NCBI GenBank assembly: GCA_026390815.1
Contig: JAPLFH010000024.1
Coordinates: 1 to 64,000 of the forward strand
DNA: 64,000 nt
Source: Ignavibacteriales bacterium
GTDB lineage: Bacteria > Bacteroidota > Ignavibacteria > Ignavibacteriales > SURF-24
Reading direction: 5' to 3'
Below, in pieces: positions 1-64,000 of the stretch. The first letter of the stretch is position 1. Every line of letters begins with the position of its first letter. The notes under the pieces are model-generated. The model ran no database searches and had not been told where the DNA came from. It saw only the letters and a list, made by a program, of their open reading frames with translations. Made by a program: the position numbers and the translations under genes.

Positions 1-288
1 GCAAGTTTATAAAATTCTCAGATTTTTAAGATGTTTTTTATTACTAATAATTGTATACGATGTTTGCTAATTCTATATTACTAACAGTGCACGATGTCTT
101 GCTTATTTTGTGTTACCGATGTTGTGCTTATTCTCAATTAAGAATTAGAGAAATTGAAAAACGAAAGATTCGTTCAAAAAATTAGTTATAAATTTGTGCT
201 AAAAATTCTAACGTTTTATTAATTAAATGATAAAAACGACTACGCATAAAAACAATTATTCATTATTAATTTTTAATTATCCATTACT
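1..288. other. AT-rich gene-free stretch at window edge
   Basis: No convincing reading frame is visible. A loosely repeated motif of the form CGATGTnnTGCTnATT recurs about three times (near 57, 91 and 116), with a weaker copy near 30. The copies are degenerate and unevenly spaced, so I do not call a defined repeat family. The stretch precedes the hsdM remnant. Confidence 0.4.
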
Positions 289-581
289 ATGACAACTGCG
301 TCCATAGTTCAACGTGTTTGGAATTACTGCAACACTTTAAGAGATGACGGTGTAAGTTACGGAGATTATGTAGAACAGCTTACATATCTTCTCTTGCTTA
401 AAATGGCAAGAGAAAAGAAACGGATCGATTTAAAAAATTCACTTACGATGAAATATTTGCAAGAGACAAAACCAATCTCGATATATTCTGGTTGAAGGAT
501 GATAGTCTTGGTGATATGGATAACCTTCCAGATCCAGATGTATTAGCGCTTGAAATTGTTGAAAACCTGGAAGCTGGATAG
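289..581 (+). pseudogene. hsdM: hsdM remnant, internally deleted type I restriction methylase subunit
   Basis: The first ~45 codons from ATG 289 read like the N-terminus of a type I modification subunit: VWNYCNTLRDDGVSYGDY followed by QLTYLLLLKMA. From about 438, in a different frame, the sequence reads like the extreme C-terminus of the same family (FTYDEIFARDKTNLDIFW, then NLPDPDVLALEIVENLEAG) and stops at 579-581. The methyltransferase core (about 400 residues with the SAM motif and NPPF) is absent. An internal deletion that also shifted the frame is the simplest explanation. No hsdS or hsdR follows. The product cannot methylate DNA. Confidence 0.85.
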
Positions 582-799
582 TTAGCCGAGGAAGTGATGT
601 TGTAGTTTCAGAATCAGAAATATTAAAGAGGAATATAATCAAGATTACTTGAGGTGGGTGTTAAAAAAACATTTGAGTTTATACTTGACATCAATGAAGA
701 ATTATTTCTTGATATGAACAACAATTTTTACTGATACAAATCTATAAACTCAATTAACTTATAAATTGAAAAAATAAGTCGACATCCATAAAAACACAC
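582..799. other. Non-coding stretch between hsdM remnant and hip operators
   Basis: Nothing recognisable is seen here apart from short frames with several stops, probably decayed DNA from the former type I restriction locus. Confidence 0.4.
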
Positions 800-897
800 T
801 ATACCCTTTGGGGTATAAAAACATCTTGTTTGCCATATTTATACCCGAAAAGGTATAATTGCAAAATATTAGTTGAATTTATACCCGAAAAGGTATA
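800..897 (+). promoter_or_regulatory. Three phased palindromic operators upstream of hipBST
   Basis: Three 18-bp palindromes of the form TATACC-N6-GGTATA lie at 800-817, 840-857 and 880-897. The second and third are identical (spacer CGAAAA); the first has spacer CTTTGG. Start-to-start distance is exactly 40 bp each time. HipB proteins are known to bind short inverted repeats upstream of their own operon, so these are the likely autoregulatory operators. The last one ends 27 bp before the probable hipB ATG. Binding is inferred, while the symmetry and spacing are directly seen. Confidence 0.8.
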
Positions 898-924
898 AAT
901 TATCAATAAAACAAATTGATTCAC

Positions 925-1146
925 ATGTCAAAGAATTATATAGCAGAATTTATAAAGGAAAAAAGGCGGACGTTGCATCTGACTCAGATAGAACTTGCTG
1001 ATAGAGCCGGTGTAGGTCTTCGGTTCATACGAGATTTAGAACAAGGTAAAAAAACACTACGATTGGATAAAATAAATCAAGTGCTTAATCTTTTTGGAAC
1101 TGAACTTGGTCCTGTAAGAAAAGCAATGGAGGAAACCAGTGAGTAA
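925..1146 (+). CDS. hipB: HipB-like XRE-family antitoxin/repressor
   Basis: This small DNA-binding protein of 73 aa has an XRE helix-turn-helix (TQIELADRAGVGLRFIRDLE, residues ~19-38) followed by the GKKTLRLDKINQVLNLFG stretch typical of HipB. It should repress the hip operon through the three palindromes directly upstream and help hold the kinase toxin inactive. I chose ATG 925; an in-frame TTG at 916 would add three residues but lacks a better ribosome site. Its 3' end overlaps hipS by 8 bp, which indicates translational coupling. Confidence 0.9.
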   Translation: MSKNYIAEFIKEKRRTLHLTQIELADRAGVGLRFIRDLEQGKKTLRLDKINQVLNLFGTELGPVRKAMEETSE

Positions 1147-1468
1147 GATAGGAAAAGTGTTTCTCCATGACGAATTTGCAGGCAAAATTATAGAAGATGA
1201 AAATGGTTTTAGCTTTTACTATGATTCCGATTATTTAAATAATGAAAATGCGAAACCAATAAGTCTCACAATGCCTCTTACTGAAAAAACATATAAGAGC
1301 AATACAATGTTACCATTTTTTGATGGGTTAATTCCAGAGGGTTGGCTTTTGGATATTGTTAATGAGAATTGGAAAATTGATTCAAAAGATAGAATGAGTC
1401 TTCTGTTGCAAGTATGCAGAGATTGTATCGGCGCTGTTAGTATAGTTCCTCACGAAGAATCAAAATAA
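1139..1468 (+). CDS. hipS: HipS-like small protein (HipA N-terminal subdomain)
   Basis: The 109-aa product corresponds to the N-terminal 'couple' domain of HipA alone: it contains SLTMPLTEKTYKS, then LPFFDGLIPEGWLLD and RMSLLLQVCRDCIGAVSI, and ends where canonical HipA would continue into the kinase core. In the HipBST system of enteropathogenic E. coli this domain is a separate protein, HipS, that acts as the antitoxin. The start is GTG 1139, overlapping the end of hipB. The stop at 1468 is genuine: 12 bp separate it from hipT and the next frame starts with its own ATG, so this is an organised split rather than an obvious frameshift. Confidence 0.85.
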   Translation: MSKIGKVFLHDEFAGKIIEDENGFSFYYDSDYLNNENAKPISLTMPLTEKTYKSNTMLPFFDGLIPEGWLLDIVNENWKIDSKDRMSLLLQVCRDCIGAVSIVPHEESK

Positions 1469-1480
1469 AAAGTATTCATT

Positions 1481-2437
1481 ATGATTCAGAAATTGAAATG
1501 TCTTTATTGCTATGAACCGATAATTAATGGAACAGGTGAATTCCATCCAAAGTGCGTCAAAAGATTTTTCAAATTAAAAGTACCACCAGAAGTTAATTTC
1601 GGAATACGTGAAGTTGGTAAATTAGCACTCATTGTTTTGGATAAAAGCATATCAGTAACAGGAGTTCAACCAAAAGTTTCTCTAGATGTTGAAACTGATA
1701 GTAAAAACAAAAATCAAAAAAGGTTAACCGTGGTTGGACTATGGGGAAAGTATATTCTAAAGCCTCCTTATGAACGATTCCCAATGATGCCGGAGATAGA
1801 AGACCTAACAATGCATCTTGCTGAATTGGTGGGAATTAATACTGCAAGTCATTCTTTAATAAGATTAAAATCAGGTGAGCTATCATATATTTCTCAAAGG
1901 TTTGACAGAATTGAAAATGGAAAACTACCTCTTGAAGATATGGCGCAATTAACTGGCGTGTTAACAGATAGAAAATATAAAGGTTCAATGGAGAAAGTCG
2001 GTAAAGCGATTGAAAGATATTCTACATATAGTGGAAATGATTTGCTAAGATTCTTTGAAATAACTCTGTTCTCATTTATAACCGGTAACGCTGATATGCA
2101 TCTAAAAAATTTTTCTTTATTGACAAATAAAGAAGGGGAAGTCCAGTTTTCACCAGCTTATGATCTATTGGCAACTAAGCTATTGCTTCCAGAAGATCAA
2201 GAAGAGATGGCGTTAACATTAAATGGCAAAAAGAATAAACTTAAGAAAGAAGATTTTGATCAGTTTGCATTTACTCTAAACATTAATAAAGTTGCATTGA
2301 ATAATTTATATAAAAAATTTAATAGGTCGGTACCAAACTTATTGGATTTTATTGACAAAAGTTTTTTAACAGATGAGTACAGAGAAAAATATAAAAATCT
2401 AATCATTGAAAGGATGCAAAGACTTGAGAGAGTTTAA
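1481..2437 (+). CDS. hipT: HipT-like serine/threonine kinase toxin
   Basis: This 318-aa protein is the HipA kinase core without the N-terminal subdomain. The glycine-rich loop region reads KSISVTGVQPKVSL, with S56-I-S58 matching the SIS autophosphorylation motif described for E. coli HipT. The catalytic segment is GNADMHLKN (D205, N210) and the metal-binding segment is AYDLLAT (D228). Known HipT phosphorylates tryptophanyl-tRNA synthetase; the target here is unknown. The N-terminus carries a possible zinc knuckle C7-x2-C10 and H22-x2-C25. It is the third gene of the hipBST operon. Family assignment is firm; the toxin role is inferred from order and domain split. Confidence 0.87.
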   Translation: MIQKLKCLYCYEPIINGTGEFHPKCVKRFFKLKVPPEVNFGIREVGKLALIVLDKSISVTGVQPKVSLDVETDSKNKNQKRLTVVGLWGKYILKPPYERFPMMPEIEDLTMHLAELVGINTASHSLIRLKSGELSYISQRFDRIENGKLPLEDMAQLTGVLTDRKYKGSMEKVGKAIERYSTYSGNDLLRFFEITLFSFITGNADMHLKNFSLLTNKEGEVQFSPAYDLLATKLLLPEDQEEMALTLNGKKNKLKKEDFDQFAFTLNINKVALNNLYKKFNRSVPNLLDFIDKSFLTDEYREKYKNLIIERMQRLERV

Positions 2438-2589
2438 TTCAGTCAAGTTTTGTATAGCTTCAAGAAATATAAATAAGAAGGACAGTTAATGTAATACTTG
2501 AATCGGGTAAATTAATAAAGAATGCTACTAATATTATTATAAGAAATTTCGGGGAGTTTTTAATTAAAAAGTTTGCACAATTTTTATTT

Positions 2590-2613
2590 TTTCTACTTCA
2601 GTTTCTACTTCAG
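2590..2613. repeat. Tandem 12-bp duplication
   Basis: Two adjacent copies of TTTCTACTTCAG lie in the gap between hipT and the tRNA-Lys terminator. The remainder of 2438-2623 holds no recognisable gene. Confidence 0.6.
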
Positions 2614-2623
2614 TCAATTTTCT

Positions 2624-2668
2624 TTAAAAAACAAAAGCCTTGTAAAATCAACATTTACAAGGCTTTTT
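2624..2668 (-). terminator. Intrinsic terminator of tRNA-Lys
   Basis: On the minus strand the arm AAAGCCTTGTAAA and its complement enclose a 7-nt loop and are followed by a T-rich run at the low-coordinate end. It starts 3 bp beyond the tRNA 3' end. The A/T-rich flanks could let it work in both directions, insulating the hip operon from the tRNA. Confidence 0.8.
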
Positions 2669-2670
2669 CG

Positions 2671-2742
2671 TGAGCGCGGCTGGGCTCGAACCAGCGACCC
2701 TCTGCTTAAAAGGCAGATGCTCTACCCCTGAGCTACGCGCCC
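2671..2742 (-). tRNA. tRNA-Lys (anticodon TTT)
   Basis: On the minus strand the sequence folds as a cloverleaf: acceptor GGGCGCG pairs with CGCGCTC followed by discriminator A. The anticodon loop is CTTTTAA between TCTGC and GCAGA, giving anticodon TTT, and the T-arm contains GGTTCGAGCC. CCA is not encoded. Its 3' end faces the accessory genes at 289-2437, the usual geometry of a tRNA-linked island, but no second copy of the tRNA 3' end is seen. Confidence 0.97.
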
Positions 2743-2954
2743 GACAACCTTCTTATGAATGAAAATTTTATGTGTTTTCTTCACATTTTTGAAACTAAAT
2801 ATAATATTATTTAACTAATTAACCAAAACACTTACCCGAACTTCCGTTTCTAAACAGTGAACTGTTTTAGAGAAAATTAAAACTTATCTTAAATTTTCAA
2901 GCAAATATTTTGTTTAATATTTTTTGTATATTTAGGTGAAAATTAAGCGCTACA

Positions 2955-4313
2955 ATGAAGAAAAATTCCAAAATATTAATCTCCGATGATGACGAAACTT
3001 TATGCTATTTGCTAAAAGAAGAACTGATAAACGAAGGCTTTAATGTTGATGCCGTTTATGATGGGAAATATGCAATTGAAAATCTAAGAAATAAAAACTA
3101 CGACCTCCTTCTTCTTGATCTTCAGATGAAAGAAATTGCGGGTGAAGAAGTTTTAAAATTTGCTAATGAAAATTTTCCACTGCTACCAGTAATTATACTA
3201 ACAGCAAAATCCGAAGTACGAAGTGCAATTGATTGCATTAAAATGGGCGCCTACGATTTTGTTTCTAAACCGTATGAATTTGATGAGCTGTTGATAACCA
3301 TTTCGAGAGCTCTAGAACACAAGGACCTGATTGTTAAAAACACAATTCTCTCTACTAAGTTCGATCAAAAGGTAGCTGGCAAAATCATCGGTCAGAGCAA
3401 ACAAATGCAGCATCTGATGAACCTGGCTATTCGTTCTGCAAAATCCGATTCTAATATTCTGCTTGAAGGAGAAACCGGCACAGGTAAAGAATTGCTTGCA
3501 GAATTTATTCATCGCCACTCCGAAAGAAGCGAGAAACCCTTTGTAGTTATTAATTGCGCTTCGCTTCCAGATCAATTAATTGAAAGCGAATTATTCGGAC
3601 ACGAAAAAGGTGCTTTTACAGATGCCAAAACTCCCAAACAGGGATTGGTTGAAATGGCTGATGGTGGGACCCTGTTTCTTGATGAAATTGGAGAAATGAG
3701 CTTGACCCTTCAACCAAAAATATTAAGATTTTTGGAGAATGGAGAGTACCGGAGAGTTGGTGGGGTTACTAATTTGAATTCTAATGTGAGAGTTATTGGC
3801 GCAACAAATAAAAACCTGTTAGAAGAAGCAGAAATAAAATTGTTCCGGAGAGATCTTCTTTTTAGACTGAATGTTATTACACTTACCGTACCTCCGCTAA
3901 GGGAACGCGGAGAAGATATTTCTCTTTTAGCGGAACATTTTCTTAAAGTAAAAACCTCCATTCGCGATCCTAAAAAATTATCTGATTTAGCTGAAAAGGC
4001 GTTGCTTCAATACAAATTTCCGGGCAACGTTAGGGAGCTTGAGCATATTATTGAAAGAGCTATAATTTTTGCAGATGGAAATTTAATTCAACCGGACGAT
4101 CTGAATCTGCCAAGTTCTTATCGTAGTTTATCTATATCAAATGATTCTACAGATGGACCCATTCTTTCGATGGAAGAAATGGAAAAAATTCATATTAAAA
4201 AGGCACTTGGCGCCAATGATTGGAATAGAGAAGATACTGCCCGCGCGCTTGGAATAAGTCAAAAAACTCTTTACTCAAAAATCCTAAAGTTTAATTTACG
4301 CCCTAATGAGTAA
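2955..4313 (+). CDS. NtrC-family sigma-54-dependent response regulator
   Basis: This 452-aa transcription activator has three parts: a receiver (1-120, phosphoacceptor D55, D11-D13 acidic pocket, K in SKPYEFDEL), an AAA+ sigma-54 activation domain (Walker A GETGTGKE at 172-179, the sigma-54-contacting loop GAFTDA at 219-224 in place of GAFTGA, a known variant), and a Fis-type HTH ([16 protein letters not shown]) at the C-terminus. It overlaps the following kinase gene by 8 bp, so the two form a two-component pair. Its receiver closely resembles the stand-alone receiver at 10636-11016. The pilin genes with possible sigma-54 sites are plausible targets, by inference. Confidence 0.95.
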
Positions 4314-6309
4314 ACAAAGTTCACTTGCAAATATTTCTGTTTTCATAGAAGCGCTTAACGCTTTTTCAAAGAATATTACTACTCCGTTTGCCTTTGCAGA
4401 TAGCCAGAAGAAAATTATTTTTTATAACCTTGCGTTTAAAATATTGTTTAATGGAAAAAGAATAAAAGGTAAGAAAGTTGGGTCACTATTTACAATTGAT
4501 GAATTAACCTTAGATTCACAAAAACCTAAAAATAAATCCATTGCAACTAAAGACATAAGTGGAGAAAATGATTTTTTAATCAGTCCTTTTTTTAGTCACG
4601 AAAATAAAATCGGTTATTCCATTTCAGGTTCTTCACACTCAATTGTTCCTAATGATTCTAATAAGAATACTGCGCAAAATAAAATTTTTCTGTTTCAAAA
4701 AGAATGGGAAAACATAATTTCCCTTCTAATCAAAGAAAAATCCCTTGATGACTTAACCATTGAAATATTAATGCGCTGTGTAAATTTATCCGAAAGTTCT
4801 TTCGGCATAACTATTATTAACGATGATAATGCCAGACACCAAATGGAATTTAAATTATATGATGACGATAAATGCGTTAAAAATAGTGCGGGTCTTCTTC
4901 TGGAACTAACTTCTAACTTTAGTTACTTAACGGAATGGTTTAAAATAAACAAAAAGTCAATGGTTGTTAGCCGGGGAGAAAACAACATTATCGGCTATAG
5001 TATTTTTCGGGAAACAAACGTTGAAAGCATTGTAATTCTACCTTGTTTTATAGAAAAGAAAATTTTGGCTGTTCTTATTTTTGCAAAAGCAAAAACAAAT
5101 TACTCCACTTTTGAAATTAATTACCTTGAGCAATTAGCTGCATTGTTTGCTTTTGCAATTAATTCTACAGTTACACAAAAGTTAAATACCGCATTGGAAA
5201 GCAAATTGATTCAATCCCAAAAATTGGAAACAATAGGTAAGCTTGCCAGTGGAATTGCACACGATTTTAATAATTTGCTATCGAGTATTTTTGGAAGTGT
5301 AAATCTCCTAAAGAAAAAACTAACGAATCACGAAGAATTATTCTATCTTTTGGAAAACATAGAAAACTGCTCTGTGCGGGCAACTGACCTTACAAAGGGT
5401 TTACTTAATTATGGTAAACCAACCTCTAGACGTAAAACTCTGATAAAACCAACCGATATATTAAAAGAACTTTTAAGATCGGTTAACCAAACTTTCCCCA
5501 GAAATATTTCAATTGAAAAAAAAATAAGCCCAAATCTTTTTGAAATTATGGGTAACTCAACAGAAATATACCAGGTGCTGTTAAATCTTTGCATCAATGC
5601 CAAAGAAGCCATTATAGGAACAGGTACAATTACTTTAGAAGCAAACAATTTTAGCGTTGATAAAAAGAACCAATTTGAGTTTCCGCTTCTTGAAAAGAGG
5701 AATTATGTTTGTATTTCGGTTGCAGATACTGGCGAAGGTATTAACGAGGAAAATTTATCTAAAATATTTGATCCTTACTTTTCTACGAAGAAGAAGGACA
5801 CGGGCTCCGGGCTTGGTTTATATGTTACTTATGGCATAGTAAAAGCACACAATGGACACATTGATGTTTCAAGTAGTTTAAACAAAGGTACACGCTTTAA
5901 TATTTTCCTTCCGGCTTTTGAAATGCTAAGAAAAGAAGAAAAAGTTAAAACAGAAAAAATAATTCTTCTTGCTGATGATGAAATTATGTTAAGAGATTTG
6001 CTTGCAGAATTACTGGAATCATATGACTATCAGGTTATTTGTGTACAGAACGGTGCAGAAGTTTTAAAAGTTTTAACTGAAGAAATTAAAGTTGATTTAC
6101 TAATTATTGATTACAACATGCCAGAAATGGATGGGATTACTTGCATTAACAAAATAAAAACTCTGGATTTGAAAGTACCAATTATCTTATCCACCGGAAG
6201 CTCATCGGCAAAAGTTGATTTGGAAATTGAAAAATTAGAAGTGGATTCTATACTAACAAAGCCATATGAATTCGAGCAAATGCTGGAAATCGTTCAAAAA
6301 TTAATCTGA
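4306..6309 (+). CDS. Hybrid sensor histidine kinase with C-terminal receiver
   Basis: This 667-aa cytosolic kinase has a divergent PAS-like N-terminus (1-~120), a GAF-like middle (~130-290), a HisKA domain with GKLASGIAHDFNNLL (phosphorylated H319), an HATPase domain (N-box LCINAKEAI, G1 DTGEGI, G2 GSGLGLYVTYGIVKAHNG) and a receiver (D602 in LLIIDYNMPEMDG). No membrane segment or signal peptide is visible, so it senses an internal cue. It is the likely partner of the preceding NtrC-type regulator, with which it overlaps by 8 bp. Its 3' end overlaps the convergent gene at 6301-6981 by 9 bp. Confidence 0.93.
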   Translation: MSKQSSLANISVFIEALNAFSKNITTPFAFADSQKKIIFYNLAFKILFNGKRIKGKKVGSLFTIDELTLDSQKPKNKSIATKDISGENDFLISPFFSHENKIGYSISGSSHSIVPNDSNKNTAQNKIFLFQKEWENIISLLIKEKSLDDLTIEILMRCVNLSESSFGITIINDDNARHQMEFKLYDDDKCVKNSAGLLLELTSNFSYLTEWFKINKKSMVVSRGENNIIGYSIFRETNVESIVILPCFIEKKILAVLIFAKAKTNYSTFEINYLEQLAALFAFAINSTVTQKLNTALESKLIQSQKLETIGKLASGIAHDFNNLLSSIFGSVNLLKKKLTNHEELFYLLENIENCSVRATDLTKGLLNYGKPTSRRKTLIKPTDILKELLRSVNQTFPRNISIEKKISPNLFEIMGNSTEIYQVLLNLCINAKEAIIGTGTITLEANNFSVDKKNQFEFPLLEKRNYVCISVADTGEGINEENLSKIFDPYFSTKKKDTGSGLGLYVTYGIVKAHNGHIDVSSSLNKGTRFNIFLPAFEMLRKEEKVKTEKIILLADDEIMLRDLLAELLESYDYQVICVQNGAEVLKVLTEEIKVDLLIIDYNMPEMDGITCINKIKTLDLKVPIILSTGSSSAKVDLEIEKLEVDSILTKPYEFEQMLEIVQKLI

Positions 6310-6981
6310 CTTTTCAATTTCCTTCTTATCTAAATCCACCATTTGAATATTATTAACATATGGAGAAAAGTTTGGATTTCTTATTGCCCTAAATTTTTCC
6401 AAAACATTATTTATATCCCGCGCAGCAGTTTCTATAAACTCAATTCGTTTTTTAACAGCCTCACGATTTATATCCTCTTTACCAATCTCTCTTCTAATTG
6501 CAGCAGTGCAAAGATTTATTAAAGTTAGTGGTTGTTTAATTTCGTGGTTGGCGGTAACAACAGTAGCTGCAAATGTATTTATCTTCTCCATCTCAATCAG
6601 AAGCTTTGTGGTTTCTCTTAGCTTAAGTGCGGAGTTAATACGTGCAAGCAATTCAATTTTATTTACGGGTTTACGAATGTAATCGAAAGCACCAGCCTGT
6701 AAACCCTCCTTGGTTCCTTCTGCTTCGGCTTTGCCAGTTACAAGAATAACGGGAATATCTTTAGTGCTTTGTGTATTTACTAATGTACGGCAAACTTCAA
6801 GCCCATCAATACCAGGCATCATAATATCAAGTAATACTAAATCGGGATTATCATTAAAAGCCCGCTGCATACCGGTCTTGCCATCATAAGCAGTTATAAC
6901 TTCAAATCCCTCACGCTCCAATCTGTCTTTCAACAGGAAGACACTGTCAGGATGATCATCTATGACTAATATTTTTTTCAT
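6301..6981 (-). CDS. Receiver domain joined to a kinase-less DHp-like histidine domain
   Basis: This 226-aa protein has an intact receiver (residues 1-122; D52 in LLDIMMPGIDG, K104) followed by a helical HisKA-like segment with an H-box at H146 (TANHEIKQPLTLINL). The ATP-binding domain is missing: the frame stops about 80 residues after the histidine. It may act as a phosphotransfer protein, a dimerising response regulator or a competitor for a kinase. It lies at the downstream end of the minus-strand signalling/pilus run, 116 bp after the large hybrid kinase, and overlaps the convergent kinase gene by 9 bp. Confidence 0.85.
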   Translation of the reverse strand: MKKILVIDDHPDSVFLLKDRLEREGFEVITAYDGKTGMQRAFNDNPDLVLLDIMMPGIDGLEVCRTLVNTQSTKDIPVILVTGKAEAEGTKEGLQAGAFDYIRKPVNKIELLARINSALKLRETTKLLIEMEKINTFAATVVTANHEIKQPLTLINLCTAAIRREIGKEDINREAVKKRIEFIETAARDINNVLEKFRAIRNPNFSPYVNNIQMVDLDKKEIEKSD

Positions 6982-7097
6982 TTCTTTTTACTATTCTTTT
7001 TCCATAATCAAACTTAAACAAAATTTGGCGGACTATAAGACCCCGTATTCTTAACAACTAAAATACATCTAACATCTAGAATTTTAACAATAAATTT

Positions 7098-10000
7098 TCA
7101 AGAATCCAGATGAACCATCAAACCCGATCTGTGAAAAAGAAGCTTGCCTATTTTATTTGCCAGGTCTACTGAATTAACCGGTTTGAGAATCAGATCATCA
7201 AAACCATTACGCATTACAATTTCTTTATCACCAAGCATTGCTTTAGCTGTAAGTGCAAAAACCGGAATACTTTTATAATTCAAATCGGAACGAATTCTTT
7301 TTATAGTTTCAAAGCCATCCATCAAGGGCATCATAATATCAAGAAGAATCAAACCAGGTTTAATTGCGCTTAATGCCGATAAACATTCTAAGCCATTTTT
7401 TGCAAACGCTATATCGCAACCGGTTTCTTTAACAATTTCACCCACCGTAAATAATGTGTCAGCATCATCGTCAACAATTAATATTAAATTTTTCTTTTTA
7501 TCTAAAGCTGGTTTTAAACTTGCTCTATCGCTATTACTAAAATCAGGTTGCGATTCTATCCATATAGCAGATGTATCTACATCTGGCAGTCCTTCTTCAA
7601 GATGTAATCTATCCCTAATTACTTTTAATACATCAAGCGGATAATTTTTAGCGCTGGTAACAGTTTTCTTAACGCCATAACTCAATCTTATAACATCCTC
7701 CTTAGTAAGTTGATCTGATACACTTACACTTACAGGAATGGCTCTAAGAAGAGGGGATTCTTTAATTGAATAAAGCAAATTGAATCCATCGGAAGAAGGA
7801 GATGTAAGATTTATTACAATGTAATCGGGGTGCAGTTGTGCAAGAGAACTTTCAGACTTAAAATCGCTGGGCAGAAAATTAAGTTTAATATTTTTGCCAA
7901 CCATCTGATTTTTTAATTCGCGAGTTTCAAAACTATCGTCATCAACTATAACAACTTTTTCTATTTTTCTGCTGGATAAGTTTTCATACTTTGTAATTGA
8001 GCTTAGAATTTTTTCCTGCAAAAGCGGCTTTTGAAAATACTCGAATACATTAAAACCATAACCGATTTTTGCTTCTTCAAGTATGGCATAAGTAATTATT
8101 GGTATTTGCTCGGTTAGTTTATTGGAGATTAATTGATTGAGAATAGCCCAACTGTTTTCTTTTTGATTTAAGAGATTTAATACAATTGCATATGGTCGTT
8201 TGTTGGTACAATGTTCAGCTGCTTTTTCGCCGGAATCCGCAAACATGATTTCATATTTCTTAGATGATAAATACTCACCAATAAATGATCGATTCTCTTT
8301 TATATCATCAATTATCAGGATAGTTCCGCTATATTTTTCTTCAAATAAGTTAAGGTTAGTTTCTAGCTTTTTTATTGCAACTAATTTTATGGGAATTGTA
8401 AGTTTAAAGATAGAACCTTTCCCTACCTCACTTTCGCAAACAAGTTCGCCCTCAAGAATCTCTGCAAATTTTTTACAGATTGCCAATCCTAAACCAGTAC
8501 CATTATACTTTCTTGTAGAAGAGCCGTCAATCTGTCTGAATTCTTCAAAAATTACCTGAAGGTTTTCCTGGGAAATACCAATTCCGGAATCTATTACTTC
8601 AAATTGAATTTTATCTTCGTTCAACAGTTTACTCTTTAAAACTATAATTCCCTTATCGGAAAATTTCACGGAATTACTTAATAAATTCAAAAGGATCTGC
8701 GAGATTTTTTTTCGGTCAGCGTTTAGAACAATGCTGGTGTTCAGCTCGTTGTGAATTACGAAATTCAAAGCCTTGTTGCGTGTAAGAGGAATGATCTGGG
8801 ATTCAACTTCATCAATTAAATCTTTAAAGCAAAAATCTTCCGGTTCAATCTGCATCTTGCCGGCTTCAATTTTAGAAAAACTTAGAATATCATTTATTAG
8901 ATTAATTAATCGGTTGCCATTCCTCAAAATTACCACAAGCTTTTCTCTATTTGCAGAAGACAAGCTTTTATCGTTTAAAATTAATTCACTTAAACCAAGT
9001 ATTGAATTAAGTGGTGTCTTTAATTCGTGGGACATATTAGCAAGGAATTGAGATTTTAATACGGAAGACTCAATGGCTTTCTCCTTTTGAATATTCAATT
9101 CTTCTGCTTTTTCACTTAACTGTTTGTGCAGCTCTACAAGTTTTTGATTTTGCTCAGAAATTTGTTCGTTCTGTTTCTGATATTCTTCATTAAGCTTTTT
9201 AAGCTCGTTCACAAAATTTTCTAATTGATGGAATGCTGATGAATTACTTAACCCAACTGCAAGCTGCTCTTTAATATTTTCCAGATACTCCTTAACATTA
9301 TCTTTAGGATTGGAAATAGAGGCTAATTCCAGTATTGCTATTACCTTCCGGTTATATAAGATTGGGAAAATCAAAATATATTTTATGTCTAAAGAAAGTA
9401 AGCCGGAACTAAGCTTTGGTAAGTTTTCGTCAAACCGAAATTCAACCGTTTCACCTTTTTCTATAGCGCGCTGGTAAAGGTCAATATTATCTTCATCCTT
9501 AATTAATTCCTTTTGTACACCGTAACTTGAAATCGTTTTAACTTTTCTATCAACTACCAAAGAAAGACGACCTGCGGAAAACTCTATTGACTTTATAATT
9601 TTTGTTAATGCCGCATCGGATACTTCTACAAGTGTTGGATTTTGGTTTATAAGAGTAATAAACTCAGAATATTCATTTAAAGCATTCTCCTTTCTTTCTA
9701 ACTCATCAAGCATATTATTGAAGGCATTACTCAACTTGCCAAGCTCGTCTTTAGATTTAATATTCACTCTTCGTTTAATATCTCCACTTCTTATTTTCTC
9801 TGCTGTTTCACTAAGCTGCCCAATTTGTTTTCTTAACTTTCCAGTAAACAACATAACAAGAATAAGAGACAAGGCAACACCCGGAAGACCAATTATTATT
9901 AACAGGGAATTAATATTCGATCTTAACTCGGCTGCTTCCGGCAGTTTGGAAAAAACAAGAAACTTTATATTTGAGTTGGCTAAATAAAAATCATTTGAAA

Positions 10001-10646
10001 GATAAGATACCGCATAAAAATCCGCACCTTCCAGCTCTTCTTTTGTTATTTCAAAATTGGTTTTGTTATTCAATTCCCTTGATGCATTGATGATATTTAC
10101 ATAGTATTTTTCGTTTTCTGTTTGATTAGAAACTTCCAACGGAATATTATTCAAAACAATAGCAACTTCTGCCCTAATCCGCTTGGATAAATTATCAAGG
10201 AATTCTTTAGAGATTGATTTGCCATAGATAATTTTTTGCCCGCCACCCAAATTAAAACTTTTTATTATAGAATTAGGATTTTTGCTTATGAAGTTTGCAA
10301 GTGATGAAAATTTGGAATCGAAAATGATGGTTGATTTTACGAAATAATAATCGGGGATAATTTCGTCATCACCATTCTGCTTGAACAGAAAATCAATTTT
10401 TTTATCATCCAAATCAACTGGTTTTTGAAAGTTAGAAACTGTTTTTAGGCGAAGAAACTCTTCGTCCATTTCTTGAATGGAGGATTGAAAATCGAAGACG
10501 AAATCGTTAGCAGAATTTAACAGGGTTTTAGAATGCTGTAACGATATTAACTTTTTAGTTAATGAATAAAAAACTAAAGTTGAGCTTGCAAAGATTAAAA
10601 CTACTATTACAAAATTAATTAGTAATATGCGAAAGCTAATCTTCAT
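7098..10646 (-). CDS. Large membrane hybrid histidine kinase with three receiver domains
   Basis: This 1182-aa sensor has these domains in order: TM1 (~8-30), an extracytoplasmic sensor region (~30-240), TM2 (~243-268), HAMP (~270-322), GAF-like domain (~345-480), coiled coil (~485-525), HisKA (H540 in FLANMSHELKTPLNS), HATPase (GTGLGLAI) and three receivers (~770-885, ~893-1010, ~1052-1172). The first two receivers carry Asn at the phosphoacceptor position (N824 in IVLNLL, N946 in IVINLT), whereas the last has D1103 in LLDIMMPLMDG. It overlaps the upstream single-receiver gene by 11 bp and continues the minus-strand run that starts with the pilus genes, so a link to pilus control is likely. 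Confidence 0.93.
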   Translation of the reverse strand: MKISFRILLINFVIVVLIFASSTLVFYSLTKKLISLQHSKTLLNSANDFVFDFQSSIQEMDEEFLRLKTVSNFQKPVDLDDKKIDFLFKQNGDDEIIPDYYFVKSTIIFDSKFSSLANFISKNPNSIIKSFNLGGGQKIIYGKSISKEFLDNLSKRIRAEVAIVLNNIPLEVSNQTENEKYYVNIINASRELNNKTNFEITKEELEGADFYAVSYLSNDFYLANSNIKFLVFSKLPEAAELRSNINSLLIIIGLPGVALSLILVMLFTGKLRKQIGQLSETAEKIRSGDIKRRVNIKSKDELGKLSNAFNNMLDELERKENALNEYSEFITLINQNPTLVEVSDAALTKIIKSIEFSAGRLSLVVDRKVKTISSYGVQKELIKDEDNIDLYQRAIEKGETVEFRFDENLPKLSSGLLSLDIKYILIFPILYNRKVIAILELASISNPKDNVKEYLENIKEQLAVGLSNSSAFHQLENFVNELKKLNEEYQKQNEQISEQNQKLVELHKQLSEKAEELNIQKEKAIESSVLKSQFLANMSHELKTPLNSILGLSELILNDKSLSSANREKLVVILRNGNRLINLINDILSFSKIEAGKMQIEPEDFCFKDLIDEVESQIIPLTRNKALNFVIHNELNTSIVLNADRKKISQILLNLLSNSVKFSDKGIIVLKSKLLNEDKIQFEVIDSGIGISQENLQVIFEEFRQIDGSSTRKYNGTGLGLAICKKFAEILEGELVCESEVGKGSIFKLTIPIKLVAIKKLETNLNLFEEKYSGTILIIDDIKENRSFIGEYLSSKKYEIMFADSGEKAAEHCTNKRPYAIVLNLLNQKENSWAILNQLISNKLTEQIPIITYAILEEAKIGYGFNVFEYFQKPLLQEKILSSITKYENLSSRKIEKVVIVDDDSFETRELKNQMVGKNIKLNFLPSDFKSESSLAQLHPDYIVINLTSPSSDGFNLLYSIKESPLLRAIPVSVSVSDQLTKEDVIRLSYGVKKTVTSAKNYPLDVLKVIRDRLHLEEGLPDVDTSAIWIESQPDFSNSDRASLKPALDKKKNLILIVDDDADTLFTVGEIVKETGCDIAFAKNGLECLSALSAIKPGLILLDIMMPLMDGFETIKRIRSDLNYKSIPVFALTAKAMLGDKEIVMRNGFDDLILKPVNSVDLANKIGKLLFHRSGLMVHLDS

Positions 10647-11016
10647 GTTCTTTTTCTTTTTGGAGGACCTTCCTGATCGTAATTAATAGCTCATCGAGAT
10701 CATACGGTTTACTAATAAAATCATTTGCCCCCATTTTAGCAGAATCGATTGCGCTTTTTACATCTGCATATGCTGTAAGCACAATTACTTTAACGCTCAG
10801 GTTCATTTTCTTTAACATTTGCAATACGTAAAAACCATCCTTGCCTGGCATTTTAAGATCAAGCAGAATCAAATCCACCTGCTTGTTTGAAAGCAACTGT
10901 TTCAAAGCATCGTCAGCATTATAAACAGAGCTTGCGGCATAGCCTACTTCTGTAAGCTCGTCTCTTAAAACAGTGCAAAGATTTACGTCATCATCAACAA
11001 TAAGAATTGATTCCAT
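10636..11016 (-). CDS. Single-domain response regulator (receiver only)
   Basis: The 126-aa protein is a CheY-like receiver with acidic pocket D8-D10, phosphoacceptor D53 (LLDLKMPGKDG), T in VIVLTAYAD and K in ISKPYDLDELL. No output domain follows. It overlaps the kinase gene downstream by 11 bp and follows the secretin gene by 8 bp. Its alpha4-alpha5 face is very like that of the NtrC-type regulator at 2955-4313 (SAID-KMGA-DF-SKPY--DELLITI in both), which hints at shared phosphodonors. Confidence 0.93.
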   Translation of the reverse strand: MESILIVDDDVNLCTVLRDELTEVGYAASSVYNADDALKQLLSNKQVDLILLDLKMPGKDGFYVLQMLKKMNLSVKVIVLTAYADVKSAIDSAKMGANDFISKPYDLDELLITIRKVLQKEKEHED

Positions 11017-11024
11017 TTTATTTC

Positions 11025-12266
11025 CTATTTATCGTTTTCATTTGGCGATAGACTCGATTTGTATAATTTTATTTTCGCCTTATGGCTTTCTATTTCGTCT
11101 TGAATTCTATCTTTATCCTTTGAAGTATAATTGATTCTATCCTTTAACATAGGAAGCAGTTCCACTGAAATCAAAATGACAACTTCTTTTTTGGTAACCG
11201 TTATTTTATCGCTGCCAGTTAAATATCTAATACCAAGCACCCACCAGGGAAGATCTTTTAAGAATGGAATGCCGGTTCTTTCAATTTGCTCATCGTTAAT
11301 GTATAAACCACCAATAATTGTTTCCTCATTATTTAGCATAAGTACTTGCGTGGTGGCATTTGTTCTTTTTATTTCAGTAGAAATTTCTGAGGGAACAGCC
11401 GAACTTCTATCAACCATCAGTTCAAGTAATACATAATCGATTCCATCCTGGTTATAAATATGTGGAGTTACTTCAATGATTGAACCAGTTGAATAAAATT
11501 TATCTATCACGTTACCGGAAAAGTCCCTGGTTTTTATAGAGAAGTCGGAACCAATTTGTATTCTTCCTTTGGTACCATTTCTAACTGCAACGGAAGGGCT
11601 GGCTATAATTTCCCCAAGGTTTTCGGTTTCAAACGCCTTGAACATTGCAGTTGCATCACCAACATAATCGCCAACGTTAAATTTAGAAGTTCCGGAAAGA
11701 TTAAAATCTACTTGTTGCTGCGCTTGCCCCGTGCCTTGAGTTTGGCTTCCGGAAATAAAAGAACGCATGTCTCCGCCAAAACTATAATCCTTATTTGAAA
11801 GGAGGAAAGTCCAGTTTACACCAAGCTGGCGCATTTTACCAACATCTGCTTCAAAGAAAACACAGGATATTTTAACTTCGCGAGTATTAATATCGGCATA
11901 AGTAGCATCCGCTTTCTTTTCTTCTGTTGTGGCTTCCTTTCTCTTAATCACTATTACATCTTCACCTTCATCGGTAGTGTAACCACTGTATTGAACAATG
12001 ATAGCCAGGGCTTTTCTATAAGCCATCTTTTCAATCTGCACACCAATAGGTTTATCGGATGAAACTGTAGAGACTATTTTTTTGCCGGCAGTCTTTTCAC
12101 TTATCTTATTCAAGATTACAATTGCCTGGTCGAACGAAAGATTTTCTGAAAGCGTTACCAATTCATCGGGATTGGTATACTGGCTTAAAGTTTTTTCCAG
12201 TTCTTTTTGAGCATATATTGGTATTGCTGCTGCTATTATTACCAGAAAGATAATTAGCTTTTTCAT
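11025..12266 (-). CDS. pilQ: Short secretin (PilQ/GspD-like outer-membrane channel)
   Basis: This 413-aa protein starts with a signal peptide (residues 1-~20, ending in IYA-Q). A STN/N-type periplasmic domain follows (~35-105; LSFDQAIVILNKI, VQIEKMAYRKALAII), then the secretin core (~130-385) with SPSVAVRNGTKGRIQIGSD, the VTPHI motif and a C-terminal LPWWVLGIRYLTG and VVILISVELLP segment. It is short compared with usual PilQ (about 700 aa) and lacks AMIN domains. It should form the outer-membrane pore of the pilus or secretion machine encoded upstream. It is 1 bp downstream of the PilO-PilP-like gene. Confidence 0.9.
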   Translation of the reverse strand: MKKLIIFLVIIAAAIPIYAQKELEKTLSQYTNPDELVTLSENLSFDQAIVILNKISEKTAGKKIVSTVSSDKPIGVQIEKMAYRKALAIIVQYSGYTTDEGEDVIVIKRKEATTEEKKADATYADINTREVKISCVFFEADVGKMRQLGVNWTFLLSNKDYSFGGDMRSFISGSQTQGTGQAQQQVDFNLSGTSKFNVGDYVGDATAMFKAFETENLGEIIASPSVAVRNGTKGRIQIGSDFSIKTRDFSGNVIDKFYSTGSIIEVTPHIYNQDGIDYVLLELMVDRSSAVPSEISTEIKRTNATTQVLMLNNEETIIGGLYINDEQIERTGIPFLKDLPWWVLGIRYLTGSDKITVTKKEVVILISVELLPMLKDRINYTSKDKDRIQDEIESHKAKIKLYKSSLSPNENDK

Positions 12267-12267
12267 T

Positions 12268-13158
12268 TTATTTTCTCTTCTGAATTTCTTCTTTTTGTAA
12301 TTCCAAATTTACTTTCTCTATTATTCCACCTTTGTTCAAAATAAATGTTACGCTGTTCTTTTCGTAATCAATCTTTGTTAAGTAGCCCAAATAAACCTGG
12401 TCTCCTTCCCAAAGCATAAAAGTATTTCCTTTTGCATCTGCAATAAAAGCTCCATCGGGTACCAATGCAAGAAGTTTAGAACCATTTAATTCAAGCAGTC
12501 CCTCTGTGTTTGGCGGCATTTCATTTCTAATTAGCGGGTAGAAAATATCATAAACTTGTCCGGGTATTAATCTGTTTTCCCTAAAATTTGCTGTAGTAAA
12601 TCTATCGTCGCCGGAGTAATAAACATTAACAATAAAGTTGAAGTTAACGAGGTAGTGCGGCATACCATCTGAATCAAAAAAAGTGTTTGTTGTTAAATTT
12701 CCGGTTTGTATTTTTTTCAATTCTTTACTTTGTTCAATTGCATAAAACAACTTGTAAATATCATTAAACTCGCCCGCACCAGACAATTTGAAAGTAAAGT
12801 AATTAAAATTCTTTTCTTTCTTAGTCTCCACAAATTCAATATCTACATGTGTTTGATCTGAGAAGCTGTAACTTACACCGTTAACAAAATTGTAAAAAGC
12901 TGATTGTAGTAATTGCTGTGGTATGTTAAACTTTCTTTTAGAAATAATTGAATCTAAAACTACCGCCTGTTCTTCAACATCTTTTAAGCGGGTTTTTAAT
13001 TCTTCTGTGTTGTAGCCGCTTTTTTTAAGCTGTTCAAGTTCTTTAGTGTATTTGGTAATTTTTCCTTTTTGATAAACATAGCTGAATAATCCGCCGGCTA
13101 AAACTATTAGCACAAAAATTCCAACTAATCCTAAAGTATTTTTTACTTTGCGGCTCAT
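12268..13158 (-). CDS. PilO-PilP-like fusion, inner-membrane alignment protein
   Basis: The 296-aa product has one N-terminal TM (~8-28), a short coiled coil (~30-70), a PilO-like ferredoxin-fold region (~80-185) and a C-terminal PilP/GspC-like homology region (~215-285; KLLALVPDGAFIADAKGN, then GDQVYLGYLTKIDYEK and LNKGGIIEKVNLEL). PilO and PilP are normally separate members of the alignment complex joining the inner-membrane platform to the secretin. The assignment rests on position between the PilM/N-like gene and the secretin plus domain character, not on a database match. It overlaps the upstream gene by 4 bp. Confidence 0.75.
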   Translation of the reverse strand: MSRKVKNTLGLVGIFVLIVLAGGLFSYVYQKGKITKYTKELEQLKKSGYNTEELKTRLKDVEEQAVVLDSIISKRKFNIPQQLLQSAFYNFVNGVSYSFSDQTHVDIEFVETKKEKNFNYFTFKLSGAGEFNDIYKLFYAIEQSKELKKIQTGNLTTNTFFDSDGMPHYLVNFNFIVNVYYSGDDRFTTANFRENRLIPGQVYDIFYPLIRNEMPPNTEGLLELNGSKLLALVPDGAFIADAKGNTFMLWEGDQVYLGYLTKIDYEKNSVTFILNKGGIIEKVNLELQKEEIQKRK

Positions 13159-14690
13159 TTTTTACCGCCGGATAAATTTAACAAGTCAAATGAAAGTTCA
13201 AATTTGTAAGCTTTACTTGTTCTTAATGGTTCGTATCTAATATTCTTTAATAAAGATGTATTATATGAATCTGCAAATTCTGTAAGCACACTTCTGGATA
13301 ATCCAAAACCGGAAACAGCAACTGTTTTATTTTGATCAACACCAATGGAATTTATCCACATGCTTTTTCTCGATCCAATAAATCGAGCCATATTCTCAGT
13401 CATCTTTCCCCAAACTTCTGCACCGGCGCTGGCGGAATCGAGGATGATCTTGGTTGCATCAAAACTTACAATTCTGTTTTCAAAGTAATTTATTTGACCA
13501 AGGATTTTCTGGTTTTGCCGTTGTATTTCCTTAAGTTCATTTACCTGCCGGGTAAGAATATTAATCTGTTTGTTGTTAGTTAGAATGTGATAAGTAAAGA
13601 ATAAAGCAACAGCAAACAGTATTGGCAATAATATATAGCTATGCCATCCAAACTGGAAAAATTTCTGCTCTTCTTTAACATATCTTGGCAATAAGTTAAT
13701 ACCATGATATGCTTTATTAAGTTCATCGATGTATTCATATGCCGTTGCAATAGGAACACTGAAAGAAGATATTTTACTTTTTTGTGCTTCATCTAATAAA
13801 GAGATGTCAAGATCATCAAACTCCAGGCGGCTAACGTTTGCTTCCGGAAATGTTCCATAGAAAGAGAGAATTAAATTTTCTGAATCATCTTCACCACAAA
13901 GAACAACGTTATCCAATCGAGGGATTCCACCGTTTTCCATCTCGAGAAGTATCTTTGAAAAATACACATCATAGGTATGAAGATTTATTGTACCAACATC
14001 CAGAGTGGTTCCGATGTGTTTAAGTTTCCTTCCATGTAAGAAGATAAGTTTGCTGTACTCTTTACCAATATAAACGATCAGGGAGTAATCATCCGGGAAA
14101 AACTTTTTCTTTTTTGCTACATAATAAGTAAGAGTTATTTCTGCACTCTTAACAGAAGGAATTTTATAATATCTCCTGTTATTATGCTGGGCGAGTGAAT
14201 TGACAAGATTAATACATTGAATCTCACCATCAACAAAAACACTTAAAAGGGAACCACCATCTAACTCTGTAAAGCCGATGTTATCCCTTGGCACAAGCAC
14301 GTTTTTAGATTTTTGAATCTCATCAATTATAGAATCTTGCAGCCTGGAAAGATTTGAGTCTTTTGGTCCTTCATAAACATGATAGTGAATTGCCGGTTCT
14401 GTAATTGCAGGAATGAAATCGCACTTTGTTAATTTAATATCTGACAAAGCAGAGTTAAGTAAGCCTTCGTTAGATATGTTTATTGAACCATCAGTGGCTT
14501 TATCCATATCCATTAACGAGATGTCGTTCGATTCAAAATTTAAATTTGCAACTGCATCTGCCTGCATTGCTTTAGGATGGAAAACATCAAAATCTGCTGT
14601 GCGAAGTAATTGGTACCGGTCCCTTTCTTTGGTAATTACGGCAACCTTAACATCGCTTCCTTCGCAATATATACAAACTAATGGTTTCAT
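13155..14690 (-). CDS. PilM-PilN-like fusion protein
   Basis: This 511-aa protein has an N-terminal actin-like/PilM-type domain (~1-335, with VYIGKEYSKLIFLHG and an IGTTLDVGTINLHTY segment), then one TM helix (~350-372), a coiled coil (~375-405) and a PilN-like periplasmic domain (~410-505; GEVWGKM-like region, WINSIGVDQNKTVAVSGFG). In canonical systems cytoplasmic PilM binds the short N-terminal tail of membrane PilN, and a covalent fusion would make that contact permanent. A 4-bp overlap with the next gene and a 4-bp gap to pilT mark one operon. Confidence 0.78.
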   Translation of the reverse strand: MKPLVCIYCEGSDVKVAVITKERDRYQLLRTADFDVFHPKAMQADAVANLNFESNDISLMDMDKATDGSINISNEGLLNSALSDIKLTKCDFIPAITEPAIHYHVYEGPKDSNLSRLQDSIIDEIQKSKNVLVPRDNIGFTELDGGSLLSVFVDGEIQCINLVNSLAQHNNRRYYKIPSVKSAEITLTYYVAKKKKFFPDDYSLIVYIGKEYSKLIFLHGRKLKHIGTTLDVGTINLHTYDVYFSKILLEMENGGIPRLDNVVLCGEDDSENLILSFYGTFPEANVSRLEFDDLDISLLDEAQKSKISSFSVPIATAYEYIDELNKAYHGINLLPRYVKEEQKFFQFGWHSYILLPILFAVALFFTYHILTNNKQINILTRQVNELKEIQRQNQKILGQINYFENRIVSFDATKIILDSASAGAEVWGKMTENMARFIGSRKSMWINSIGVDQNKTVAVSGFGLSRSVLTEFADSYNTSLLKNIRYEPLRTSKAYKFELSFDLLNLSGGKK

Positions 14691-14694
14691 TTAA

Positions 14695-15921
14695 TTACAC
14701 CGCAGAAAGAATTTGTTGAATTCTTGTTTTACTATTGGCGTACGACATCGCATTTTCCAGAGAAATCTTTTTAGCCATATATAAACGTTTCAGATCCTGT
14801 TCCATTGTCATCATTCCCTGCTGCCCGCCTTGATTTATCATCATATAAATTTCGCCGGTGTTATTGTTTTTTATTGCTGCACGAACACTGGAATTTACCA
14901 CTAAAACTTCTTTTGCCAAAATTCTTTTTCCATCAAGACTTGGTATTAATTTCTGCGAAACTACACACACAAGTACATCGGCAAGCCGGTTCCTAACACG
15001 TTCTTGTTCAGAAGGATGAACTTCTGCAATTATTCTGTCGATAGATTCCACCGCTGAAGAAGTATGCAAAGTTGAAAAAACTTTATGTCCAGTATCTGTA
15101 ACTTCTAAAGCTGCCATAATTGTTTCCGGGTCTCTCATTTCACCAATAATAATAATGTCCGGATCCTGGCGGAGTGATTGTATAACACCTTCCTTAAATG
15201 AAAGCACATCGCGTCCAACTTCTCTGTGCCTTATAATGCAGGTTCTTGATTTATGAACAAACTCGATTGGTGCTGCAATAATAACAACATGTGCAGGATC
15301 GCTATCGTTATGCCAATCCACAATAGCATCCAGTGTAGTCGATTTACCAGAGCCGGTTATTCCGGTAATTAAAGTTAATCCCTGTTTAACAAATGTGTGG
15401 CTTAAAACTTTTAATACATTTGGATTAAATCCAAGTGCATCGATTGAGCGTAAGTTGGAGGAGATTGACCTCATATTTAGTGCAAGCCGGTCAAGATCAA
15501 AATAGGCATCGGCTCTAAATCTTACATCTTCATTTCTTCTTGTATATCTAAATGTATAAGAAAAATCCAGGTTTCTTGTAACGGTTAAATATCTTCTTTG
15601 GTTTTCATTCAACAAATTCAGGATTAATATTCCGGCTTCATCACCAGTAAAAGTTGAAAACTCATCAATTGGTATTTTTTTACCAAATACTCTTAACCAA
15701 ACATTACCATTTGTACCGTAACCACCAAGTTCTATATCGGAAGCATCGCGTTCAATCATTCCAGTCAACAATTTATTCATCATATTTAAAAGAATCATTT
15801 TTTCATTGTCAGATAACTTATTCATATTCTCGATAAGAAAATTTATTCTATCCGGACCAAAGATTGTTGCAGGAATTTTTTCTGCAAAAGCTTTTAAAAT
15901 ATTTTTTGCTTCATCAACCAT
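14695..15921 (-). CDS. pilT: PilT-like retraction ATPase
   Basis: This 408-aa secretion ATPase has Walker A GITGSGKS at 187-194, Asp-box-like and His-box regions, and Walker B DPDIIIIGEMRDPETI followed by TGHKVFSTLHT. The absence of the large GspE N-terminal domain and of the tetracysteine motif places it with PilT rather than PilB. Its N-terminal ~120 residues are somewhat longer than in typical PilT. It would power pilus retraction, which argues for a motile pilus rather than a pure type II secretion system. The next gene upstream in the operon is pilB, 63 bp away. Confidence 0.92.
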   Translation of the reverse strand: MVDEAKNILKAFAEKIPATIFGPDRINFLIENMNKLSDNEKMILLNMMNKLLTGMIERDASDIELGGYGTNGNVWLRVFGKKIPIDEFSTFTGDEAGILILNLLNENQRRYLTVTRNLDFSYTFRYTRRNEDVRFRADAYFDLDRLALNMRSISSNLRSIDALGFNPNVLKVLSHTFVKQGLTLITGITGSGKSTTLDAIVDWHNDSDPAHVVIIAAPIEFVHKSRTCIIRHREVGRDVLSFKEGVIQSLRQDPDIIIIGEMRDPETIMAALEVTDTGHKVFSTLHTSSAVESIDRIIAEVHPSEQERVRNRLADVLVCVVSQKLIPSLDGKRILAKEVLVVNSSVRAAIKNNNTGEIYMMINQGGQQGMMTMEQDLKRLYMAKKISLENAMSYANSKTRIQQILSAV

Positions 15922-15984
15922 TTAACTCTTTAAAACTTAAATCCATTTATAAGTTACCAATAATCGGTTATTAATTATAAAATG

Positions 15985-17772
15985 TTAATCTTCCGTGGTG
16001 CATGCCATCACTTCCTGGATTGATGTTAGTCCTAATACAACTTTCTGGAAACCTGCTTCGCGCAAGTTCAAAGTTCCATCTTTCCTGGATTGCTGGCGTA
16101 TAGCTTCTTCGTCAACTTCAATGCCCGACCGTACGATTATTTCTCTTATTTCTTTTGTAAAGAACAACGCTTCGTGAATTGCCACTCTACCCTTATATCC
16201 GGAATTGCTGCATTTGGGGCAGCCGGCAGCTTCATAAATTTCATAATCTCTCCACTCTGCAATGTTCAAGCCGGCGGATTTCATAAGCGCTTCGTCAAAA
16301 TTACGAATTCTTTTCTTACAATCGCATAATTTTCTTATAAGTCTTTGTGCAACAATTATATTAATTGCATAAGCAATCAAGAACGGTTCAATGCCCATTT
16401 TATACAAGCGGGATACTGCACTGGGTGCATCATTAGTGTGAAGTGTTGAAAAGGTTAAATGCCCAGTGTTAGCTAATTTTATAGCCACCTCAGCAGTTTC
16501 TTTATCGCGCATTTCTCCAACAAGAACTATATCCGGATCGTGACGAAGTATTGACCTGATCGCTTGTTCAAAATTCATCTTATGACCAATCTTTAACTGG
16601 CGTGCACCTTCAATAACATATTCCACCGGGTCTTCAACTGTTAATACGTTTACAGTAGGATCTATAACCTGGTACAGGGCGGCAACAAGCGTTGTGCTTT
16701 TACCGCTTCCGGTAGGACCCGTAAGGATGACCATTCCCTGCGGTCTGTTTATGGCTTTTTCAAAAGATTCTTTAGCATAACCGGTAAGACCAAGTTTGTT
16801 TAAATCCCGGATTACTTTTCTATCATCAAGGATTCTTATTACAATAGATTCAAATTTATTTTTTAGTTCAGTACCTACCATTGGAAGAACAGAAACTCTA
16901 AAACGAATTATATGACCATCGATTTCTCTTTGAATGAAACCATCCTGCGCTTTTTCTCTTTCAAATCGGTCCAAACCTTTTGCCCGGTCTTTAACTACTG
17001 AAATAACTGCTTCTGGCCAAACATTATCCTGCACAAACCACACCTTAAGATCGCCATCAATTCTAAAAGAAACTTCTGTTTTGTTTCCGCTTTTGGGTAC
17101 ATAATGTATATCGCTTGCATTCCTTCTTACGCCCTCAACAAGCGAACCTTCCACCAAACTAATTAAAGCACTTTTATTTATTTCAGCTTCTAAGGCTTCT
17201 TCGTCTAATGAACCTTCCTCAACTTCAATATTTAACTCTTCAGTTTGTTCTTCCATCATTTTTAAAAATTCATTTTCCGGTGGAAGTACAATCTGAATTA
17301 GTTTTTGATAATCTTTTTTTCTTATATAACTTACTTCATATTTTTTAGCATTTAATCCGTAAGCTATTTTTGTAATACTTTTATCGGTTGGGTCGATTGC
17401 AGCAAGAATTAATTTATCTTTTATCCTTTCATCATATTGAAACGGAATTACCTTGTGTTCCAGTATTTGATTTTTAACTTCTTCCGGGGCAATGTTTATC
17501 ATTTTACGGATTTCATCAATTCGGTTATCCGGCAATTCTTCAATTTTAACATTCAATTCTCTAAAAGCATAAAGGATGGCTACTTGCCGGAAGATAGTAT
17601 CATGATCAAAATTATAATCCTGAACAAGAATTTGCGCCAGGTTTCTTTTAATTTTTCCTTCTTCGTTCTGTTTAATGCGCAGAGCCTTCTCAAGAGTTTC
17701 TATGTCAATAATACCTTTCTTTAAAAGAAGATAACCTATTTTGTCGGTCATCTCTAAGTTGGAATCGATCAT
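15985..17772 (-). CDS. pilB: PilB/GspE-like assembly ATPase
   Basis: This 595-aa protein carries an N-terminal GspE-type domain (~1-165), Walker A GPTGSGKS (G352, K358), Walker B DPDIVLVGEMRDKETAEVA and a zinc-binding tetracysteine region (CDC near 483 and CPKC near 520, then SGYKGRVAIHEAL). It is full length for the family. It energises pilin polymerisation at the inner membrane with PilC. It overlaps the upstream pilC gene by 4 bp. Confidence 0.95.
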   Translation of the reverse strand: MIDSNLEMTDKIGYLLLKKGIIDIETLEKALRIKQNEEGKIKRNLAQILVQDYNFDHDTIFRQVAILYAFRELNVKIEELPDNRIDEIRKMINIAPEEVKNQILEHKVIPFQYDERIKDKLILAAIDPTDKSITKIAYGLNAKKYEVSYIRKKDYQKLIQIVLPPENEFLKMMEEQTEELNIEVEEGSLDEEALEAEINKSALISLVEGSLVEGVRRNASDIHYVPKSGNKTEVSFRIDGDLKVWFVQDNVWPEAVISVVKDRAKGLDRFEREKAQDGFIQREIDGHIIRFRVSVLPMVGTELKNKFESIVIRILDDRKVIRDLNKLGLTGYAKESFEKAINRPQGMVILTGPTGSGKSTTLVAALYQVIDPTVNVLTVEDPVEYVIEGARQLKIGHKMNFEQAIRSILRHDPDIVLVGEMRDKETAEVAIKLANTGHLTFSTLHTNDAPSAVSRLYKMGIEPFLIAYAINIIVAQRLIRKLCDCKKRIRNFDEALMKSAGLNIAEWRDYEIYEAAGCPKCSNSGYKGRVAIHEALFFTKEIREIIVRSGIEVDEEAIRQQSRKDGTLNLREAGFQKVVLGLTSIQEVMACTTED

Positions 17773-19145
17773 AGCATAATACCAGATAAATAATTTATTA
17801 AGAATGACATCATTGGATTTTTCGGATTTATTGTTGCTGTTTCTGCTGATATAAGAGTAAGAAGAATCATAACAACCATAATAACCATTGCAATAACAAC
17901 CTGGATAAGCTCAATAACATTTTTTAATCGATATGTAGTTTCGCTTTCATAATAATTTGCTAATTGAAGTGCGGTGTTTTTTATAGTTCCGGTTTCTTCA
18001 CCCGAATGAAATCTGGAAAGTGCTGTAGCTGTAAATACCCCACTCTGTTCAAACGCATCTGTAATACCAATTCCTTTTTTCACCATCATAGGGATTGCAA
18101 TATTTTTTATTCTATCTTCAAAATACGCATTATCTGTTGCTTCTGCAGCTATTCTTATTGGTTCTATGCTTTCTGCCGATCCGCTGTACATTGTATAAAA
18201 TACGCGGCAGAAAACTTCAATTAATGTTTTATGTATTAAGTTTCCAATGATTGGCATTTTTAATAAATACCTGTGTGCAATTAATCTTCCTTTTTTAGTA
18301 GACGCTAACTGCCACAAAATAATTGGTGGAAGTACTGTTGCTGCAATTACCAGCCAAACATTATTTATTAAAAAGTCACTTAGTTTTAATGTAAATGCCG
18401 TCATAGGAGGAAGTGCAATATCAAATTTTGTAAACAACTTGGCAGTCTCTGGAAAAATATATCCCACATAAAAAAGTATTGCCAAAAACAAAACAAACAT
18501 CGTTACCATTGGAGTAATTAATGCACTTCTAAGGCTCTTTTTAAATTCCAATCTTCTTTCTAAAAATTTTGCGGTAGCATGATATATTTCTGTCATGTTT
18601 CCGCTTTTAGAAGCAAGACCAAGCATGTATGCTGTAAACTTACCGAACACTCCCTGGTATCTTAAAAAAATTGTTTCACTATCAGAGCCTTTTTTTAATT
18701 CATTACTAATTTCTTTTAAAGATTCTCTTAATGTTTTGTTGGGTATGTCATTAATAAGTAAAGTCATTACTTCATTATACGGAAGTTTTTGCTCGAGTAA
18801 TTCTGCACTAATTTTTACGTAAGAAACAATTTCCTGCTGTGGTGGTTTGAAATTAAAATCGAGTAGTTTTTTATTAACCGAAAGAACATTGTATCCGAGT
18901 TTATTTAATGCGGTGATAACTTCAGCTTTTGAAAAAGCTTTCTGCTCACCAACAACGGGCTTTTCATTTCCTTTACGAATTTTATATAAATAGACGGATT
19001 TTCTTTCGATAAGTTTAATTTTTAGTTGGTTCTTTTCGGCAAGTTTGTGGATCTTCTTTTTACCTTCACGAGCAGATTCAGAGGTAAGTGATCCACTAAG
19101 TAATTGACCGTTTTGTTTCTCTGCAGAGAATCTTAATTCAATCAT
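17769..19145 (-). CDS. pilC: PilC/GspF-like inner-membrane platform protein
   Basis: The 458-aa product has two GspF-type helical domains and three TM helices (~205-230, ~255-280, ~405-432). The motif LASKSGNMTEIYHATAKFLE and the later FHSGEETGTIKNTALQLANY are the paired GspF repeats. The N-terminal ~110 residues form a small extra domain common at the start of PilC proteins. It anchors the ATPases PilB and PilT to the membrane. Its gene begins ~85 bp after the pilin gene, beyond a likely terminator hairpin. Confidence 0.94.
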   Translation of the reverse strand: MIELRFSAEKQNGQLLSGSLTSESAREGKKKIHKLAEKNQLKIKLIERKSVYLYKIRKGNEKPVVGEQKAFSKAEVITALNKLGYNVLSVNKKLLDFNFKPPQQEIVSYVKISAELLEQKLPYNEVMTLLINDIPNKTLRESLKEISNELKKGSDSETIFLRYQGVFGKFTAYMLGLASKSGNMTEIYHATAKFLERRLEFKKSLRSALITPMVTMFVLFLAILFYVGYIFPETAKLFTKFDIALPPMTAFTLKLSDFLINNVWLVIAATVLPPIILWQLASTKKGRLIAHRYLLKMPIIGNLIHKTLIEVFCRVFYTMYSGSAESIEPIRIAAEATDNAYFEDRIKNIAIPMMVKKGIGITDAFEQSGVFTATALSRFHSGEETGTIKNTALQLANYYESETTYRLKNVIELIQVVIAMVIMVVMILLTLISAETATINPKNPMMSFLINYLSGIML

Positions 19146-19167
19146 AATTATTTTTGCGTCTAAAATA

Positions 19168-19210
19168 AAAAAAGGCTGTCAAACAATCCATTAAAAAGTT
19201 CAACAGCCTA
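19168..19210 (-). terminator. Terminator-like hairpin between pilin gene and pilC
   Basis: On the minus strand AGGCTGT and ACAGCCT flank a ~29-nt interior (with extra partial pairing) and are followed directly by a run of seven T. It lies 19 bp after the pilin stop codon. It would let most transcripts end after the pilin gene, giving more pilin than assembly proteins. Confidence 0.7.
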
Positions 19211-19229
19211 GAAATTTAATAAATTAAAT

Positions 19230-19631
19230 TTAATTAGAATTTGTAGTGGATGTAACAGAATCTGGGGCTACAACCATTACAACTGATATTGCTCCAGAAC
19301 CATCAAATCCTTTTTCTTTTCCAGTACCAGTAAATGCTATACTTGTTGCGGTACCAGCGGTAGAGATACTATAGGTTCCATTTGGATTGGATTTTAATGA
19401 ATTAGGAATTTTACCAGCAGTAAAACCAACGAATGAATTTCCGCCACCACCCATTGCTAAAGGTTTTCTGTAATATTGCTGTGCCATAGATGCGAGATTT
19501 GTTAAATCGCTTACAACTGCATCGCGGTTTGCATTAGAACTGCTTGCAGTAAAAATGTTAATACCAACTACCACGGCGATACCGACTATAATAACGCCAA
19601 GTACGATAAGTAATAATTGTTGCTGACCCAT
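19230..19631 (-). CDS. Pilin-like protein 1 (MGQQQ type)
   Basis: This 133-aa protein begins MG-QQQ followed by an uninterrupted hydrophobic helix (LLLIVLGVIIVGIAVVVGI, residues 6-24). This layout is that of a type IV pilin with a two-residue leader, but Gln follows the cleavage Gly and there is no Glu at +5. The body has NLASMAQQYYRKPLAMGGGG, shared with the paralogue upstream, and is Gly/Ser/Thr-rich. A good ribosome site (AGGAG) precedes ATG 19631. It sits at the head of the pilus assembly genes and is the likely major subunit. Confidence in 'pilin' comes from position and the N-terminal helix. Confidence 0.75.
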   Translation of the reverse strand: MGQQQLLLIVLGVIIVGIAVVVGINIFTASSSNANRDAVVSDLTNLASMAQQYYRKPLAMGGGGNSFVGFTAGKIPNSLKSNPNGTYSISTAGTATSIAFTGTGKEKGFDGSGAISVVMVVAPDSVTSTTNSN

Positions 19632-19684
19632 TTTAATTCTCCTGAAATTTGTTAGGAATTATGTTAATTAAGTGACATTAAAAG

Positions 19685-19700
19685 AACCAAAATCGTACCA
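19685..19700 (-). promoter_or_regulatory. Possible sigma-54 promoter of pilin gene 1
   Basis: On the minus strand TGGTACGATTTTGGTT matches the sigma-54 consensus TGGCACG-N4-TTGCW at most positions: the -24 GG is present at the correct spacing, but the -12 element reads TGGT instead of TTGC. It lies 54 bp before the start codon. NtrC-type activators are known to drive pilin genes in several bacteria, and one is encoded at 2955-4313. The imperfect -12 element keeps this tentative. Confidence 0.4.
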
Positions 19701-19815
19701 CAAGGAATTTTTTTGTTTTTTATTAAATTACTTTCTTTACTCATTATCGAAATTAATCTCGGTAATTTTTACACGCAACAAAGTAATAGTTACTTCTACT
19801 TGTTGCATATTAAAA

Positions 19816-20196
19816 CTATCGTAAAATTGTTGTGCTAATACTATCTGCAAAAACATTTGTTTGCACTTTTACTGAATCTGTTCCTGTAACCACCTCGTTT
19901 CCTGTTCCAATTATTTCCACATGATCGGGAAATACATTTGCTTCAAACCGTCCATTTGCAGTTAAAGCCAATGGTCTTGGAACTATCCACCCAGAAAAGG
20001 TTTTGCCTCCTCCACCCATCGTTATTGGTTTTAAATAGTGTTGTTGTGCCATACCCGCCAGGTTAATACATTCATTTAATACATTGTTTCTTTTCGATTC
20101 GATAGCATTAGCACGGAAAATATATATGCCAACAAAAATCGCAATCCCCACTATTAAAATTCCTAAAACGATTAATAAAAGCTGTTGCTGACCCAT
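19816..20196 (-). CDS. Pilin-like protein 2 (MGQQQ type)
   Basis: The 126-aa product shares the start MGQQQLLLIVLG with pilin-like protein 1, then a hydrophobic helix to about residue 26 and the segment INLAGMAQQHYLKPITMGGGG. The C-terminal half differs. It is a paralogue that could be a minor or alternative subunit. There is a 184-bp gap to pilin gene 1, so each gene may have its own promoter. Confidence 0.72.
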   Translation of the reverse strand: MGQQQLLLIVLGILIVGIAIFVGIYIFRANAIESKRNNVLNECINLAGMAQQHYLKPITMGGGGKTFSGWIVPRPLALTANGRFEANVFPDHVEIIGTGNEVVTGTDSVKVQTNVFADSISTTILR

Positions 20197-20257
20197 TTAG
20201 TTCTCCGGTTGCTTTTGAGAAAATTTAAATAAGAATAACTATGATTGCTTAAAGAAC

Positions 20258-20273
20258 CTCAAATAGTAAACCA
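20258..20273 (-). promoter_or_regulatory. Weak sigma-54-like site before pilin gene 2
   Basis: Minus-strand TGGTTTACTATTTGAG has GG and TTG at sigma-54 spacing but lacks the -12 C. It lies 62 bp before the start codon, a distance similar to that of the site before pilin gene 1. On its own it would not be convincing. Confidence 0.25.
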
Positions 20274-20585
20274 TTAATTGCAACCCTCAAGGAAAACACA
20301 AACGCAAAATAATAATTTTTAATTTAAATAGTCAAGTTAAATTTATATTTTTTATGGAATTAGGCTTTTGTTTGCAAATGGCGGAGGGAGAAAATAACAG
20401 CAAAGTGGTAATATTTACCCCGCTACTGGTAAAATCTTCGGCTATCTTTTGTTTAAGAAATTAACTTTTCGAAATGTTTTTTAAGCGCAGTTAGAATGAT
20501 TTTATTAATTAACAAGTTATATTGCGGATGATTTTTAAAATCCTGGGGACTCTCACAGGAAGTCTCCAAAACAAACCACCTTAAT
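20274..20585. other. Gene-free gap between pilin gene 2 and aspS
   Basis: This stretch is AT-rich and has no supported gene. A small palindrome GGTAATATTTACC (20407-20419) is present but lacks a T-run and is not called a terminator. A short frame overlapping the aspS end looks like chance. Confidence 0.5.
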
Positions 20586-22352
20586 CTATCTGATTTTAAT
20601 ATGCAGTTCTTTAAGTTGTTCTTCACCAACTGTTGAGGGTGAGTCATCCATTAATGAAACAGCGCTTGCCGTTTTTGGAAAAGCGATAACTTCACGTATT
20701 GAAGCTTCTCCTGCAAATAACATTGCCATACGATCAAATCCAAAAGCAATTCCTCCGTGAGGTGGTGCACCATATTTAAATGCATTTATAAGAAAACCAA
20801 ATTTATAGTCAGCATCTTCATCAGAAATTCCAAGAGTTTTAAACATTAAAGATTGAAGATTTGAATCATGAATCCTGATGCTTCCACCAGCAATTTCATT
20901 TCCATTCAATACCAGATCATATGCCCGGGCTTTTACTTTTGCCGGGTCCGTTTTCATCAATTCTATATCTTCAACCCGGGGAGATGTAAATGGATGATGC
21001 ATCGCATAAAATCGTTTCGTTTCATCATCCCATTCTAATAATGGAAAATCCGTAATCCATAATAATGCTGGTTTAGCATCTGATTTTATAAATTCTAACC
21101 TTCTTGCCATCTCAAGCCGGAGTGCCCCCATAACATTTAGTGTCTTTAATCTTTGACCAGCAAGTATGAAAATTAAATCCCCGGCTTTTGCGTTGAGCTT
21201 TTCAAGTATTGCTTTTTGTTCTTCTTCACTTAAGAATTTTACGGTTGGTGAATCCATCCCTTCTTCTTTCACTCTAATCCAGATTAAACCCGAAGCACCT
21301 TGCTTTTTAACAAACTCAGTTAATACATCAAGTTGGTTTCTGGTATAATCCCCACAACCTTTTATTACAAGTCCGGTGATAATTCCACCCTTTTTAATAG
21401 CTTCCTGATAAACCCGGAAAGATGAGTTTTGTAAAACATCATTTAATGTTACCATTTCCAGATTAAATCTTAAATCCGGTTTATCGCTTCCATATTTTTC
21501 CATAGCTTCTTCAAAAGAAAGACGAGGAATTGGAACTGTGAGATCGTAATTTTTAATCTCTTTGAATAAATTTTTCATCAATCCTTCAACCACCTCAAAA
21601 ATATCTTCTTGATCAATGAAAGACATTTCAACATCTATTTGGGTAAATTCTGGCTGACGATCAGCACGTAAATCTTCATCTCTAAAACATTTTACAATTT
21701 GGAAGTATCGATCTAACCCAGACACCATTAACAATTGTTTGTATTGTTGTGGTGACTGTGGAAGCGCATAAAATTTGCCTTTATGAAGTCTGCTTGGTAC
21801 CAGGTAATCGCGAGCACCTTCCGGAGTGCTTTTCATAAGAACCGGGGTCTCCACTTCAACAAAGCTTTTTCCATCGAAATACTTTCTGACTATCTGATAC
21901 ATTTTGTGGCGCAGTAATAAATTTTTTTGTACGGATGGGCGACGCAAATCAAGGTATCGATATTTTAATCTAACATCTTCACTCGTATCAACACTGTCTT
22001 TAATTGGAAATGGTGGCGTTTTAGCCACATTTAATATTACAAGTTTTTCAACCATCACATCAATCATCCCGGTGGCTAGTTGATTATTTTCAGTTCCTTC
22101 CGGTCTATGCCGTACTTTTCCTTCGATAGAAATTACAAATTCACTTCTTAGTTCTCTTGCCTGGTTGTGAGCTTCATTGTTAAAGTGAGGTTCAAATACA
22201 ACCTGGGTAAATCCGTAACGATCCCGCAGATCAATGAAAATAACTCCGCCTAAATCTCTCCTTGTATCTACCCAGCCATTCAGAACAACTGTTTCGCCAA
22301 TATTGGTTTCTCTTAATTCACCACAAGTATGGGTTCTAATCTTAAACTTCAT
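20586..22352 (-). CDS. aspS: Aspartyl-tRNA synthetase
   Basis: This 588-aa class II synthetase charges tRNA-Asp (or also tRNA-Asn in non-discriminating forms). The N-terminal OB-fold anticodon domain is seen at ~1-105 (GWVDTRRDLGGVIFIDLRDR), class II motif 2 as FRDEDLRADRQPEFTQID, the bacterial GAD insert at ~285-420, and motif 3 as GIAFGFDRMAMLFAG near the C-terminus. The length is typical of bacterial AspRS. No gatCAB genes are in the window, so discrimination cannot be judged. The gene seems monocistronic. Confidence 0.97.
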   Translation of the reverse strand: MKFKIRTHTCGELRETNIGETVVLNGWVDTRRDLGGVIFIDLRDRYGFTQVVFEPHFNNEAHNQARELRSEFVISIEGKVRHRPEGTENNQLATGMIDVMVEKLVILNVAKTPPFPIKDSVDTSEDVRLKYRYLDLRRPSVQKNLLLRHKMYQIVRKYFDGKSFVEVETPVLMKSTPEGARDYLVPSRLHKGKFYALPQSPQQYKQLLMVSGLDRYFQIVKCFRDEDLRADRQPEFTQIDVEMSFIDQEDIFEVVEGLMKNLFKEIKNYDLTVPIPRLSFEEAMEKYGSDKPDLRFNLEMVTLNDVLQNSSFRVYQEAIKKGGIITGLVIKGCGDYTRNQLDVLTEFVKKQGASGLIWIRVKEEGMDSPTVKFLSEEEQKAILEKLNAKAGDLIFILAGQRLKTLNVMGALRLEMARRLEFIKSDAKPALLWITDFPLLEWDDETKRFYAMHHPFTSPRVEDIELMKTDPAKVKARAYDLVLNGNEIAGGSIRIHDSNLQSLMFKTLGISDEDADYKFGFLINAFKYGAPPHGGIAFGFDRMAMLFAGEASIREVIAFPKTASAVSLMDDSPSTVGEEQLKELHIKIR

Positions 22353-22536
22353 TTAGCTTATCTTGCTCCTAATTTGTAAATTTCTATGTAAAAGATAACG
22401 ATTTCAGTGTGGCATTACAATATTAGAGACTGTTCCATTGTGTTTATACTGGTTGTTAATTCAGTAACATGAAATTCTTTCCCTGATATAAAGAATTCAT
22501 AATCATTTTCTTAAATAATTTATTTTGAATAAAACA

Positions 22537-23670
22537 ATGAACATTCTTGTTGACGAAAATATAACCTTTGCAAAAGCCGCCTTTTCAAACCTTGGAAAGG
22601 TATGTTTAATTCACGGGAGAAAGATAGATAGGCGAGCATTAAAAAATATTGATGTTCTTATTATTCGATCAATAACAGATGTAAATGAAAATCTTCTTAA
22701 AGATACCCGGGTAAAATTTGTTGGAACTGCCACAATTGGTTTTGATCATGTTGATATTAATTACCTGAAAGAAAGAAAAATTGCCTTCGCCAATGCCGCT
22801 GGATGTAATTCTGATGCTGTAACCGAGTATGTTTTTACAGCATTACTTTCACTTTCCACTCACAATAATTTTTCATTAAAGGGAAAAAATATTGGGATAA
22901 TTGGAGCAGGAAATATTGGGAGCCGTGTTGCAAGTATTGCCAAATCGCTTGGCATGAATGTTTTGCAAAATGATCCTCCATTAGAAAGAAAAACCAAACG
23001 AAAAGATTTTGTTGGCTTAAATGATGTATTAAATTCCGATATAATTTCACTTCACATTCCGCTTAATCTATCGGGTGTGGATAAAACTTTTCATCTTATA
23101 AATGAAAACAATTTAAAGTTGATAAAGCCCGGTTCTGTCTTAATAAATACATCGCGTGGACCTGTTGTTGATAATTCCGCTCTGCTTAATAGATTAAAAA
23201 AAGCTGACTCGTTAATTTCCATTCTTGATGTTTGGGAAAACGAACCAAAAATAAACAGCGGGCTTCTATCAAAAATAAAAATTGGAACGGCACACATTGC
23301 CGGTTATTCTTTTGAGGGTAAGGTGAATGGAACGGTAATGATTTATAATCAGCTCTGCAATTTCCTTAATGAGGAACCGAAGTGGAAACCAATTCTTCCA
23401 AATTTAGATGAGTGTGAAATTAAAGTTGACGGTAACCAAAGATTTGAAGCAGCATTAAACACTGCAATTAAAAATGTGTACAATATAAATTACGATGATT
23501 CACTTTTAAGATCAGGTGCTGCGTTGCCTCCAGAAAAATTTCCGGATTATTTTGATAAACTACGGAAAGAATACAGGTATCGAAGAGAATTTAGCAACTA
23601 TAAAATAAACCTTGAACCTTTTAATGAAGAACTTGCTTCAGCTTTTAAACAATTACGATTTGAAATATAG
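22537..23670 (+). CDS. pdxB: 4-phosphoerythronate dehydrogenase
   Basis: This NAD-dependent 2-hydroxyacid dehydrogenase of 377 aa acts in the DXP-dependent pyridoxal phosphate pathway. The start MNILVDENITFAKAAF is the PdxB signature. The family's nucleotide fold is shown by GIIGAGNIGSRVASIAKSLG, and the C-terminal extension (from ~285) matches the PdxB dimerisation domain. I prefer ATG 22537 to an in-frame TTG 12 bp upstream because PdxB proteins begin M-(K/N)-ILVDEN. It is divergent from aspS. Confidence 0.92.
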   Translation: MNILVDENITFAKAAFSNLGKVCLIHGRKIDRRALKNIDVLIIRSITDVNENLLKDTRVKFVGTATIGFDHVDINYLKERKIAFANAAGCNSDAVTEYVFTALLSLSTHNNFSLKGKNIGIIGAGNIGSRVASIAKSLGMNVLQNDPPLERKTKRKDFVGLNDVLNSDIISLHIPLNLSGVDKTFHLINENNLKLIKPGSVLINTSRGPVVDNSALLNRLKKADSLISILDVWENEPKINSGLLSKIKIGTAHIAGYSFEGKVNGTVMIYNQLCNFLNEEPKWKPILPNLDECEIKVDGNQRFEAALNTAIKNVYNINYDDSLLRSGAALPPEKFPDYFDKLRKEYRYRREFSNYKINLEPFNEELASAFKQLRFEI

Positions 23671-23715
23671 TTTATCTCTCTTTAATCGTATAAATTGATT
23701 ATAACGTCTGATCGT

Positions 23716-25014
23716 TTAAATGAAAAGCAACTGCACCAAAATAAAAATTGGCAGTAACACAATTAAAGAAAACTTTATAATGTAACTAAAGAAATCAGGC
23801 ATTTTAATATTGTTCTCTTCTGCAACCGATTTTACCATAAAGTTCGGACCATTTCCAATGTAGGTCATACTTCCAAAGAATACAGATCCTACAGAAATTG
23901 CTTTCATAAACTCATAAGGAATTCCAGCGACCATATCTGCTGTTTGTTTTCCCAACCCAAGAGCAAGCGAATAGAATGTAACCGCAGTTGGAGTATTATC
24001 CAGAACACTACTTAACGCACCAGAAGCATAATAAAATTGATTTGCAAAATTTACTCCAAGCTGTTTTGCATTGTACTCCAGATATAAAATGCAGGGAACC
24101 ATTGTTATGAATATCCCAAAGAATAAAAAAGCAACTTCCTGGATCGGTCCCCAGGTAAAGTTGTTTGAAACACGCGTTAATCGTGGAGTAAAAAACAAAG
24201 AAAGAATTGCCATAATAATTATAACGCCTTCGCGGATAAATTTATAATATTCATTTTGGTGAATTACTGGTAAATATTGTTCATTCAAAAACGCAACCGA
24301 TAGCACTACGCCAATCATCCAAACAAAATTTATTTTGCCTTCAATTTTAATTGGACGAATGTTTGTTTCATCCCGGAAAATTGCCTCTGGTTTTTCTTTC
24401 TTATAGTAATACGAATCAACGAAATAATAAATTAATAGCAGTAGCGTATTTGCAAACAACCATTCCGGAAATAATTGTATGAACCATGTAAACGGTGTTC
24501 CCCGCAAATACATCATAAACAATGGTGGATCACCAAGGGGTGTAAGTAATCCCCCACAGTTGGCTACAATTCCAATAAAAAACAGAATTGTGTGAACCTT
24601 GAATTCCCTTTCTTTATTTGTTTGAATCAATGGGCGGATAAGTAGCATTGCGGCTCCGGTTGTTCCCATTATGGATGCCAGTACAGCGCCAGTTCCAAGA
24701 AAAGCCAGATTGATAACCGGCTTAGCTTCGATATCGCCGGTTAAATATATTCCACCAGTAATTGTAAAAAGCGAGCCAAGTAAAATGATGAACGGAACAT
24801 AATCGAAAACCATTGTTTCAAATAATTTTTCAGATAAACCATTTGAGAAAAGAAAAATGATTATTGGCAGACTAAGTATGCCGGCAATTAATAATTTATT
24901 TTTGTTCTTCTCCCACCAATGGTTCCAGAACAATGGAAAGATTGCAATAGACAATAACATCAAAACAAATGGAAGAAGTGATATTAGAGGTACATTGAAT
25001 TTTTCGATTTCCAT
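23716..25014 (-). CDS. NhaD/ArsB-superfamily sodium:proton antiporter-like permease
   Basis: This 432-aa inner-membrane protein has about 11 hydrophobic helices. The motifs GTTGAAMLLIRPLI, ANCGGLLTPLGDPPLF and SVLDNTPTAVTFYSLALG are those of the ion-transporter superfamily that includes NhaD and citrate carriers. The two re-entrant loops carry GDPP and DNTPT. A Na+/H+ exchange role is probable from family. Its promoter region shares the intergenic gap with the hexanucleotide tract. Confidence 0.88.
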   Translation of the reverse strand: MEIEKFNVPLISLLPFVLMLLSIAIFPLFWNHWWEKNKNKLLIAGILSLPIIIFLFSNGLSEKLFETMVFDYVPFIILLGSLFTITGGIYLTGDIEAKPVINLAFLGTGAVLASIMGTTGAAMLLIRPLIQTNKEREFKVHTILFFIGIVANCGGLLTPLGDPPLFMMYLRGTPFTWFIQLFPEWLFANTLLLLIYYFVDSYYYKKEKPEAIFRDETNIRPIKIEGKINFVWMIGVVLSVAFLNEQYLPVIHQNEYYKFIREGVIIIMAILSLFFTPRLTRVSNNFTWGPIQEVAFLFFGIFITMVPCILYLEYNAKQLGVNFANQFYYASGALSSVLDNTPTAVTFYSLALGLGKQTADMVAGIPYEFMKAISVGSVFFGSMTYIGNGPNFMVKSVAEENNIKMPDFFSYIIKFSLIVLLPIFILVQLLFI

Positions 25015-25173
25015 AATTTCTGCTATTTATTAATTCCCTGTAAAAGTAACGAAATGAAAATTAAAATAGAATTTTTATAAACTCCTTGATCTTGTTCTCG
25101 CTTTTATTCTTGCTCTTGATCCTCAAAAAGTTTCCCGCGGTTGATATACATGTATGATATAGGGAATAAGACC
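25015..25173. other. Intergenic region with pyrimidine-rich mirror of the repeat tract
   Basis: At 25084-25125 the plus strand is pyrimidine-rich with loosely repeated CTTGCTCTTGATC-like units, approximately complementary to the purine-rich hexamer tract at 25174-25241. A long imperfect hairpin around a ~50-bp core is possible. No supported gene is seen. Confidence 0.5.
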
Positions 25174-25241
25174 AAGAGTAAGAGTAAGAGTAAGAGTAAG
25201 AGTAAGAGTAAGAGTAAGAGTAAGAGTAAGAGTAAGAGTAA
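25174..25241. repeat. Hexanucleotide tandem repeat (AAGAGT)n, about 11 copies
   Basis: About 11 perfect AAGAGT units lie between two divergent genes, 160 bp from the antiporter start and about 98 bp before the DUF4159 start. Read on the minus strand the tract encodes a poly-leucine run inside a 67-codon frame, which I regard as a by-product of the repeat. Such tracts change copy number by slippage and can alter promoter spacing. Confidence 0.95.
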
Positions 25242-25339
25242 AATTAAGAAAATATAAAAGTAAATAGTTGGAGCAAAAGATTTTAAATTGATAATCAGGC
25301 TGTTCATCGATATATTGTCGGCAGATAATATTTGAGATT

Positions 25340-26008
25340 ATGACAAAAAAAATTTTATTAATATTGGCATTAATAGCAAACGTATTATATCCTCAGGATA
25401 AATCTGCTTTTCAGATTGCACGATTAAAATATGATGGAGGCGGCGATTGGTATAACGATCCATCAGAAGAAATAAATTTGTTAAAGTATATTAGCGAAAA
25501 CACTAACATAAAAGTAAAGGCTGATTACGTTTTTGTTGATGTTAAAAGTGATGATATATTTTCTTACCCGTTTCTATTTTTAACCGGGCACGGGAATATT
25601 GTTCTGTCCGATGCCGAAGCAGCTCGACTTCGATCGTATTTGGAAAACGGTGGATTTCTTTATGTTGATGACGATTATGGATTGGATAAAGTGTTCAGAC
25701 GAGAAATAAAAAAAGTTTTTCCTGACAAAGAACTTTTAGAACTGCCATACAACTATGGCTTGTTTAACTGTTTTTACAATTTTCCGAACGGTGTTCCAAA
25801 AACTCACGAGCACGAGGGCAAACCTCCGCAGTCATTTGGAATTTTTTTGGATAAACGACTTGCTGTTCTTTATACTTACGAAAGTAATCCGAGTGATGGC
25901 TGGAATGATCCCGAAGTACACAACGATCCACCACAAAAAAGAGAAGAAGCCCTAAAGTTTGGAACAAACATTGTCGTGTGGGCTTTAAGTCAGCAGCAAA
26001 ATTTTTAG
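25340..26008 (+). CDS. DUF4159-domain exported protein
   Basis: The 222-aa product has a signal peptide (1-~19) and a DUF4159 domain: FQIARLKYDGGGDWYNDP, then LFLTGHGNIVLSDAEAARLR, GGFLYVDDDYG and a C-terminal NIVVWALSQ. The GHG and GGFLYVDD pattern is that of a glutamine-amidotransferase-like fold without an obvious catalytic Cys triad. The biochemical function is unknown. It lies 94 bp upstream of the DUF4175 gene in the same direction; in many bacteria these families occur with MoxR ATPase, DUF58 and von Willebrand proteins, none of which are in this window. Confidence 0.85.
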   Translation: MTKKILLILALIANVLYPQDKSAFQIARLKYDGGGDWYNDPSEEINLLKYISENTNIKVKADYVFVDVKSDDIFSYPFLFLTGHGNIVLSDAEAARLRSYLENGGFLYVDDDYGLDKVFRREIKKVFPDKELLELPYNYGLFNCFYNFPNGVPKTHEHEGKPPQSFGIFLDKRLAVLYTYESNPSDGWNDPEVHNDPPQKREEALKFGTNIVVWALSQQQNF

Positions 26009-26102
26009 AATCTTTTAATAAGTTGAATTGTTTAACTGTTGCATCGTTATTTGCAAGAAAGTAATAACGAGAAATAATTAAACATAGTTACTGTTAAACT
26101 TT

Positions 26103-29100
26103 ATGAGCACTAAATCGTATTACAAAGAAATAATTGATAAGATAGATAACCTCTCAAAGAGAGAATATTCTGCGTTATGCTTAATGGGCGTTCAACTGGC
26201 AGCAATAGGAATCATTCAAATTTTTATAGCACTTGCTTTCCTTGAAATGCTTGGCAACTTTTCATCCGGAGTTAGAACTATTTTCATATTATTCTTTTTA
26301 ATAATATCCTTTGGACTAATTTCTTATCTCTTCATCATCCCAATTCTGAAATATTTCAACCTATTCAATAGAAAAAATTATTTTGAATATGCAAAGAAGG
26401 TCGGTGGATTTTTTCCAATTATTAAAGATGATTTACTAAACGCTATGCAGCTTGTTGAATCTTCCGGCAAAGCATCGCTTTATTCAACTGATTTGCGGGA
26501 TGCTGCATTCCAACAAGTTTACCACAAAACACAATCAATAAATTTTGCTGATGTTGTTAGCTTCGAAAAAGCTAAAAAGCTTTTTAAGTTTTTTATTCTT
26601 GCTATTACAATTGGAGCGCTTCTTATAATTTTTGTCCCAGGATTAAATGCTGCCTCGTTTAGATTGTTTAACTTCAACAAAGATTTTATTCCTCCGGCAA
26701 AATTCGGTTTTATCATAATTCCTGGTAATAAAGAAATTACCAAGGGTCAGGAATTAAATATTTCCGCCCACATTATCGGGCCAAAGCCATCCAATGTAAG
26801 TATTGGAATTAAAAATATCGAACAAACAGATTATGAATTCAAAAACATCTCTTCCGACTCAACCGGCATATATTCATTTAACATTCCCGCAGTGCGCAGC
26901 ACTTTTAATTATCTCATTAAAGCGGAAGATGTGGAAAGTGAAAATTATAAAATCACCGTTATTGATAGACCAATAATTAAAAATATGGATGTTACCGTAA
27001 TTCCGCCATCTTATTCAAAACTTCCAACTGTTAATCAGAAAGATAATGGAAATGTTACGTCACTTGTTGGCAGTCAAATCCAATTCTTCATTTCAACAAC
27101 GAAAGAAAATTTAAAGAGCGCAAAATTATTTTTTAAAGACAGTTCAGACTTTCAATTGAAGCTTGAAGGAAGAAACGCTCTTGGTACATACCGGATTAAA
27201 AAGGATGAAGACTACAAAATCATTTTAACTGATAAAGACAATAATCAGAATGAAAATCCTGTTACCTATTCTATAAAAGCGTTAACAGATGGTTTTCCAT
27301 CAATAGAAATTATTGCTCCCAACAAAAATATTTCACTCGGCGAAGATGATCGGCTTCCACTTCTGTTAAAAGTAAGCGATGATTTTGGCTTTAACAAACT
27401 TCTGCTTCATTACCGAATGTCTTCCTCGAAAAAGGAAAAGACACCGGGAGATTTTTCTTCGGTTGAAATTCCTTTGACGAAAACCGCAAAAGAAGAGGAT
27501 ATAAATTACATCTGGAATCTTTCCCCATTGCAGCTTGCGGTGGAAGATGTTGTTACATATTATTTAGAAATTTTTGACAACGATTTTGTAAGCGGACCAA
27601 AATCCACAAAGACCGGAACCTTTACCGTTCGCGTTCCTTCACTGGATGAATTGTTCAAGGATGTGGATAAGACACACGATGATGCAGAAAAAAAATTGGC
27701 AGAAACACTTAACGAAGCAAAAAAGCTGAAAGAAAATTTGGAAAAGATAAATCAGGATTTGAAACAGGACAAAAAAGAAATTACCTGGCAGGAAAAGGAA
27801 CAGATTGAAAAAGCTCTGGATAAATTTGATGAGCTTGGAAAAAAGATTGATGATGTAAAAAAAGATATGTCCAAAATGCAGGACGACATGCAAAAGAATA
27901 ATCTTCTTTCCAAAGAGACTCTTCAAAAATACATGGAGCTACAAAAATTGTTTGATGAGCTTGGCAATGAAGAGATGAAAAAAGCAATGGAAAAGATGCA
28001 GGAGCTTCTCCAAAATCTGAACCGCGATCAAATTCAAAAAGCAATGGAGAACATGCAGTTTAATGAAGAAGCGATGAAGAAAAGTATTGAGCGAACGATG
28101 CAGCTATTAAAACGGGTTCAAATAGAACAAAAGTTGGATGAAATACAAAAGCGACTGGATAATCTTACCAAACAGATGGAAGACCTAAAACAGCAAACAC
28201 AAAAAAGTGATCTATCAAATGAAAACCAGAAAGAGGATTTAAATAACCAGCAGAAAGAGACAACTGAAAATCTTAAGAATCTTGAAGATAAAATGAAAGA
28301 GCTGCAAGAGAAGATGCAGGATTTTAAAGATATGCCGAACGACCAAATGGAAAAAGCAATGGAGGAATTACAGAAACAACAGAATCAAGAACTTTCCAAA
28401 GATGCTCAGCAACAATTAATGAAAGGACAGAAACAACAGGCGCAGCAAAGCCAATCGCAGCTTTCACAAAATATGCAAAAGATGCAAGAGCAAATGAGCA
28501 GCCTTCAGCAGCAAATGCAGTCGCAAAACCAAAAACAGGTTTTTAATGATATGATGAAGGTACTGGATAATCTTTTAACTCTTTCTAAAGAGCAGGAAGA
28601 GCTAAAAAACAAAACTCAAAAGCTCGATGCTAATTCACCGCTGTTTAACGAGAACGCAAAGAAGCAGAATAATCTTGAAAGAGGAATGGATAAAATACTT
28701 TCACAGCTTAATGAATTAGGGCAGAAGACATTTGCCATAACACCAGAAATGGCAAAAGCATTGGGCGATGCTAAAAGAAGCATGCAGCAATCAACATATG
28801 GACTTCAGAATCGAAGCGGTTCGATGGCGTCGATGCAGCAGGGACAGGCAATGGGTTCGTTAAACGAAGCCGCCACATTAATGAAAGGCGCTATGGAAAG
28901 TATGATGAACGGTGGAGGAAGCGGAGGCGGAATGCCGTCTTTGATGCAGCAGCTTCAACAGCTCGGGCCGCAGCAAATGAATCTGAACAATTTAACCCAG
29001 ATGTTAAACCAGGGACAATTTTCCATGCAGCAGCAAGCCGAGCTTCAAAGGCTGGCACAGCAGCAGGAAATGATTCGCAAATCGCTTGAAGAATTAAACA

Positions 29101-29480
29101 ACGAAGCAAAGCAAGCCGGGGAAACAAAGAAACTTCCCGCCAACTTAGATAAAATTCTTAGTGAAATGCAGGAAGTTGTTGCCGATATGAAGACACAAAA
29201 ACTAAATGATGAATTAGTTCAGAAGCAGGAAAAAATTCTATCCAAACTTCTCGATGCTCAGCGCTCCATAAACGAAAGAGATTTCGAGAAACAAAGAGAA
29301 TCCAAAAGCGGCGATACCTTTGCGCGGCAATCTCCGGCAGATTTAAATCTTTCAATAAAACGGAAAGACAAGATAAAAGATGAATTAAATAAAGCCGTTC
29401 AGGAAGGCTACGCCAAAGATTACGAAAACCTGATTAGAAAATATTATGAGGCTCTGGAAAAGGAAAAGATAAACAACTAA
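26103..29480 (+). CDS. DUF4175-family membrane protein with long Gln/Met-rich coiled coil
   Basis: This 1125-aa protein has TM helices at ~25-50, ~58-82 and ~160-180, a large region with beta-rich Ig-like segments (~200-520), and then a very long coiled coil (~520-900) rich in Q, M, K and E. A Gly/Met-rich linker (near 940-960) and a charged C-terminus follow. It is probably anchored in the inner membrane with its coiled coil in the periplasm. The function is unknown; the family accompanies DUF4159 genes. Its final 155 bp are duplicated 3,949 bp downstream (33275-33429), bracketing the restriction island. Confidence 0.85.
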   Translation: MSTKSYYKEIIDKIDNLSKREYSALCLMGVQLAAIGIIQIFIALAFLEMLGNFSSGVRTIFILFFLIISFGLISYLFIIPILKYFNLFNRKNYFEYAKKVGGFFPIIKDDLLNAMQLVESSGKASLYSTDLRDAAFQQVYHKTQSINFADVVSFEKAKKLFKFFILAITIGALLIIFVPGLNAASFRLFNFNKDFIPPAKFGFIIIPGNKEITKGQELNISAHIIGPKPSNVSIGIKNIEQTDYEFKNISSDSTGIYSFNIPAVRSTFNYLIKAEDVESENYKITVIDRPIIKNMDVTVIPPSYSKLPTVNQKDNGNVTSLVGSQIQFFISTTKENLKSAKLFFKDSSDFQLKLEGRNALGTYRIKKDEDYKIILTDKDNNQNENPVTYSIKALTDGFPSIEIIAPNKNISLGEDDRLPLLLKVSDDFGFNKLLLHYRMSSSKKEKTPGDFSSVEIPLTKTAKEEDINYIWNLSPLQLAVEDVVTYYLEIFDNDFVSGPKSTKTGTFTVRVPSLDELFKDVDKTHDDAEKKLAETLNEAKKLKENLEKINQDLKQDKKEITWQEKEQIEKALDKFDELGKKIDDVKKDMSKMQDDMQKNNLLSKETLQKYMELQKLFDELGNEEMKKAMEKMQELLQNLNRDQIQKAMENMQFNEEAMKKSIERTMQLLKRVQIEQKLDEIQKRLDNLTKQMEDLKQQTQKSDLSNENQKEDLNNQQKETTENLKNLEDKMKELQEKMQDFKDMPNDQMEKAMEELQKQQNQELSKDAQQQLMKGQKQQAQQSQSQLSQNMQKMQEQMSSLQQQMQSQNQKQVFNDMMKVLDNLLTLSKEQEELKNKTQKLDANSPLFNENAKKQNNLERGMDKILSQLNELGQKTFAITPEMAKALGDAKRSMQQSTYGLQNRSGSMASMQQGQAMGSLNEAATLMKGAMESMMNGGGSGGGMPSLMQQLQQLGPQQMNLNNLTQMLNQGQFSMQQQAELQRLAQQQEMIRKSLEELNNEAKQAGETKKLPANLDKILSEMQEVVADMKTQKLNDELVQKQEKILSKLLDAQRSINERDFEKQRESKSGDTFARQSPADLNLSIKRKDKIKDELNKAVQEGYAKDYENLIRKYYEALEKEKINN
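29326..29480 (+). repeat. Direct repeat copy A (3' end of the DUF4175 gene)
   Basis: These 155 bp match 33275-33429 at 149 positions. The last 74 bp are identical. The six differences fall in five codons: four are synonymous and one changes Asp (GAC) to Ala (GCT). Here the repeat is the intact end of the DUF4175 gene. Confidence 0.95.
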
Positions 29481-29552
29481 ATATTAGTTGTAACGTGAGA
29501 TTTGCCAGATATTTTTACTGAATGCTTAGATTTACTTTGATATATTTGACGT

Positions 29553-30797
29553 ATGAATGAGAAAAATATTTTTACATATAATTTTACAAATATTTTGTTC
29601 GACAATGAGGTCGAATTATTACCTTCGGTTACAGAATTATTCGAATTGGAATTAGCTTATCTAGAATATAATTCATTACCAAAGTCTGAATTAATTAATA
29701 GAAGCGCCTACTTTAAAACAATTAATTCAAAGCCGACTTTACATTTCCAAGCTAATACACAAAAGCCATCATTCGAAATAATAAGCAGGTCAAGTAGAAC
29801 TAAGAATTATTTTGAAAACGGACAATTCTCAACTGGTTATGCAACACATTCTTTATTCCCATATCGTGGTAAATTTCATCCTCAACTAATAAAAAGCTTA
29901 CTAAACATTATTGGGTTAAAAAAAGGTAATCTTGTTTTAGATCCAATGTGTGGTAGTGGTACAACCAATATTGAATCGGTATTGTTGGGAATTAATTCCG
30001 TGGCAGTAGATGTTAGTCCATTCTGTCGCTTAATGACAAAGACAAAATTTGAAGCTTTAAAAGTGAGCAAGGAGGTACTTCTTAAACTGCGCAAAAAGGA
30101 AGATAAGTTATTCGATTTCTTTTCAAATAAGAAAAAATATGATTCTAAAACGGACAACACTCTTTTTTCTAATGAAGCCGAATACTACTTAACTTTATTG
30201 TCATTCCTCGACTCCATGGGATATTTTAATAGAACAAAAGGTTCAACTCATAAAGAATTATTTAAGAGAGTTTTAGACCGTTATATATATACGGTTATGA
30301 ATTATTTGGAAAATCCATACTTTAATAATTGCATATTAGGAGAAGTAAGTATCTCGAAAGACTCATCTGCAATGTCATTAAAATTGGAAGATAATTCCTT
30401 TGATGGTATTATTACTTCTCCACCATATTCATTCGCAATTGATTATGCAAAAAATGATCAAGACCAATTGAATTATCTTGGAATTGATGTAGACAAATTA
30501 AAAGAAAAAATGCTTGGGTTAAGAGGTAAAAATAAAACCGAAAGGCTTGATAATTATTTTACTGATATGAGAATTGTCTGTTTTGAAATGGCAAGAGTGC
30601 TTAAACCTAATAAATATGCTGTAATTATTATTGGGTCGAATACTAATCAAACCGGTGGTATACGACTAGAGGATAAAATAATTTCTTTTTGTGAAGAAGC
30701 TAAGCTAAAACTTTTTAAAAGCATTGTTAAACCCATTAAAGGTCTGCAAAATACTATGAAGGACGAATATGTTCTCTTTTTTAAAAAACTGGTTTAA
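29553..30797 (+). CDS. DNA amino-methyltransferase 1 of a restriction-modification system
   Basis: This 414-aa SAM-dependent enzyme would methylate an exocyclic amino group (N4-cytosine or N6-adenine). The SAM-binding motif I is DPMCGSGTT (D130 onward), and the catalytic motif IV is TSPPY (S289-Y292). Motif I precedes motif IV, unlike the second methylase of the island. The N-terminal ~95 residues have no recognised fold and may read the target. A TATATTTG element (29541-29548) lies 5 bp before the ATG, resembling a Bacteroidetes -7 box, but no -33 box fits. The gene opens the restriction operon. Confidence 0.88.
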   Translation: MNEKNIFTYNFTNILFDNEVELLPSVTELFELELAYLEYNSLPKSELINRSAYFKTINSKPTLHFQANTQKPSFEIISRSSRTKNYFENGQFSTGYATHSLFPYRGKFHPQLIKSLLNIIGLKKGNLVLDPMCGSGTTNIESVLLGINSVAVDVSPFCRLMTKTKFEALKVSKEVLLKLRKKEDKLFDFFSNKKKYDSKTDNTLFSNEAEYYLTLLSFLDSMGYFNRTKGSTHKELFKRVLDRYIYTVMNYLENPYFNNCILGEVSISKDSSAMSLKLEDNSFDGIITSPPYSFAIDYAKNDQDQLNYLGIDVDKLKEKMLGLRGKNKTERLDNYFTDMRIVCFEMARVLKPNKYAVIIIGSNTNQTGGIRLEDKIISFCEEAKLKLFKSIVKPIKGLQNTMKDEYVLFFKKLV

Positions 30798-30807
30798 GAG
30801 GATAATA

Positions 30808-31785
30808 ATGAAATCAACTGATGTAAAATTCAAAAGAGTTATCGATAAGAACACATTTTATTTCTATAACAAAGAATTTGAAGAAAGTTATGAGGGGTAT
30901 GTTAATTCAATTAAAGAGTTACTTCTGAATTTAAAGAACGAAATTGAACTTAATGGACTTAAAAAAGAATTATTTGAAAAATTAATTTTAGAAAAAGAAA
31001 ATGGATTGCGCGCTTTACTTGCTTTGACTGGATTTTCAAATGAGAATTTGAAAAGAATTACGACATTAATAAGAGTTGTCGATGATGCAGAGTTAAATAG
31101 AATATTGGTCAAGGAAAAATGGTTTAAGAAAGTAACAATATCTGATGATGGAATAGCAGAATGGTCTGATTCAAAGATTATTCTGATGATCAAAACAGAT
31201 AAATATTTTAGACAAGGCATTATAAATTTATTTTTTGAAGGAGCAACCATCCCGTTTCTGGCTAAAACTTTGCCTCTTTTTGAATTAAAGAAATTGAGTA
31301 TTTCTAAATTACAGTATCAAATTCCGGATTTGATTGACACATTAATCAGATACAAAGAAAAGGGCTCTTATTCTGGGAAAAAAGAAAATAATCCTGAAAC
31401 AGTTATTGAAAACATCTTAGATGAATTCAAGGTAACTTTTGAAAGAGGGGATCTTTCTGAATTAATTACTAATGCACCCGACTCAAAAAGAACGATGGAT
31501 TTTATCATTCCGAACAAGAAAAATCCTCTATTAATAATTGAAAGTTCATACTTAGTTACAACATCTTCTGGACAAGGAGACAAATCCAAAACAGAAATTT
31601 CAATTGATGCATTAATTAAACACCATTATCCAAAAGCAAAATTTATTGGCTTCGTTGATGGTATCGGTTGGTATGTCCGAAAGGGTGATTTAAAAAGAAT
31701 GGTTTCTGCATACCAAGATGTTTTTACTTTTCACAAGGATGAGTTAGAAAGATTTAAAGAATTATTAACTGAGATAATTAAATAA
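30808..31785 (+). CDS. Putative type II restriction endonuclease, DpnII-like
   Basis: The 325-aa protein lies between two methylase genes. Its C-terminal part has a PD-(D/E)XK-like arrangement: MDFIIPNKKNPLLIIESSY followed by SGQGDKSKTE and FIGFVDGIGWYVRKGDL. This resembles the D...E...GSK...DGxGW layout of DpnII/MboI-type enzymes; the usual ExK is replaced by ESS here. The recognition site is unknown and the match is from memory of the motif pattern. I chose ATG 30808, preceded by AGAGGA, over an in-frame ATG at 30769 that would overlap the upstream gene by 29 bp. Confidence 0.7.
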   Translation: MKSTDVKFKRVIDKNTFYFYNKEFEESYEGYVNSIKELLLNLKNEIELNGLKKELFEKLILEKENGLRALLALTGFSNENLKRITTLIRVVDDAELNRILVKEKWFKKVTISDDGIAEWSDSKIILMIKTDKYFRQGIINLFFEGATIPFLAKTLPLFELKKLSISKLQYQIPDLIDTLIRYKEKGSYSGKKENNPETVIENILDEFKVTFERGDLSELITNAPDSKRTMDFIIPNKKNPLLIIESSYLVTTSSGQGDKSKTEISIDALIKHHYPKAKFIGFVDGIGWYVRKGDLKRMVSAYQDVFTFHKDELERFKELLTEIIK

Positions 31786-31787
31786 TT

Positions 31788-32780
31788 ATGAAAGAATTTA
31801 TTAATAAAATACTAGCCGGCGATTCAATAGAATTGTTTAAAAAGATACCGGATAATTCTGTTGATGTTACATTTGCCGATCCACCTTTTAATCTAAATAA
31901 AAAATATAATGGTTATAAAGATTCCTTAGAGTTCAAGGAATACCTGCACTGGTGTGAAAAATGGATTTGCGAAATGGTAAGAGTAACAAAGCCTTCGGGT
32001 TCAATATTTGTTCACAATATTCCTAAGTGGTTAACTTACTATTCATCCATACTAAATGAACATGCGACTTTTAAGCATTGGATTTCCTGGGATGCTCCAA
32101 CTGCTCCAATGGGCAAATCTTTGCAACCTTCTCATTATGGTATTTTGTATTATACCAAAGATATAAAACAAAACAAGTTTTATGAATTAAGGTACCCTCA
32201 TAAACGCTGTCGAAAATGTGGTTTTTTATTAAAAGACTATGGTGGTAAAAAACAATTATTGCATCCCTTCGGTCCACTTCTTTCTGATGTGTGGACTGAT
32301 ATACATAGAATAAAACATAATAAATATCGTGACGAGCACCCTTGTCAATTACCTATTCATCTTTTAGAAAGGTTGGTCTTGATGAGTACAGATGAATCAG
32401 ATATTATCCTCGATCCATTTATGGGAACTGGTACAACTGCAATCGCTGCTAAAAGACTAGGTAGAAACTATATAGGCTTCGAATTAGATCATAATTATGT
32501 TTCTATTGCCAAGGATAAACTCCATTATGAAAAACCAAACTCTAAAATCGGAGAGTATTGGGTCGGCTTTTTCTTAAAAGATATAGCTTCTTTAAGAGAT
32601 CTTGATTGGGAAGGCTTATCTCAATTTTATTCGCTTCCTAAAAATAACCGCGATGTTGATCATACACAGATTGAATTTATAGATAAGAAAAAAATTCTAA
32701 AACATTTTGAGTTTATCCTCAATGGCAATGGAAAATTAAAACAAGATTCAATGCAATTAGCGTTTTGTAATTGTCTGTAA
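31788..32780 (+). CDS. DNA amino-methyltransferase 2 (beta-class order)
   Basis: This 330-aa enzyme has catalytic motif IV first (ADPPFNL, D31-F34) and SAM motif I later (DPFMGTGTT, D209 onward), ending in GRNYIGFELDHNYVSIA. This is the beta-class order, as in DpnA-like adenine methylases. A CRKC pair (C141, C144) lies in the target-recognition region. It starts 2 bp after the nuclease stop. Two methylases for one nuclease suit an asymmetric site or separate double- and single-strand activities. Its stop codon is in frame with a downstream HEPN remnant, and the last ~20 residues may derive from that gene. Confidence 0.88.
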   Translation: MKEFINKILAGDSIELFKKIPDNSVDVTFADPPFNLNKKYNGYKDSLEFKEYLHWCEKWICEMVRVTKPSGSIFVHNIPKWLTYYSSILNEHATFKHWISWDAPTAPMGKSLQPSHYGILYYTKDIKQNKFYELRYPHKRCRKCGFLLKDYGGKKQLLHPFGPLLSDVWTDIHRIKHNKYRDEHPCQLPIHLLERLVLMSTDESDIILDPFMGTGTTAIAAKRLGRNYIGFELDHNYVSIAKDKLHYEKPNSKIGEYWVGFFLKDIASLRDLDWEGLSQFYSLPKNNRDVDHTQIEFIDKKKILKHFEFILNGNGKLKQDSMQLAFCNCL

Positions 32781-32951
32781 ACAAAAGATGAATTGAAAAA
32801 AGATTTTCTTGATACTGTTACTACGTTTAATATAAATGCAAGATCTGACGACTATAAACAGGAATTCTATAAAAGATGCACTGAAGAATTTACCACAATC
32901 TATTTTAATAAGATAACTGAGTTTAGAGAATGGATCAAAAAGAAGCTATAA
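32781..32951 (+). pseudogene. HEPN toxin gene remnant (C-terminal half only)
   Basis: Directly after the methylase stop and in the same frame, 56 codons read like the end of a HEPN protein: KKDFLDTVTTFNINAR, then YKQEFYKRCTEEFTTIYF and REWIKKKL. The HEPN protein at 59884-60276 has the matching pieces FNIQTRY, FYKKCTQEF and RDWLKQEL. The first ~75 residues are missing and no start codon is available. The Tyr after FNIxxR is Ser here. It overlaps the intact MNT gene by 22 bp, the same layout as the complete pair near gyrA. Confidence 0.85.
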
Positions 32952-33238
32952 GAATTGCCAGAGAGTTTTTGTCTTTCTTAATCCAACAAGGATATAAAAT
33001 TAGAGAAGCTTTTTTATTCGGTTCATTTGCTGCAAACAAATTTAATGACGATCGCGATATTGATATTGCAATTGTTATTGAAGAACTTACAAATGGATAT
33101 GATGAACTTATAAATCTTATGAAGCTGCGAAGAAAAATAAATTTGAAGATTGAGCCACATCCTTTTGACTACAATGATTTCAATGAAAGCAATCCCTTTA
33201 CTTGTGAAATCTTAAGAACGGGGATTAAATTAGTCTAA
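32930..33238 (+). CDS. MNT-type minimal nucleotidyltransferase (orphaned antitoxin)
   Basis: This 102-aa protein has the nucleotidyltransferase signature GSFAANKF (G31-S32) and the catalytic pair D43-x-D45; the final Gly of GSxAxG is replaced by Asn. The C-terminal IEPHPFDYNDFNESNPF is shared with the MNT at 59585-59911 (IEPHPIE, DFDESNPF). Known MntA antitoxins adenylylate their HEPN partner (HepT). Here the partner gene is truncated, so this copy is probably free of its toxin. Confidence 0.88.
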   Translation: MDQKEAIRIAREFLSFLIQQGYKIREAFLFGSFAANKFNDDRDIDIAIVIEELTNGYDELINLMKLRRKINLKIEPHPFDYNDFNESNPFTCEILRTGIKLV

Positions 33239-33274
33239 ACCCAGATGGAATTATGTAGAAACAAAATATTGTAA

Positions 33275-33429
33275 GGCAATCTCCGGCAGATTTAAATCTT
33301 TCTATAAAACGGAAAGCTAAAATAAAAGATGAATTGAATAAAGCCGTTCAGGAGGGCTACGCCAAAGATTACGAAAACCTGATTAGAAAATATTATGAGG
33401 CTCTGGAAAAGGAAAAGATAAACAACTAA
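33275..33429 (+). repeat. Direct repeat copy B (displaced 3' end of a DUF4175 gene)
   Basis: This is a near copy of the last 155 bp of the DUF4175 gene, including its TAA stop. It is not joined to an upstream reading frame: an in-frame TAG lies at 33256-33258. Its differences from copy A are mostly synonymous, so both copies diverged while coding. It marks the right edge of the restriction/HEPN island. Confidence 0.93.
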
Positions 33430-33433
33430 TTAT

Positions 33434-33997
33434 TTAGTTAGATTTTCTTAGTGGAGGATAAAATAAAATTCCAAATTTAATCACATTCCTAATTTCATTT
33501 GGACCACCCCAAAAGTAAGATTTGGGCAAGTACTCCTTTTTAAGTGGCAGGTAATACAATACTTCTAATGTTATAATTTTACTTAGATTGTAACCCGCAC
33601 CAACTCCAATCATTCGGATTGTTCTTGAACTCAGCTCACGTTTATATGGCATATTAAAATGAAAGTTAATATCGCCTTGTAAAAACATTTTACCCAAAGG
33701 ATAATATTTTAAAAGCACCTCTAATTCAAGTCCAGTAAAATCCTCTTCATGAATTTTGGTATATAAATAACCAAACTTAAAACCGGATGATATCGTCTCA
33801 TTCATTTGTAAATCGATACCTAAATATGGATTAGTTAAGGGGTAAAACTTCGAATGTGTAAATGATTTACCAAATTGTTTACCTTCTGTATTTAACACAT
33901 ATGAGTTAGTGCCTAAACAAAAACTAAATGTTTGGGCTATAATAAAATTATTAAGGATTATTAAATATAAAAAAAACAGAAATTTAATTTTTAACAT
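33434..33997 (-). CDS. Exported beta-barrel-like protein, function unknown
   Basis: The 187-aa product starts with a signal peptide (1-~21, ending in IIAQ) and continues with alternating hydrophobic/aromatic strands, ending in an aromatic-rich C-terminus typical of small outer-membrane barrels (FGILFYPP). I do not recognise the family. A ribosome site AGGAG precedes ATG 33997. It lies downstream of the copper-protein genes on the same strand and converges on repeat copy B, ending 4 bp from it. Confidence 0.7.
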   Translation of the reverse strand: MLKIKFLFFLYLIILNNFIIAQTFSFCLGTNSYVLNTEGKQFGKSFTHSKFYPLTNPYLGIDLQMNETISSGFKFGYLYTKIHEEDFTGLELEVLLKYYPLGKMFLQGDINFHFNMPYKRELSSRTIRMIGVGAGYNLSKIITLEVLYYLPLKKEYLPKSYFWGGPNEIRNVIKFGILFYPPLRKSN

Positions 33998-34015
33998 GGC
34001 AAGAAAAACTCCTAA

Positions 34016-34141
34016 TTATGGTAACCTTTCTCCTATGTCGTTCATTTTCCAAGTTCTTACCCAATGCCAATCATTTGGATTATTTGGATCACAATTTAAG
34101 CAGGGATCAGGTTCGTCACAATGGTATTCTTCAATTCCAAA
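34016..34141 (-). other. Cys/His/Trp-rich coding-like segment after the PCu(A)C stop
   Basis: After the PCu(A)C stop codon the same frame stays open for 41 codons and ends at TAA 34016-34018. It reads FGIEEYHCDEPDPCLNC, then a DPNNPNDWHWVRTW stretch, a composition not expected of random AT-rich DNA. A CxxxxxCxxC pattern with His and Trp could bind metal. There is no ATG/GTG/TTG in this frame before the Cys cluster. It may be a tail cut off by a nonsense mutation, a small protein with a rare ATT start, or the end of a lost gene. Confidence 0.4.
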
Positions 34142-34540
34142 TTACTTCCTTACAACTGCTTTAACTTTTATCTTTCCCGCCTTTTTAAAATATAAACTTA
34201 CTTCTCCGCTCATTCCTTTTATTAAGCGCTTCTTTAAATCAATCATCATAATATGGTTTCCGCCTGGCTGAAATTTGAAAGACGATTTTGGACTGATGAC
34301 AACAAATTTAGTCTTCCGCATTCCCATCATATCGCCTTGTTTGTACGTTTCATGCAGTTCTACAATATTTGCCAAACTGGATTTTGCCATATAAAGTGTA
34401 TCAGCTTCATTGGTTTTGTTTACTATTTCAAAGTACATCGCGGTGTTCATTCCTTTTGCTCCCGGACGCAACCAGGGATCCATTATATCTATATTTGTTT
34501 GTTGAACCAGAAGAATAATTAAGGAAAAAATCAGAAACAT
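34142..34540 (-). CDS. PCu(A)C-type periplasmic copper chaperone
   Basis: This 132-aa exported protein has a signal peptide (1-~18) and one PCu(A)C domain: DPWLRPGAKGMNTAMYFEI, ELHETYKQGDMMGM and FQPGGNHIMMIDLKK. The conserved His and Met ligands (H-x10-12-M and H-x-M region) are present. Such proteins deliver Cu(I) to the CuA/CuB centres of cytochrome oxidase. The SCO1-like gene upstream on the same strand supports this role. Confidence 0.9.
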   Translation of the reverse strand: MFLIFSLIILLVQQTNIDIMDPWLRPGAKGMNTAMYFEIVNKTNEADTLYMAKSSLANIVELHETYKQGDMMGMRKTKFVVISPKSSFKFQPGGNHIMMIDLKKRLIKGMSGEVSLYFKKAGKIKVKAVVRK

Positions 34541-34558
34541 TTATACTCCGCTTGATAA

Positions 34559-34690
34559 ATTCTAAATCCTAAGCACCAAATCCTAAACAAATACAAAACG
34601 CAATTTATGTAAAAGTAATTTTTTGAATTCTGAAATCTGAATTTTCATTTTAGAATTTGTTTAGAGTTTAGTTTTTAGAATTTGTTTTTT
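34559..34690. repeat. Imperfect inverted repeat in the SCO1-PCu(A)C gap
   Basis: The left arm (34559-34592) holds two AAATCCTAA-like units and CCTAAACAAAT; the right arm (34652-34690) holds the rough complement (AGAATTTGTTTAGAG and TTTTTAGAATTTGTT). The two could fold into a long weak stem in the 162-bp gap. It looks like a decayed intergenic repeat element. Confidence 0.5.
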
Positions 34691-34702
34691 AATCTTTTGT
34701 AA

Positions 34703-35308
34703 TCACTTATATAATAATTTTATGTCAGCAGCAATTTCATCCAGGTTCACTTCACTTCCTTTGTAATATTTTCTCACTCGCGCATCCTGATCAATCAAAT
34801 AAATCCTGTCCGTATGAACAAAGAAGTAGCTCAATTTTCCATCGGCTGTTTTTGTTGAATCGCCGGCAATTGCCAAATATTTTAATCGTCTTCTAAGTGA
34901 ATCAATATCGCTTTGTTCACCAGTTAAAAATTGCCAATGGCTTGTTTCTATTTCCCGCAGCTCAGCAAAATCTTTTAAGACGGAAGGTTTATCCCGCATT
35001 GGATCAAATGTAATCGACACAAAATTGATTTCTTTAATTCCCGTTTTCATTAGTCTCTTCTGGATTCTTTGCATATTGTTGGTAATTAAAGGACAAACAT
35101 CCGGACAGTTGGTAAATATCATTCCAAGGATAGCCGGTTTACCTTTTAGATAATCCGGGAAAACAACTAGAATGCTATCCTGGTTCATCATTTTAAAATG
35201 AAGCTGACTCAGATCAGTTTCAACAGGCAACTTTCTACCGCAGCCAAAAAAAAATAATTCAAACAAAAAAATAATTATCAGAATCCAATATTTTTTATTC
35301 TTTTTCAT
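34703..35308 (-). CDS. SCO1/SenC-family copper metallochaperone lipoprotein
   Basis: The 201-aa product has a lipoprotein signal with a lipobox-like FFFGC (C23) and a thioredoxin fold. Copper ligands are C68 and C72 (TNCPDVCP) and the distal His in FFVHTDR (~166). SCO proteins help assemble the CuA site of cytochrome c oxidase. It overlaps the upstream PPK2 gene by 14 bp and precedes the PCu(A)C gene, so the three are probably cotranscribed. Confidence 0.94.
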   Translation of the reverse strand: MKKNKKYWILIIIFLFELFFFGCGRKLPVETDLSQLHFKMMNQDSILVVFPDYLKGKPAILGMIFTNCPDVCPLITNNMQRIQKRLMKTGIKEINFVSITFDPMRDKPSVLKDFAELREIETSHWQFLTGEQSDIDSLRRRLKYLAIAGDSTKTADGKLSYFFVHTDRIYLIDQDARVRKYYKGSEVNLDEIAADIKLLYK

Positions 35309-36161
35309 TCTTCAGCATTTCTTTGATTAATTTAAGCCGTTCTTTCTCGCTGTCATCAACATTGGGATATTTCAAATCCATCGACTTCAAGGTCTTCACA
35401 ATTATTTCTGAAATCACTAATCTTGCGAACCATTTTTTATCTGAAGGAATAATGTACCAAGATGCATGCTTTTTAGAAGTTTCTGAAATTGCTTCCTGGT
35501 AACATTTCTGATATTCGTCCCAAAAATTTCTTTCTTTTATATCTTCTTCACCAAACTTCCAGTTCTTTGATGGATCATCAATTCTTTTAATAAATCTTTT
35601 TTTCTGTTCTTCTTTGGAAATGTGAAGAAAGAATTTTATAACATACGTTCCATTTTCATAAAGATAGCGTTCAAAATTATTTATTTGATTGTATCGCAGC
35701 TTCCAGATGTTATCATTTATAAATTGTTCCGGAATTTTCTGATTCTTTATAAGATTATGAACCCGAACGATAAGCACTTCTTCATAATGGGAACGGTTAA
35801 AAATTCCAATTTTACCTTTTTCCGGAAGTGCTTTATTTATTCGCCATAAAAAATCATGATCAAGTTCCTCTAAAGAAGGAGCTTTGAAAGAATGTACCTG
35901 AGTGCTTTGAGGATTTAATCCGCTCATTACATGTTTAATTGCCCCATCTTTACCGGCGGCATCCATCGCTTGAAAAATTATTAAAAGAGAAAACTTATCC
36001 TGGGCATAAAGCAATGCCTGCTGTTCTGCCATTTCAAGAATATTCTTTTCCAACATCTCGGTTGCTTTTTCTTTGGATTCAAAAGTATCCGTTTCGCCTG
36101 TCTTAAAATCCGAGAGTTTTATTTTAGAATCTGGTTTTACCAGGTAGTGTTTTATTTCCAT
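35295..36161 (-). CDS. Polyphosphate kinase 2 family protein
   Basis: This 288-aa enzyme moves phosphate between polyphosphate and nucleotides. It has the P-loop AMDAAGKDGAIKHVM (~65-79), HSFKAPSLEELDHDFLWR and the lid-region motif FNRSHYEEVLIVRVH, all hallmarks of PPK2. The length and single domain suit the PPK2 class that phosphorylates AMP or ADP using polyphosphate. It heads the SCO1/PCu(A)C run, a link that is probably only positional. Confidence 0.93.
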   Translation of the reverse strand: MEIKHYLVKPDSKIKLSDFKTGETDTFESKEKATEMLEKNILEMAEQQALLYAQDKFSLLIIFQAMDAAGKDGAIKHVMSGLNPQSTQVHSFKAPSLEELDHDFLWRINKALPEKGKIGIFNRSHYEEVLIVRVHNLIKNQKIPEQFINDNIWKLRYNQINNFERYLYENGTYVIKFFLHISKEEQKKRFIKRIDDPSKNWKFGEEDIKERNFWDEYQKCYQEAISETSKKHASWYIIPSDKKWFARLVISEIIVKTLKSMDLKYPNVDDSEKERLKLIKEMLKNEKE

Positions 36162-36340
36162 ATTTCGTTCTCTTTGCGCAATTTCTATTGTTAATAATAA
36201 TGATTTTTAACCAATGAATAAACAATACCATCAAGATATAAATTCCGTCTTTGTAATTTTACAAGTCTTGGTTCGATTTGAACCTTTTATTTTTGAGTGG
36301 TTATTCATATATTTGAACCAGTTAAAATTAAGGAGAAATC

Positions 36341-36505
36341 ATGGCAAAGCAACAATCATTTGCTGATAAGGCAAAAGGTAAACATAAAGATTCGAAAGTG
36401 AATGTTAAGTTTATTAAAGCGGTTAAATCACCAGCTGGAAACATCAAATTCCAGGAAAAGTTTTTTAAGCTTGACGATATTTCTAAAGTAACTGATTTAA
36501 AATAA
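36341..36505 (+). CDS. Small basic protein, 54 aa, function unknown
   Basis: A strong ribosome site (AAGGAG, 36330-36335) precedes ATG 36341. The product is lysine-rich (MAKQQSFADKAKGKHK at the start, SKVNVKFIKAVKSPAGNIKF in the middle) and ends KVTDLK. An intrinsic terminator follows at 36527-36551, so this is a complete single-gene unit. The C-terminal half resembles small beta-hairpin proteins, but I do not recognise a family. A TATATTTG element (36308-36315) could be its -7 promoter box. Confidence 0.75.
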   Translation: MAKQQSFADKAKGKHKDSKVNVKFIKAVKSPAGNIKFQEKFFKLDDISKVTDLK

Positions 36506-36526
36506 TTGTAAAGCATTTAGAATTTT

Positions 36527-36551
36527 GAAAAGCGGTCGCTGACCGCTTTTT
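36527..36551 (+). terminator. Intrinsic terminator after the 54-aa gene
   Basis: AAAGCGGTC and GACCGCTTTTT form a compact perfect stem with a 3-nt loop followed by a short T-run, 22 bp after the stop codon. The rest of 36552-36721 has no gene. Confidence 0.88.
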
Positions 36552-36721
36552 GTGTTTTAAATTTTCCACACATTCTTCAATCTTCCAATTTTTCAAAAAT
36601 CAAGTGCCATAAAAAAGTTGTCCCCCTTTTGTACCTTGTTTATTTATTGTATGAAATCTATTGTATTAATGAGGGCAAGTAATAAACAAAACATCAAATT
36701 AATATAAAGGAGACATTATAA

Positions 36722-37168
36722 ATGAAACCATCAGAAATTGTAAACGAGTTTATGACCGCAATTGAAAAAAACGATTTCAAAAAAGCGGAAAGCTTAGTTT
36801 CAAATGATATGGTTGTGGAAGGTATTACCCCAACACCACTTAACAGCACAGAATTTCTTGGTACACATCGAGCATTAAATTCTGGATTGCCTGATTTCAG
36901 ATTTAATCATAAGATCATCAAAGAAACCCCAGATAATGTTGATATAACAGTACGCCTAACCGGAACTCATTCTAAAGATATGATGCCGCCTATCCCAGGT
37001 TTAGGCACCATCCGGGCAACGAATAAACAAGTTAAAATGCCGGAAGAAAAAATCGGTATTAAAGTTAAAAATAATAAGATTACTAAGGTTAATCTTCAAA
37101 GCGTACCTGGCGGAGGCTTGCCCGGTTTACTAAAACAAATTGGTGTTGATATTCATGCTCATGCGTAA
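36722..37168 (+). CDS. SnoaL-like/NTF2-fold protein
   Basis: This 148-aa cytosolic protein has an AGGAG ribosome site about 7 bp before the ATG. The start EIVNEFMTAIEKNDFKKAESL and FLGTHRALNSGLPDFRFNHK are typical of SnoaL-like ester-cyclase/NTF2-fold proteins. The C-terminus is Gly-rich. The substrate is unknown. It is a single gene ending at a bidirectional terminator. Confidence 0.8.
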   Translation: MKPSEIVNEFMTAIEKNDFKKAESLVSNDMVVEGITPTPLNSTEFLGTHRALNSGLPDFRFNHKIIKETPDNVDITVRLTGTHSKDMMPPIPGLGTIRATNKQVKMPEEKIGIKVKNNKITKVNLQSVPGGGLPGLLKQIGVDIHAHA

Positions 37169-37206
37169 TTAACGCTAACCAAAACAAGTAAATACAAAAC
37201 ATAAAA

Positions 37207-37245
37207 GAAATGACATATTATTAAAATATGTCATTTCTGTTTTTA
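37207..37245. terminator. Bidirectional terminator between SnoaL-like gene and sppA
   Basis: AAATGACATATT and its complement AATATGTCATTT enclose a 5-nt loop, with an A-rich left flank and T-rich right flank, between two convergent genes. Confidence 0.88.
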
Positions 37246-37250
37246 CATAA

Positions 37251-39671
37251 TCATTTCCCAAAATCCATTTCTTCAAGCGGAATTACAGGCATTGCTTTAC
37301 CATTGTTTTGCAACCTGAATTTTAAATTAGATAAAAATTCATCTTCCTTCATTTCAAATCCAAATAGTTTTGGCTGCAAGAAATTAAAATTAAACAACTG
37401 GGCTGCTGGCAGTTGAATTATATTTACTAACTCGTCTTCCTTAATTCCGGCTTTATTCTTTGCCAGCTTAATTGCATCATCAAGTCCACCAAGAATATCA
37501 ACAAGACCATTTTTCAATCCATCCGTTCCGCTCCAAACTCTGCCTTGCCCAATCGAATCGACATATTCTGTTTTTAGCTTTCTTCCTTCAGCAACTTTGT
37601 TTACAAATTCACCATACATCGTTTTAATGTATGATTCCAACCTGCTTCTTTCATCGATGGTTAAATTTCTATCCGGAAGACTTAAACCAAGAAAAGGAAT
37701 TACCATCCCAAAAGGAAGGTCGGCATGCTCGCCTCTTTTAACATAATCTGTTGAAAGCCCTATTTTTTCTTTGAAGCCATTGTTGTATGCCCAGAGACTT
37801 ATAACTCCAATTGAACCAGTGATTGTATTTGGTGCTGCAATAATCGAATCACCATACATAGACAACCAATAACCACCGGAACCAGCCACAGATCCCTGAC
37901 TAACAATTACAGGTTTTTGTTTCTTGCATTTTTTAATTGCTTCGGCAATATAATCGGAAGCCATTGCATCGCCTCCGGGCGAATCAACACGGAGAACAAT
38001 TGCTTTTACAAGAGGATCGTTGGCGGCAGCATTAACATCTTTCACCAAGCTGCGTGCATTAATTCCTTCATCCATTGCGCAAGCTCCGAGAGCATAAATT
38101 ACAGCAATCTTTTTAGGTTCACTCCAATAATTATCTGAAGGCAAGTTTAACTTTTCTGAAGAGCCGACAAGCCGCATATCTTTCTTTTCAACTTTTTTAA
38201 TAATATCCGGAATTGCATCCCACCGGGCTAAAGTATCAACTAGTTTGTTTTCTAACGCACCGGAGGCAAGGAAGGCTCCATATTCGTTAACAAAATTATC
38301 AAATTGCTCAAAAGAAAAATTCCTGCTTTCGCAAATTTCTCTGCGGGCTAAATCATATGAATCATCAACCAATTTTTGTCTTTGTTCTTTATCTGCTTCA
38401 GACATTTTTTCCCGAGAGTAACTTTCTGCAGCAGATTTATATTTAAAGAAACGATGTTCATCAATCCCAACTCCTATTTTTTCAAGAGCATTTTTATAAA
38501 AAGTTCTTCCCATTACATATCCGGTAAGGTTCATATATCCAATGGGATCCATAACTACCTTATCAGCAATAGAAGCAAAGTGGTAGATTGTTAAATCAGG
38601 ATTATCAATAAAGATGATAACTTTCTTCCCGCTTGTTTTGAAATCTCTTAACCTTTCTCTTATTTCCCAAAGCATCTCTCTGTTGGCATTCATTCCTGAT
38701 GTGTTAATCGCAATTCCCAGAATACTTTTGTCTTCCTTTGCTGCATTAATTTGTTGAATGATTGAGTAAAGCGTGTTTGAATTATCAAAGAATTTGTACC
38801 GCTGATATTTAACCTCACCAAGCAGGTTCATCTCTAAATAATTTTTTGGCGGAAGCAAAGTTGAAAATAAATTTCTATCGTAGCCTCCGACTCTTATTCC
38901 ATATATATTGTATGCGTGGTGGCTTTCTTTATTGTAATGAGCCTGGCTGCTGAATCCAATGTTGCCTAATCCTAAATTAATTCCAAGCGTAAAATCCTTT
39001 GAATCAAAATATCTGCCAGTAAGAGTTAAACCGGATAAAATTTCTACTGCTGCACCGGTACTCCAATTATCTTTCTTAATTCCATAAGTGGATTTGTTTC
39101 TTGTTGAATAATCACCGAATAAAGTAATAATCTCATTCCCCAAAGGACGAACAGCCAGATCGATGTAACCTTCCCGTGCATTTACTTGAGTGGATGCTGT
39201 GCCAACCAAACCGAAGGAGAAATATTTCAATGGTCTGATTAAAACTCCGAAAGACATAATATCTGTTCTGTTAAATTCTTCAATATGTCCTTTTGTCCAT
39301 CCATAACTAATTCCAAAACTAAAATTTCTGCTGCCAAGCGCAGTTGATACTTTATAATCGGAAGTAGCATTGCCACCAATTTTTTGATGTACAACTCCAA
39401 ATCCAAAATTTGAAGTTGCAACAAATAATCCCCAGTGCTTCAGGTCGCTCCAATTGCTATAGCGATCTGACCAGTTAAACATTAAATCAAATTTTTCCAC
39501 ATAAGTTAGAAGCGCCGGATTATCATATCCATTTAAGCCATATTTGATAGTGCCGGGGGAAGCAAATAGAAATTCATTTCGATCATAGAAAGATTGAAAT
39601 CCTTTTTGCGCATTTAGCGGAATGCTAACTATAAAAAACATTAAAATTACTTTTAGAAATTTACTTTTCAT
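37251..39671 (-). CDS. sppA: SppA-type signal peptide peptidase with N-terminal barrel-like domain
   Basis: This 806-aa protein has a signal peptide (1-~21), then ~260 residues of short alternating strands resembling an outer-membrane barrel. A tandem SppA (protease IV) region follows from ~285. Catalytic residues are visible: Lys412 in FFKYKSAAESYS and Ser598 in QGSVAGSGGYW, matching the Lys/Ser dyad split over the two repeats. RVDSPGGDAMASDYI and TITGSIGVI are further family motifs. E. coli SppA (618 aa) is inner-membrane anchored and lacks the barrel-like part, so this protein may work at the outer membrane. Confidence 0.88.
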   Translation of the reverse strand: MKSKFLKVILMFFIVSIPLNAQKGFQSFYDRNEFLFASPGTIKYGLNGYDNPALLTYVEKFDLMFNWSDRYSNWSDLKHWGLFVATSNFGFGVVHQKIGGNATSDYKVSTALGSRNFSFGISYGWTKGHIEEFNRTDIMSFGVLIRPLKYFSFGLVGTASTQVNAREGYIDLAVRPLGNEIITLFGDYSTRNKSTYGIKKDNWSTGAAVEILSGLTLTGRYFDSKDFTLGINLGLGNIGFSSQAHYNKESHHAYNIYGIRVGGYDRNLFSTLLPPKNYLEMNLLGEVKYQRYKFFDNSNTLYSIIQQINAAKEDKSILGIAINTSGMNANREMLWEIRERLRDFKTSGKKVIIFIDNPDLTIYHFASIADKVVMDPIGYMNLTGYVMGRTFYKNALEKIGVGIDEHRFFKYKSAAESYSREKMSEADKEQRQKLVDDSYDLARREICESRNFSFEQFDNFVNEYGAFLASGALENKLVDTLARWDAIPDIIKKVEKKDMRLVGSSEKLNLPSDNYWSEPKKIAVIYALGACAMDEGINARSLVKDVNAAANDPLVKAIVLRVDSPGGDAMASDYIAEAIKKCKKQKPVIVSQGSVAGSGGYWLSMYGDSIIAAPNTITGSIGVISLWAYNNGFKEKIGLSTDYVKRGEHADLPFGMVIPFLGLSLPDRNLTIDERSRLESYIKTMYGEFVNKVAEGRKLKTEYVDSIGQGRVWSGTDGLKNGLVDILGGLDDAIKLAKNKAGIKEDELVNIIQLPAAQLFNFNFLQPKLFGFEMKEDEFLSNLKFRLQNNGKAMPVIPLEEMDFGK

Positions 39672-39789
39672 TTTATTATCCCTGGATAAATTTTGTTTAA
39701 ATAAATTTAGTAAACTTTATTTTCATTAACTCATTGCGATTTCAATTTTTTAGAAATATCTTTTCCAAAGATGAATTAGTAAATATTAA

Positions 39790-40686
39790 ATGAATAAGCT
39801 CGTTTTTTTTGCCTCAGTATTTCTTTTATCTTTTCTATCTTCCTGCCATAAAGAGAATGGAAAGGTTCCGGATACTATTAAATCAATCAAGGATGATCTT
39901 AATTACACCGTTTCACTTGCCAAAACTCCAAGGCGAGTTATAAGCCTTGCGCCCAATATTACAGAAATTCTTTTTGCAATTGGAGCCGGTGATAAATTAA
40001 TCGGCAACACACTTTACTGTAACTACCCGGAAGAAGCTAAGAAAATCACCAGGGTTGGTGATATGCTTTCTATCGATTATGAAAAAATCTTAAGTCTTAA
40101 ACCCGATTTAATTTTTATAACCGTTGAAGGCAATGTTAAGGACAGTTTTGAAAAACTTCGCTCTTTGGGTTTCAAGGTATTCGTTTCCAATCCGCGGAAT
40201 TATGAAGGAATAAAAAAAACTTTTACGGATTTCGCAAAGATTTTTAATATGGAAGATAAAGCGAGTTTAATTATTTCGGGTTGGGATTTTCGATATAAAA
40301 AAATAACTAATGAAGTTAAAAACTATCCAAGTAAAAAAGCAATGTTCTTAATTGGATTGAATCCGATTATCCTTGCCGGTAAAAATACTTTTATAAATGA
40401 GTTGATTACTTCGGTTGGATTAAGCAACATTGCCAGCGATTCTCCACTCAATTATCCAATTTTTAGCCGGGAAGAAGTATTGAAAAGAAATCCAGACTAC
40501 ATTTTAATGACTGGAATGACCAATAGCGAAACGAAAAATCTTGTTGAGGCATACAGGGAATGGAAATCCTTAAAAGCTGTTAGAAATGGAAGGGTAATTG
40601 TTGTGGATCCGGATTTATACTTAAGACCAGGACCAAGATTTGTTGATGCACTGGAAAATTTATTTAATAAACTTCATCCTCATTAG
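39790..40686 (+). CDS. Metal-chelate ABC transporter substrate-binding lipoprotein (BtuF-like)
   Basis: The 298-aa product has a lipoprotein signal with C19 after FLSS. The core is the helical-backbone binding-protein fold: RVISLAPNITEILFAIGAGDKLIGNT-type opening (39937 onward), LKPDLIFITVEG and RPGPRFVDALENL near the end. Such proteins bind cobalamin, haem or siderophores. No permease or ATPase gene is adjacent. Its 3' end overlaps the convergent small gene by 23 bp. Confidence 0.87.
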   Translation: MNKLVFFASVFLLSFLSSCHKENGKVPDTIKSIKDDLNYTVSLAKTPRRVISLAPNITEILFAIGAGDKLIGNTLYCNYPEEAKKITRVGDMLSIDYEKILSLKPDLIFITVEGNVKDSFEKLRSLGFKVFVSNPRNYEGIKKTFTDFAKIFNMEDKASLIISGWDFRYKKITNEVKNYPSKKAMFLIGLNPIILAGKNTFINELITSVGLSNIASDSPLNYPIFSREEVLKRNPDYILMTGMTNSETKNLVEAYREWKSLKAVRNGRVIVVDPDLYLRPGPRFVDALENLFNKLHPH

Positions 40687-40924
40687 GTTCCAAATCATCA
40701 TGTTTCTCCAAATTTTCATTTTCATCATATTTAGTAATAAAAACTCTTGAACACATATCGCCATTAAACTTTCCTGTTTTCCGGCAATTGTGATGCTGCT
40801 TTAGTGCTGCTTCTGAACTTGAGTTATCTGAAACTGAAAAATCATCCAATTCTTCTCCGCACTCGGTACAGAATTTTATTGTTGCCAGCGCTTCATCTTT
40901 TTTAATTTTGCTTTTCTTCTTCAT
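40664..40924 (-). CDS. Small CxxC protein, function unknown
   Basis: This 86-aa acidic-tailed protein has a zinc-ribbon-like FCTECGEEL and further Cys residues (NCRKTGKF, GDMCSRVF). I do not recognise the family. Its start overlaps the upstream gene by 23 bp, and its end overlaps the BtuF-like gene on the other strand. Confidence 0.65.
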   Translation of the reverse strand: MKKKSKIKKDEALATIKFCTECGEELDDFSVSDNSSSEAALKQHHNCRKTGKFNGDMCSRVFITKYDENENLEKHDDLEPNEDEVY

Positions 40925-41243
40925 AATTAATACTGCTAATTGGCTCCCAATCTACTCCTTCGCAAGGCAGATTTTCTAATGTTGGATGCTGATCATATTT
41001 CATGCACAGAACAGCACTTTTATCAAAACTTTTACAGGAAGAGCATAAAGTAGATTCAATTATTTCCTTGTTATCCAGTTCAAATTTTCTATACTGAACT
41101 ATAGCAGGATGCAAAATGATAACATAGATAGAAAGAAATACTACAAACCACAAAAATTGAAAATGAACATAACCCATCATAATCCACAATGCCGGGATCA
41201 CAATTGCAGTTCTAATTATTGCCCAGTAAATTATTCTTCCCAT
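40902..41243 (-). CDS. Small membrane protein with Cys-rich tail, function unknown
   Basis: The 113-aa product has two TM segments (~6-22, ~28-50) followed by a soluble tail with LCSSCKSFDKSAVLCMKY and LPCEGVDWEP. Four Cys suggest a metal site. It pairs with the following CxxC protein through a 23-bp overlap; the two may act together. Confidence 0.68.
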   Translation of the reverse strand: MGRIIYWAIIRTAIVIPALWIMMGYVHFQFLWFVVFLSIYVIILHPAIVQYRKFELDNKEIIESTLCSSCKSFDKSAVLCMKYDQHPTLENLPCEGVDWEPISSINYEEEKQN

Positions 41244-41347
41244 TTAACTCTTACTTTTGCTGTCAAAAAGTATCGATTGATTTTATAATAGTCAATTGCC
41301 AAAAAGAGGGTTATAAACCAAATTGATTTTGGCGATTTATTCAATTA

Positions 41348-41373
41348 ACTTTCCGATAGTAAAAACGGAAAGT
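41348..41373 (+). promoter_or_regulatory. Hairpin covering the ribosome site of the GT2 gene
   Basis: ACTTTCCG and CGGAAAGT form a perfect 8-bp stem with a 10-nt loop that ends 4 bp before a TTG start codon. The only Shine-Dalgarno-like bases (GGAAAG) are in the 3' arm. This could hold translation low until the hairpin opens. A regulatory role is inferred. Confidence 0.5.
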
Positions 41374-41377
41374 GTAA

Positions 41378-42502
41378 TTGGAAGAAAAACGAAATACTGA
41401 TTCAAACAGTTCCCCGATGCAGGAAAGCAATCAAGGCGATAAGACACAAAAGCCACAAGGGCAGCCGGGGCAGGAACAGGGACCACAAAAAAAGCATTAT
41501 TACAATCGTTACAGAAGAAGAAAATTTACCCCGGGCAATAAACCGCCTGGAGAATTTGTTCAAAAGAAAACCTCTTTTAAGAAAATCTCTATAGTTATTC
41601 CTCTTTTTAACGAAGAAGAATCTCTTAAACCTCTTGCCTTTGAAATAAGGAAGGCTCTTAAATCTATTGCCTGCGATTTTGAAGCAATTTTTGTTGATGA
41701 CGGCAGCACAGATAAATCCTTGAAAGTTATAAAAGAAATTACCCATATTGATCCTAAGTTTAAATATATCAGCTTTAGAAAAAATTATGGCAAATCCGCC
41801 GCTTTACAAATTGGATTTAAGAATGTAACCGGCGATGTTGTAATTACAATGGATGCCGACCTTCAGGATGATCCGAACGAAATTCCTAATCTTGTACAAA
41901 AACTGGAAGAAGGAAACGATTTAGTTTCCGGCTGGAAGAAGAAACGTTTTGACCCGCTGATAAAAAGATATTCTTCTAAGTTTTTTAATTTTGTTACCGG
42001 CGTAATGAGCGGAATAAAAATCCACGACTTTAACTGTGGATTGAAAGCATACAGGCGAGAAGTTGTAAAAAACTTAAACGTTTATGGTGAACTGCACAGG
42101 TATATGCCGGTGCTTGCTGATTGGCAAGGTTTTAAAATTGCTGAAATTATTGTTAAGCACCACCCACGAAGATATGGCAAAACAAAATTTGGATTGTCGC
42201 GCTTCTTTAAAGGCTTTCTTGATCTTTTGACTGTTATGTTTGTTACACGCTATGTAAAACGCCCGATGCATCTGTTCGGTTTTCTTGGCGCTTTGTCTTT
42301 TCTTGTAGGATTTATTGTTAATGGTTACCTTACATACGAATGGTGGTTTCGCAAGACTTATATCAGCAATCGTCCTTTATTGTTTCTTGGCATTCTCTTA
42401 ATAATTGTTGGTGTACAATTCTTTTCTGTTGGGCTTCTTGGTGAAATTATGGTTCACAATACACAGGATGATAAAATTTACGATATAAGAGAAAAAGGAT
42501 AG
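41378..42502 (+). CDS. Family 2 glycosyltransferase (DPM1/ArnC-like) with two membrane helices
   Basis: This 374-aa protein has a Gln/Pro/Asn-rich, disordered N-terminus (1-~60), a GT2 domain (~68-290) with IVIPLFNEEESLKPL, EAIFVDDGSTDKSL and the DxD-region MDADLQDDPNEI, and two C-terminal TM helices (~297-320, ~333-357). The domain order matches enzymes that load a sugar onto a polyprenyl phosphate carrier. It begins at TTG 41378 (no suitable ATG in frame) and opens the polysaccharide region. Confidence 0.9.
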   Translation: MEEKRNTDSNSSPMQESNQGDKTQKPQGQPGQEQGPQKKHYYNRYRRRKFTPGNKPPGEFVQKKTSFKKISIVIPLFNEEESLKPLAFEIRKALKSIACDFEAIFVDDGSTDKSLKVIKEITHIDPKFKYISFRKNYGKSAALQIGFKNVTGDVVITMDADLQDDPNEIPNLVQKLEEGNDLVSGWKKKRFDPLIKRYSSKFFNFVTGVMSGIKIHDFNCGLKAYRREVVKNLNVYGELHRYMPVLADWQGFKIAEIIVKHHPRRYGKTKFGLSRFFKGFLDLLTVMFVTRYVKRPMHLFGFLGALSFLVGFIVNGYLTYEWWFRKTYISNRPLLFLGILLIIVGVQFFSVGLLGEIMVHNTQDDKIYDIREKG

Positions 42503-42541
42503 CTCGTGTGTTAAATCAAATTTCGTAAAAATGAAATAAAT

Positions 42542-43618
42542 ATGGCAACCTCTTTAGAAAAAATCATAGCCTCGATCAAAAAATTAAAATCGCAAAATAT
42601 TAATGAAGCTCAAACGAAAGATTGGTTGATTCGTCCTTTCTTTGAATTTCTTGGATGGGATTTCTCAAACCCAGAAGATGTTATTCCTGAAGATGATGAT
42701 AGTGCTGGCAAACGAACCGATTATTGCTTTTATGTCAACGAAGTTCCAAAGTTGTTAGTCGAAGCAAAGCCTCTTTCAAATTCATTATCAGACAATAAAA
42801 TGATAATCGAAAAATTAAATTACTGTGCAAATAGGGGTATTTCATTATTGCTGTTAACTAATGGCGACACATACAAAATCTATTATTCCGAGTTAAAGGG
42901 AATTGGGAAAGATAAATTGCTTCAAGAATTCACTCTTTCAGATAAAATTGATGAAGAAGTAATAGAAAAATTGAGCAAGAAATCTTTTGAGAAAGATTTG
43001 TTATTAAATTATTCACGGAATATCTCTCTCTTTACTACAATAAAAAAAGCCACCGAAAATTTATTCCAATCTGCCGACAAAAAATTTATTAGAATTGTAA
43101 ATGAATCAGTGAAAGAAATATTAGGGCACAAGTTTGGTGAAGATGATATAGAAATGGCACTAAAGCAATTTACTTTGCATATCAATACTGATCTTCACGA
43201 AACCGTTTATGCTTCTAACACAGCCGAAGATAATAATGATGTGGGGAAAAATTGGACAATAGAAAATCAATTCAGAGATGGTAAATGGAAAGAAAGTTTT
43301 GAGCAGTACAAAAAATTGCGCAAAGAATTAAAAAATATTGGCCTTAATTATTCGGAAAATCCAACTAAAAGATATATAAGTCTTCTCCTTGATACAAAAA
43401 GCTTTTGCCAAATATGCGGTTTAAAATCTGGATTGAAAATCTGGGTTAATCTTGACTTGGCAGAATTATCAGAAGAAGAAAGTTTAAGAGTTCGTGATGT
43501 TTCGAAAATCGGACATTGGGGAATGGGTAATGTCGAATGTTTCATTGAGAGTGGATCTGAGCTTGATTGGATTGTGAGTTTAATAAATAAGTCTTATAAA
43601 AAACTATCAAATAGTTAA
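42542..43618 (+). CDS. HSDR_N-like nuclease-fold protein with C-terminal DUF5655-like domain
   Basis: The 358-aa product starts like the type I restriction HsdR N-terminal domain: TKDWLIRPFFEFLGWDF, DYCFYVNEVPKLLVEAKPL (a D...ExK-type nuclease core) and LLLLTNGDTYKIYY. There is no helicase part. The C-terminal ~110 residues (KRYISLLLDTKSF, VSKIGHWGMGNVECFI, INKSYKKL) resemble DUF5655. It may be a stand-alone nuclease or defence protein. It sits alone inside the glycosyltransferase region, which suggests transfer. Confidence 0.8.
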   Translation: MATSLEKIIASIKKLKSQNINEAQTKDWLIRPFFEFLGWDFSNPEDVIPEDDDSAGKRTDYCFYVNEVPKLLVEAKPLSNSLSDNKMIIEKLNYCANRGISLLLLTNGDTYKIYYSELKGIGKDKLLQEFTLSDKIDEEVIEKLSKKSFEKDLLLNYSRNISLFTTIKKATENLFQSADKKFIRIVNESVKEILGHKFGEDDIEMALKQFTLHINTDLHETVYASNTAEDNNDVGKNWTIENQFRDGKWKESFEQYKKLRKELKNIGLNYSENPTKRYISLLLDTKSFCQICGLKSGLKIWVNLDLAELSEEESLRVRDVSKIGHWGMGNVECFIESGSELDWIVSLINKSYKKLSNS

Positions 43619-43855
43619 ACGCACACTAGAAAACCAATCAAGGCGGATGCCGTTAGACAATCTTTGAAATAATGAAACTCTGAGAAAAAGAAAAGCAAAT
43701 TTACATTTTGTCTCAAGCCTCATCTTCACAATAGCGAACATTCTCACCGTCATCGATTCCCCGATTCATATTTTAATCCCAACCTTCTACCAAACATTTT
43801 CTCTTAAATTTAGGCTGGATTTTCCTATATTTAAAACGCTATTATCAAGAATAGA

Positions 43856-45019
43856 GTGAGCAAAAAAATCGAAAAGAAGATTGTTATAATTGGTCCGGCT
43901 TATCCATACCGCGGGGGGAACTCTCTTTTCGTTTCAAGTCTTTATGAAGTTCTCCAGGAAAAATTTGAGGTAAAAATTTATAATTTCAAGCTCCTTTATC
44001 CTGGCTTGCTTTTTCCAGGAAAAACTCAGTTTGATGACAGTAAAACTCTGGTAAAAAAAACTCCAAGTGAACGATTGGTAAATTCAATTTCTCCATTCAA
44101 CTGGATTAGTGTAGCAAATAAATTAAAAAAGGAAAATGCTGATCTAATAATATTCGATTGGTGGCATCCATTCTTTTCTTTCTGCTACTTTTCAATCTCA
44201 GCACTGATCAGGAAAAAGTACAAAGGAAAAATTCTGTTCATTACAGAAAATGTAATTTCGCACGAAGGACATTTTGTTGATAAACTTCTTACAAAACTTG
44301 GCTTGCGGAATGCAGATAAATTTTTAGCTCTATCTGAAGAAGTTGTAACAAAACTATCAGATTTATCTTTCAATAAAAAAGTTTACCGTTCAGAACTCCC
44401 GGTTTATGATTGGTACAAGGTCGAGGATAAAATTCAAAATGTTTCATTAAGAAAGGAACTTGGATTTAATGACCAGGATAAAATTCTATTATTTTTTGGA
44501 TATGTTAGAAAATATAAAGGATTAGATATTTTAATTGAAGCGCTCAAACCACTTATCGAATATGATCCAAAAATTAAACTGCTTGTAGTGGGCGAGTTTT
44601 ATGATGATTACTCTTTTTACGAAAGAAAGATCAAGGAACTTAATCTGCATGATTTTGTGAAAGTAATTAACAAATATGTTCCGAATGAGGAAGTGAATAA
44701 ATATTTTGAAATTTCCGACCTGGTTGTTCTTCCATACCGCAGTGCAACGCAAAGCGGTATTTTGAATATTGCATACGGTGCTCTTAAGCCGGTGGTGGTT
44801 ACAAAAGTCGGAGGACTTGCAGAATCAATTGAAGATAATAAAACCGGAATTATTGTTGAAGCGGCAACACCTGTTGATATTTATAAAGGTATCAAAAAAT
44901 ATTTTCAATTAAAAAGTTCAGTTGATTTTTCCCTGAACATCAAAGAAAAAATCCGGGGCAATTCTTTTAATAAAATGCCGGAATTAATTTCACAAATTAT
45001 ATCTGAAACTGAAAAATGA
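43856..45019 (+). CDS. Family 4 glycosyltransferase
   Basis: This 387-aa GT-B enzyme starts at GTG 43856. The N-terminal fold opens with IIGPAYPYRGGNSLFVSSL. The C-terminal half has LFFGYVRKYKGLDILIEAL and YRSATQSGILNIAYG, where the usual E-x7-E donor site is recognisable, followed by VVVTKVGGLAESI. It transfers a sugar in surface polysaccharide or lipid-glycan assembly. It overlaps the GT9 gene by 4 bp. Confidence 0.9.
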   Translation: MSKKIEKKIVIIGPAYPYRGGNSLFVSSLYEVLQEKFEVKIYNFKLLYPGLLFPGKTQFDDSKTLVKKTPSERLVNSISPFNWISVANKLKKENADLIIFDWWHPFFSFCYFSISALIRKKYKGKILFITENVISHEGHFVDKLLTKLGLRNADKFLALSEEVVTKLSDLSFNKKVYRSELPVYDWYKVEDKIQNVSLRKELGFNDQDKILLFFGYVRKYKGLDILIEALKPLIEYDPKIKLLVVGEFYDDYSFYERKIKELNLHDFVKVINKYVPNEEVNKYFEISDLVVLPYRSATQSGILNIAYGALKPVVVTKVGGLAESIEDNKTGIIVEAATPVDIYKGIKKYFQLKSSVDFSLNIKEKIRGNSFNKMPELISQIISETEK

Positions 45020-46143
45020 TTTTAAAAACTGATTGCAAACATTTTCCCGGAGATCGTCCTTGCATCCCAAACAAAACAAAAGGGATTAAGTGTAACACCT
45101 GCAGGGAATATTCTCCAATTACTTTTAAGATTCTAATCATAAAATTAGACGCTCCCGGCGATGTATTGCGAACTACCTCGCTCCTTCCATCTTTAAAGAA
45201 AAAATATCCTGACTCATTCATTTCCTGGTTAACAAGAGAAAGCTCTAAAGATTTGTTTAAAAATAATCCTTTAATAAACCAGTTGTTAATTTTTGAAAAT
45301 GCAGATACAATCTCCCGGCTTTTAGTTGAAGAATTCGATTTGCTAATTCACCCGGATGCTTCGCCAGTAAGTTCTCCACTTGCAAGTCTGGTAAAAACAA
45401 AAGAAAAAAAAGGATTCGTTTTGAACTCGCACGGAAGAGTTGTTGCAATCAACAAGGAAGCTGAAGACTGGTTTGAGATGGGAGCCTTTGATGAGTTTAA
45501 GAAAAAGAACGAAAAAACATACCAGCAGATAATCCATGAAATTGCCGGGTTAGAATATAAAAAAAGCAAGATCCAGCTTTTTCTTGGCAAGGAAGAAGTT
45601 GAATTTAAAAATGAATTTGAAAAAAAGTTTGAATTGGGCAAGCATAAGTATCTTGTTGGTTTGAATACCGGGGCAAGCAAACGCTGGCAATATAAAAAGT
45701 GGCGGCTTGATGGTTATATCGAACTAATACAAGAACTCTCAAACAGAAAGGATGTTGGCGTTTTACTTTATGGCGGACCAGAAGAGGAAGAGAGCAACAA
45801 AATCCTGATGCGGAAATTTCCTTTTTTGATTGATACCGGAACAAGGAATTCATTCCGTAAATTTTTTGCTCTTCTTGATCTGGCAGATGTTTTAGTAACA
45901 GGCGATACAATGGCATTACATGCCGCAACCGCATTAGGAAAAAAAATTGTTTGCCTGTTTGGACCAACTTCGCCTGCTGAAATTGAAGATTATGGTTTAA
46001 TACAAAAAGTCCTGCCAGATTTAAATTGCCTGGTTTGCTACAAACAAACTTGCGATTTTGTACCAAGCTGTATGGATAAAATTTCTGCCCGTATGGTTTT
46101 GGATGCAATTGAGAATGCAATTAAAGAAGTTAAGAATAGGTAA
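45016..46143 (+). CDS. Family 9 glycosyltransferase (heptosyltransferase-like)
   Basis: The 375-aa product has the ADP-heptose transferase fold: ILIIKLDAPGDVLRTTSLLP, then VGLNTGASKRWQYKKWRLDG and GDTMALHAATALGKKIVCLFGPTSPAE. The N-terminus carries C7, H9, C16, C26 and C29, and the C-terminus has CLVCYKQTCDFVPSC; these Cys clusters could bind metal or form disulphides. It likely adds heptose or a similar sugar to a lipid core or glycan. Confidence 0.92.
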   Translation: MILKTDCKHFPGDRPCIPNKTKGIKCNTCREYSPITFKILIIKLDAPGDVLRTTSLLPSLKKKYPDSFISWLTRESSKDLFKNNPLINQLLIFENADTISRLLVEEFDLLIHPDASPVSSPLASLVKTKEKKGFVLNSHGRVVAINKEAEDWFEMGAFDEFKKKNEKTYQQIIHEIAGLEYKKSKIQLFLGKEEVEFKNEFEKKFELGKHKYLVGLNTGASKRWQYKKWRLDGYIELIQELSNRKDVGVLLYGGPEEEESNKILMRKFPFLIDTGTRNSFRKFFALLDLADVLVTGDTMALHAATALGKKIVCLFGPTSPAEIEDYGLIQKVLPDLNCLVCYKQTCDFVPSCMDKISARMVLDAIENAIKEVKNR

Positions 46144-46221
46144 ATGGGAGAAACGGCGAATCGATGAAGATCGGAAGATTAAACAACCTCGTTTCATAAA
46201 TTAATCTTTAATAAAAAACTT

Positions 46222-47034
46222 ATGTACTACGATCCAATAAAAAATGTTTTTGCCGGAGTTATAAAGAAAATTCCTTCGTTAAGAATTTTATTTTACAAAA
46301 TTCTTGATCTGATGTTTCTCCGTTCCTGGTATGTAAGAAGAGAACTGCGAAAAATCAGAAGTCTTTCTGCTGGAAAGGAGTTATCAATCTATGATGCCGG
46401 AACCGGTTTTGGACAATACACTTATTTTATGGCAAAGAAACTTCAACCAAATAAAATTTACGCGGTTGATGTTAAGGAAGATTGGATAAAAGATTGCGAA
46501 GTTTTTTTCAAAACTCAAAAACTGCAAAATGTTAAGCTGGGTGTGGAAGATCTAACACAAATCCACCACAAAGAAAAATTTGATTTAATCACCTGCATAG
46601 ATGTAATGGAACATATTGAAGATGATATAAAGGTTTTTCAAAACTTTTACCAGGCATTAAAGAAGGATGGTTTCCTGCTGATAAACTCTCCATCAACATT
46701 TGGCGGAAGTGATGTTCATGAAAACGAGGATGAAAGTTTTATCGGAGAGCATGCCCGTGATGGATATTCTTATGAAGATTTGAAGAATAAATTAGAGCCA
46801 ATCGGATTTTCAGTTTATCAATCAAAATACACTTACGGATTTTGGGGCGATAAAGGCTGGCGGTTAGGAATAAAAATTCCAATGAAACTGCTTAATGTTT
46901 CAAAATTATTTTTTGTTATTCTTCCATTCTATTATATCTTAACTTTTCCATTAGCATTTTTATTTATGTGGATTGATTTTAAGTTGGAAAACAAAATTGG
47001 TTCGGGAATAAATTTCATAGCAAAGAAAATCTAA
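46222..47034 (+). CDS. SAM-dependent methyltransferase, membrane-associated
   Basis: The 270-aa protein has a class I methyltransferase core with motif I YDAGTGFGQYTYFMA and motif II/III region FDLITCIDVMEHIEDD, NSPSTFGG. The C-terminal ~45 residues are hydrophobic (FFVILPFYYILTFPLAFLF), pointing to membrane contact. It probably methylates a sugar or lipid intermediate of the neighbouring glycan pathway. Confidence 0.87.
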   Translation: MYYDPIKNVFAGVIKKIPSLRILFYKILDLMFLRSWYVRRELRKIRSLSAGKELSIYDAGTGFGQYTYFMAKKLQPNKIYAVDVKEDWIKDCEVFFKTQKLQNVKLGVEDLTQIHHKEKFDLITCIDVMEHIEDDIKVFQNFYQALKKDGFLLINSPSTFGGSDVHENEDESFIGEHARDGYSYEDLKNKLEPIGFSVYQSKYTYGFWGDKGWRLGIKIPMKLLNVSKLFFVILPFYYILTFPLAFLFMWIDFKLENKIGSGINFIAKKI

Positions 47035-47049
47035 TTCATCGGAGATGTG

Positions 47050-49572
47050 ATGAGCAAAACTAAAAAACAAATAGGGCAAACCAAATTAAACAAAGAAACA
47101 GTTCTTACTAAATTTGATTTTGATAAGTTAATTCCACCGAAATACCAAACACTTGCATCGCTTGGCATTTTGCTTATTCTTTTTCTGATTTTCTTTTCAC
47201 CACTTTACTTTGGCGGAAAAACTTTCCAATCCGGGGATATTGTTACCAGCAAAAGCATGGTTAACTATGTAGAAAAGCATGGGGATGGTTACACACTCTG
47301 GAATCCATACATTTTCTGTGGAATGCCCGCTCATGCAATTTCGGTAGGATATAAATGGTTCAATCTAATTTATGTTGGAGCTACAACTTTACGTACCGCA
47401 TTAACAGGATTTTTTGCTAATGATTACACTATGTGGACTTTTTATTTAATGCTTCTTGCTTTAACAAGCTTTTTATTTATTAAATATAAAACGGGCAGCA
47501 ATTTAATTAGTTTGTTTGCTGCGGTAGCAACTACGTTCTCAACCGGATTAATTGTCTTTCTGTTTATTGGTCACGTTACAAAACTTACCGCTCTTTGCAT
47601 GTATCCATTAATGTTTTTAATGCTGTTTAAATTCCAAAATAAAATAAAGCTTCTTGATGTTGCAATTCTTACGGTTGCACTTCAGCTATTTGTTCAGGGC
47701 TGGCATGTTCAGATTATTTTTTACACGCTCCTTTCGGTGGGAATTTATTTTCTGTATTACATTATCCGTTCTATAGCAACAAAAGAAAAAGAACTTACCA
47801 CTCAACTATTTAAATCAGTTGGAGTATTTGCAGTTGCTGCTGTAATCGCATTACTTATACAAGCTGATAACTTTACGCAAATCTGGAATTATACTCCTTA
47901 TTCTACAAGAGGAACAAAAAGTATTTCAGAATTGCAAACACCGGATAAGAAGCAGTCGGAATCAGATTTTTATCAATACGCAACCAATTGGTCCTTCTCG
48001 CCGGGTGAAGTTCTTACTTTTATTATTCCTTCATATTATGGATTTGGAAATTCAACATACAAAGGACCTCTTACCAACAACCAGGAGTACAAAGTAAATA
48101 CGTACTTCGGGCAGATGATGTTTGTTGATGTTGCAATGTATATGGGAGTTATAGTTTTCTTTCTTGCACTCTTTGCAGTTTTTACGCGATGGAAAGATCC
48201 ATTTGTTCAGTTCCTTACAATTCTTTCTGTCTTTGCCCTGTTGGTTTCATTCGGTAGAACATTTTCTCCTGTATTCGATTTGATGTTTTACTATTTTCCT
48301 TACTTCGAAAAATTCCGTGTACCTTCAATGATTCTTGTTCTGGTTCAACTAAGTTTACCAATGCTGGCAGCATTAGGAATACAAAAAATAGTTTCTTTGA
48401 AAACAGAAAAGGATCTTCGTGCAGAAAAAATTGTTCGCTATTCGGCTTTCGCATTTACAGGATTGTTCGTCATCTCTCTGGTTCTTAATAGTGCCCTAAA
48501 AGATATGTTTGCTTCAAGAATAATTGATTCGCAAAAAAATCCAGATTATATGAAAGCTCTTTCCGAATATGCCTCAGAAATGTTTTTAGGAGATGTCCTT
48601 GTTGCTTTTGCATTAACTTCCCTTACATTCTGGCTGGCTTATGGTTATATCACTTCTAAGCTTAGTAAGGATATTTTGGTCTCGGGAATAATTCTTTTCA
48701 CGATTTTTGATCTTTGGAGAATTGATAGCCGCGGAGCCGAATATGTTAATTACAAAGACATGCAGGCTTCCTTCAAAGAACCGGATTATATTACTATAAT
48801 TAAAAAGCAGAATGATAAATCCCCCTACCGGATATTAAATTTAAAACAAGATCAATCGCTCGGATCATTAAATCAGAACTCAAATTACCATGCTTACTTT
48901 CTTCAGCAGGATCTTTATGGATATTCCGGAATTAAACCCCGCGCATATCAGGATATAGTTGATGTTCTTGGTGGGGCACCTGTTAGCCTTACTTTGTGGA
49001 AGATGCTGAATGTAAAATATATAATTACAGAAAAACCAATTGCTTTTCCGGGATTGAGTTTTGTGGATAGCACATATCGTAATATTGTTTACAGAACCGA
49101 TGGTGTACTTCCCCGAGCCTATTTTGTAAATAGAATTGAAACCAAACCGATGGTTGAGGTTCTGAATGCAATTAAGAACAATCTATTCGATCCAAAAGAT
49201 GTTGCGTTTATGGAAGAGGGAAATTTAAAAGTTGATAAACCAGACAGCACTGCCTTAGTAAACATAATTGATTATAAGGATGAACTCATCAAAATTGAAG
49301 CAAAAGCAACCGGAAATAATTTCCTATTCCTTGGCGATACTTATTACCCAAACGGATGGAAGGCTTATGTTGATGGAAAGGAAATGGAAATCTATAAAGT
49401 AAATCATGGTTTTAGAGGAATAATTGTTCCTAAAGGTCAGCATCAGGTTGAATTTATTTACGCACCGAAGAGTTTTTATATTAGTAAGTACATTGCTCTT
49501 TCTTTAAGCTCACTGGTTATAATTGGGTTAGCATTCGGACTTTTTTTAGAATTTAGAAAGAAGAAAGTCTAG
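47050..49572 (+). CDS. YfhO-family polytopic membrane protein
   Basis: This 840-aa protein has about 13 TM helices and a C-terminal soluble domain (~620-800). The motifs FCGMPAHAISVGY, PSYYGFGNSTYKGPL and FLGDTYYPNGWKAYVDGKE are typical of YfhO/GT-C-like proteins, which in Gram-positives are needed for glycosylation of lipoteichoic acid or other polymers. I chose ATG 47050 (GGAG 5 bp upstream) over an overlapping GTG at 47047. It likely transfers sugars from polyprenyl phosphate carriers outside the inner membrane. Confidence 0.92.
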   Translation: MSKTKKQIGQTKLNKETVLTKFDFDKLIPPKYQTLASLGILLILFLIFFSPLYFGGKTFQSGDIVTSKSMVNYVEKHGDGYTLWNPYIFCGMPAHAISVGYKWFNLIYVGATTLRTALTGFFANDYTMWTFYLMLLALTSFLFIKYKTGSNLISLFAAVATTFSTGLIVFLFIGHVTKLTALCMYPLMFLMLFKFQNKIKLLDVAILTVALQLFVQGWHVQIIFYTLLSVGIYFLYYIIRSIATKEKELTTQLFKSVGVFAVAAVIALLIQADNFTQIWNYTPYSTRGTKSISELQTPDKKQSESDFYQYATNWSFSPGEVLTFIIPSYYGFGNSTYKGPLTNNQEYKVNTYFGQMMFVDVAMYMGVIVFFLALFAVFTRWKDPFVQFLTILSVFALLVSFGRTFSPVFDLMFYYFPYFEKFRVPSMILVLVQLSLPMLAALGIQKIVSLKTEKDLRAEKIVRYSAFAFTGLFVISLVLNSALKDMFASRIIDSQKNPDYMKALSEYASEMFLGDVLVAFALTSLTFWLAYGYITSKLSKDILVSGIILFTIFDLWRIDSRGAEYVNYKDMQASFKEPDYITIIKKQNDKSPYRILNLKQDQSLGSLNQNSNYHAYFLQQDLYGYSGIKPRAYQDIVDVLGGAPVSLTLWKMLNVKYIITEKPIAFPGLSFVDSTYRNIVYRTDGVLPRAYFVNRIETKPMVEVLNAIKNNLFDPKDVAFMEEGNLKVDKPDSTALVNIIDYKDELIKIEAKATGNNFLFLGDTYYPNGWKAYVDGKEMEIYKVNHGFRGIIVPKGQHQVEFIYAPKSFYISKYIALSLSSLVIIGLAFGLFLEFRKKKV

Positions 49573-49626
49573 TGCGGCAATTTGCGATTAAAAATTTAGC
49601 GACAATGAAATGATATTACTTATTAG

Positions 49627-51138
49627 ATGTTAGCCAATCTAAAATATTTCGCACGGCATTCAATAATTTACAGCGTAAGCAACGTAGCAGCTAAAGCCAT
49701 TGGAGTTGTGCTGCTTCCGTTATATACAAAATATATTTCTCTTTCCGAATTTGGAATACTTGGAATATTAGAAGTAACCTTGCTGATTGCAGTCGAGTTT
49801 TTAAATCTAGGGCAGGGGCAATCACTTGTAATGCTTAACAACTCACAGGAATACCTTGGAAAACGCAAATCCATGCTTTTTTCCATTACCTCTTTCTCCG
49901 TTATTGTTTGTTTAGTTTTTATTTTATTAAGTGAAGCATTGCTTCCTTCTATTTCCAAATTCTTCAGCGAACCTTCTGAGTTTTATAATTATCTCCGCTT
50001 ATGTGTTTATATTATTTCACTGCGATTACTAAATTCGCTTTTCTTAAACAAGGTACGCGCTGACGAAAGATCGATTCTTTATACTGGTATTAATTTATTA
50101 AAATTGTCAGTTTCCCTCGGCTTTGCTGTTTACTTTGTTGCTTTTGCAAAGATAGGTATACTAGGCGTTTTTTATTCTTACCTGATTGCAGAATTGTTAA
50201 TTTTCATTATTCTTCTTCCATTAATGATTCCACACATGTCGGTTTCATTCGATAAGAAATTGGTTTTGCTTTCTATCAGGTTTGGTATTCCGCTTATCTT
50301 TGGTTCACTGGCAATGATGCTTCTGAACGTCAGCGATCGTTATATTCTAAAATTGTATACAAACTACGCAACTGTTGGACTCTACGATCTTGGGTATCGA
50401 ATAGCTGGTGTTCTCAATATGTTCTTGATTATGCCTTTTACTTTAGCATTGATGCCTCTGGCTTATCAATTTTATGGAAAGGACGGGGACAAAAGATATT
50501 ACACAAAAATTATGACCTACCTTACTTTTATTCTCGTGTGGGCTGGATTAGCGCTTTCTATGTTCGGTAAAGAGATAATAAAAGTATTTGCACTAAACAC
50601 ACAATATTGGAACGCATACCATGTTGTACCCATTGTTGTTTTTTCGTATGTCTTCTTCGGTATGCGTATAGTGGCTTCGCTTGGAATGTTTTTAACGAAG
50701 AATACTAAATATGTGGCTTACACAACAACGGCTGCATCATTGTTTAACATTGGGTTAAACTTTTGGTGGATTCCAATTTTTGGAATGATGGGTGCGGCTT
50801 ACAGCACGCTCATATCATTTGTGCTGCTCCATTTTGTAACCAACTATTATTCAAATAAGTATTATAAAATTCCTTATGAAAATTCTAAGCTGGCAATGTG
50901 TATTACAATTGGAGTAGTTCTTTATCTCATTTCCTCACAGGTTAATGATTTCCAAACCATTGTCCGGTTTCCAGTAAAAATAATTTTAGTTTTTCTGTTT
51001 CCTTTCATTTTATATGTATTTAAGTTTTATGAACAGGTTGAACTTTCGGCAATTCAGGGATTCTTTCTAAAGTGGAAAAATCCTTCTGTCTGGAAAGACA
51101 CTTTTAATTCAGAAATGAAAAAAGTTATTGGTAAATAA
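49627..51138 (+). CDS. Wzx-type polysaccharide flippase
   Basis: This 503-aa membrane protein of the MOP superfamily has roughly 14 helices. SIIYSVSNVAAKAIGVVLLP at the N-terminus and SDRYILKLYTNYATVGLYDLG, GMRIVASLGMFLTKNTK in the middle are family-typical. It should flip lipid-linked glycan repeat units across the inner membrane. It is followed after 11 bp by a methyltransferase gene. Confidence 0.9.
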   Translation: MLANLKYFARHSIIYSVSNVAAKAIGVVLLPLYTKYISLSEFGILGILEVTLLIAVEFLNLGQGQSLVMLNNSQEYLGKRKSMLFSITSFSVIVCLVFILLSEALLPSISKFFSEPSEFYNYLRLCVYIISLRLLNSLFLNKVRADERSILYTGINLLKLSVSLGFAVYFVAFAKIGILGVFYSYLIAELLIFIILLPLMIPHMSVSFDKKLVLLSIRFGIPLIFGSLAMMLLNVSDRYILKLYTNYATVGLYDLGYRIAGVLNMFLIMPFTLALMPLAYQFYGKDGDKRYYTKIMTYLTFILVWAGLALSMFGKEIIKVFALNTQYWNAYHVVPIVVFSYVFFGMRIVASLGMFLTKNTKYVAYTTTAASLFNIGLNFWWIPIFGMMGAAYSTLISFVLLHFVTNYYSNKYYKIPYENSKLAMCITIGVVLYLISSQVNDFQTIVRFPVKIILVFLFPFILYVFKFYEQVELSAIQGFFLKWKNPSVWKDTFNSEMKKVIGK

Positions 51139-51149
51139 AAAGAAATAAG

Positions 51150-51800
51150 ATGATTAGAAAAATTAAAAATATAGTTTGGGCAATTTTGCGAACAATCAAT
51201 CTTGGTGGACCAATTCAGCTTATGCTGAATGGTGCCCTGGTTGAAGATGGCTGGTTTAAAAGTTATAAAACTAAAACTTCTGTTGATGGTAATGGAAATC
51301 CAATTCCCTGGTACACATACGGTTTTATAAAATTTTTAGAACCACGATTAAAAAAACATTTTAACGTTTTCGAGTATGGGTTAGGTAATTCAACTCTTTG
51401 GTATGCAAAGAAAGTAAATACGATTAAATCGGTGGAACATGATCGGGCTTGGTTTGAGAAAATTGTTCTATTACTTCCCGATAACGCAAAAGTGGTCTAC
51501 CGAGAATTGGAAGCGGATGGCAATTACGCAAAAGAAATTCTGGAAGAAGATACAAAATATCACGTTGTGATTATTGATGGAAGAGATAGGAACAATTGTG
51601 TGAAGTATTGCATTAACAAACTAACAGCTGATGGCGTGATAATTTATGATAACACACAAGTCCCCGAATATGCCGACTCAATTAACCTTCTCTTGAAAAG
51701 CGGATTTAAAAAAATTGATTTTGTTGGAATGCTGCCGATTGTAAATCATAACAACACAACTACAATTTTTTATAGAAATAATAATTGTTTGGAGATATAG
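51150..51800 (+). CDS. SAM-dependent methyltransferase-like protein
   Basis: The 216-aa product carries a class I SAM fold: FEYGLGNSTLWYAKKV (motif I), IKSVEHDRAWFEKI and HVVIIDGRDRNNC (motif IV-like). It resembles FkbM/class I enzymes from glycan clusters. The substrate is unknown. Confidence 0.8.
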   Translation: MIRKIKNIVWAILRTINLGGPIQLMLNGALVEDGWFKSYKTKTSVDGNGNPIPWYTYGFIKFLEPRLKKHFNVFEYGLGNSTLWYAKKVNTIKSVEHDRAWFEKIVLLLPDNAKVVYRELEADGNYAKEILEEDTKYHVVIIDGRDRNNCVKYCINKLTADGVIIYDNTQVPEYADSINLLLKSGFKKIDFVGMLPIVNHNNTTTIFYRNNNCLEI

Positions 51801-51853
51801 TTTTTTGATTAAGCCTTAAACGGATTAAAAATAAATTTAGATAACTAATTAAA

Positions 51854-52543
51854 ATGATTTTTAAAAAAATATTTTCGAAAAGTCCGCTTGGGCTAATGCT
51901 TTACACCAGAAAGTTTATTTCGAGCGAAAAGAAAATTGATTACCAAAACAGATTTGTTAAATTCGATATCAAAACAAACTCTAAAGTGCTTGATATCGGC
52001 AGTGGAGGCGAGCCTTTTCCTCACGCAACTTTTTTGATTGATCGCTTTCCCGGAAAAACCCAACACAGATATAACGAATTAAAAACGGATAATCTTCCTT
52101 TCTCTGTAGGAAGCGTTGAGGATTTGCCTTACAAAAATAAATCGTTCGATTTTGTTTACTGCGCTCATGTTTTGGAGCATGTGGAAAATCCAGCGAAAGC
52201 TTTAAATGAAATCCAGCGCATCGGACAAAGCGGGTACATTGAGGTACCCACAAAAATGTCAGATATTGTTTTTAACTTTGCTAAACTAAAACACTTTCAT
52301 AAATGGCACATTACTAAAGCAGGAAACACGCTAATCTTTGTTGAATACCAAGAAAACGAAAGACGCGATACGGGTGATCAGGAATTCTTTTACATGGCTC
52401 ATTCTCTGCTCCCCAACGCTATGAAAACAATGTACAGAAAGAACAAAGATCTCTTTGCTAATATGTTTCCCTGGCAAAATTCTTTTACTTATTACATCTT
52501 TAATAAGGATGGTAAACTAACTTCTTCAAATTCTAAATCATAG
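51854..52543 (+). CDS. Type 11 SAM-dependent methyltransferase
   Basis: This 229-aa protein has motif I VLDIGSGGEPFPHATFLID and the Methyltransf_11 signature LPYKNKSFDFVYCAHVLEHV. It probably modifies a sugar in the surface glycan, as judged by neighbours only. There is an 8-bp gap to the next glycosyltransferase gene. Confidence 0.87.
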   Translation: MIFKKIFSKSPLGLMLYTRKFISSEKKIDYQNRFVKFDIKTNSKVLDIGSGGEPFPHATFLIDRFPGKTQHRYNELKTDNLPFSVGSVEDLPYKNKSFDFVYCAHVLEHVENPAKALNEIQRIGQSGYIEVPTKMSDIVFNFAKLKHFHKWHITKAGNTLIFVEYQENERRDTGDQEFFYMAHSLLPNAMKTMYRKNKDLFANMFPWQNSFTYYIFNKDGKLTSSNSKS

Positions 52544-52551
52544 ATTAAAAG

Positions 52552-53793
52552 ATGAAAATCCTATTTACATTTGGAGGATTGCCACATTACTACAATTCGG
52601 TTCTTAACCGGTTAAACAGAATTGAGGGACTGGAGATTGTTGTTGTTGCTCCAGGAAACCGAGGGGAAACGCTTGGCGAAGGTGTGCATCAAAAAAATGA
52701 AGGGCTGGAGTTCAGGTTAATACGACTTGAGGAATATAAAACTTTCTACGGTAAACCATTCTTCAAAGGATTTACTAAAGTACTCAAACAAGAAAAACCG
52801 GACGCTGTGGTAACCATCTGGCCCTATGTTCTTGCTTTTGTTTTTAATCCTTACCTTCACCTGCTTGCTGCTTTGGGAAAAATTAAATTGATTGAAAAAG
52901 AAATTCCATTTGGCGTTCCAAAGTTTAAAGAAACATTCTCCTTTTACTCTAAAAGGAATTCGGTAACTGAGAATCTTGAGGTTCAGGCATCTTCAAATAA
53001 ATTCATCAACTTCATAAGGCTTAGTTCGCTTGCGTTAATAAGAGTTTTGTACTACAACTTTTGCCACGCGCATGTAAATTACATTGATGATGCCTACGAC
53101 ATTCTTGGGAGTTATGGCGTTAAAAAAGAAAAAATTTTCATTACATATAACTCGCCAGATACTGATGTACTGCTTGAAGCAAAAAAAGAAGTTGATAAAT
53201 TACCTCCAGTTATTCCTGAAAATAAATTCCGTTTAATTCATGTTGGGCGGCTTGTACCCTGGAAGCGTGTTGAGCTTCTTATAAAAGCGACCGCGCTTCT
53301 TAAAAACAAATTTCCTGAGATAGAGCTGCTTGTTATTGGCGATGGTCCGCAGAAGGATGGATTGGAAAAGTTGGCGCTTTCATTGCCGATTGAAAGTAAC
53401 GTAAAGTTCATCGGTGGTGTTTATGAACCGGTTTTACTCGGCAGATATTTGAAAGCCTCCACCATCTATGCACTGGCGGGGATGGGCGGATTGTCTATCA
53501 ATGAAGCAATGTGTTTTAATAAACCAATTGTCTGCTCTGTTTGCGATGGGACAGAAAAAAAACTTGTACGGGATGGAATCAATGGAAATTTTTTTGAAGA
53601 AGGAAACGAAGATGATCTTGTTATTAAACTTGATTATCTGTTTTCCAATCCGGAATTAATTGAAAAGATGGGAAAATCATCCGGCGAAATCATCCGAAAT
53701 GATGTTAATATCCACACAGTGATTGATGGTTATGTTCGAGCTTTTAATTATGTTTCCAAAAACAAATTCGGGCTAAAGTACAACAGAACCTAA
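52552..53793 (+). CDS. Family 4 glycosyltransferase
   Basis: This 413-aa GT-B enzyme opens with ILFTFGGLPHYYNSVLNRL. The donor domain shows RLIHVGRLVPWKRVELLIKA, LLVIGDGPQKDGL, and the site GGLSINEAMCFNKPIVCS. It ends in a TAATG junction with the FkbM gene (1-bp overlap). Confidence 0.92.
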   Translation: MKILFTFGGLPHYYNSVLNRLNRIEGLEIVVVAPGNRGETLGEGVHQKNEGLEFRLIRLEEYKTFYGKPFFKGFTKVLKQEKPDAVVTIWPYVLAFVFNPYLHLLAALGKIKLIEKEIPFGVPKFKETFSFYSKRNSVTENLEVQASSNKFINFIRLSSLALIRVLYYNFCHAHVNYIDDAYDILGSYGVKKEKIFITYNSPDTDVLLEAKKEVDKLPPVIPENKFRLIHVGRLVPWKRVELLIKATALLKNKFPEIELLVIGDGPQKDGLEKLALSLPIESNVKFIGGVYEPVLLGRYLKASTIYALAGMGGLSINEAMCFNKPIVCSVCDGTEKKLVRDGINGNFFEEGNEDDLVIKLDYLFSNPELIEKMGKSSGEIIRNDVNIHTVIDGYVRAFNYVSKNKFGLKYNRT

Positions 53794-54605
53794 TGAAATT
53801 ATTTCTTCAAATATTGTTCAAGGGAAGCTATTATTTCTTAAAGAATAAAAACCAGCGGGAGTTTATGCGGTTGGTTTTTATGTATGGAGATAAACCGCGT
53901 TACGCACCGGAAAAAATTTCATTTCTGAATTATACCGTTGATGTTCCGGATTGTCTTTCCTTTGTAAACCAGGTAAAAGAAATTTTTGCTGATGAGAATT
54001 ATAAATTCCATTCAACAAATTCCGCTCCGGTTATTTATGATTGTGGAGCCAACATTGGTATTAGCTGTTTGTACTTTAAACAACTTTTTCCCCTGGCAAA
54101 AATAAAAGCATTTGAAGCAGATCCAAAGATCACTCAACTCCTTTTACAAAACTTAAATCAAAACCACATTAACGATGTGGAAGTAATTGCAAAAGCTGTG
54201 TGGATAAACGATGCAGGTATTGAATTTTCATCTGAAGGTGCAGATGGTTCATCGGTTTATTCAACTGGAAAGAAAATAAAAATTGAATCAATCAAGTTAA
54301 AAGATATTCTTCAATCCGAACAGAAAATAGATTTGCTAAAAATGGATATTGAAGGTGCCGAGATAGACGTGTTGAGAGATTGCGGTGATAGTTTAGCAAA
54401 CGTTGAAAATATTTTTGTTGAGTATCATTCTTTTGTAAACAACAAACAATCACTTGATGAGATTCTCCAGATTCTTTCAGCAAATGGATTCCGGTATTTT
54501 ATTAAACCCGAAGCTGACCGCAAGTATCCGTTCATAAATCGGTTTAATAAGAATAATCCCGAAATGGATTTACAGATTAATATCTTCGGCTATAGAAATT
54601 CATGA
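53793..54605 (+). CDS. FkbM-family methyltransferase
   Basis: The 270-aa product has motif I VIYDCGANIGISCLYF, IKAFEADPKITQLLLQNL and the FkbM signature DLLKMDIEGAEIDVL, with VEYHSFV downstream. It is expected to O-methylate a sugar or sugar acid. It is coupled at both ends: TAATG with the upstream gene and ATGA with the next. Confidence 0.92.
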   Translation: MKLFLQILFKGSYYFLKNKNQREFMRLVFMYGDKPRYAPEKISFLNYTVDVPDCLSFVNQVKEIFADENYKFHSTNSAPVIYDCGANIGISCLYFKQLFPLAKIKAFEADPKITQLLLQNLNQNHINDVEVIAKAVWINDAGIEFSSEGADGSSVYSTGKKIKIESIKLKDILQSEQKIDLLKMDIEGAEIDVLRDCGDSLANVENIFVEYHSFVNNKQSLDEILQILSANGFRYFIKPEADRKYPFINRFNKNNPEMDLQINIFGYRNS

Positions 54606-55867
54606 AAGTAGTTCACATCATTAATGCCGATACCCGTGGTGGCGCACCAAAAGCCGCTTTTGCTATTCACAAAGCTTTGCTTGGGGCTGGTGTTGATTCC
54701 AAAATGCTTGTACAAAGAAAATTTAGTAATGATGAAAAAGTCGCCTCTTACAATTCCGGATTTCTTCAAACACAATTAACAAATTCCAGAATGCTTCTCG
54801 ATATAATCCAGATGAAACTGTTTACACAAACCGAGAAGGGAAGATTTTCATTTGCATCGGTTGGAAAAGATATTTCTAATCACCGGATAATTAATGAAGC
54901 AGATGTACTTCATCTCCATTGGATTAATGAGGGTTATCTTTCGCTGGAATCATTAAGAAAATTAGCGCAGCTTGGGAAGCCAATTGTCTGGACGCTGCAC
55001 GATATGTGGGCATTCACCGGTGGCTGCCATTACAGCGCTGGTTGCAAGAAATATGAAGAGTCCTGCGGAAAGTGTCCTTATTTAAAAACTCCTAACGAAA
55101 ATGATTATTCGAAAAAAATATGGCGCAAAAAATTAGAAATTTATAACCATCTAAATCCATCCATAGTTACTTGCAGCAACTGGATGGGTGAATGTGCAAA
55201 GAAAAGTTCGCTGCTAAATAAATCATCCATTTCTGTAATTCCCAATCCGATTGATATAGCTGTCTATAAACCAATTAATAAATCGGAAGCAAGAAAGAGA
55301 TTGAACCTTTCACCGGAGAAAAATTTTGTTCTCTTCGGTACATTAAACGTAAATGAAGAACGAAAAGGATTTAAACAATTAGTTGATGCTTTAGAATTAT
55401 TGATTCATAAGAATCCGGAAATTGTAAATGAAGTCGAGCTGCTGGTGTATGGTTCTGCTCCAAGAGAGGATTTAAATTTGCTTCCATTAAAAGCAAACGG
55501 CTTTGGGCGAATTACTAATGAAGAAATACTTGTTGATTGTTATAATTCAGCAGATGTATTTGTTGCTCCTTCCCTGGAAGATAATTTGCCTAATACAGTT
55601 ATGGAATCTCTTGCCTGTGGAGTACCTGTTGCTGCTTTTAATATTGGCGGTATGCCGGATATGATCGAACATCTGAAGACTGGTTACCTGGCACAACCCT
55701 TTTCCACAGAAAATTTATCGGAAGGAATTAAATGGCTCATTGAAGATGAACAACGGCTGAAAAGTTTAAACGAAATCTCCAGGAAAAAAGTAATGGAAAG
55801 TTTTACAAGTGAAATAGTTGGACTGGCTTATTTTAACCTTTACAAATCGTTATCCAATTCCATTTAA
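54602..55867 (+). CDS. Family 4 glycosyltransferase (WcaC-like)
   Basis: This 421-aa GT-B enzyme begins VVHIINADTRGGAPKAAFAI and has TLHDMWAFTGGCHYSAGC, a Cys-rich stretch (CKKYEESCGKCPYLK) common in this subgroup, and the donor-site segment APSLEDNLPNTVMESLACG. It is the last gene of the plus-strand glycan operon and overlaps the convergent gene by 18 bp. Confidence 0.92.
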   Translation: MKVVHIINADTRGGAPKAAFAIHKALLGAGVDSKMLVQRKFSNDEKVASYNSGFLQTQLTNSRMLLDIIQMKLFTQTEKGRFSFASVGKDISNHRIINEADVLHLHWINEGYLSLESLRKLAQLGKPIVWTLHDMWAFTGGCHYSAGCKKYEESCGKCPYLKTPNENDYSKKIWRKKLEIYNHLNPSIVTCSNWMGECAKKSSLLNKSSISVIPNPIDIAVYKPINKSEARKRLNLSPEKNFVLFGTLNVNEERKGFKQLVDALELLIHKNPEIVNEVELLVYGSAPREDLNLLPLKANGFGRITNEEILVDCYNSADVFVAPSLEDNLPNTVMESLACGVPVAAFNIGGMPDMIEHLKTGYLAQPFSTENLSEGIKWLIEDEQRLKSLNEISRKKVMESFTSEIVGLAYFNLYKSLSNSI

Positions 55868-57109
55868 TACATTACCCAATTCTTTGGCAATGTTTTTTCT
55901 ATCATACTTTTTTACGTAATCAAATTTAGTCTTTAGTTTTTTTGATAACTCAAAAAACTCCTTTGCGCCATCTTTGTAAGAAAACAAACAACCCGCATTT
56001 GTTTCTTCAAGGATTCGCTTTACTTCATCATTATCATCGCCAAAAGCAATTATTGGTCTGCCAGTTCTAAGATATTCAAACAGCTTTCCGGGAATGTGGC
56101 GTTTTTCTGTTGCACACATTAACAAATAATTTGCATTACACATTTCCTGCAGTACTTGGTTATAAGGAAGGAATCCTAAATATTCGGTTCGTTCACCCAA
56201 TCCTAATTCTTCCAACGCTTTTTTTATTACCGAACCCACCGTCCCAATAAATTTTAGTTTAAGATTTCGTCCATTCAAAATCTCATTCTTTATGGTTTGC
56301 CAAAACGGCAGTGGGTTCTGAAAATCAAAAATATTTCCTGCGTGAAGAATTATTTCCTCATTGCCATTTATTCCTGTTTGAATATTTGAAAAATCTTCTT
56401 CGTTATATCCCCAGTATAAAACAGAAGATTTCCCTTTTAACCACGGATATTTTTTTTGATATTCTCCATCAGAACTTTTAGTAACAAAAACAACATGCGC
56501 CGCTTTTTGCAGAACAGATTTTTCAAAATGGTTATCCAGCCAGAGAGTAATTCTGTTTCTCTTAAAGCCTCTGTAATATGAAATATCAACCCATGGATCA
56601 ATAAGCACCGGCACATGCGGAATACGAAACAGTTTACTTATCTTTTTTCCAATTAAATGAGAGCTGTGCGGCGGACCTATTGATACAATTGCATCAACAG
56701 GATTTTTTGAAAGATATTCTTCTGCTGCTTTTACAGCTTGCCGGTACCACCCAATGCGTGCGTCCGGAACAAATAAATTCATCCGAATCCAGATGGAGAG
56801 TTTATGATTAAAGCTTTTGTTGGTTTTGGAAATCGTTTCAGAAGCAATCAATGGTTCGTCTGCACTTTTTCCTAAAAACTTTCTGTAGAAAACAAACGGG
56901 TCGAAGTAATTTGTTTTGATCACTTCAAGGTTTTTATCTACTTCATCCAGCATACTTTCATCTTTGGTAGAAAAAGTATCTTCGTTAACTGTTAGAACAA
57001 CAGGCTGCCAGTTAAATTGCGGTAGATGTTTTATAATTTTTAATGGCCAGTGAAGCGAAGCTTTTCCCGAAGGGGGCCAAAAGAATGTTATGAATAAAAC
57101 TCTTTTCAT
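55850..57109 (-). CDS. Family 4-like glycosyltransferase
   Basis: This 419-aa protein opens with VLFITFFWPPSGKASLHWPL, has VSIGPPHSSHLIGKKIS and PVLIDPWVDISYYRG, and a donor domain with EIILHAGNIFDFQNPLPFW and KLFEYLRTGRPIIAFGDD. It is transcribed opposite to the other glycan genes. The product likely belongs to the same surface polysaccharide pathway. Confidence 0.9.
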   Translation of the reverse strand: MKRVLFITFFWPPSGKASLHWPLKIIKHLPQFNWQPVVLTVNEDTFSTKDESMLDEVDKNLEVIKTNYFDPFVFYRKFLGKSADEPLIASETISKTNKSFNHKLSIWIRMNLFVPDARIGWYRQAVKAAEEYLSKNPVDAIVSIGPPHSSHLIGKKISKLFRIPHVPVLIDPWVDISYYRGFKRNRITLWLDNHFEKSVLQKAAHVVFVTKSSDGEYQKKYPWLKGKSSVLYWGYNEEDFSNIQTGINGNEEIILHAGNIFDFQNPLPFWQTIKNEILNGRNLKLKFIGTVGSVIKKALEELGLGERTEYLGFLPYNQVLQEMCNANYLLMCATEKRHIPGKLFEYLRTGRPIIAFGDDNDEVKRILEETNAGCLFSYKDGAKEFFELSKKLKTKFDYVKKYDRKNIAKELGNVLNGIG

Positions 57110-57253
57110 CTAGTAAAATTTTGTGTGTTTTAAAAACTACCCAAAGTTAATTTAGAATTATCATTTCTCCAAAGTGCCCGGTTTTTTTTTCATTATTCAG
57201 ATTGATTTGTTAATTATTTTTTTTAGTTTGTACATAACAAAATTAAAAAAATT

Positions 57254-58327
57254 ATGAACGATGGAAAATTAAAGTTACCAAACAGCACTTCTTTCTTTAT
57301 AAATTCAATTGGAATTGTCGTAATCTTTATGGTTCTAAAAGAGTTACAGAACATTTTTATTCCTTTGCTGATAGCCTACTTCCTCTTTTTTGTTTTCTCT
57401 CCATTAAACACTTTGCTTGGTAAATATAAAATACCACTTTCCGTTTTAGTCATCCTGGATTTGCTGATTATAATCTTTCTGTTCGGAGGAATCACTTCTG
57501 TAATTATTGATTCCTTTAGCCGGTTTGTTCAGCAGCTTCCCCAATATGAATTAAAGCTTAACAGCATCGTATCATCAACTACACTTTCGTTGGGGATGAA
57601 AGATCCTAAGTTCACAAATTTCCAGGCTTCAAAATTTTTAAATGAAACAGATTTTAGTTTAATTGCCGGAAATCTTTTCTCCTCCACTTTTTCTTTTTTA
57701 GGAACACTGCTGTTTGTAATTTTCTTTTTCATCTTCGTAGTAACAGGTCATCAAAATTTTTACAAAGCTTTATCAAAAAGATATTTTAAGAATCGGCAGA
57801 GCGAAGAAGCTTTTTCTCTTAAAAAAGAGGAGAATTTTTTAAAAAATACTTTTAAAGAAATTACAGATCAGGTTCAGCGATATGTGCTTACAAAATTTCT
57901 TACCAGCGTTCTAAGTGGTGTAGCTGTAGGAATTATCTTGTGGATCTTTGGGGTTGATTTTTTAATTATCTGGGCGGCTTGCGCTTTTCTATTAAATTTT
58001 ATTCCGGTTGTAGGTTCAATAATCGCCGTTGCTTTGCCTTCGATGATGGCGCTTGTTCAATTCGAGTCAGTATCCTATGCACTTATAATAGCGTTAATAA
58101 TTATAGTTGTACAGAACATAATAGGAAATTTCCTGGAGCCAAAAATATTTGGAAACAAGCTGGGACTTAATCCACTTGTTATTCTACTTTCATTGCTGCT
58201 TTGGGGTTATATCTGGGGGATTGTTGGTATTCTGCTTTCCATTCCGTTAACTGCAATAATAAAAATTATTATCTCACGGTCAGAATCACCAAATCTTAAA
58301 ATGTTAAATGATTTAATGAGTAGTTAG
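57254..58327 (+). CDS. AI-2E/PerM-family transporter
   Basis: This 357-aa inner-membrane protein has about eight helices. FVFSPLNTLLGKYKI, the amphipathic linker with QVQRYVLTKFLTSVLSGVAV and the conserved LNFIPVVGSIIAVALPSMMA plus EPKIFGNKLGLNPLVILLSL identify the family. Members export diverse small molecules or ions; the AI-2 link is known for few. It is a single gene convergent with the PLP enzyme gene. Confidence 0.93.
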   Translation: MNDGKLKLPNSTSFFINSIGIVVIFMVLKELQNIFIPLLIAYFLFFVFSPLNTLLGKYKIPLSVLVILDLLIIIFLFGGITSVIIDSFSRFVQQLPQYELKLNSIVSSTTLSLGMKDPKFTNFQASKFLNETDFSLIAGNLFSSTFSFLGTLLFVIFFFIFVVTGHQNFYKALSKRYFKNRQSEEAFSLKKEENFLKNTFKEITDQVQRYVLTKFLTSVLSGVAVGIILWIFGVDFLIIWAACAFLLNFIPVVGSIIAVALPSMMALVQFESVSYALIIALIIIVVQNIIGNFLEPKIFGNKLGLNPLVILLSLLLWGYIWGIVGILLSIPLTAIIKIIISRSESPNLKMLNDLMSS

Positions 58328-58346
58328 CTTTTTAATTAAAATAAAA

Positions 58347-59567
58347 TTAGTGTGCGTTCCCTTCAAATGCAGAATCGGCTTTTTGTGTATGCTCAAGAGC
58401 GTTATCCAAACAGGCAAGAATATCGTTCACGTTCTCTATTCCAACAGAAAGCCGCACTAATCCATCCGTAATACCGGCTGCGGCTCGCGCTTCTTTACCC
58501 ATCGATTGATGAGTCATACTTGCAGGATGCTGAATTAAAGATTCTACTCCACCAAGACTAACGGCAAGCTTACATAGTGTAACTGAGTTCATCATCTTTT
58601 CGCCAGCCTCATAGCCGCCTTTAACTTCAAAAGAAATTATTCCACCAAATCCATCCTGCTGTTTCTTTGCAAGTTCGTATTGTGGATGATTTGGTAATCC
58701 GGGAAATTTCACCCATTCAATTAAAGGATGTTTTTCCAAATGTTCTGCAACTGTTTGTGCATTCTCGCAATGTTTTTTCATTCGCAAGGATAAAGTTTTT
58801 ATTCCTCTGTGAACAAGGAAAGAATTGAACGGATCAATAACTCCACCAAGCTGGTTAAGCACTTTTCTAAAATGTTTATACGTTTCTTCATCCTTCACAA
58901 TAATAATTCCGGCAACAACATCTGCGTGCCCATTTAAAAATTTCGTCATACTGTGTAGAATTACATCGGCACCAAACTCAAATGGTCTTTGCAGTACAGG
59001 ACTTAAAAATGTATTATCAACTACGAGCTTTGCTCCTGAGTTGTGCGCAATTTTTGCCGCTTCTTCAAGATCTGTAATTGAAAGTGTTGGATTGGCAGGT
59101 GTTTCTACATAAACTACTTTTGTGTTTGGCTTAATTGCCTGTTTAACCAATTCCAGGTTGGCTGTATCTACAAAAGTTGTTTCAACTCCAAAGCCAGCCA
59201 AAATTGTACTAAGGAGCGTGGTTGTTGGACCATACACGATAGAAGAACAAACAACATGATCTCCAGCTTTTAGCAGCGCGGCAAAGACCGTGTGAACCGC
59301 CGCCATACCGCTTGCACAGCCAAGCGCTTTATAGCCGCCTTCAAGCTGGGCAACACAATTTTCCAGCGCTTCAACAGTGGGATTCAACATCCTTGTATAA
59401 ATGTATCCTTTTTCCTTTCCGGCAAAAAGATTTGCTCCATGTTGTGCAGATTCAAATTCAAATGTAGAAGTTTGATAAATTGGTGGAACCACTGAACCAA
59501 ATTCATATTTACCAATTCCGGAGTGAACACATTTTGATTCGATGTTTAGCGAGGATGTATTTTTCAT
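58347..59567 (-). CDS. Cys/Met-metabolism PLP enzyme (methionine gamma-lyase or cystathionine gamma-synthase)
   Basis: This 406-aa PLP-dependent enzyme has the Schiff-base lysine K209 in HSMTKFLNGHADVVAG and the active-site segment YTRMLNPTVEALE. HPASMTHQSMGKEARAAAGI near the C-terminus resembles methionine gamma-lyase, but the Cys of its YGCT motif is replaced (YGPT), so cystathionine gamma-synthase/lyase activity is also possible. It lies 17 bp after the MNT gene, at the end of the gyrB-gyrA-HEPN-MNT run. Confidence 0.88.
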   Translation of the reverse strand: MKNTSSLNIESKCVHSGIGKYEFGSVVPPIYQTSTFEFESAQHGANLFAGKEKGYIYTRMLNPTVEALENCVAQLEGGYKALGCASGMAAVHTVFAALLKAGDHVVCSSIVYGPTTTLLSTILAGFGVETTFVDTANLELVKQAIKPNTKVVYVETPANPTLSITDLEEAAKIAHNSGAKLVVDNTFLSPVLQRPFEFGADVILHSMTKFLNGHADVVAGIIIVKDEETYKHFRKVLNQLGGVIDPFNSFLVHRGIKTLSLRMKKHCENAQTVAEHLEKHPLIEWVKFPGLPNHPQYELAKKQQDGFGGIISFEVKGGYEAGEKMMNSVTLCKLAVSLGGVESLIQHPASMTHQSMGKEARAAAGITDGLVRLSVGIENVNDILACLDNALEHTQKADSAFEGNAH

Positions 59568-59584
59568 GAAATGCTCTTTTAATT

Positions 59585-59911
59585 CTAATTGATGGAAATT
59601 TCTTTACCGTGTTTTATAATCTCCGAAGCGAAAGGATTTGATTCATCAAAGTCAGCCGTCTCAATCGGGTGAGGTTCAATGCGGGTATCGATTTTTCTTG
59701 TTAAACGCAACAGCACCATTTGCGCTTCAATTAAATCAGGATTCCACTTGGGGGCAATAATAGCTAAATCTATATCGCTATATTCTTTAGGATTTCCTTT
59801 TGCAAATGAACCAAAGAGGTATGCTTTCTCGAAAAAAATATTTTGCGTTTTTAGAAAAAACAAATAGCGTTTGCTTATTTCTATTACTTCATCAATTCCT
59901 GTTTCAGCCAA
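59585..59911 (-). CDS. MNT-type nucleotidyltransferase antitoxin (pair 2)
   Basis: The 108-aa protein has the motif GSFAKG (G34-G39) and catalytic D46-x-D48 with a C-terminal IEPHPIETADFDESNPF block. Known MntA antitoxins add AMP to their HEPN partner. It overlaps the HEPN gene by 28 bp and follows it. It is a homologue of the orphan MNT at 32930-33238, sharing the IEPHP and ESNPF blocks. Confidence 0.9.
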   Translation of the reverse strand: MAETGIDEVIEISKRYLFFLKTQNIFFEKAYLFGSFAKGNPKEYSDIDLAIIAPKWNPDLIEAQMVLLRLTRKIDTRIEPHPIETADFDESNPFASEIIKHGKEISIN

Positions 59912-60276
59912 TCTCTTAATTCCTTTATTATTTCAGTATACTTTAATGTAAATTCTTGTGTACACTTTTTATAAAAATCAATCTTCTTTTCTTCATATCT
60001 CGTTTGAATATTAAATGAGGTTATATCAGCCAGCCACGAAAATTGTTCGTCTGTTAATTTAAGATTTGCGAGCTCTGCAAGTCTTTGTAGGTTATGTATT
60101 GGAGGCGGGTTTATTGAATTCAATTTTACAAATATCGCTTTAAGCAACTTCTCAATGACCAAATGCCCAATAAATAGCGACCAATCATATTGTTTGGAAT
60201 TATAGTTAACTTCCATAGAAATGAAATTTCTATCGGAGGATTCAATCCAACTTTTAATTATTTCTTCTTTGCTCAT
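59884..60276 (-). CDS. HEPN-domain protein (pair 2, likely toxin)
   Basis: The 130-aa alpha-helical product shows the HEPN layout: GHLVIEKLLKAIFVKLN (helix 2), HNLQRLAELA (helix 3) and DITSFNIQTRYEEKK (helix 4 motif FNIxxRY). The R-x4-6-H ribonuclease signature of HepT toxins is not obvious. It lies 5 bp after gyrA, so it is probably translated from the gyrase mRNA, and is followed by its MNT partner. It is the intact counterpart of the remnant at 32781-32951. Confidence 0.87.
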   Translation of the reverse strand: MSKEEIIKSWIESSDRNFISMEVNYNSKQYDWSLFIGHLVIEKLLKAIFVKLNSINPPPIHNLQRLAELANLKLTDEQFSWLADITSFNIQTRYEEKKIDFYKKCTQEFTLKYTEIIKELRDWLKQELMK

Positions 60277-60281
60277 TTTAT

Positions 60282-62792
60282 TTATAAATCCAAACTCTCT
60301 TCAGCTTCTCCTGTTGTATCGTCTGCATCATTTTTAATTTCAGCTTTTCCATTCTCACCAAGATCTTCATCTTCGGATATTACTCTTGCAATGTCAGCAA
60401 TCGAATCGTCTTCGTTTAGGCGGATCAATCGGACACCTTGAGTATTTCTTCCCATTACTCTAAGCTCTCTTACGCTTTGACGAATAACCATTCCGTTCTT
60501 TGTGATAATAACAAGCTCGTCATTATCATTAACTTCGCGGATCGCAATCATCTTTCCATTTTTATCGCTTGTCTTAATCGTAATAACGCCTTTTCCACCG
60601 CGATGTGTAATCCTATAATCTTCTATATCTGATCGTTTACCATAGCCTTTATTTGTTACCACCAATACTGTTGTAGCACGATTAATAACAACCAAACCAA
60701 CAACAACATCTCCCTTACCTAAGCGAACTCCGCGCACGCCTGTTGCTGTTCTCCCCATATCTCTAACATCTTTCTCGTTAAAGCGGATTGCCATTCCATT
60801 TCGAGTTCCCATAACGATGTCGTTATTTCCTTCCGTCCTTTTTACTTCTATCAACCTATCGTTAGCATTCAGATTGATAGCTATTATTCCGCCTTTACGA
60901 ACATTTGAGTAAGCAGAAAGAACTGTTTTTTTTATCGTTCCCTGCTCGGTAGCCATTATAAGGTATTTATCATCGCTAAATTCTTTTACTGAAACAAACG
61001 CAGTTATGTTTTCTTCTTTTTCTTTTTCAAGAAGATTTATAATTGATCTTCCGCGGGATGCTCTGCCGCTTTCCGGTATCTCATGAACCTTCAGCCAGTA
61101 GCATCTTCCTCTATCAGTAAAGAAAAGAATGTAGTTATGGGTAGAGGCGATGAACATATGTTCAATGAAATCATCTTCTTTTGTTCCTGCACCTGTTACA
61201 CCTTTGCCGCCGCGTAATTGTCTGCGGTATCCACTAACAGGAAAACGTTTTATAAATCCGCTGTGCGAAATTGTAACAACAACATCTTCTTCTGCAATTA
61301 TATCTTCAAGAGAAAACTCCTTGAAGTCTTTAATAATCTCCGTTCTTCTTTCATCGCCATATTTTTCTTTTAGTGCAAGAAGTTCCTGGGTGATAATGTA
61401 ATATCTTTTTTCTTCGCTTTGAAGTATGTTGCGCAGTTTCTCAATCAACTTAATTACTTCTTTGTATTCATCTTCAATTTTCTTTCTTTCAAGTCCGGTT
61501 AACCTTTGCAGGCGCATGTCAAGAATTGCTTTAGCCTGAATTTCTGAAAGCTTGAATTTGCGCATCAAGTTATTTTTAGCGGTTTCAACATCGCGTGATT
61601 TTTTGATTGTATCTATAACATCATCAATATTATCCAGCGCAATAATGTAACCTTCTAAAATGTGCGCTCTTCTTTCAGCTGCATCAAGTTCATACTTTGT
61701 TCTTCTAACAAGAACAACCATCCTGTGGCTGATGAAATGCTGCATCATTTCTTTAAGAGTAAGAATTTTTGGCATTCCTTTAACCAGCGCAAGCAAAATT
61801 ACACCGAAAGTAATTTGCATTTGTGTGTGCTTGAATAATTGGTTCAACACAACTTCCGGCTGTGCATCCCGTTTCAGCTCAATTACAATTCTCATTCCGT
61901 CGCGGTCAGATTCATCCCTGATATTTGAGATATCCGTAATCTTTCCTTCACGAACCAGATCGGCTATTTTTTCAATCAAGTTTGCTTTATTTACCTGGTA
62001 AGGAAGTTCGGTTACAATAATATTTTCTCTTTCGTTCTTAAGCGTTTCTACGTTAGCTTTTGCACGAACGATTATTCTGCCTCTACCAGTTGTGTATGCT
62101 TCTTTAACTCCTTCGTACCCAAAAATTATTCCTGCTGTTGGAAAATCCGGTGCGGTTATATACTTCATCAATTTTTCTACTGTAATTTCCGGGTTCTTGA
62201 TAAGTGCAACTAAACCATCGATAACTTCTGTAAGATTGTGTGGAGGAATATTTGTTGCCATTCCAACTGCAATACCGCTTGCTCCATTTACTAAAAGATT
62301 TGGTAAGTAAGATGGAAGAACTGTCGGCTCTTGAAGTGATTCATCAAAGTTATTTGTAAAATCCACCGTGTTTTTTTCAAGATCGCGAAGCATCTCATCT
62401 GCAATTCTAGAAAGGCGTGCTTCAGTATAACGCATTGCCGCAGGGGAATCACCATCTACAGAGCCAAAATTTCCCTGCCCATCTACAAGCGGGTAGCGGA
62501 GAGAAAATTCCTGAACCATTCTTACCATTGAATCATAAACGGCGGTATCACCATGTGGGTGATATTTACCGAGAACTTCTCCAACTATTCTTGCGGATTT
62601 TTTATATGGGCGATTGTATGCCAATCCGAGATCTGTCATTCCGTATAATACTCTGCGGTGCACAGGTTTTAAACCATCTCGTACATCAGGCAAGGCACGG
62701 GAAACAATAACAGACATTGCATAATCGATGTATGAGGATTTCATTTCCTCTTCTAACGAAACAGGAACTATCTTTTCAAAAATTGTAGCCAT
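60282..62792 (-). CDS. gyrA: DNA gyrase subunit A
   Basis: This 836-aa protein cuts and reseals DNA as part of the A2B2 gyrase. Catalytic Tyr122 lies in [10 protein letters not shown]. The quinolone region reads [12 protein letters not shown] with T83 and D87 at E. coli numbering. The C-terminal beta-pinwheel has a GyrA box QLRGGKG at 525-531, where the consensus Q(R/K)RGG(R/K)G has Arg/Lys instead of Leu. An acidic tail ends the protein. Unusually, MNT-HEPN genes separate it from gyrB and a HEPN-MNT pair follows it. Confidence 0.97.
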
Positions 62793-62820
62793 AAAAATTT
62801 ACTTTATTCTTATAAATGAA

Positions 62821-63231
62821 TTAAACTTTATTTGTGATTTTTTTTTCGACGAACAAAAAAAGGTCGTTTACTTTTTCTAATATTTCTCTTCTATTTAATC
62901 CTTCTTCTTCAAAGAACAAATCATATCTGTATTCAACTGCAAAATCATTTAGAGCTTGCAAGTCCTCTAAATTGTCTGGAATCTCAAATTTATTTTCAAA
63001 TATTTGATTGAACAATAAACTCAAGTCGTGTGTTTTTCTAAATTCAATTGCATTCAAACAAAGTAGCGCTTTAAGGCTTTTCTCAACAGCCTGTTGGGCA
63101 TGAAACCCAAATACTTCATCATGAAACATCTCTTTGTTTTCCAACATTCCCTTTAATGCAAGAATATCTTTTCTGGCTAAAAGCAGTAGTTGCTCTGAAT
63201 ATTTTTTATCGCTCATATAATATTTTCCCAT
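62821..63231 (-). CDS. HEPN-domain protein (pair 1, between gyrB and gyrA)
   Basis: This 136-aa helical protein belongs to the HEPN family: FHAQQAVEKSLKALLCLN, FRKTHDLSLLFNQI and NDFAVEYRYDLFFEE. It differs in sequence from the HEPN of pair 2. Start choice: ATG 63231 overlaps the MNT gene by 26 bp, while an in-frame ATG at 63216 would begin MSDKKYSEQ and overlap by 11 bp; the latter is equally plausible. It ends 28 bp before gyrA. Confidence 0.88.
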   Translation of the reverse strand: MGKYYMSDKKYSEQLLLLARKDILALKGMLENKEMFHDEVFGFHAQQAVEKSLKALLCLNAIEFRKTHDLSLLFNQIFENKFEIPDNLEDLQALNDFAVEYRYDLFFEEEGLNRREILEKVNDLFLFVEKKITNKV

Positions 63232-63529
63232 TTCTCAAACTACTGCCAATAATATGATTCAAGGAATCTTTCCAAAATTCAAATTCCTTTTCATCATATA
63301 TCAAAATGTCTTTGGAAATTTTATATTTTGATAATTTTTCTCTGATTCTTTGAATTTCTTTTCTTCTGGATCTTTTCTTTGAGAAAGGACTTTTTTCAAT
63401 AATCAACAAATCAATGTCAGAATTTTCATTTTCTTCACCTCTGGCAAAAGAACCAAAAAGAATTATTTTCTCGGGTTTTGCTTCGCTGACGATATCTTCA
63501 ACAATATTTTTTAATGTTTCCGAATACAT
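63206..63529 (-). CDS. MNT-type nucleotidyltransferase antitoxin (pair 1)
   Basis: The 107-aa product has GSFARG (G26-G31) and catalytic D38-x-D40 (NSDIDLLII). It comes before its HEPN partner, the reverse of pair 2, and begins 20 bp after the gyrB stop. The C-terminal half lacks the IEPHP and ESNPF blocks of the other two MNT proteins, so it is a different subfamily. Confidence 0.9.
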   Translation of the reverse strand: MYSETLKNIVEDIVSEAKPEKIILFGSFARGEENENSDIDLLIIEKSPFSKKRSRRKEIQRIREKLSKYKISKDILIYDEKEFEFWKDSLNHIIGSSLRNGKILYER

Positions 63530-63549
63530 AATTTTATACTTTAATTTCT

Positions 63550-64000
63550 CTACACATCAAGATTTTTTACATACTTTGCGTTCTTCTCTATAAACTCTCT
63601 TCTTGGTTCAACCGCATCACCCATAAGTGTTTCAAAAATTTTATCCGCTGCTGCCGCGCTTTCAAGATTAACCTGAAGAACTGTTCGTGTTTCTGGATTC
63701 ATTGTGGTTGACCATAGCTGCTCCGGATTCATTTCTCCAAGACCTTTATATCGCGAGACCTGAACTCCCTTCGGCGATCCTTCTTCATCAACCGCATCCT
63801 TATCATCATTTCCGCCACTTGATTTATATCTTTTTAAAATGATGTCTCTTTCTTCATCATCAAAAGCATAATTCTCTTCTTTCCCTTTTTTTATTTTATA
63901 CAACGGCGGCTGAGCAATATAAATTTTTCCATCGGTTATCAAATCGTGCATATGTCGGTAGAAGAAAGTTAACAACAGCGTTCTGATATGGCTTCCGTCT
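63550..64000 (-). CDS. gyrB: DNA gyrase subunit B, C-terminal part (runs off the window)
   Basis: The frame continues past the window edge, with [16 protein letters not shown] at its visible start, then [17 protein letters not shown], the TOPRIM-tail motif [20 protein letters not shown] and [10 protein letters not shown]. These are the GyrB C-terminal hallmarks (Lys/Gly-rich RYKGLGEM binds gyrase A). Only ~150 codons are inside the window. A Gly/Asp-rich insertion (about 30 residues, [16 protein letters not shown]) lies before RYKGLGEM. Confidence 0.96.

Follow-up and report, generated by a model that had tools for sequence, protein, structure and literature searches.

How could a type IV pilus machine that is encoded with so few subunits, and with no prepilin peptidase gene beside it, obtain mature pilins? 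The question is raised by a window of 64,000 nucleotides, the whole stretch of DNA analysed here (positions 1 to 64,000 of contig JAPLFH010000024.1, assembly GCA_026390815.1), from an Ignavibacteriales bacterium. Six open reading frames on the minus strand, at 11025–19145, encode a GspF/PilC protein of 458 aa, a PilB of 595 aa, a PilT of 408 aa, two proteins of 511 and 296 aa, and a secretin of 413 aa, all as listed by the initial annotation. The other operon features described below are likewise on the minus strand.

Type IV filaments share a polytopic inner-membrane platform protein and an assembly ATPase of the PilB/GspE family. The former is present as PilC/GspF (17769–19145; PF00482, 1.6e-29) and the latter as a PilB-type ATPase (15985–17772; PF00437, 1.1e-101), whose best NCBIfam model is TIGR02538 (PilB) at 412 bits, under the equivalog cut-off. 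Residues 11–45 of PilB (window 17638–17742) gave a weak, sub-cut-off match to the MshE-type c-di-GMP-binding motif (E 0.005), and control of extension by c-di-GMP through this N-terminus is possible. The adjacent ATPase (14695–15921) had been read as PilT, and this reading holds, as the protein exceeds the curated cut-off of TIGR01420 (321.1 bits against 319.1). PilB and PilT of this operon are the only two T2SSE ATPases in the genome, which rules out a second type IV filament system. The channel is of the PilQ type expected of a type IVa pilus (11025–12266; PF00263, 1.4e-22, residues 211–370), its best PDB match being PilQ (7.6e-14), while the NCBIfam PilQ model was reached only under its cut-off. 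The secretin is short and consists of a signal sequence, an N0-like domain and the channel domain; by eye, the window protein runs from N0 over a short linker into the channel. Among 16 secretin homologues, the STN/N0 domain was detected in three and Secretin_N, the usual N1 domain, in none. Secretins of 626–664 aa were found in one distant family.

Neither the 511-aa nor the 296-aa protein is recognised by Pfam or NCBIfam, so that fold and profile searches were needed, for which alignments of 20 homologues each were used. In the predicted model of the 511-aa protein, the closest fold for residues 1–333 (13692–14690) is PilM of the PilM–PilN structure 2ych (2ych_A, Z 23.7; 5eou_B, Z 23.6; Foldseek E 1.5e-14 to PilM), with scores above those of FtsA (Z about 20) and MreB. 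The sequence GINLLP follows at the junction, where INLLP (residues 331–335, 13686–13700, from the sequence and the homologue alignment) corresponds to the tail by which PilN attaches to PilM in solved PilM–PilN complexes. The second half (13155–13700) is predicted to hold a membrane helix, a coiled coil and a ferredoxin-like domain, with a helix at 350–440 followed by beta-beta-alpha-beta-beta, and the homologue profile matched Myxococcus PilN (3jc8_Na, E 1.9e-4) over residues 375–480. The VIA-align lists for this model were occupied by the actin-like half; for the PilN half the evidence is therefore the match by profile, the junction motif and the secondary structure of the model. Homologues of the protein form a single open frame without internal stops in 57 of 59 related genomes, and this comparison across the clade, which the initial annotation had called for, excludes a gene-model artefact. 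The 511-aa protein is PilM joined to PilN.

The neighbouring gene (12268–13158) encodes a complete PilO–PilP fusion of 296 aa, which is one frame in relatives as well and directly follows the 511-aa frame in every operon-bearing related locus that was extracted. Structure comparison of the predicted model placed first PilO and then PilP on the chain. After an N-terminal membrane helix and a coiled coil, residues 80–183 (12610–12921) match PilO (2rjz_A, Z 10.1, rmsd 2.6; Foldseek 7.6e-4), and residues 213–288 (12295–12522) match PilP (2y4y_D, Z 8.9) and the HR domain of GspC (3oss_C, Z 8.0, rmsd 1.6). The 296-aa protein is PilO joined to PilP, and both fusions proposed at the outset are thereby borne out. 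The four domains of the type IVa alignment subcomplex, PilM, PilN, PilO and PilP, are all present, as two fusions. The stoichiometry of PilM to PilN and of PilO to PilP in the alignment complex is debated; the two fusions imply that both are 1:1.

We searched homologues of the machine genes in the 59 related genomes and in a sample of 296 genomes spanning the phylum, where a profile search found PilMN homologues in 98. The gene order in relatives is pilin(s)–pilC–pilB–pilT–pilMN–pilOP–secretin–response regulator–hybrid kinase, frequently with aspS upstream, and distant classes retain the core order from pilC to the secretin, in some cases with inserted genes. PilC and a partial PilB of another Ignavibacteriales genome (L230) are 86–88% identical to those of the window, and PilB, PilC and PilT of a genome labelled Melioribacter roseus (L233) are 68–76% identical. 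The last two genes of the conserved cluster, a receiver-domain response regulator (10636–11016) and a large hybrid histidine kinase (7098–10646), hold the same positions in most related loci. Two-component genes densely flank the operon (window 2955–6981 and 7098–11016), as an NtrC-like regulator with a kinase, a separate regulator, and then the receiver protein and hybrid kinase of the operon. In two single-contig genomes, machine genes are split by sequencing error or decay: PilC lies in three frames in G020 (L047:3675–4640), where the second pilin is also broken, and the secretin in two frames in G034 (L068:2081–3380). Elsewhere in the window, two small nucleotidyltransferase/HEPN-like gene pairs (59585–60276 and 62821–63529) and a HipA-like pair (1139–2437) are, by eye, probable toxin–antitoxin modules.

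The first two genes of the operon, immediately upstream of pilC, encode pilins that begin MGQQQLLLIVLG.... These are leaderless pilin 1 (133 aa, MGQQQLLLIVLGVIIVGIAVVVGIN..., 19230–19631), which is probably the major pilin, and leaderless pilin 2 (126 aa, MGQQQLLLIVLGILIVG..., 19816–20196). The initial annotation had found no minor pilin set in the window; this has to be revised, since the two operon pilins adjoin, on the upstream side, the interval that it covered. The second pilin of the operon is a candidate minor pilin, as are two more pilin-like frames at other sites in the genome. One extra pilin-like gene, MGTQQLLYIVLAVIIIAIAIL... (L259:3156–3539, own-genome contig G000:C46), lies far from the operon and directly precedes genes for an ECF-type sigma factor and a zinc-finger-type anti-sigma-like protein. 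We also observed the pilin head, with a GGGG-type loop, fused to other proteins (L260:2830–3492, own-genome contig G000:C17; also L261, L264 and L271), among them a DUF4190-like membrane protein and a lipoprotein-like protein that carries the head twice; apparently the head is a mobile module.

The pilins are conserved at their N-terminal end. Among 239 distinct pilins, collected by a profile search with some added through a pattern scan that biases the MGQQQ count upward, 235 have Gly at position 2 and three have Ala; Lys and Arg are absent from the first ten residues in 237, and positions 3–12, where Glu5 would fall, hold no acidic residue in 238. The hydrophobic N-terminal helix aligns with solved type IV pilins (geopilin, PilE1, PilA5 and GspG) in one register, with weak scores (E 0.1–1.4), such that pilin residue 9 falls on mature residue 6 and Gln4 on Phe1; the encoded proteins begin at, or immediately beside, the site at which prepilin peptidase would cut. 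The head of four of 23 members matched the ComP-type minor pilin family (ComP_DUS in Pfam, best 9.4e-5), and hhalign against the canonical pilins of relatives gave E 0.027 at 1.8% probability. Sequence alone would not suffice to call the MGQQQ proteins pilins; the assignment is strong because they stand beside pilC and there is no other pilin candidate. No canonical prepilin (N_methyl, PF07963) passed the cut-off in the genome, and one sub-threshold match (C18) was rejected as a 63-aa membrane protein that continues into a second hydrophobic stretch and has no pilin head.

A leader might be hidden upstream if the start codons had been misassigned, and an alternative upstream start does occur in five of 82 pilin genes. 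In the other 77, the stretch from the upstream stop to the MGQQQ-type start holds no alternative start. The open lengths upstream vary from 0 to 67 codons. Both window pilins are among the 77: from ATG, GTG or TTG no leader is possible, as an in-frame stop stands 9 codons before the ATG of pilin 1, all of them non-start codons, and a TAA stop stands directly before the ATG of pilin 2. A misassigned start is thus refuted for both window pilins, short of initiation at a non-standard codon, and as a general account we find it barely credible.

The absence of a leader is accompanied by the absence of the enzyme that would remove it. The initial annotation saw no prepilin peptidase gene in the window and suggested looking for pilD elsewhere in the genome; none was found genome-wide. 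The Pfam search for Peptidase_A24 was negative in this 99.96%-complete genome and positive in 12 of 14 control genomes, and a second profile, made from A24 enzymes of the phylum itself, was negative as well; neither profile found a prepilin peptidase elsewhere in the genome. Among the 59 related genomes, A24 exceeded the cut-off in four and 55 were without it; in the phylum sample, nine of the 98 pilus-bearing genomes had a match. Among those that lack A24 are Melioribacter roseus, Salinibacter altiplanensis, Fodinibius roseus, members of Kryptonia and three single-chromosome assemblies, while A24 is present in most of the checked genomes of Calditrichota, KSB1, Zixibacteria and Cloacimonadota. 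Across the phylum, the pilus and A24 show no significant negative association (Fisher p 0.15); the peptidase is rare in the phylum anyway, so that its absence cannot be linked statistically to the pilus.

N_methyl prepilins exceeded the cut-off in three related genomes, all of them among the four with A24 (Fisher p 1.2e-4), and in the fourth A24 lies on a short contig. Where it could be traced, A24 adjoins a second GspE-like ATPase at a separate locus and not the pilus operon, and in most cases leader-bearing prepilins of the FSLTEL/FTLIEL type cluster with it (L071–L073, L114–L116). These loci represent a second GspE/secretin/GspL-like system with an A24 of its own, which occurs in a few relatives and in distant classes. 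Leader and peptidase are present or absent as a pair, and the MGQQQ pilins are leaderless in either case, which is a natural internal control.

Processing by another route was also considered, in which a peptidase outside the A24 family, or an A24 enzyme diverged beyond detection, would trim a Met-Gly or Met-Gly-Gln end. Searches reveal detectable relatives only, and the Gly at position 2 is reminiscent of the one that stands at −1 in canonical leaders. One to three residues at most could be removed in this way, however, and the phylum-derived profile found no A24 although control genomes were positive in the Pfam search. Methionine aminopeptidase accepts Gly or Ala at position 2, and the residues found there suit this enzyme. 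We regard trimming by such a peptidase as unlikely; the sole trimming is probably that by methionine aminopeptidase.

How widely do such pilins occur? A degenerate-codon scan for MGQQQLLL returned at least 119 loci, and among the matches listed, 105 of 119 have a pilin-like frame, mostly beside PilC/PilB. The remaining listed matches come from unrelated bacteria such as Shewanella and Paenibacillus and mostly lie in frames of 8–32 residues, which is what chance would give. True MGQQQ pilins, among the matches listed, occur in Ignavibacteria, Kryptonia, Rhodothermia, Balneolales, Calditrichota, KSB1, Neomarinimicrobiota, Zixibacteria and Cloacimonadota. We consider it likely that a leaderless branch extends across Bacteroidota outside Bacteroidia and into Calditrichota, KSB1, Zixibacteria, Neomarinimicrobiota and Cloacimonadota, with the peptidase also dispensed with in most pilus-bearing Bacteroidota. 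Its pilins would be encoded ready-mature, with the initiator Met alone removed, and processing would thus be no intrinsic requirement of type IV filament assembly.

The same distribution bears on whether the locus could be a degenerate, non-functional remnant that lost pilA and pilD. The genome paper of Melioribacter judged the pilus set of M. roseus incomplete, as it reported pilT, pilQ, pilB and pilC and neither pilA nor pilD (PMC3534657). The genome labelled M. roseus nevertheless holds two MGQQQ pilins beside PilC (L233); the set was read as incomplete because its pilA is present but leaderless and pilD is not found. Moreover, strong conservation of the operon and of the pilin N-terminus extends over classes and phyla, and decay is a very improbable explanation.

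Taken together, the operon very probably encodes an extension and retraction machine derived from the type IV pilus, with six machine proteins (PilC, PilB, PilT, PilMN, PilOP and the secretin) and leaderless pilins made ready-mature. We propose that the pilin is translated as fMet-Gly-Gln-Gln-Gln with the hydrophobic helix next, and that deformylase and methionine aminopeptidase would take off the fMet since residue 2 is Gly; cleavage of a leader would then be unnecessary and N-methylation of the PilD type absent. The helix would insert with its N-terminus inside and its C-terminus outside, anchoring the pilin in the inner membrane, although the N-terminus carries no positive charge, which makes this insertion less obvious and counts against the proposal. 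PilB would drive PilC to feed pilins into the filament and PilT would reverse the feeding, giving retraction, while PilM–PilN and PilO–PilP may act as 1:1 alignment subunits from cytoplasm to periplasm. Docking of the PilP domain is expected at the N0 domain of the short secretin, which would serve as the exit for the filament. The machine may serve adhesion, twitching or DNA uptake. ComEC was considered as a hint of DNA uptake and proved uninformative, as it is found in 39 of 39 genomes, including one without the pilus.

Alternatively, the machine could be a pseudopilus similar to that of type II secretion, or a device of the envelope that forms no long filament, for which processing would be unnecessary. 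The type II protein GspL joins an actin-like domain to a PilN-like membrane and periplasmic part and is the natural counterpart of PilM–PilN, and the PilP half matches GspC HR, while GspM and GspC of type II secretion are separate proteins. On the other hand, a PilT above the PilT/PilU cut-off is present here, PilB and the secretin score nearer to PilB/PilQ than to GspE/GspD, and class III pseudopilins of the GspG–K type are absent (no PF07963 over the cut-off in the genome). Pseudopilins of type II secretion likewise need leader cleavage. We hold a pseudopilus or a device of this sort to be quite improbable, and retain the reading as a machine derived from the type IV pilus.

Removal of the leader by prepilin peptidase has been counted among the conserved features by which type IV filaments are united (PMC4471445). 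Two of the four features that define these filaments, a leader-bearing prepilin and an A24 peptidase, are lacking here, so we describe the machine as a leaderless variant derived from the type IV pilus and not as a standard member. A step regarded as universal in type IV filaments has apparently been given up by an entire group of bacteria, and our literature search, which had subscription papers mostly outside its reach, found no description of leaderless pilins. Leader-based searches are blind to these pilins, and pilus loci in these bacteria are read as incomplete because such searches miss them. If our reading is true, a conserved pilus that lacks the step would reveal which part of it matters: leader removal, N-methylation, Glu5, or no more than a free end in the correct position. 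One can then test directly whether a canonical pilus is able to run without PilD once its pilin gene begins at the mature end.

The machine is closest in plan to the type IVa pilus of Myxococcus xanthus and Pseudomonas aeruginosa (PilBCTMNOPQ), with which it shares homologues of PilB, PilC, PilT, PilM, PilN, PilO and PilP, the PilQ channel, the M-N-O-P-Q order and the hydrophobic N-terminal helix of the pilin. It differs in that PilM–PilN and PilO–PilP are fused, the secretin has no detected AMIN or N1 domain, the pilins lack both a leader peptide and Glu5, and the genome has no prepilin peptidase. MSHA loci, too, come without a prepilin peptidase of their own and probably borrow one (PMC6668835). 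In MSHA genomes the peptidase is supplied by another system, whereas the present genome has no A24 and no other T2SSE ATPase, and its pilins would need no peptidase. The missing peptidase and the leaderless pilins, which the initial annotation had not connected, are the more surprising feature of the locus. The condensed machine with the two fusions, as it had described it, is real, but calling it unusual is only partly right: each fusion has published precedents elsewhere, and the two alone are modest news. In Campylobacterota type IV pili, pilM and pilN are one fused gene in a pilMNOPQ cluster, and the source describes neither a PilO–PilP fusion nor leaderless pilins (PMC11870540). Pseudomonas putida has PilO and PilP in one chain (Q88CU9), given as one of a few cases (PMC3169554), whereas here conservation of the PilO–PilP fusion extends through the order and outside it, alongside that of the PilM–PilN fusion.
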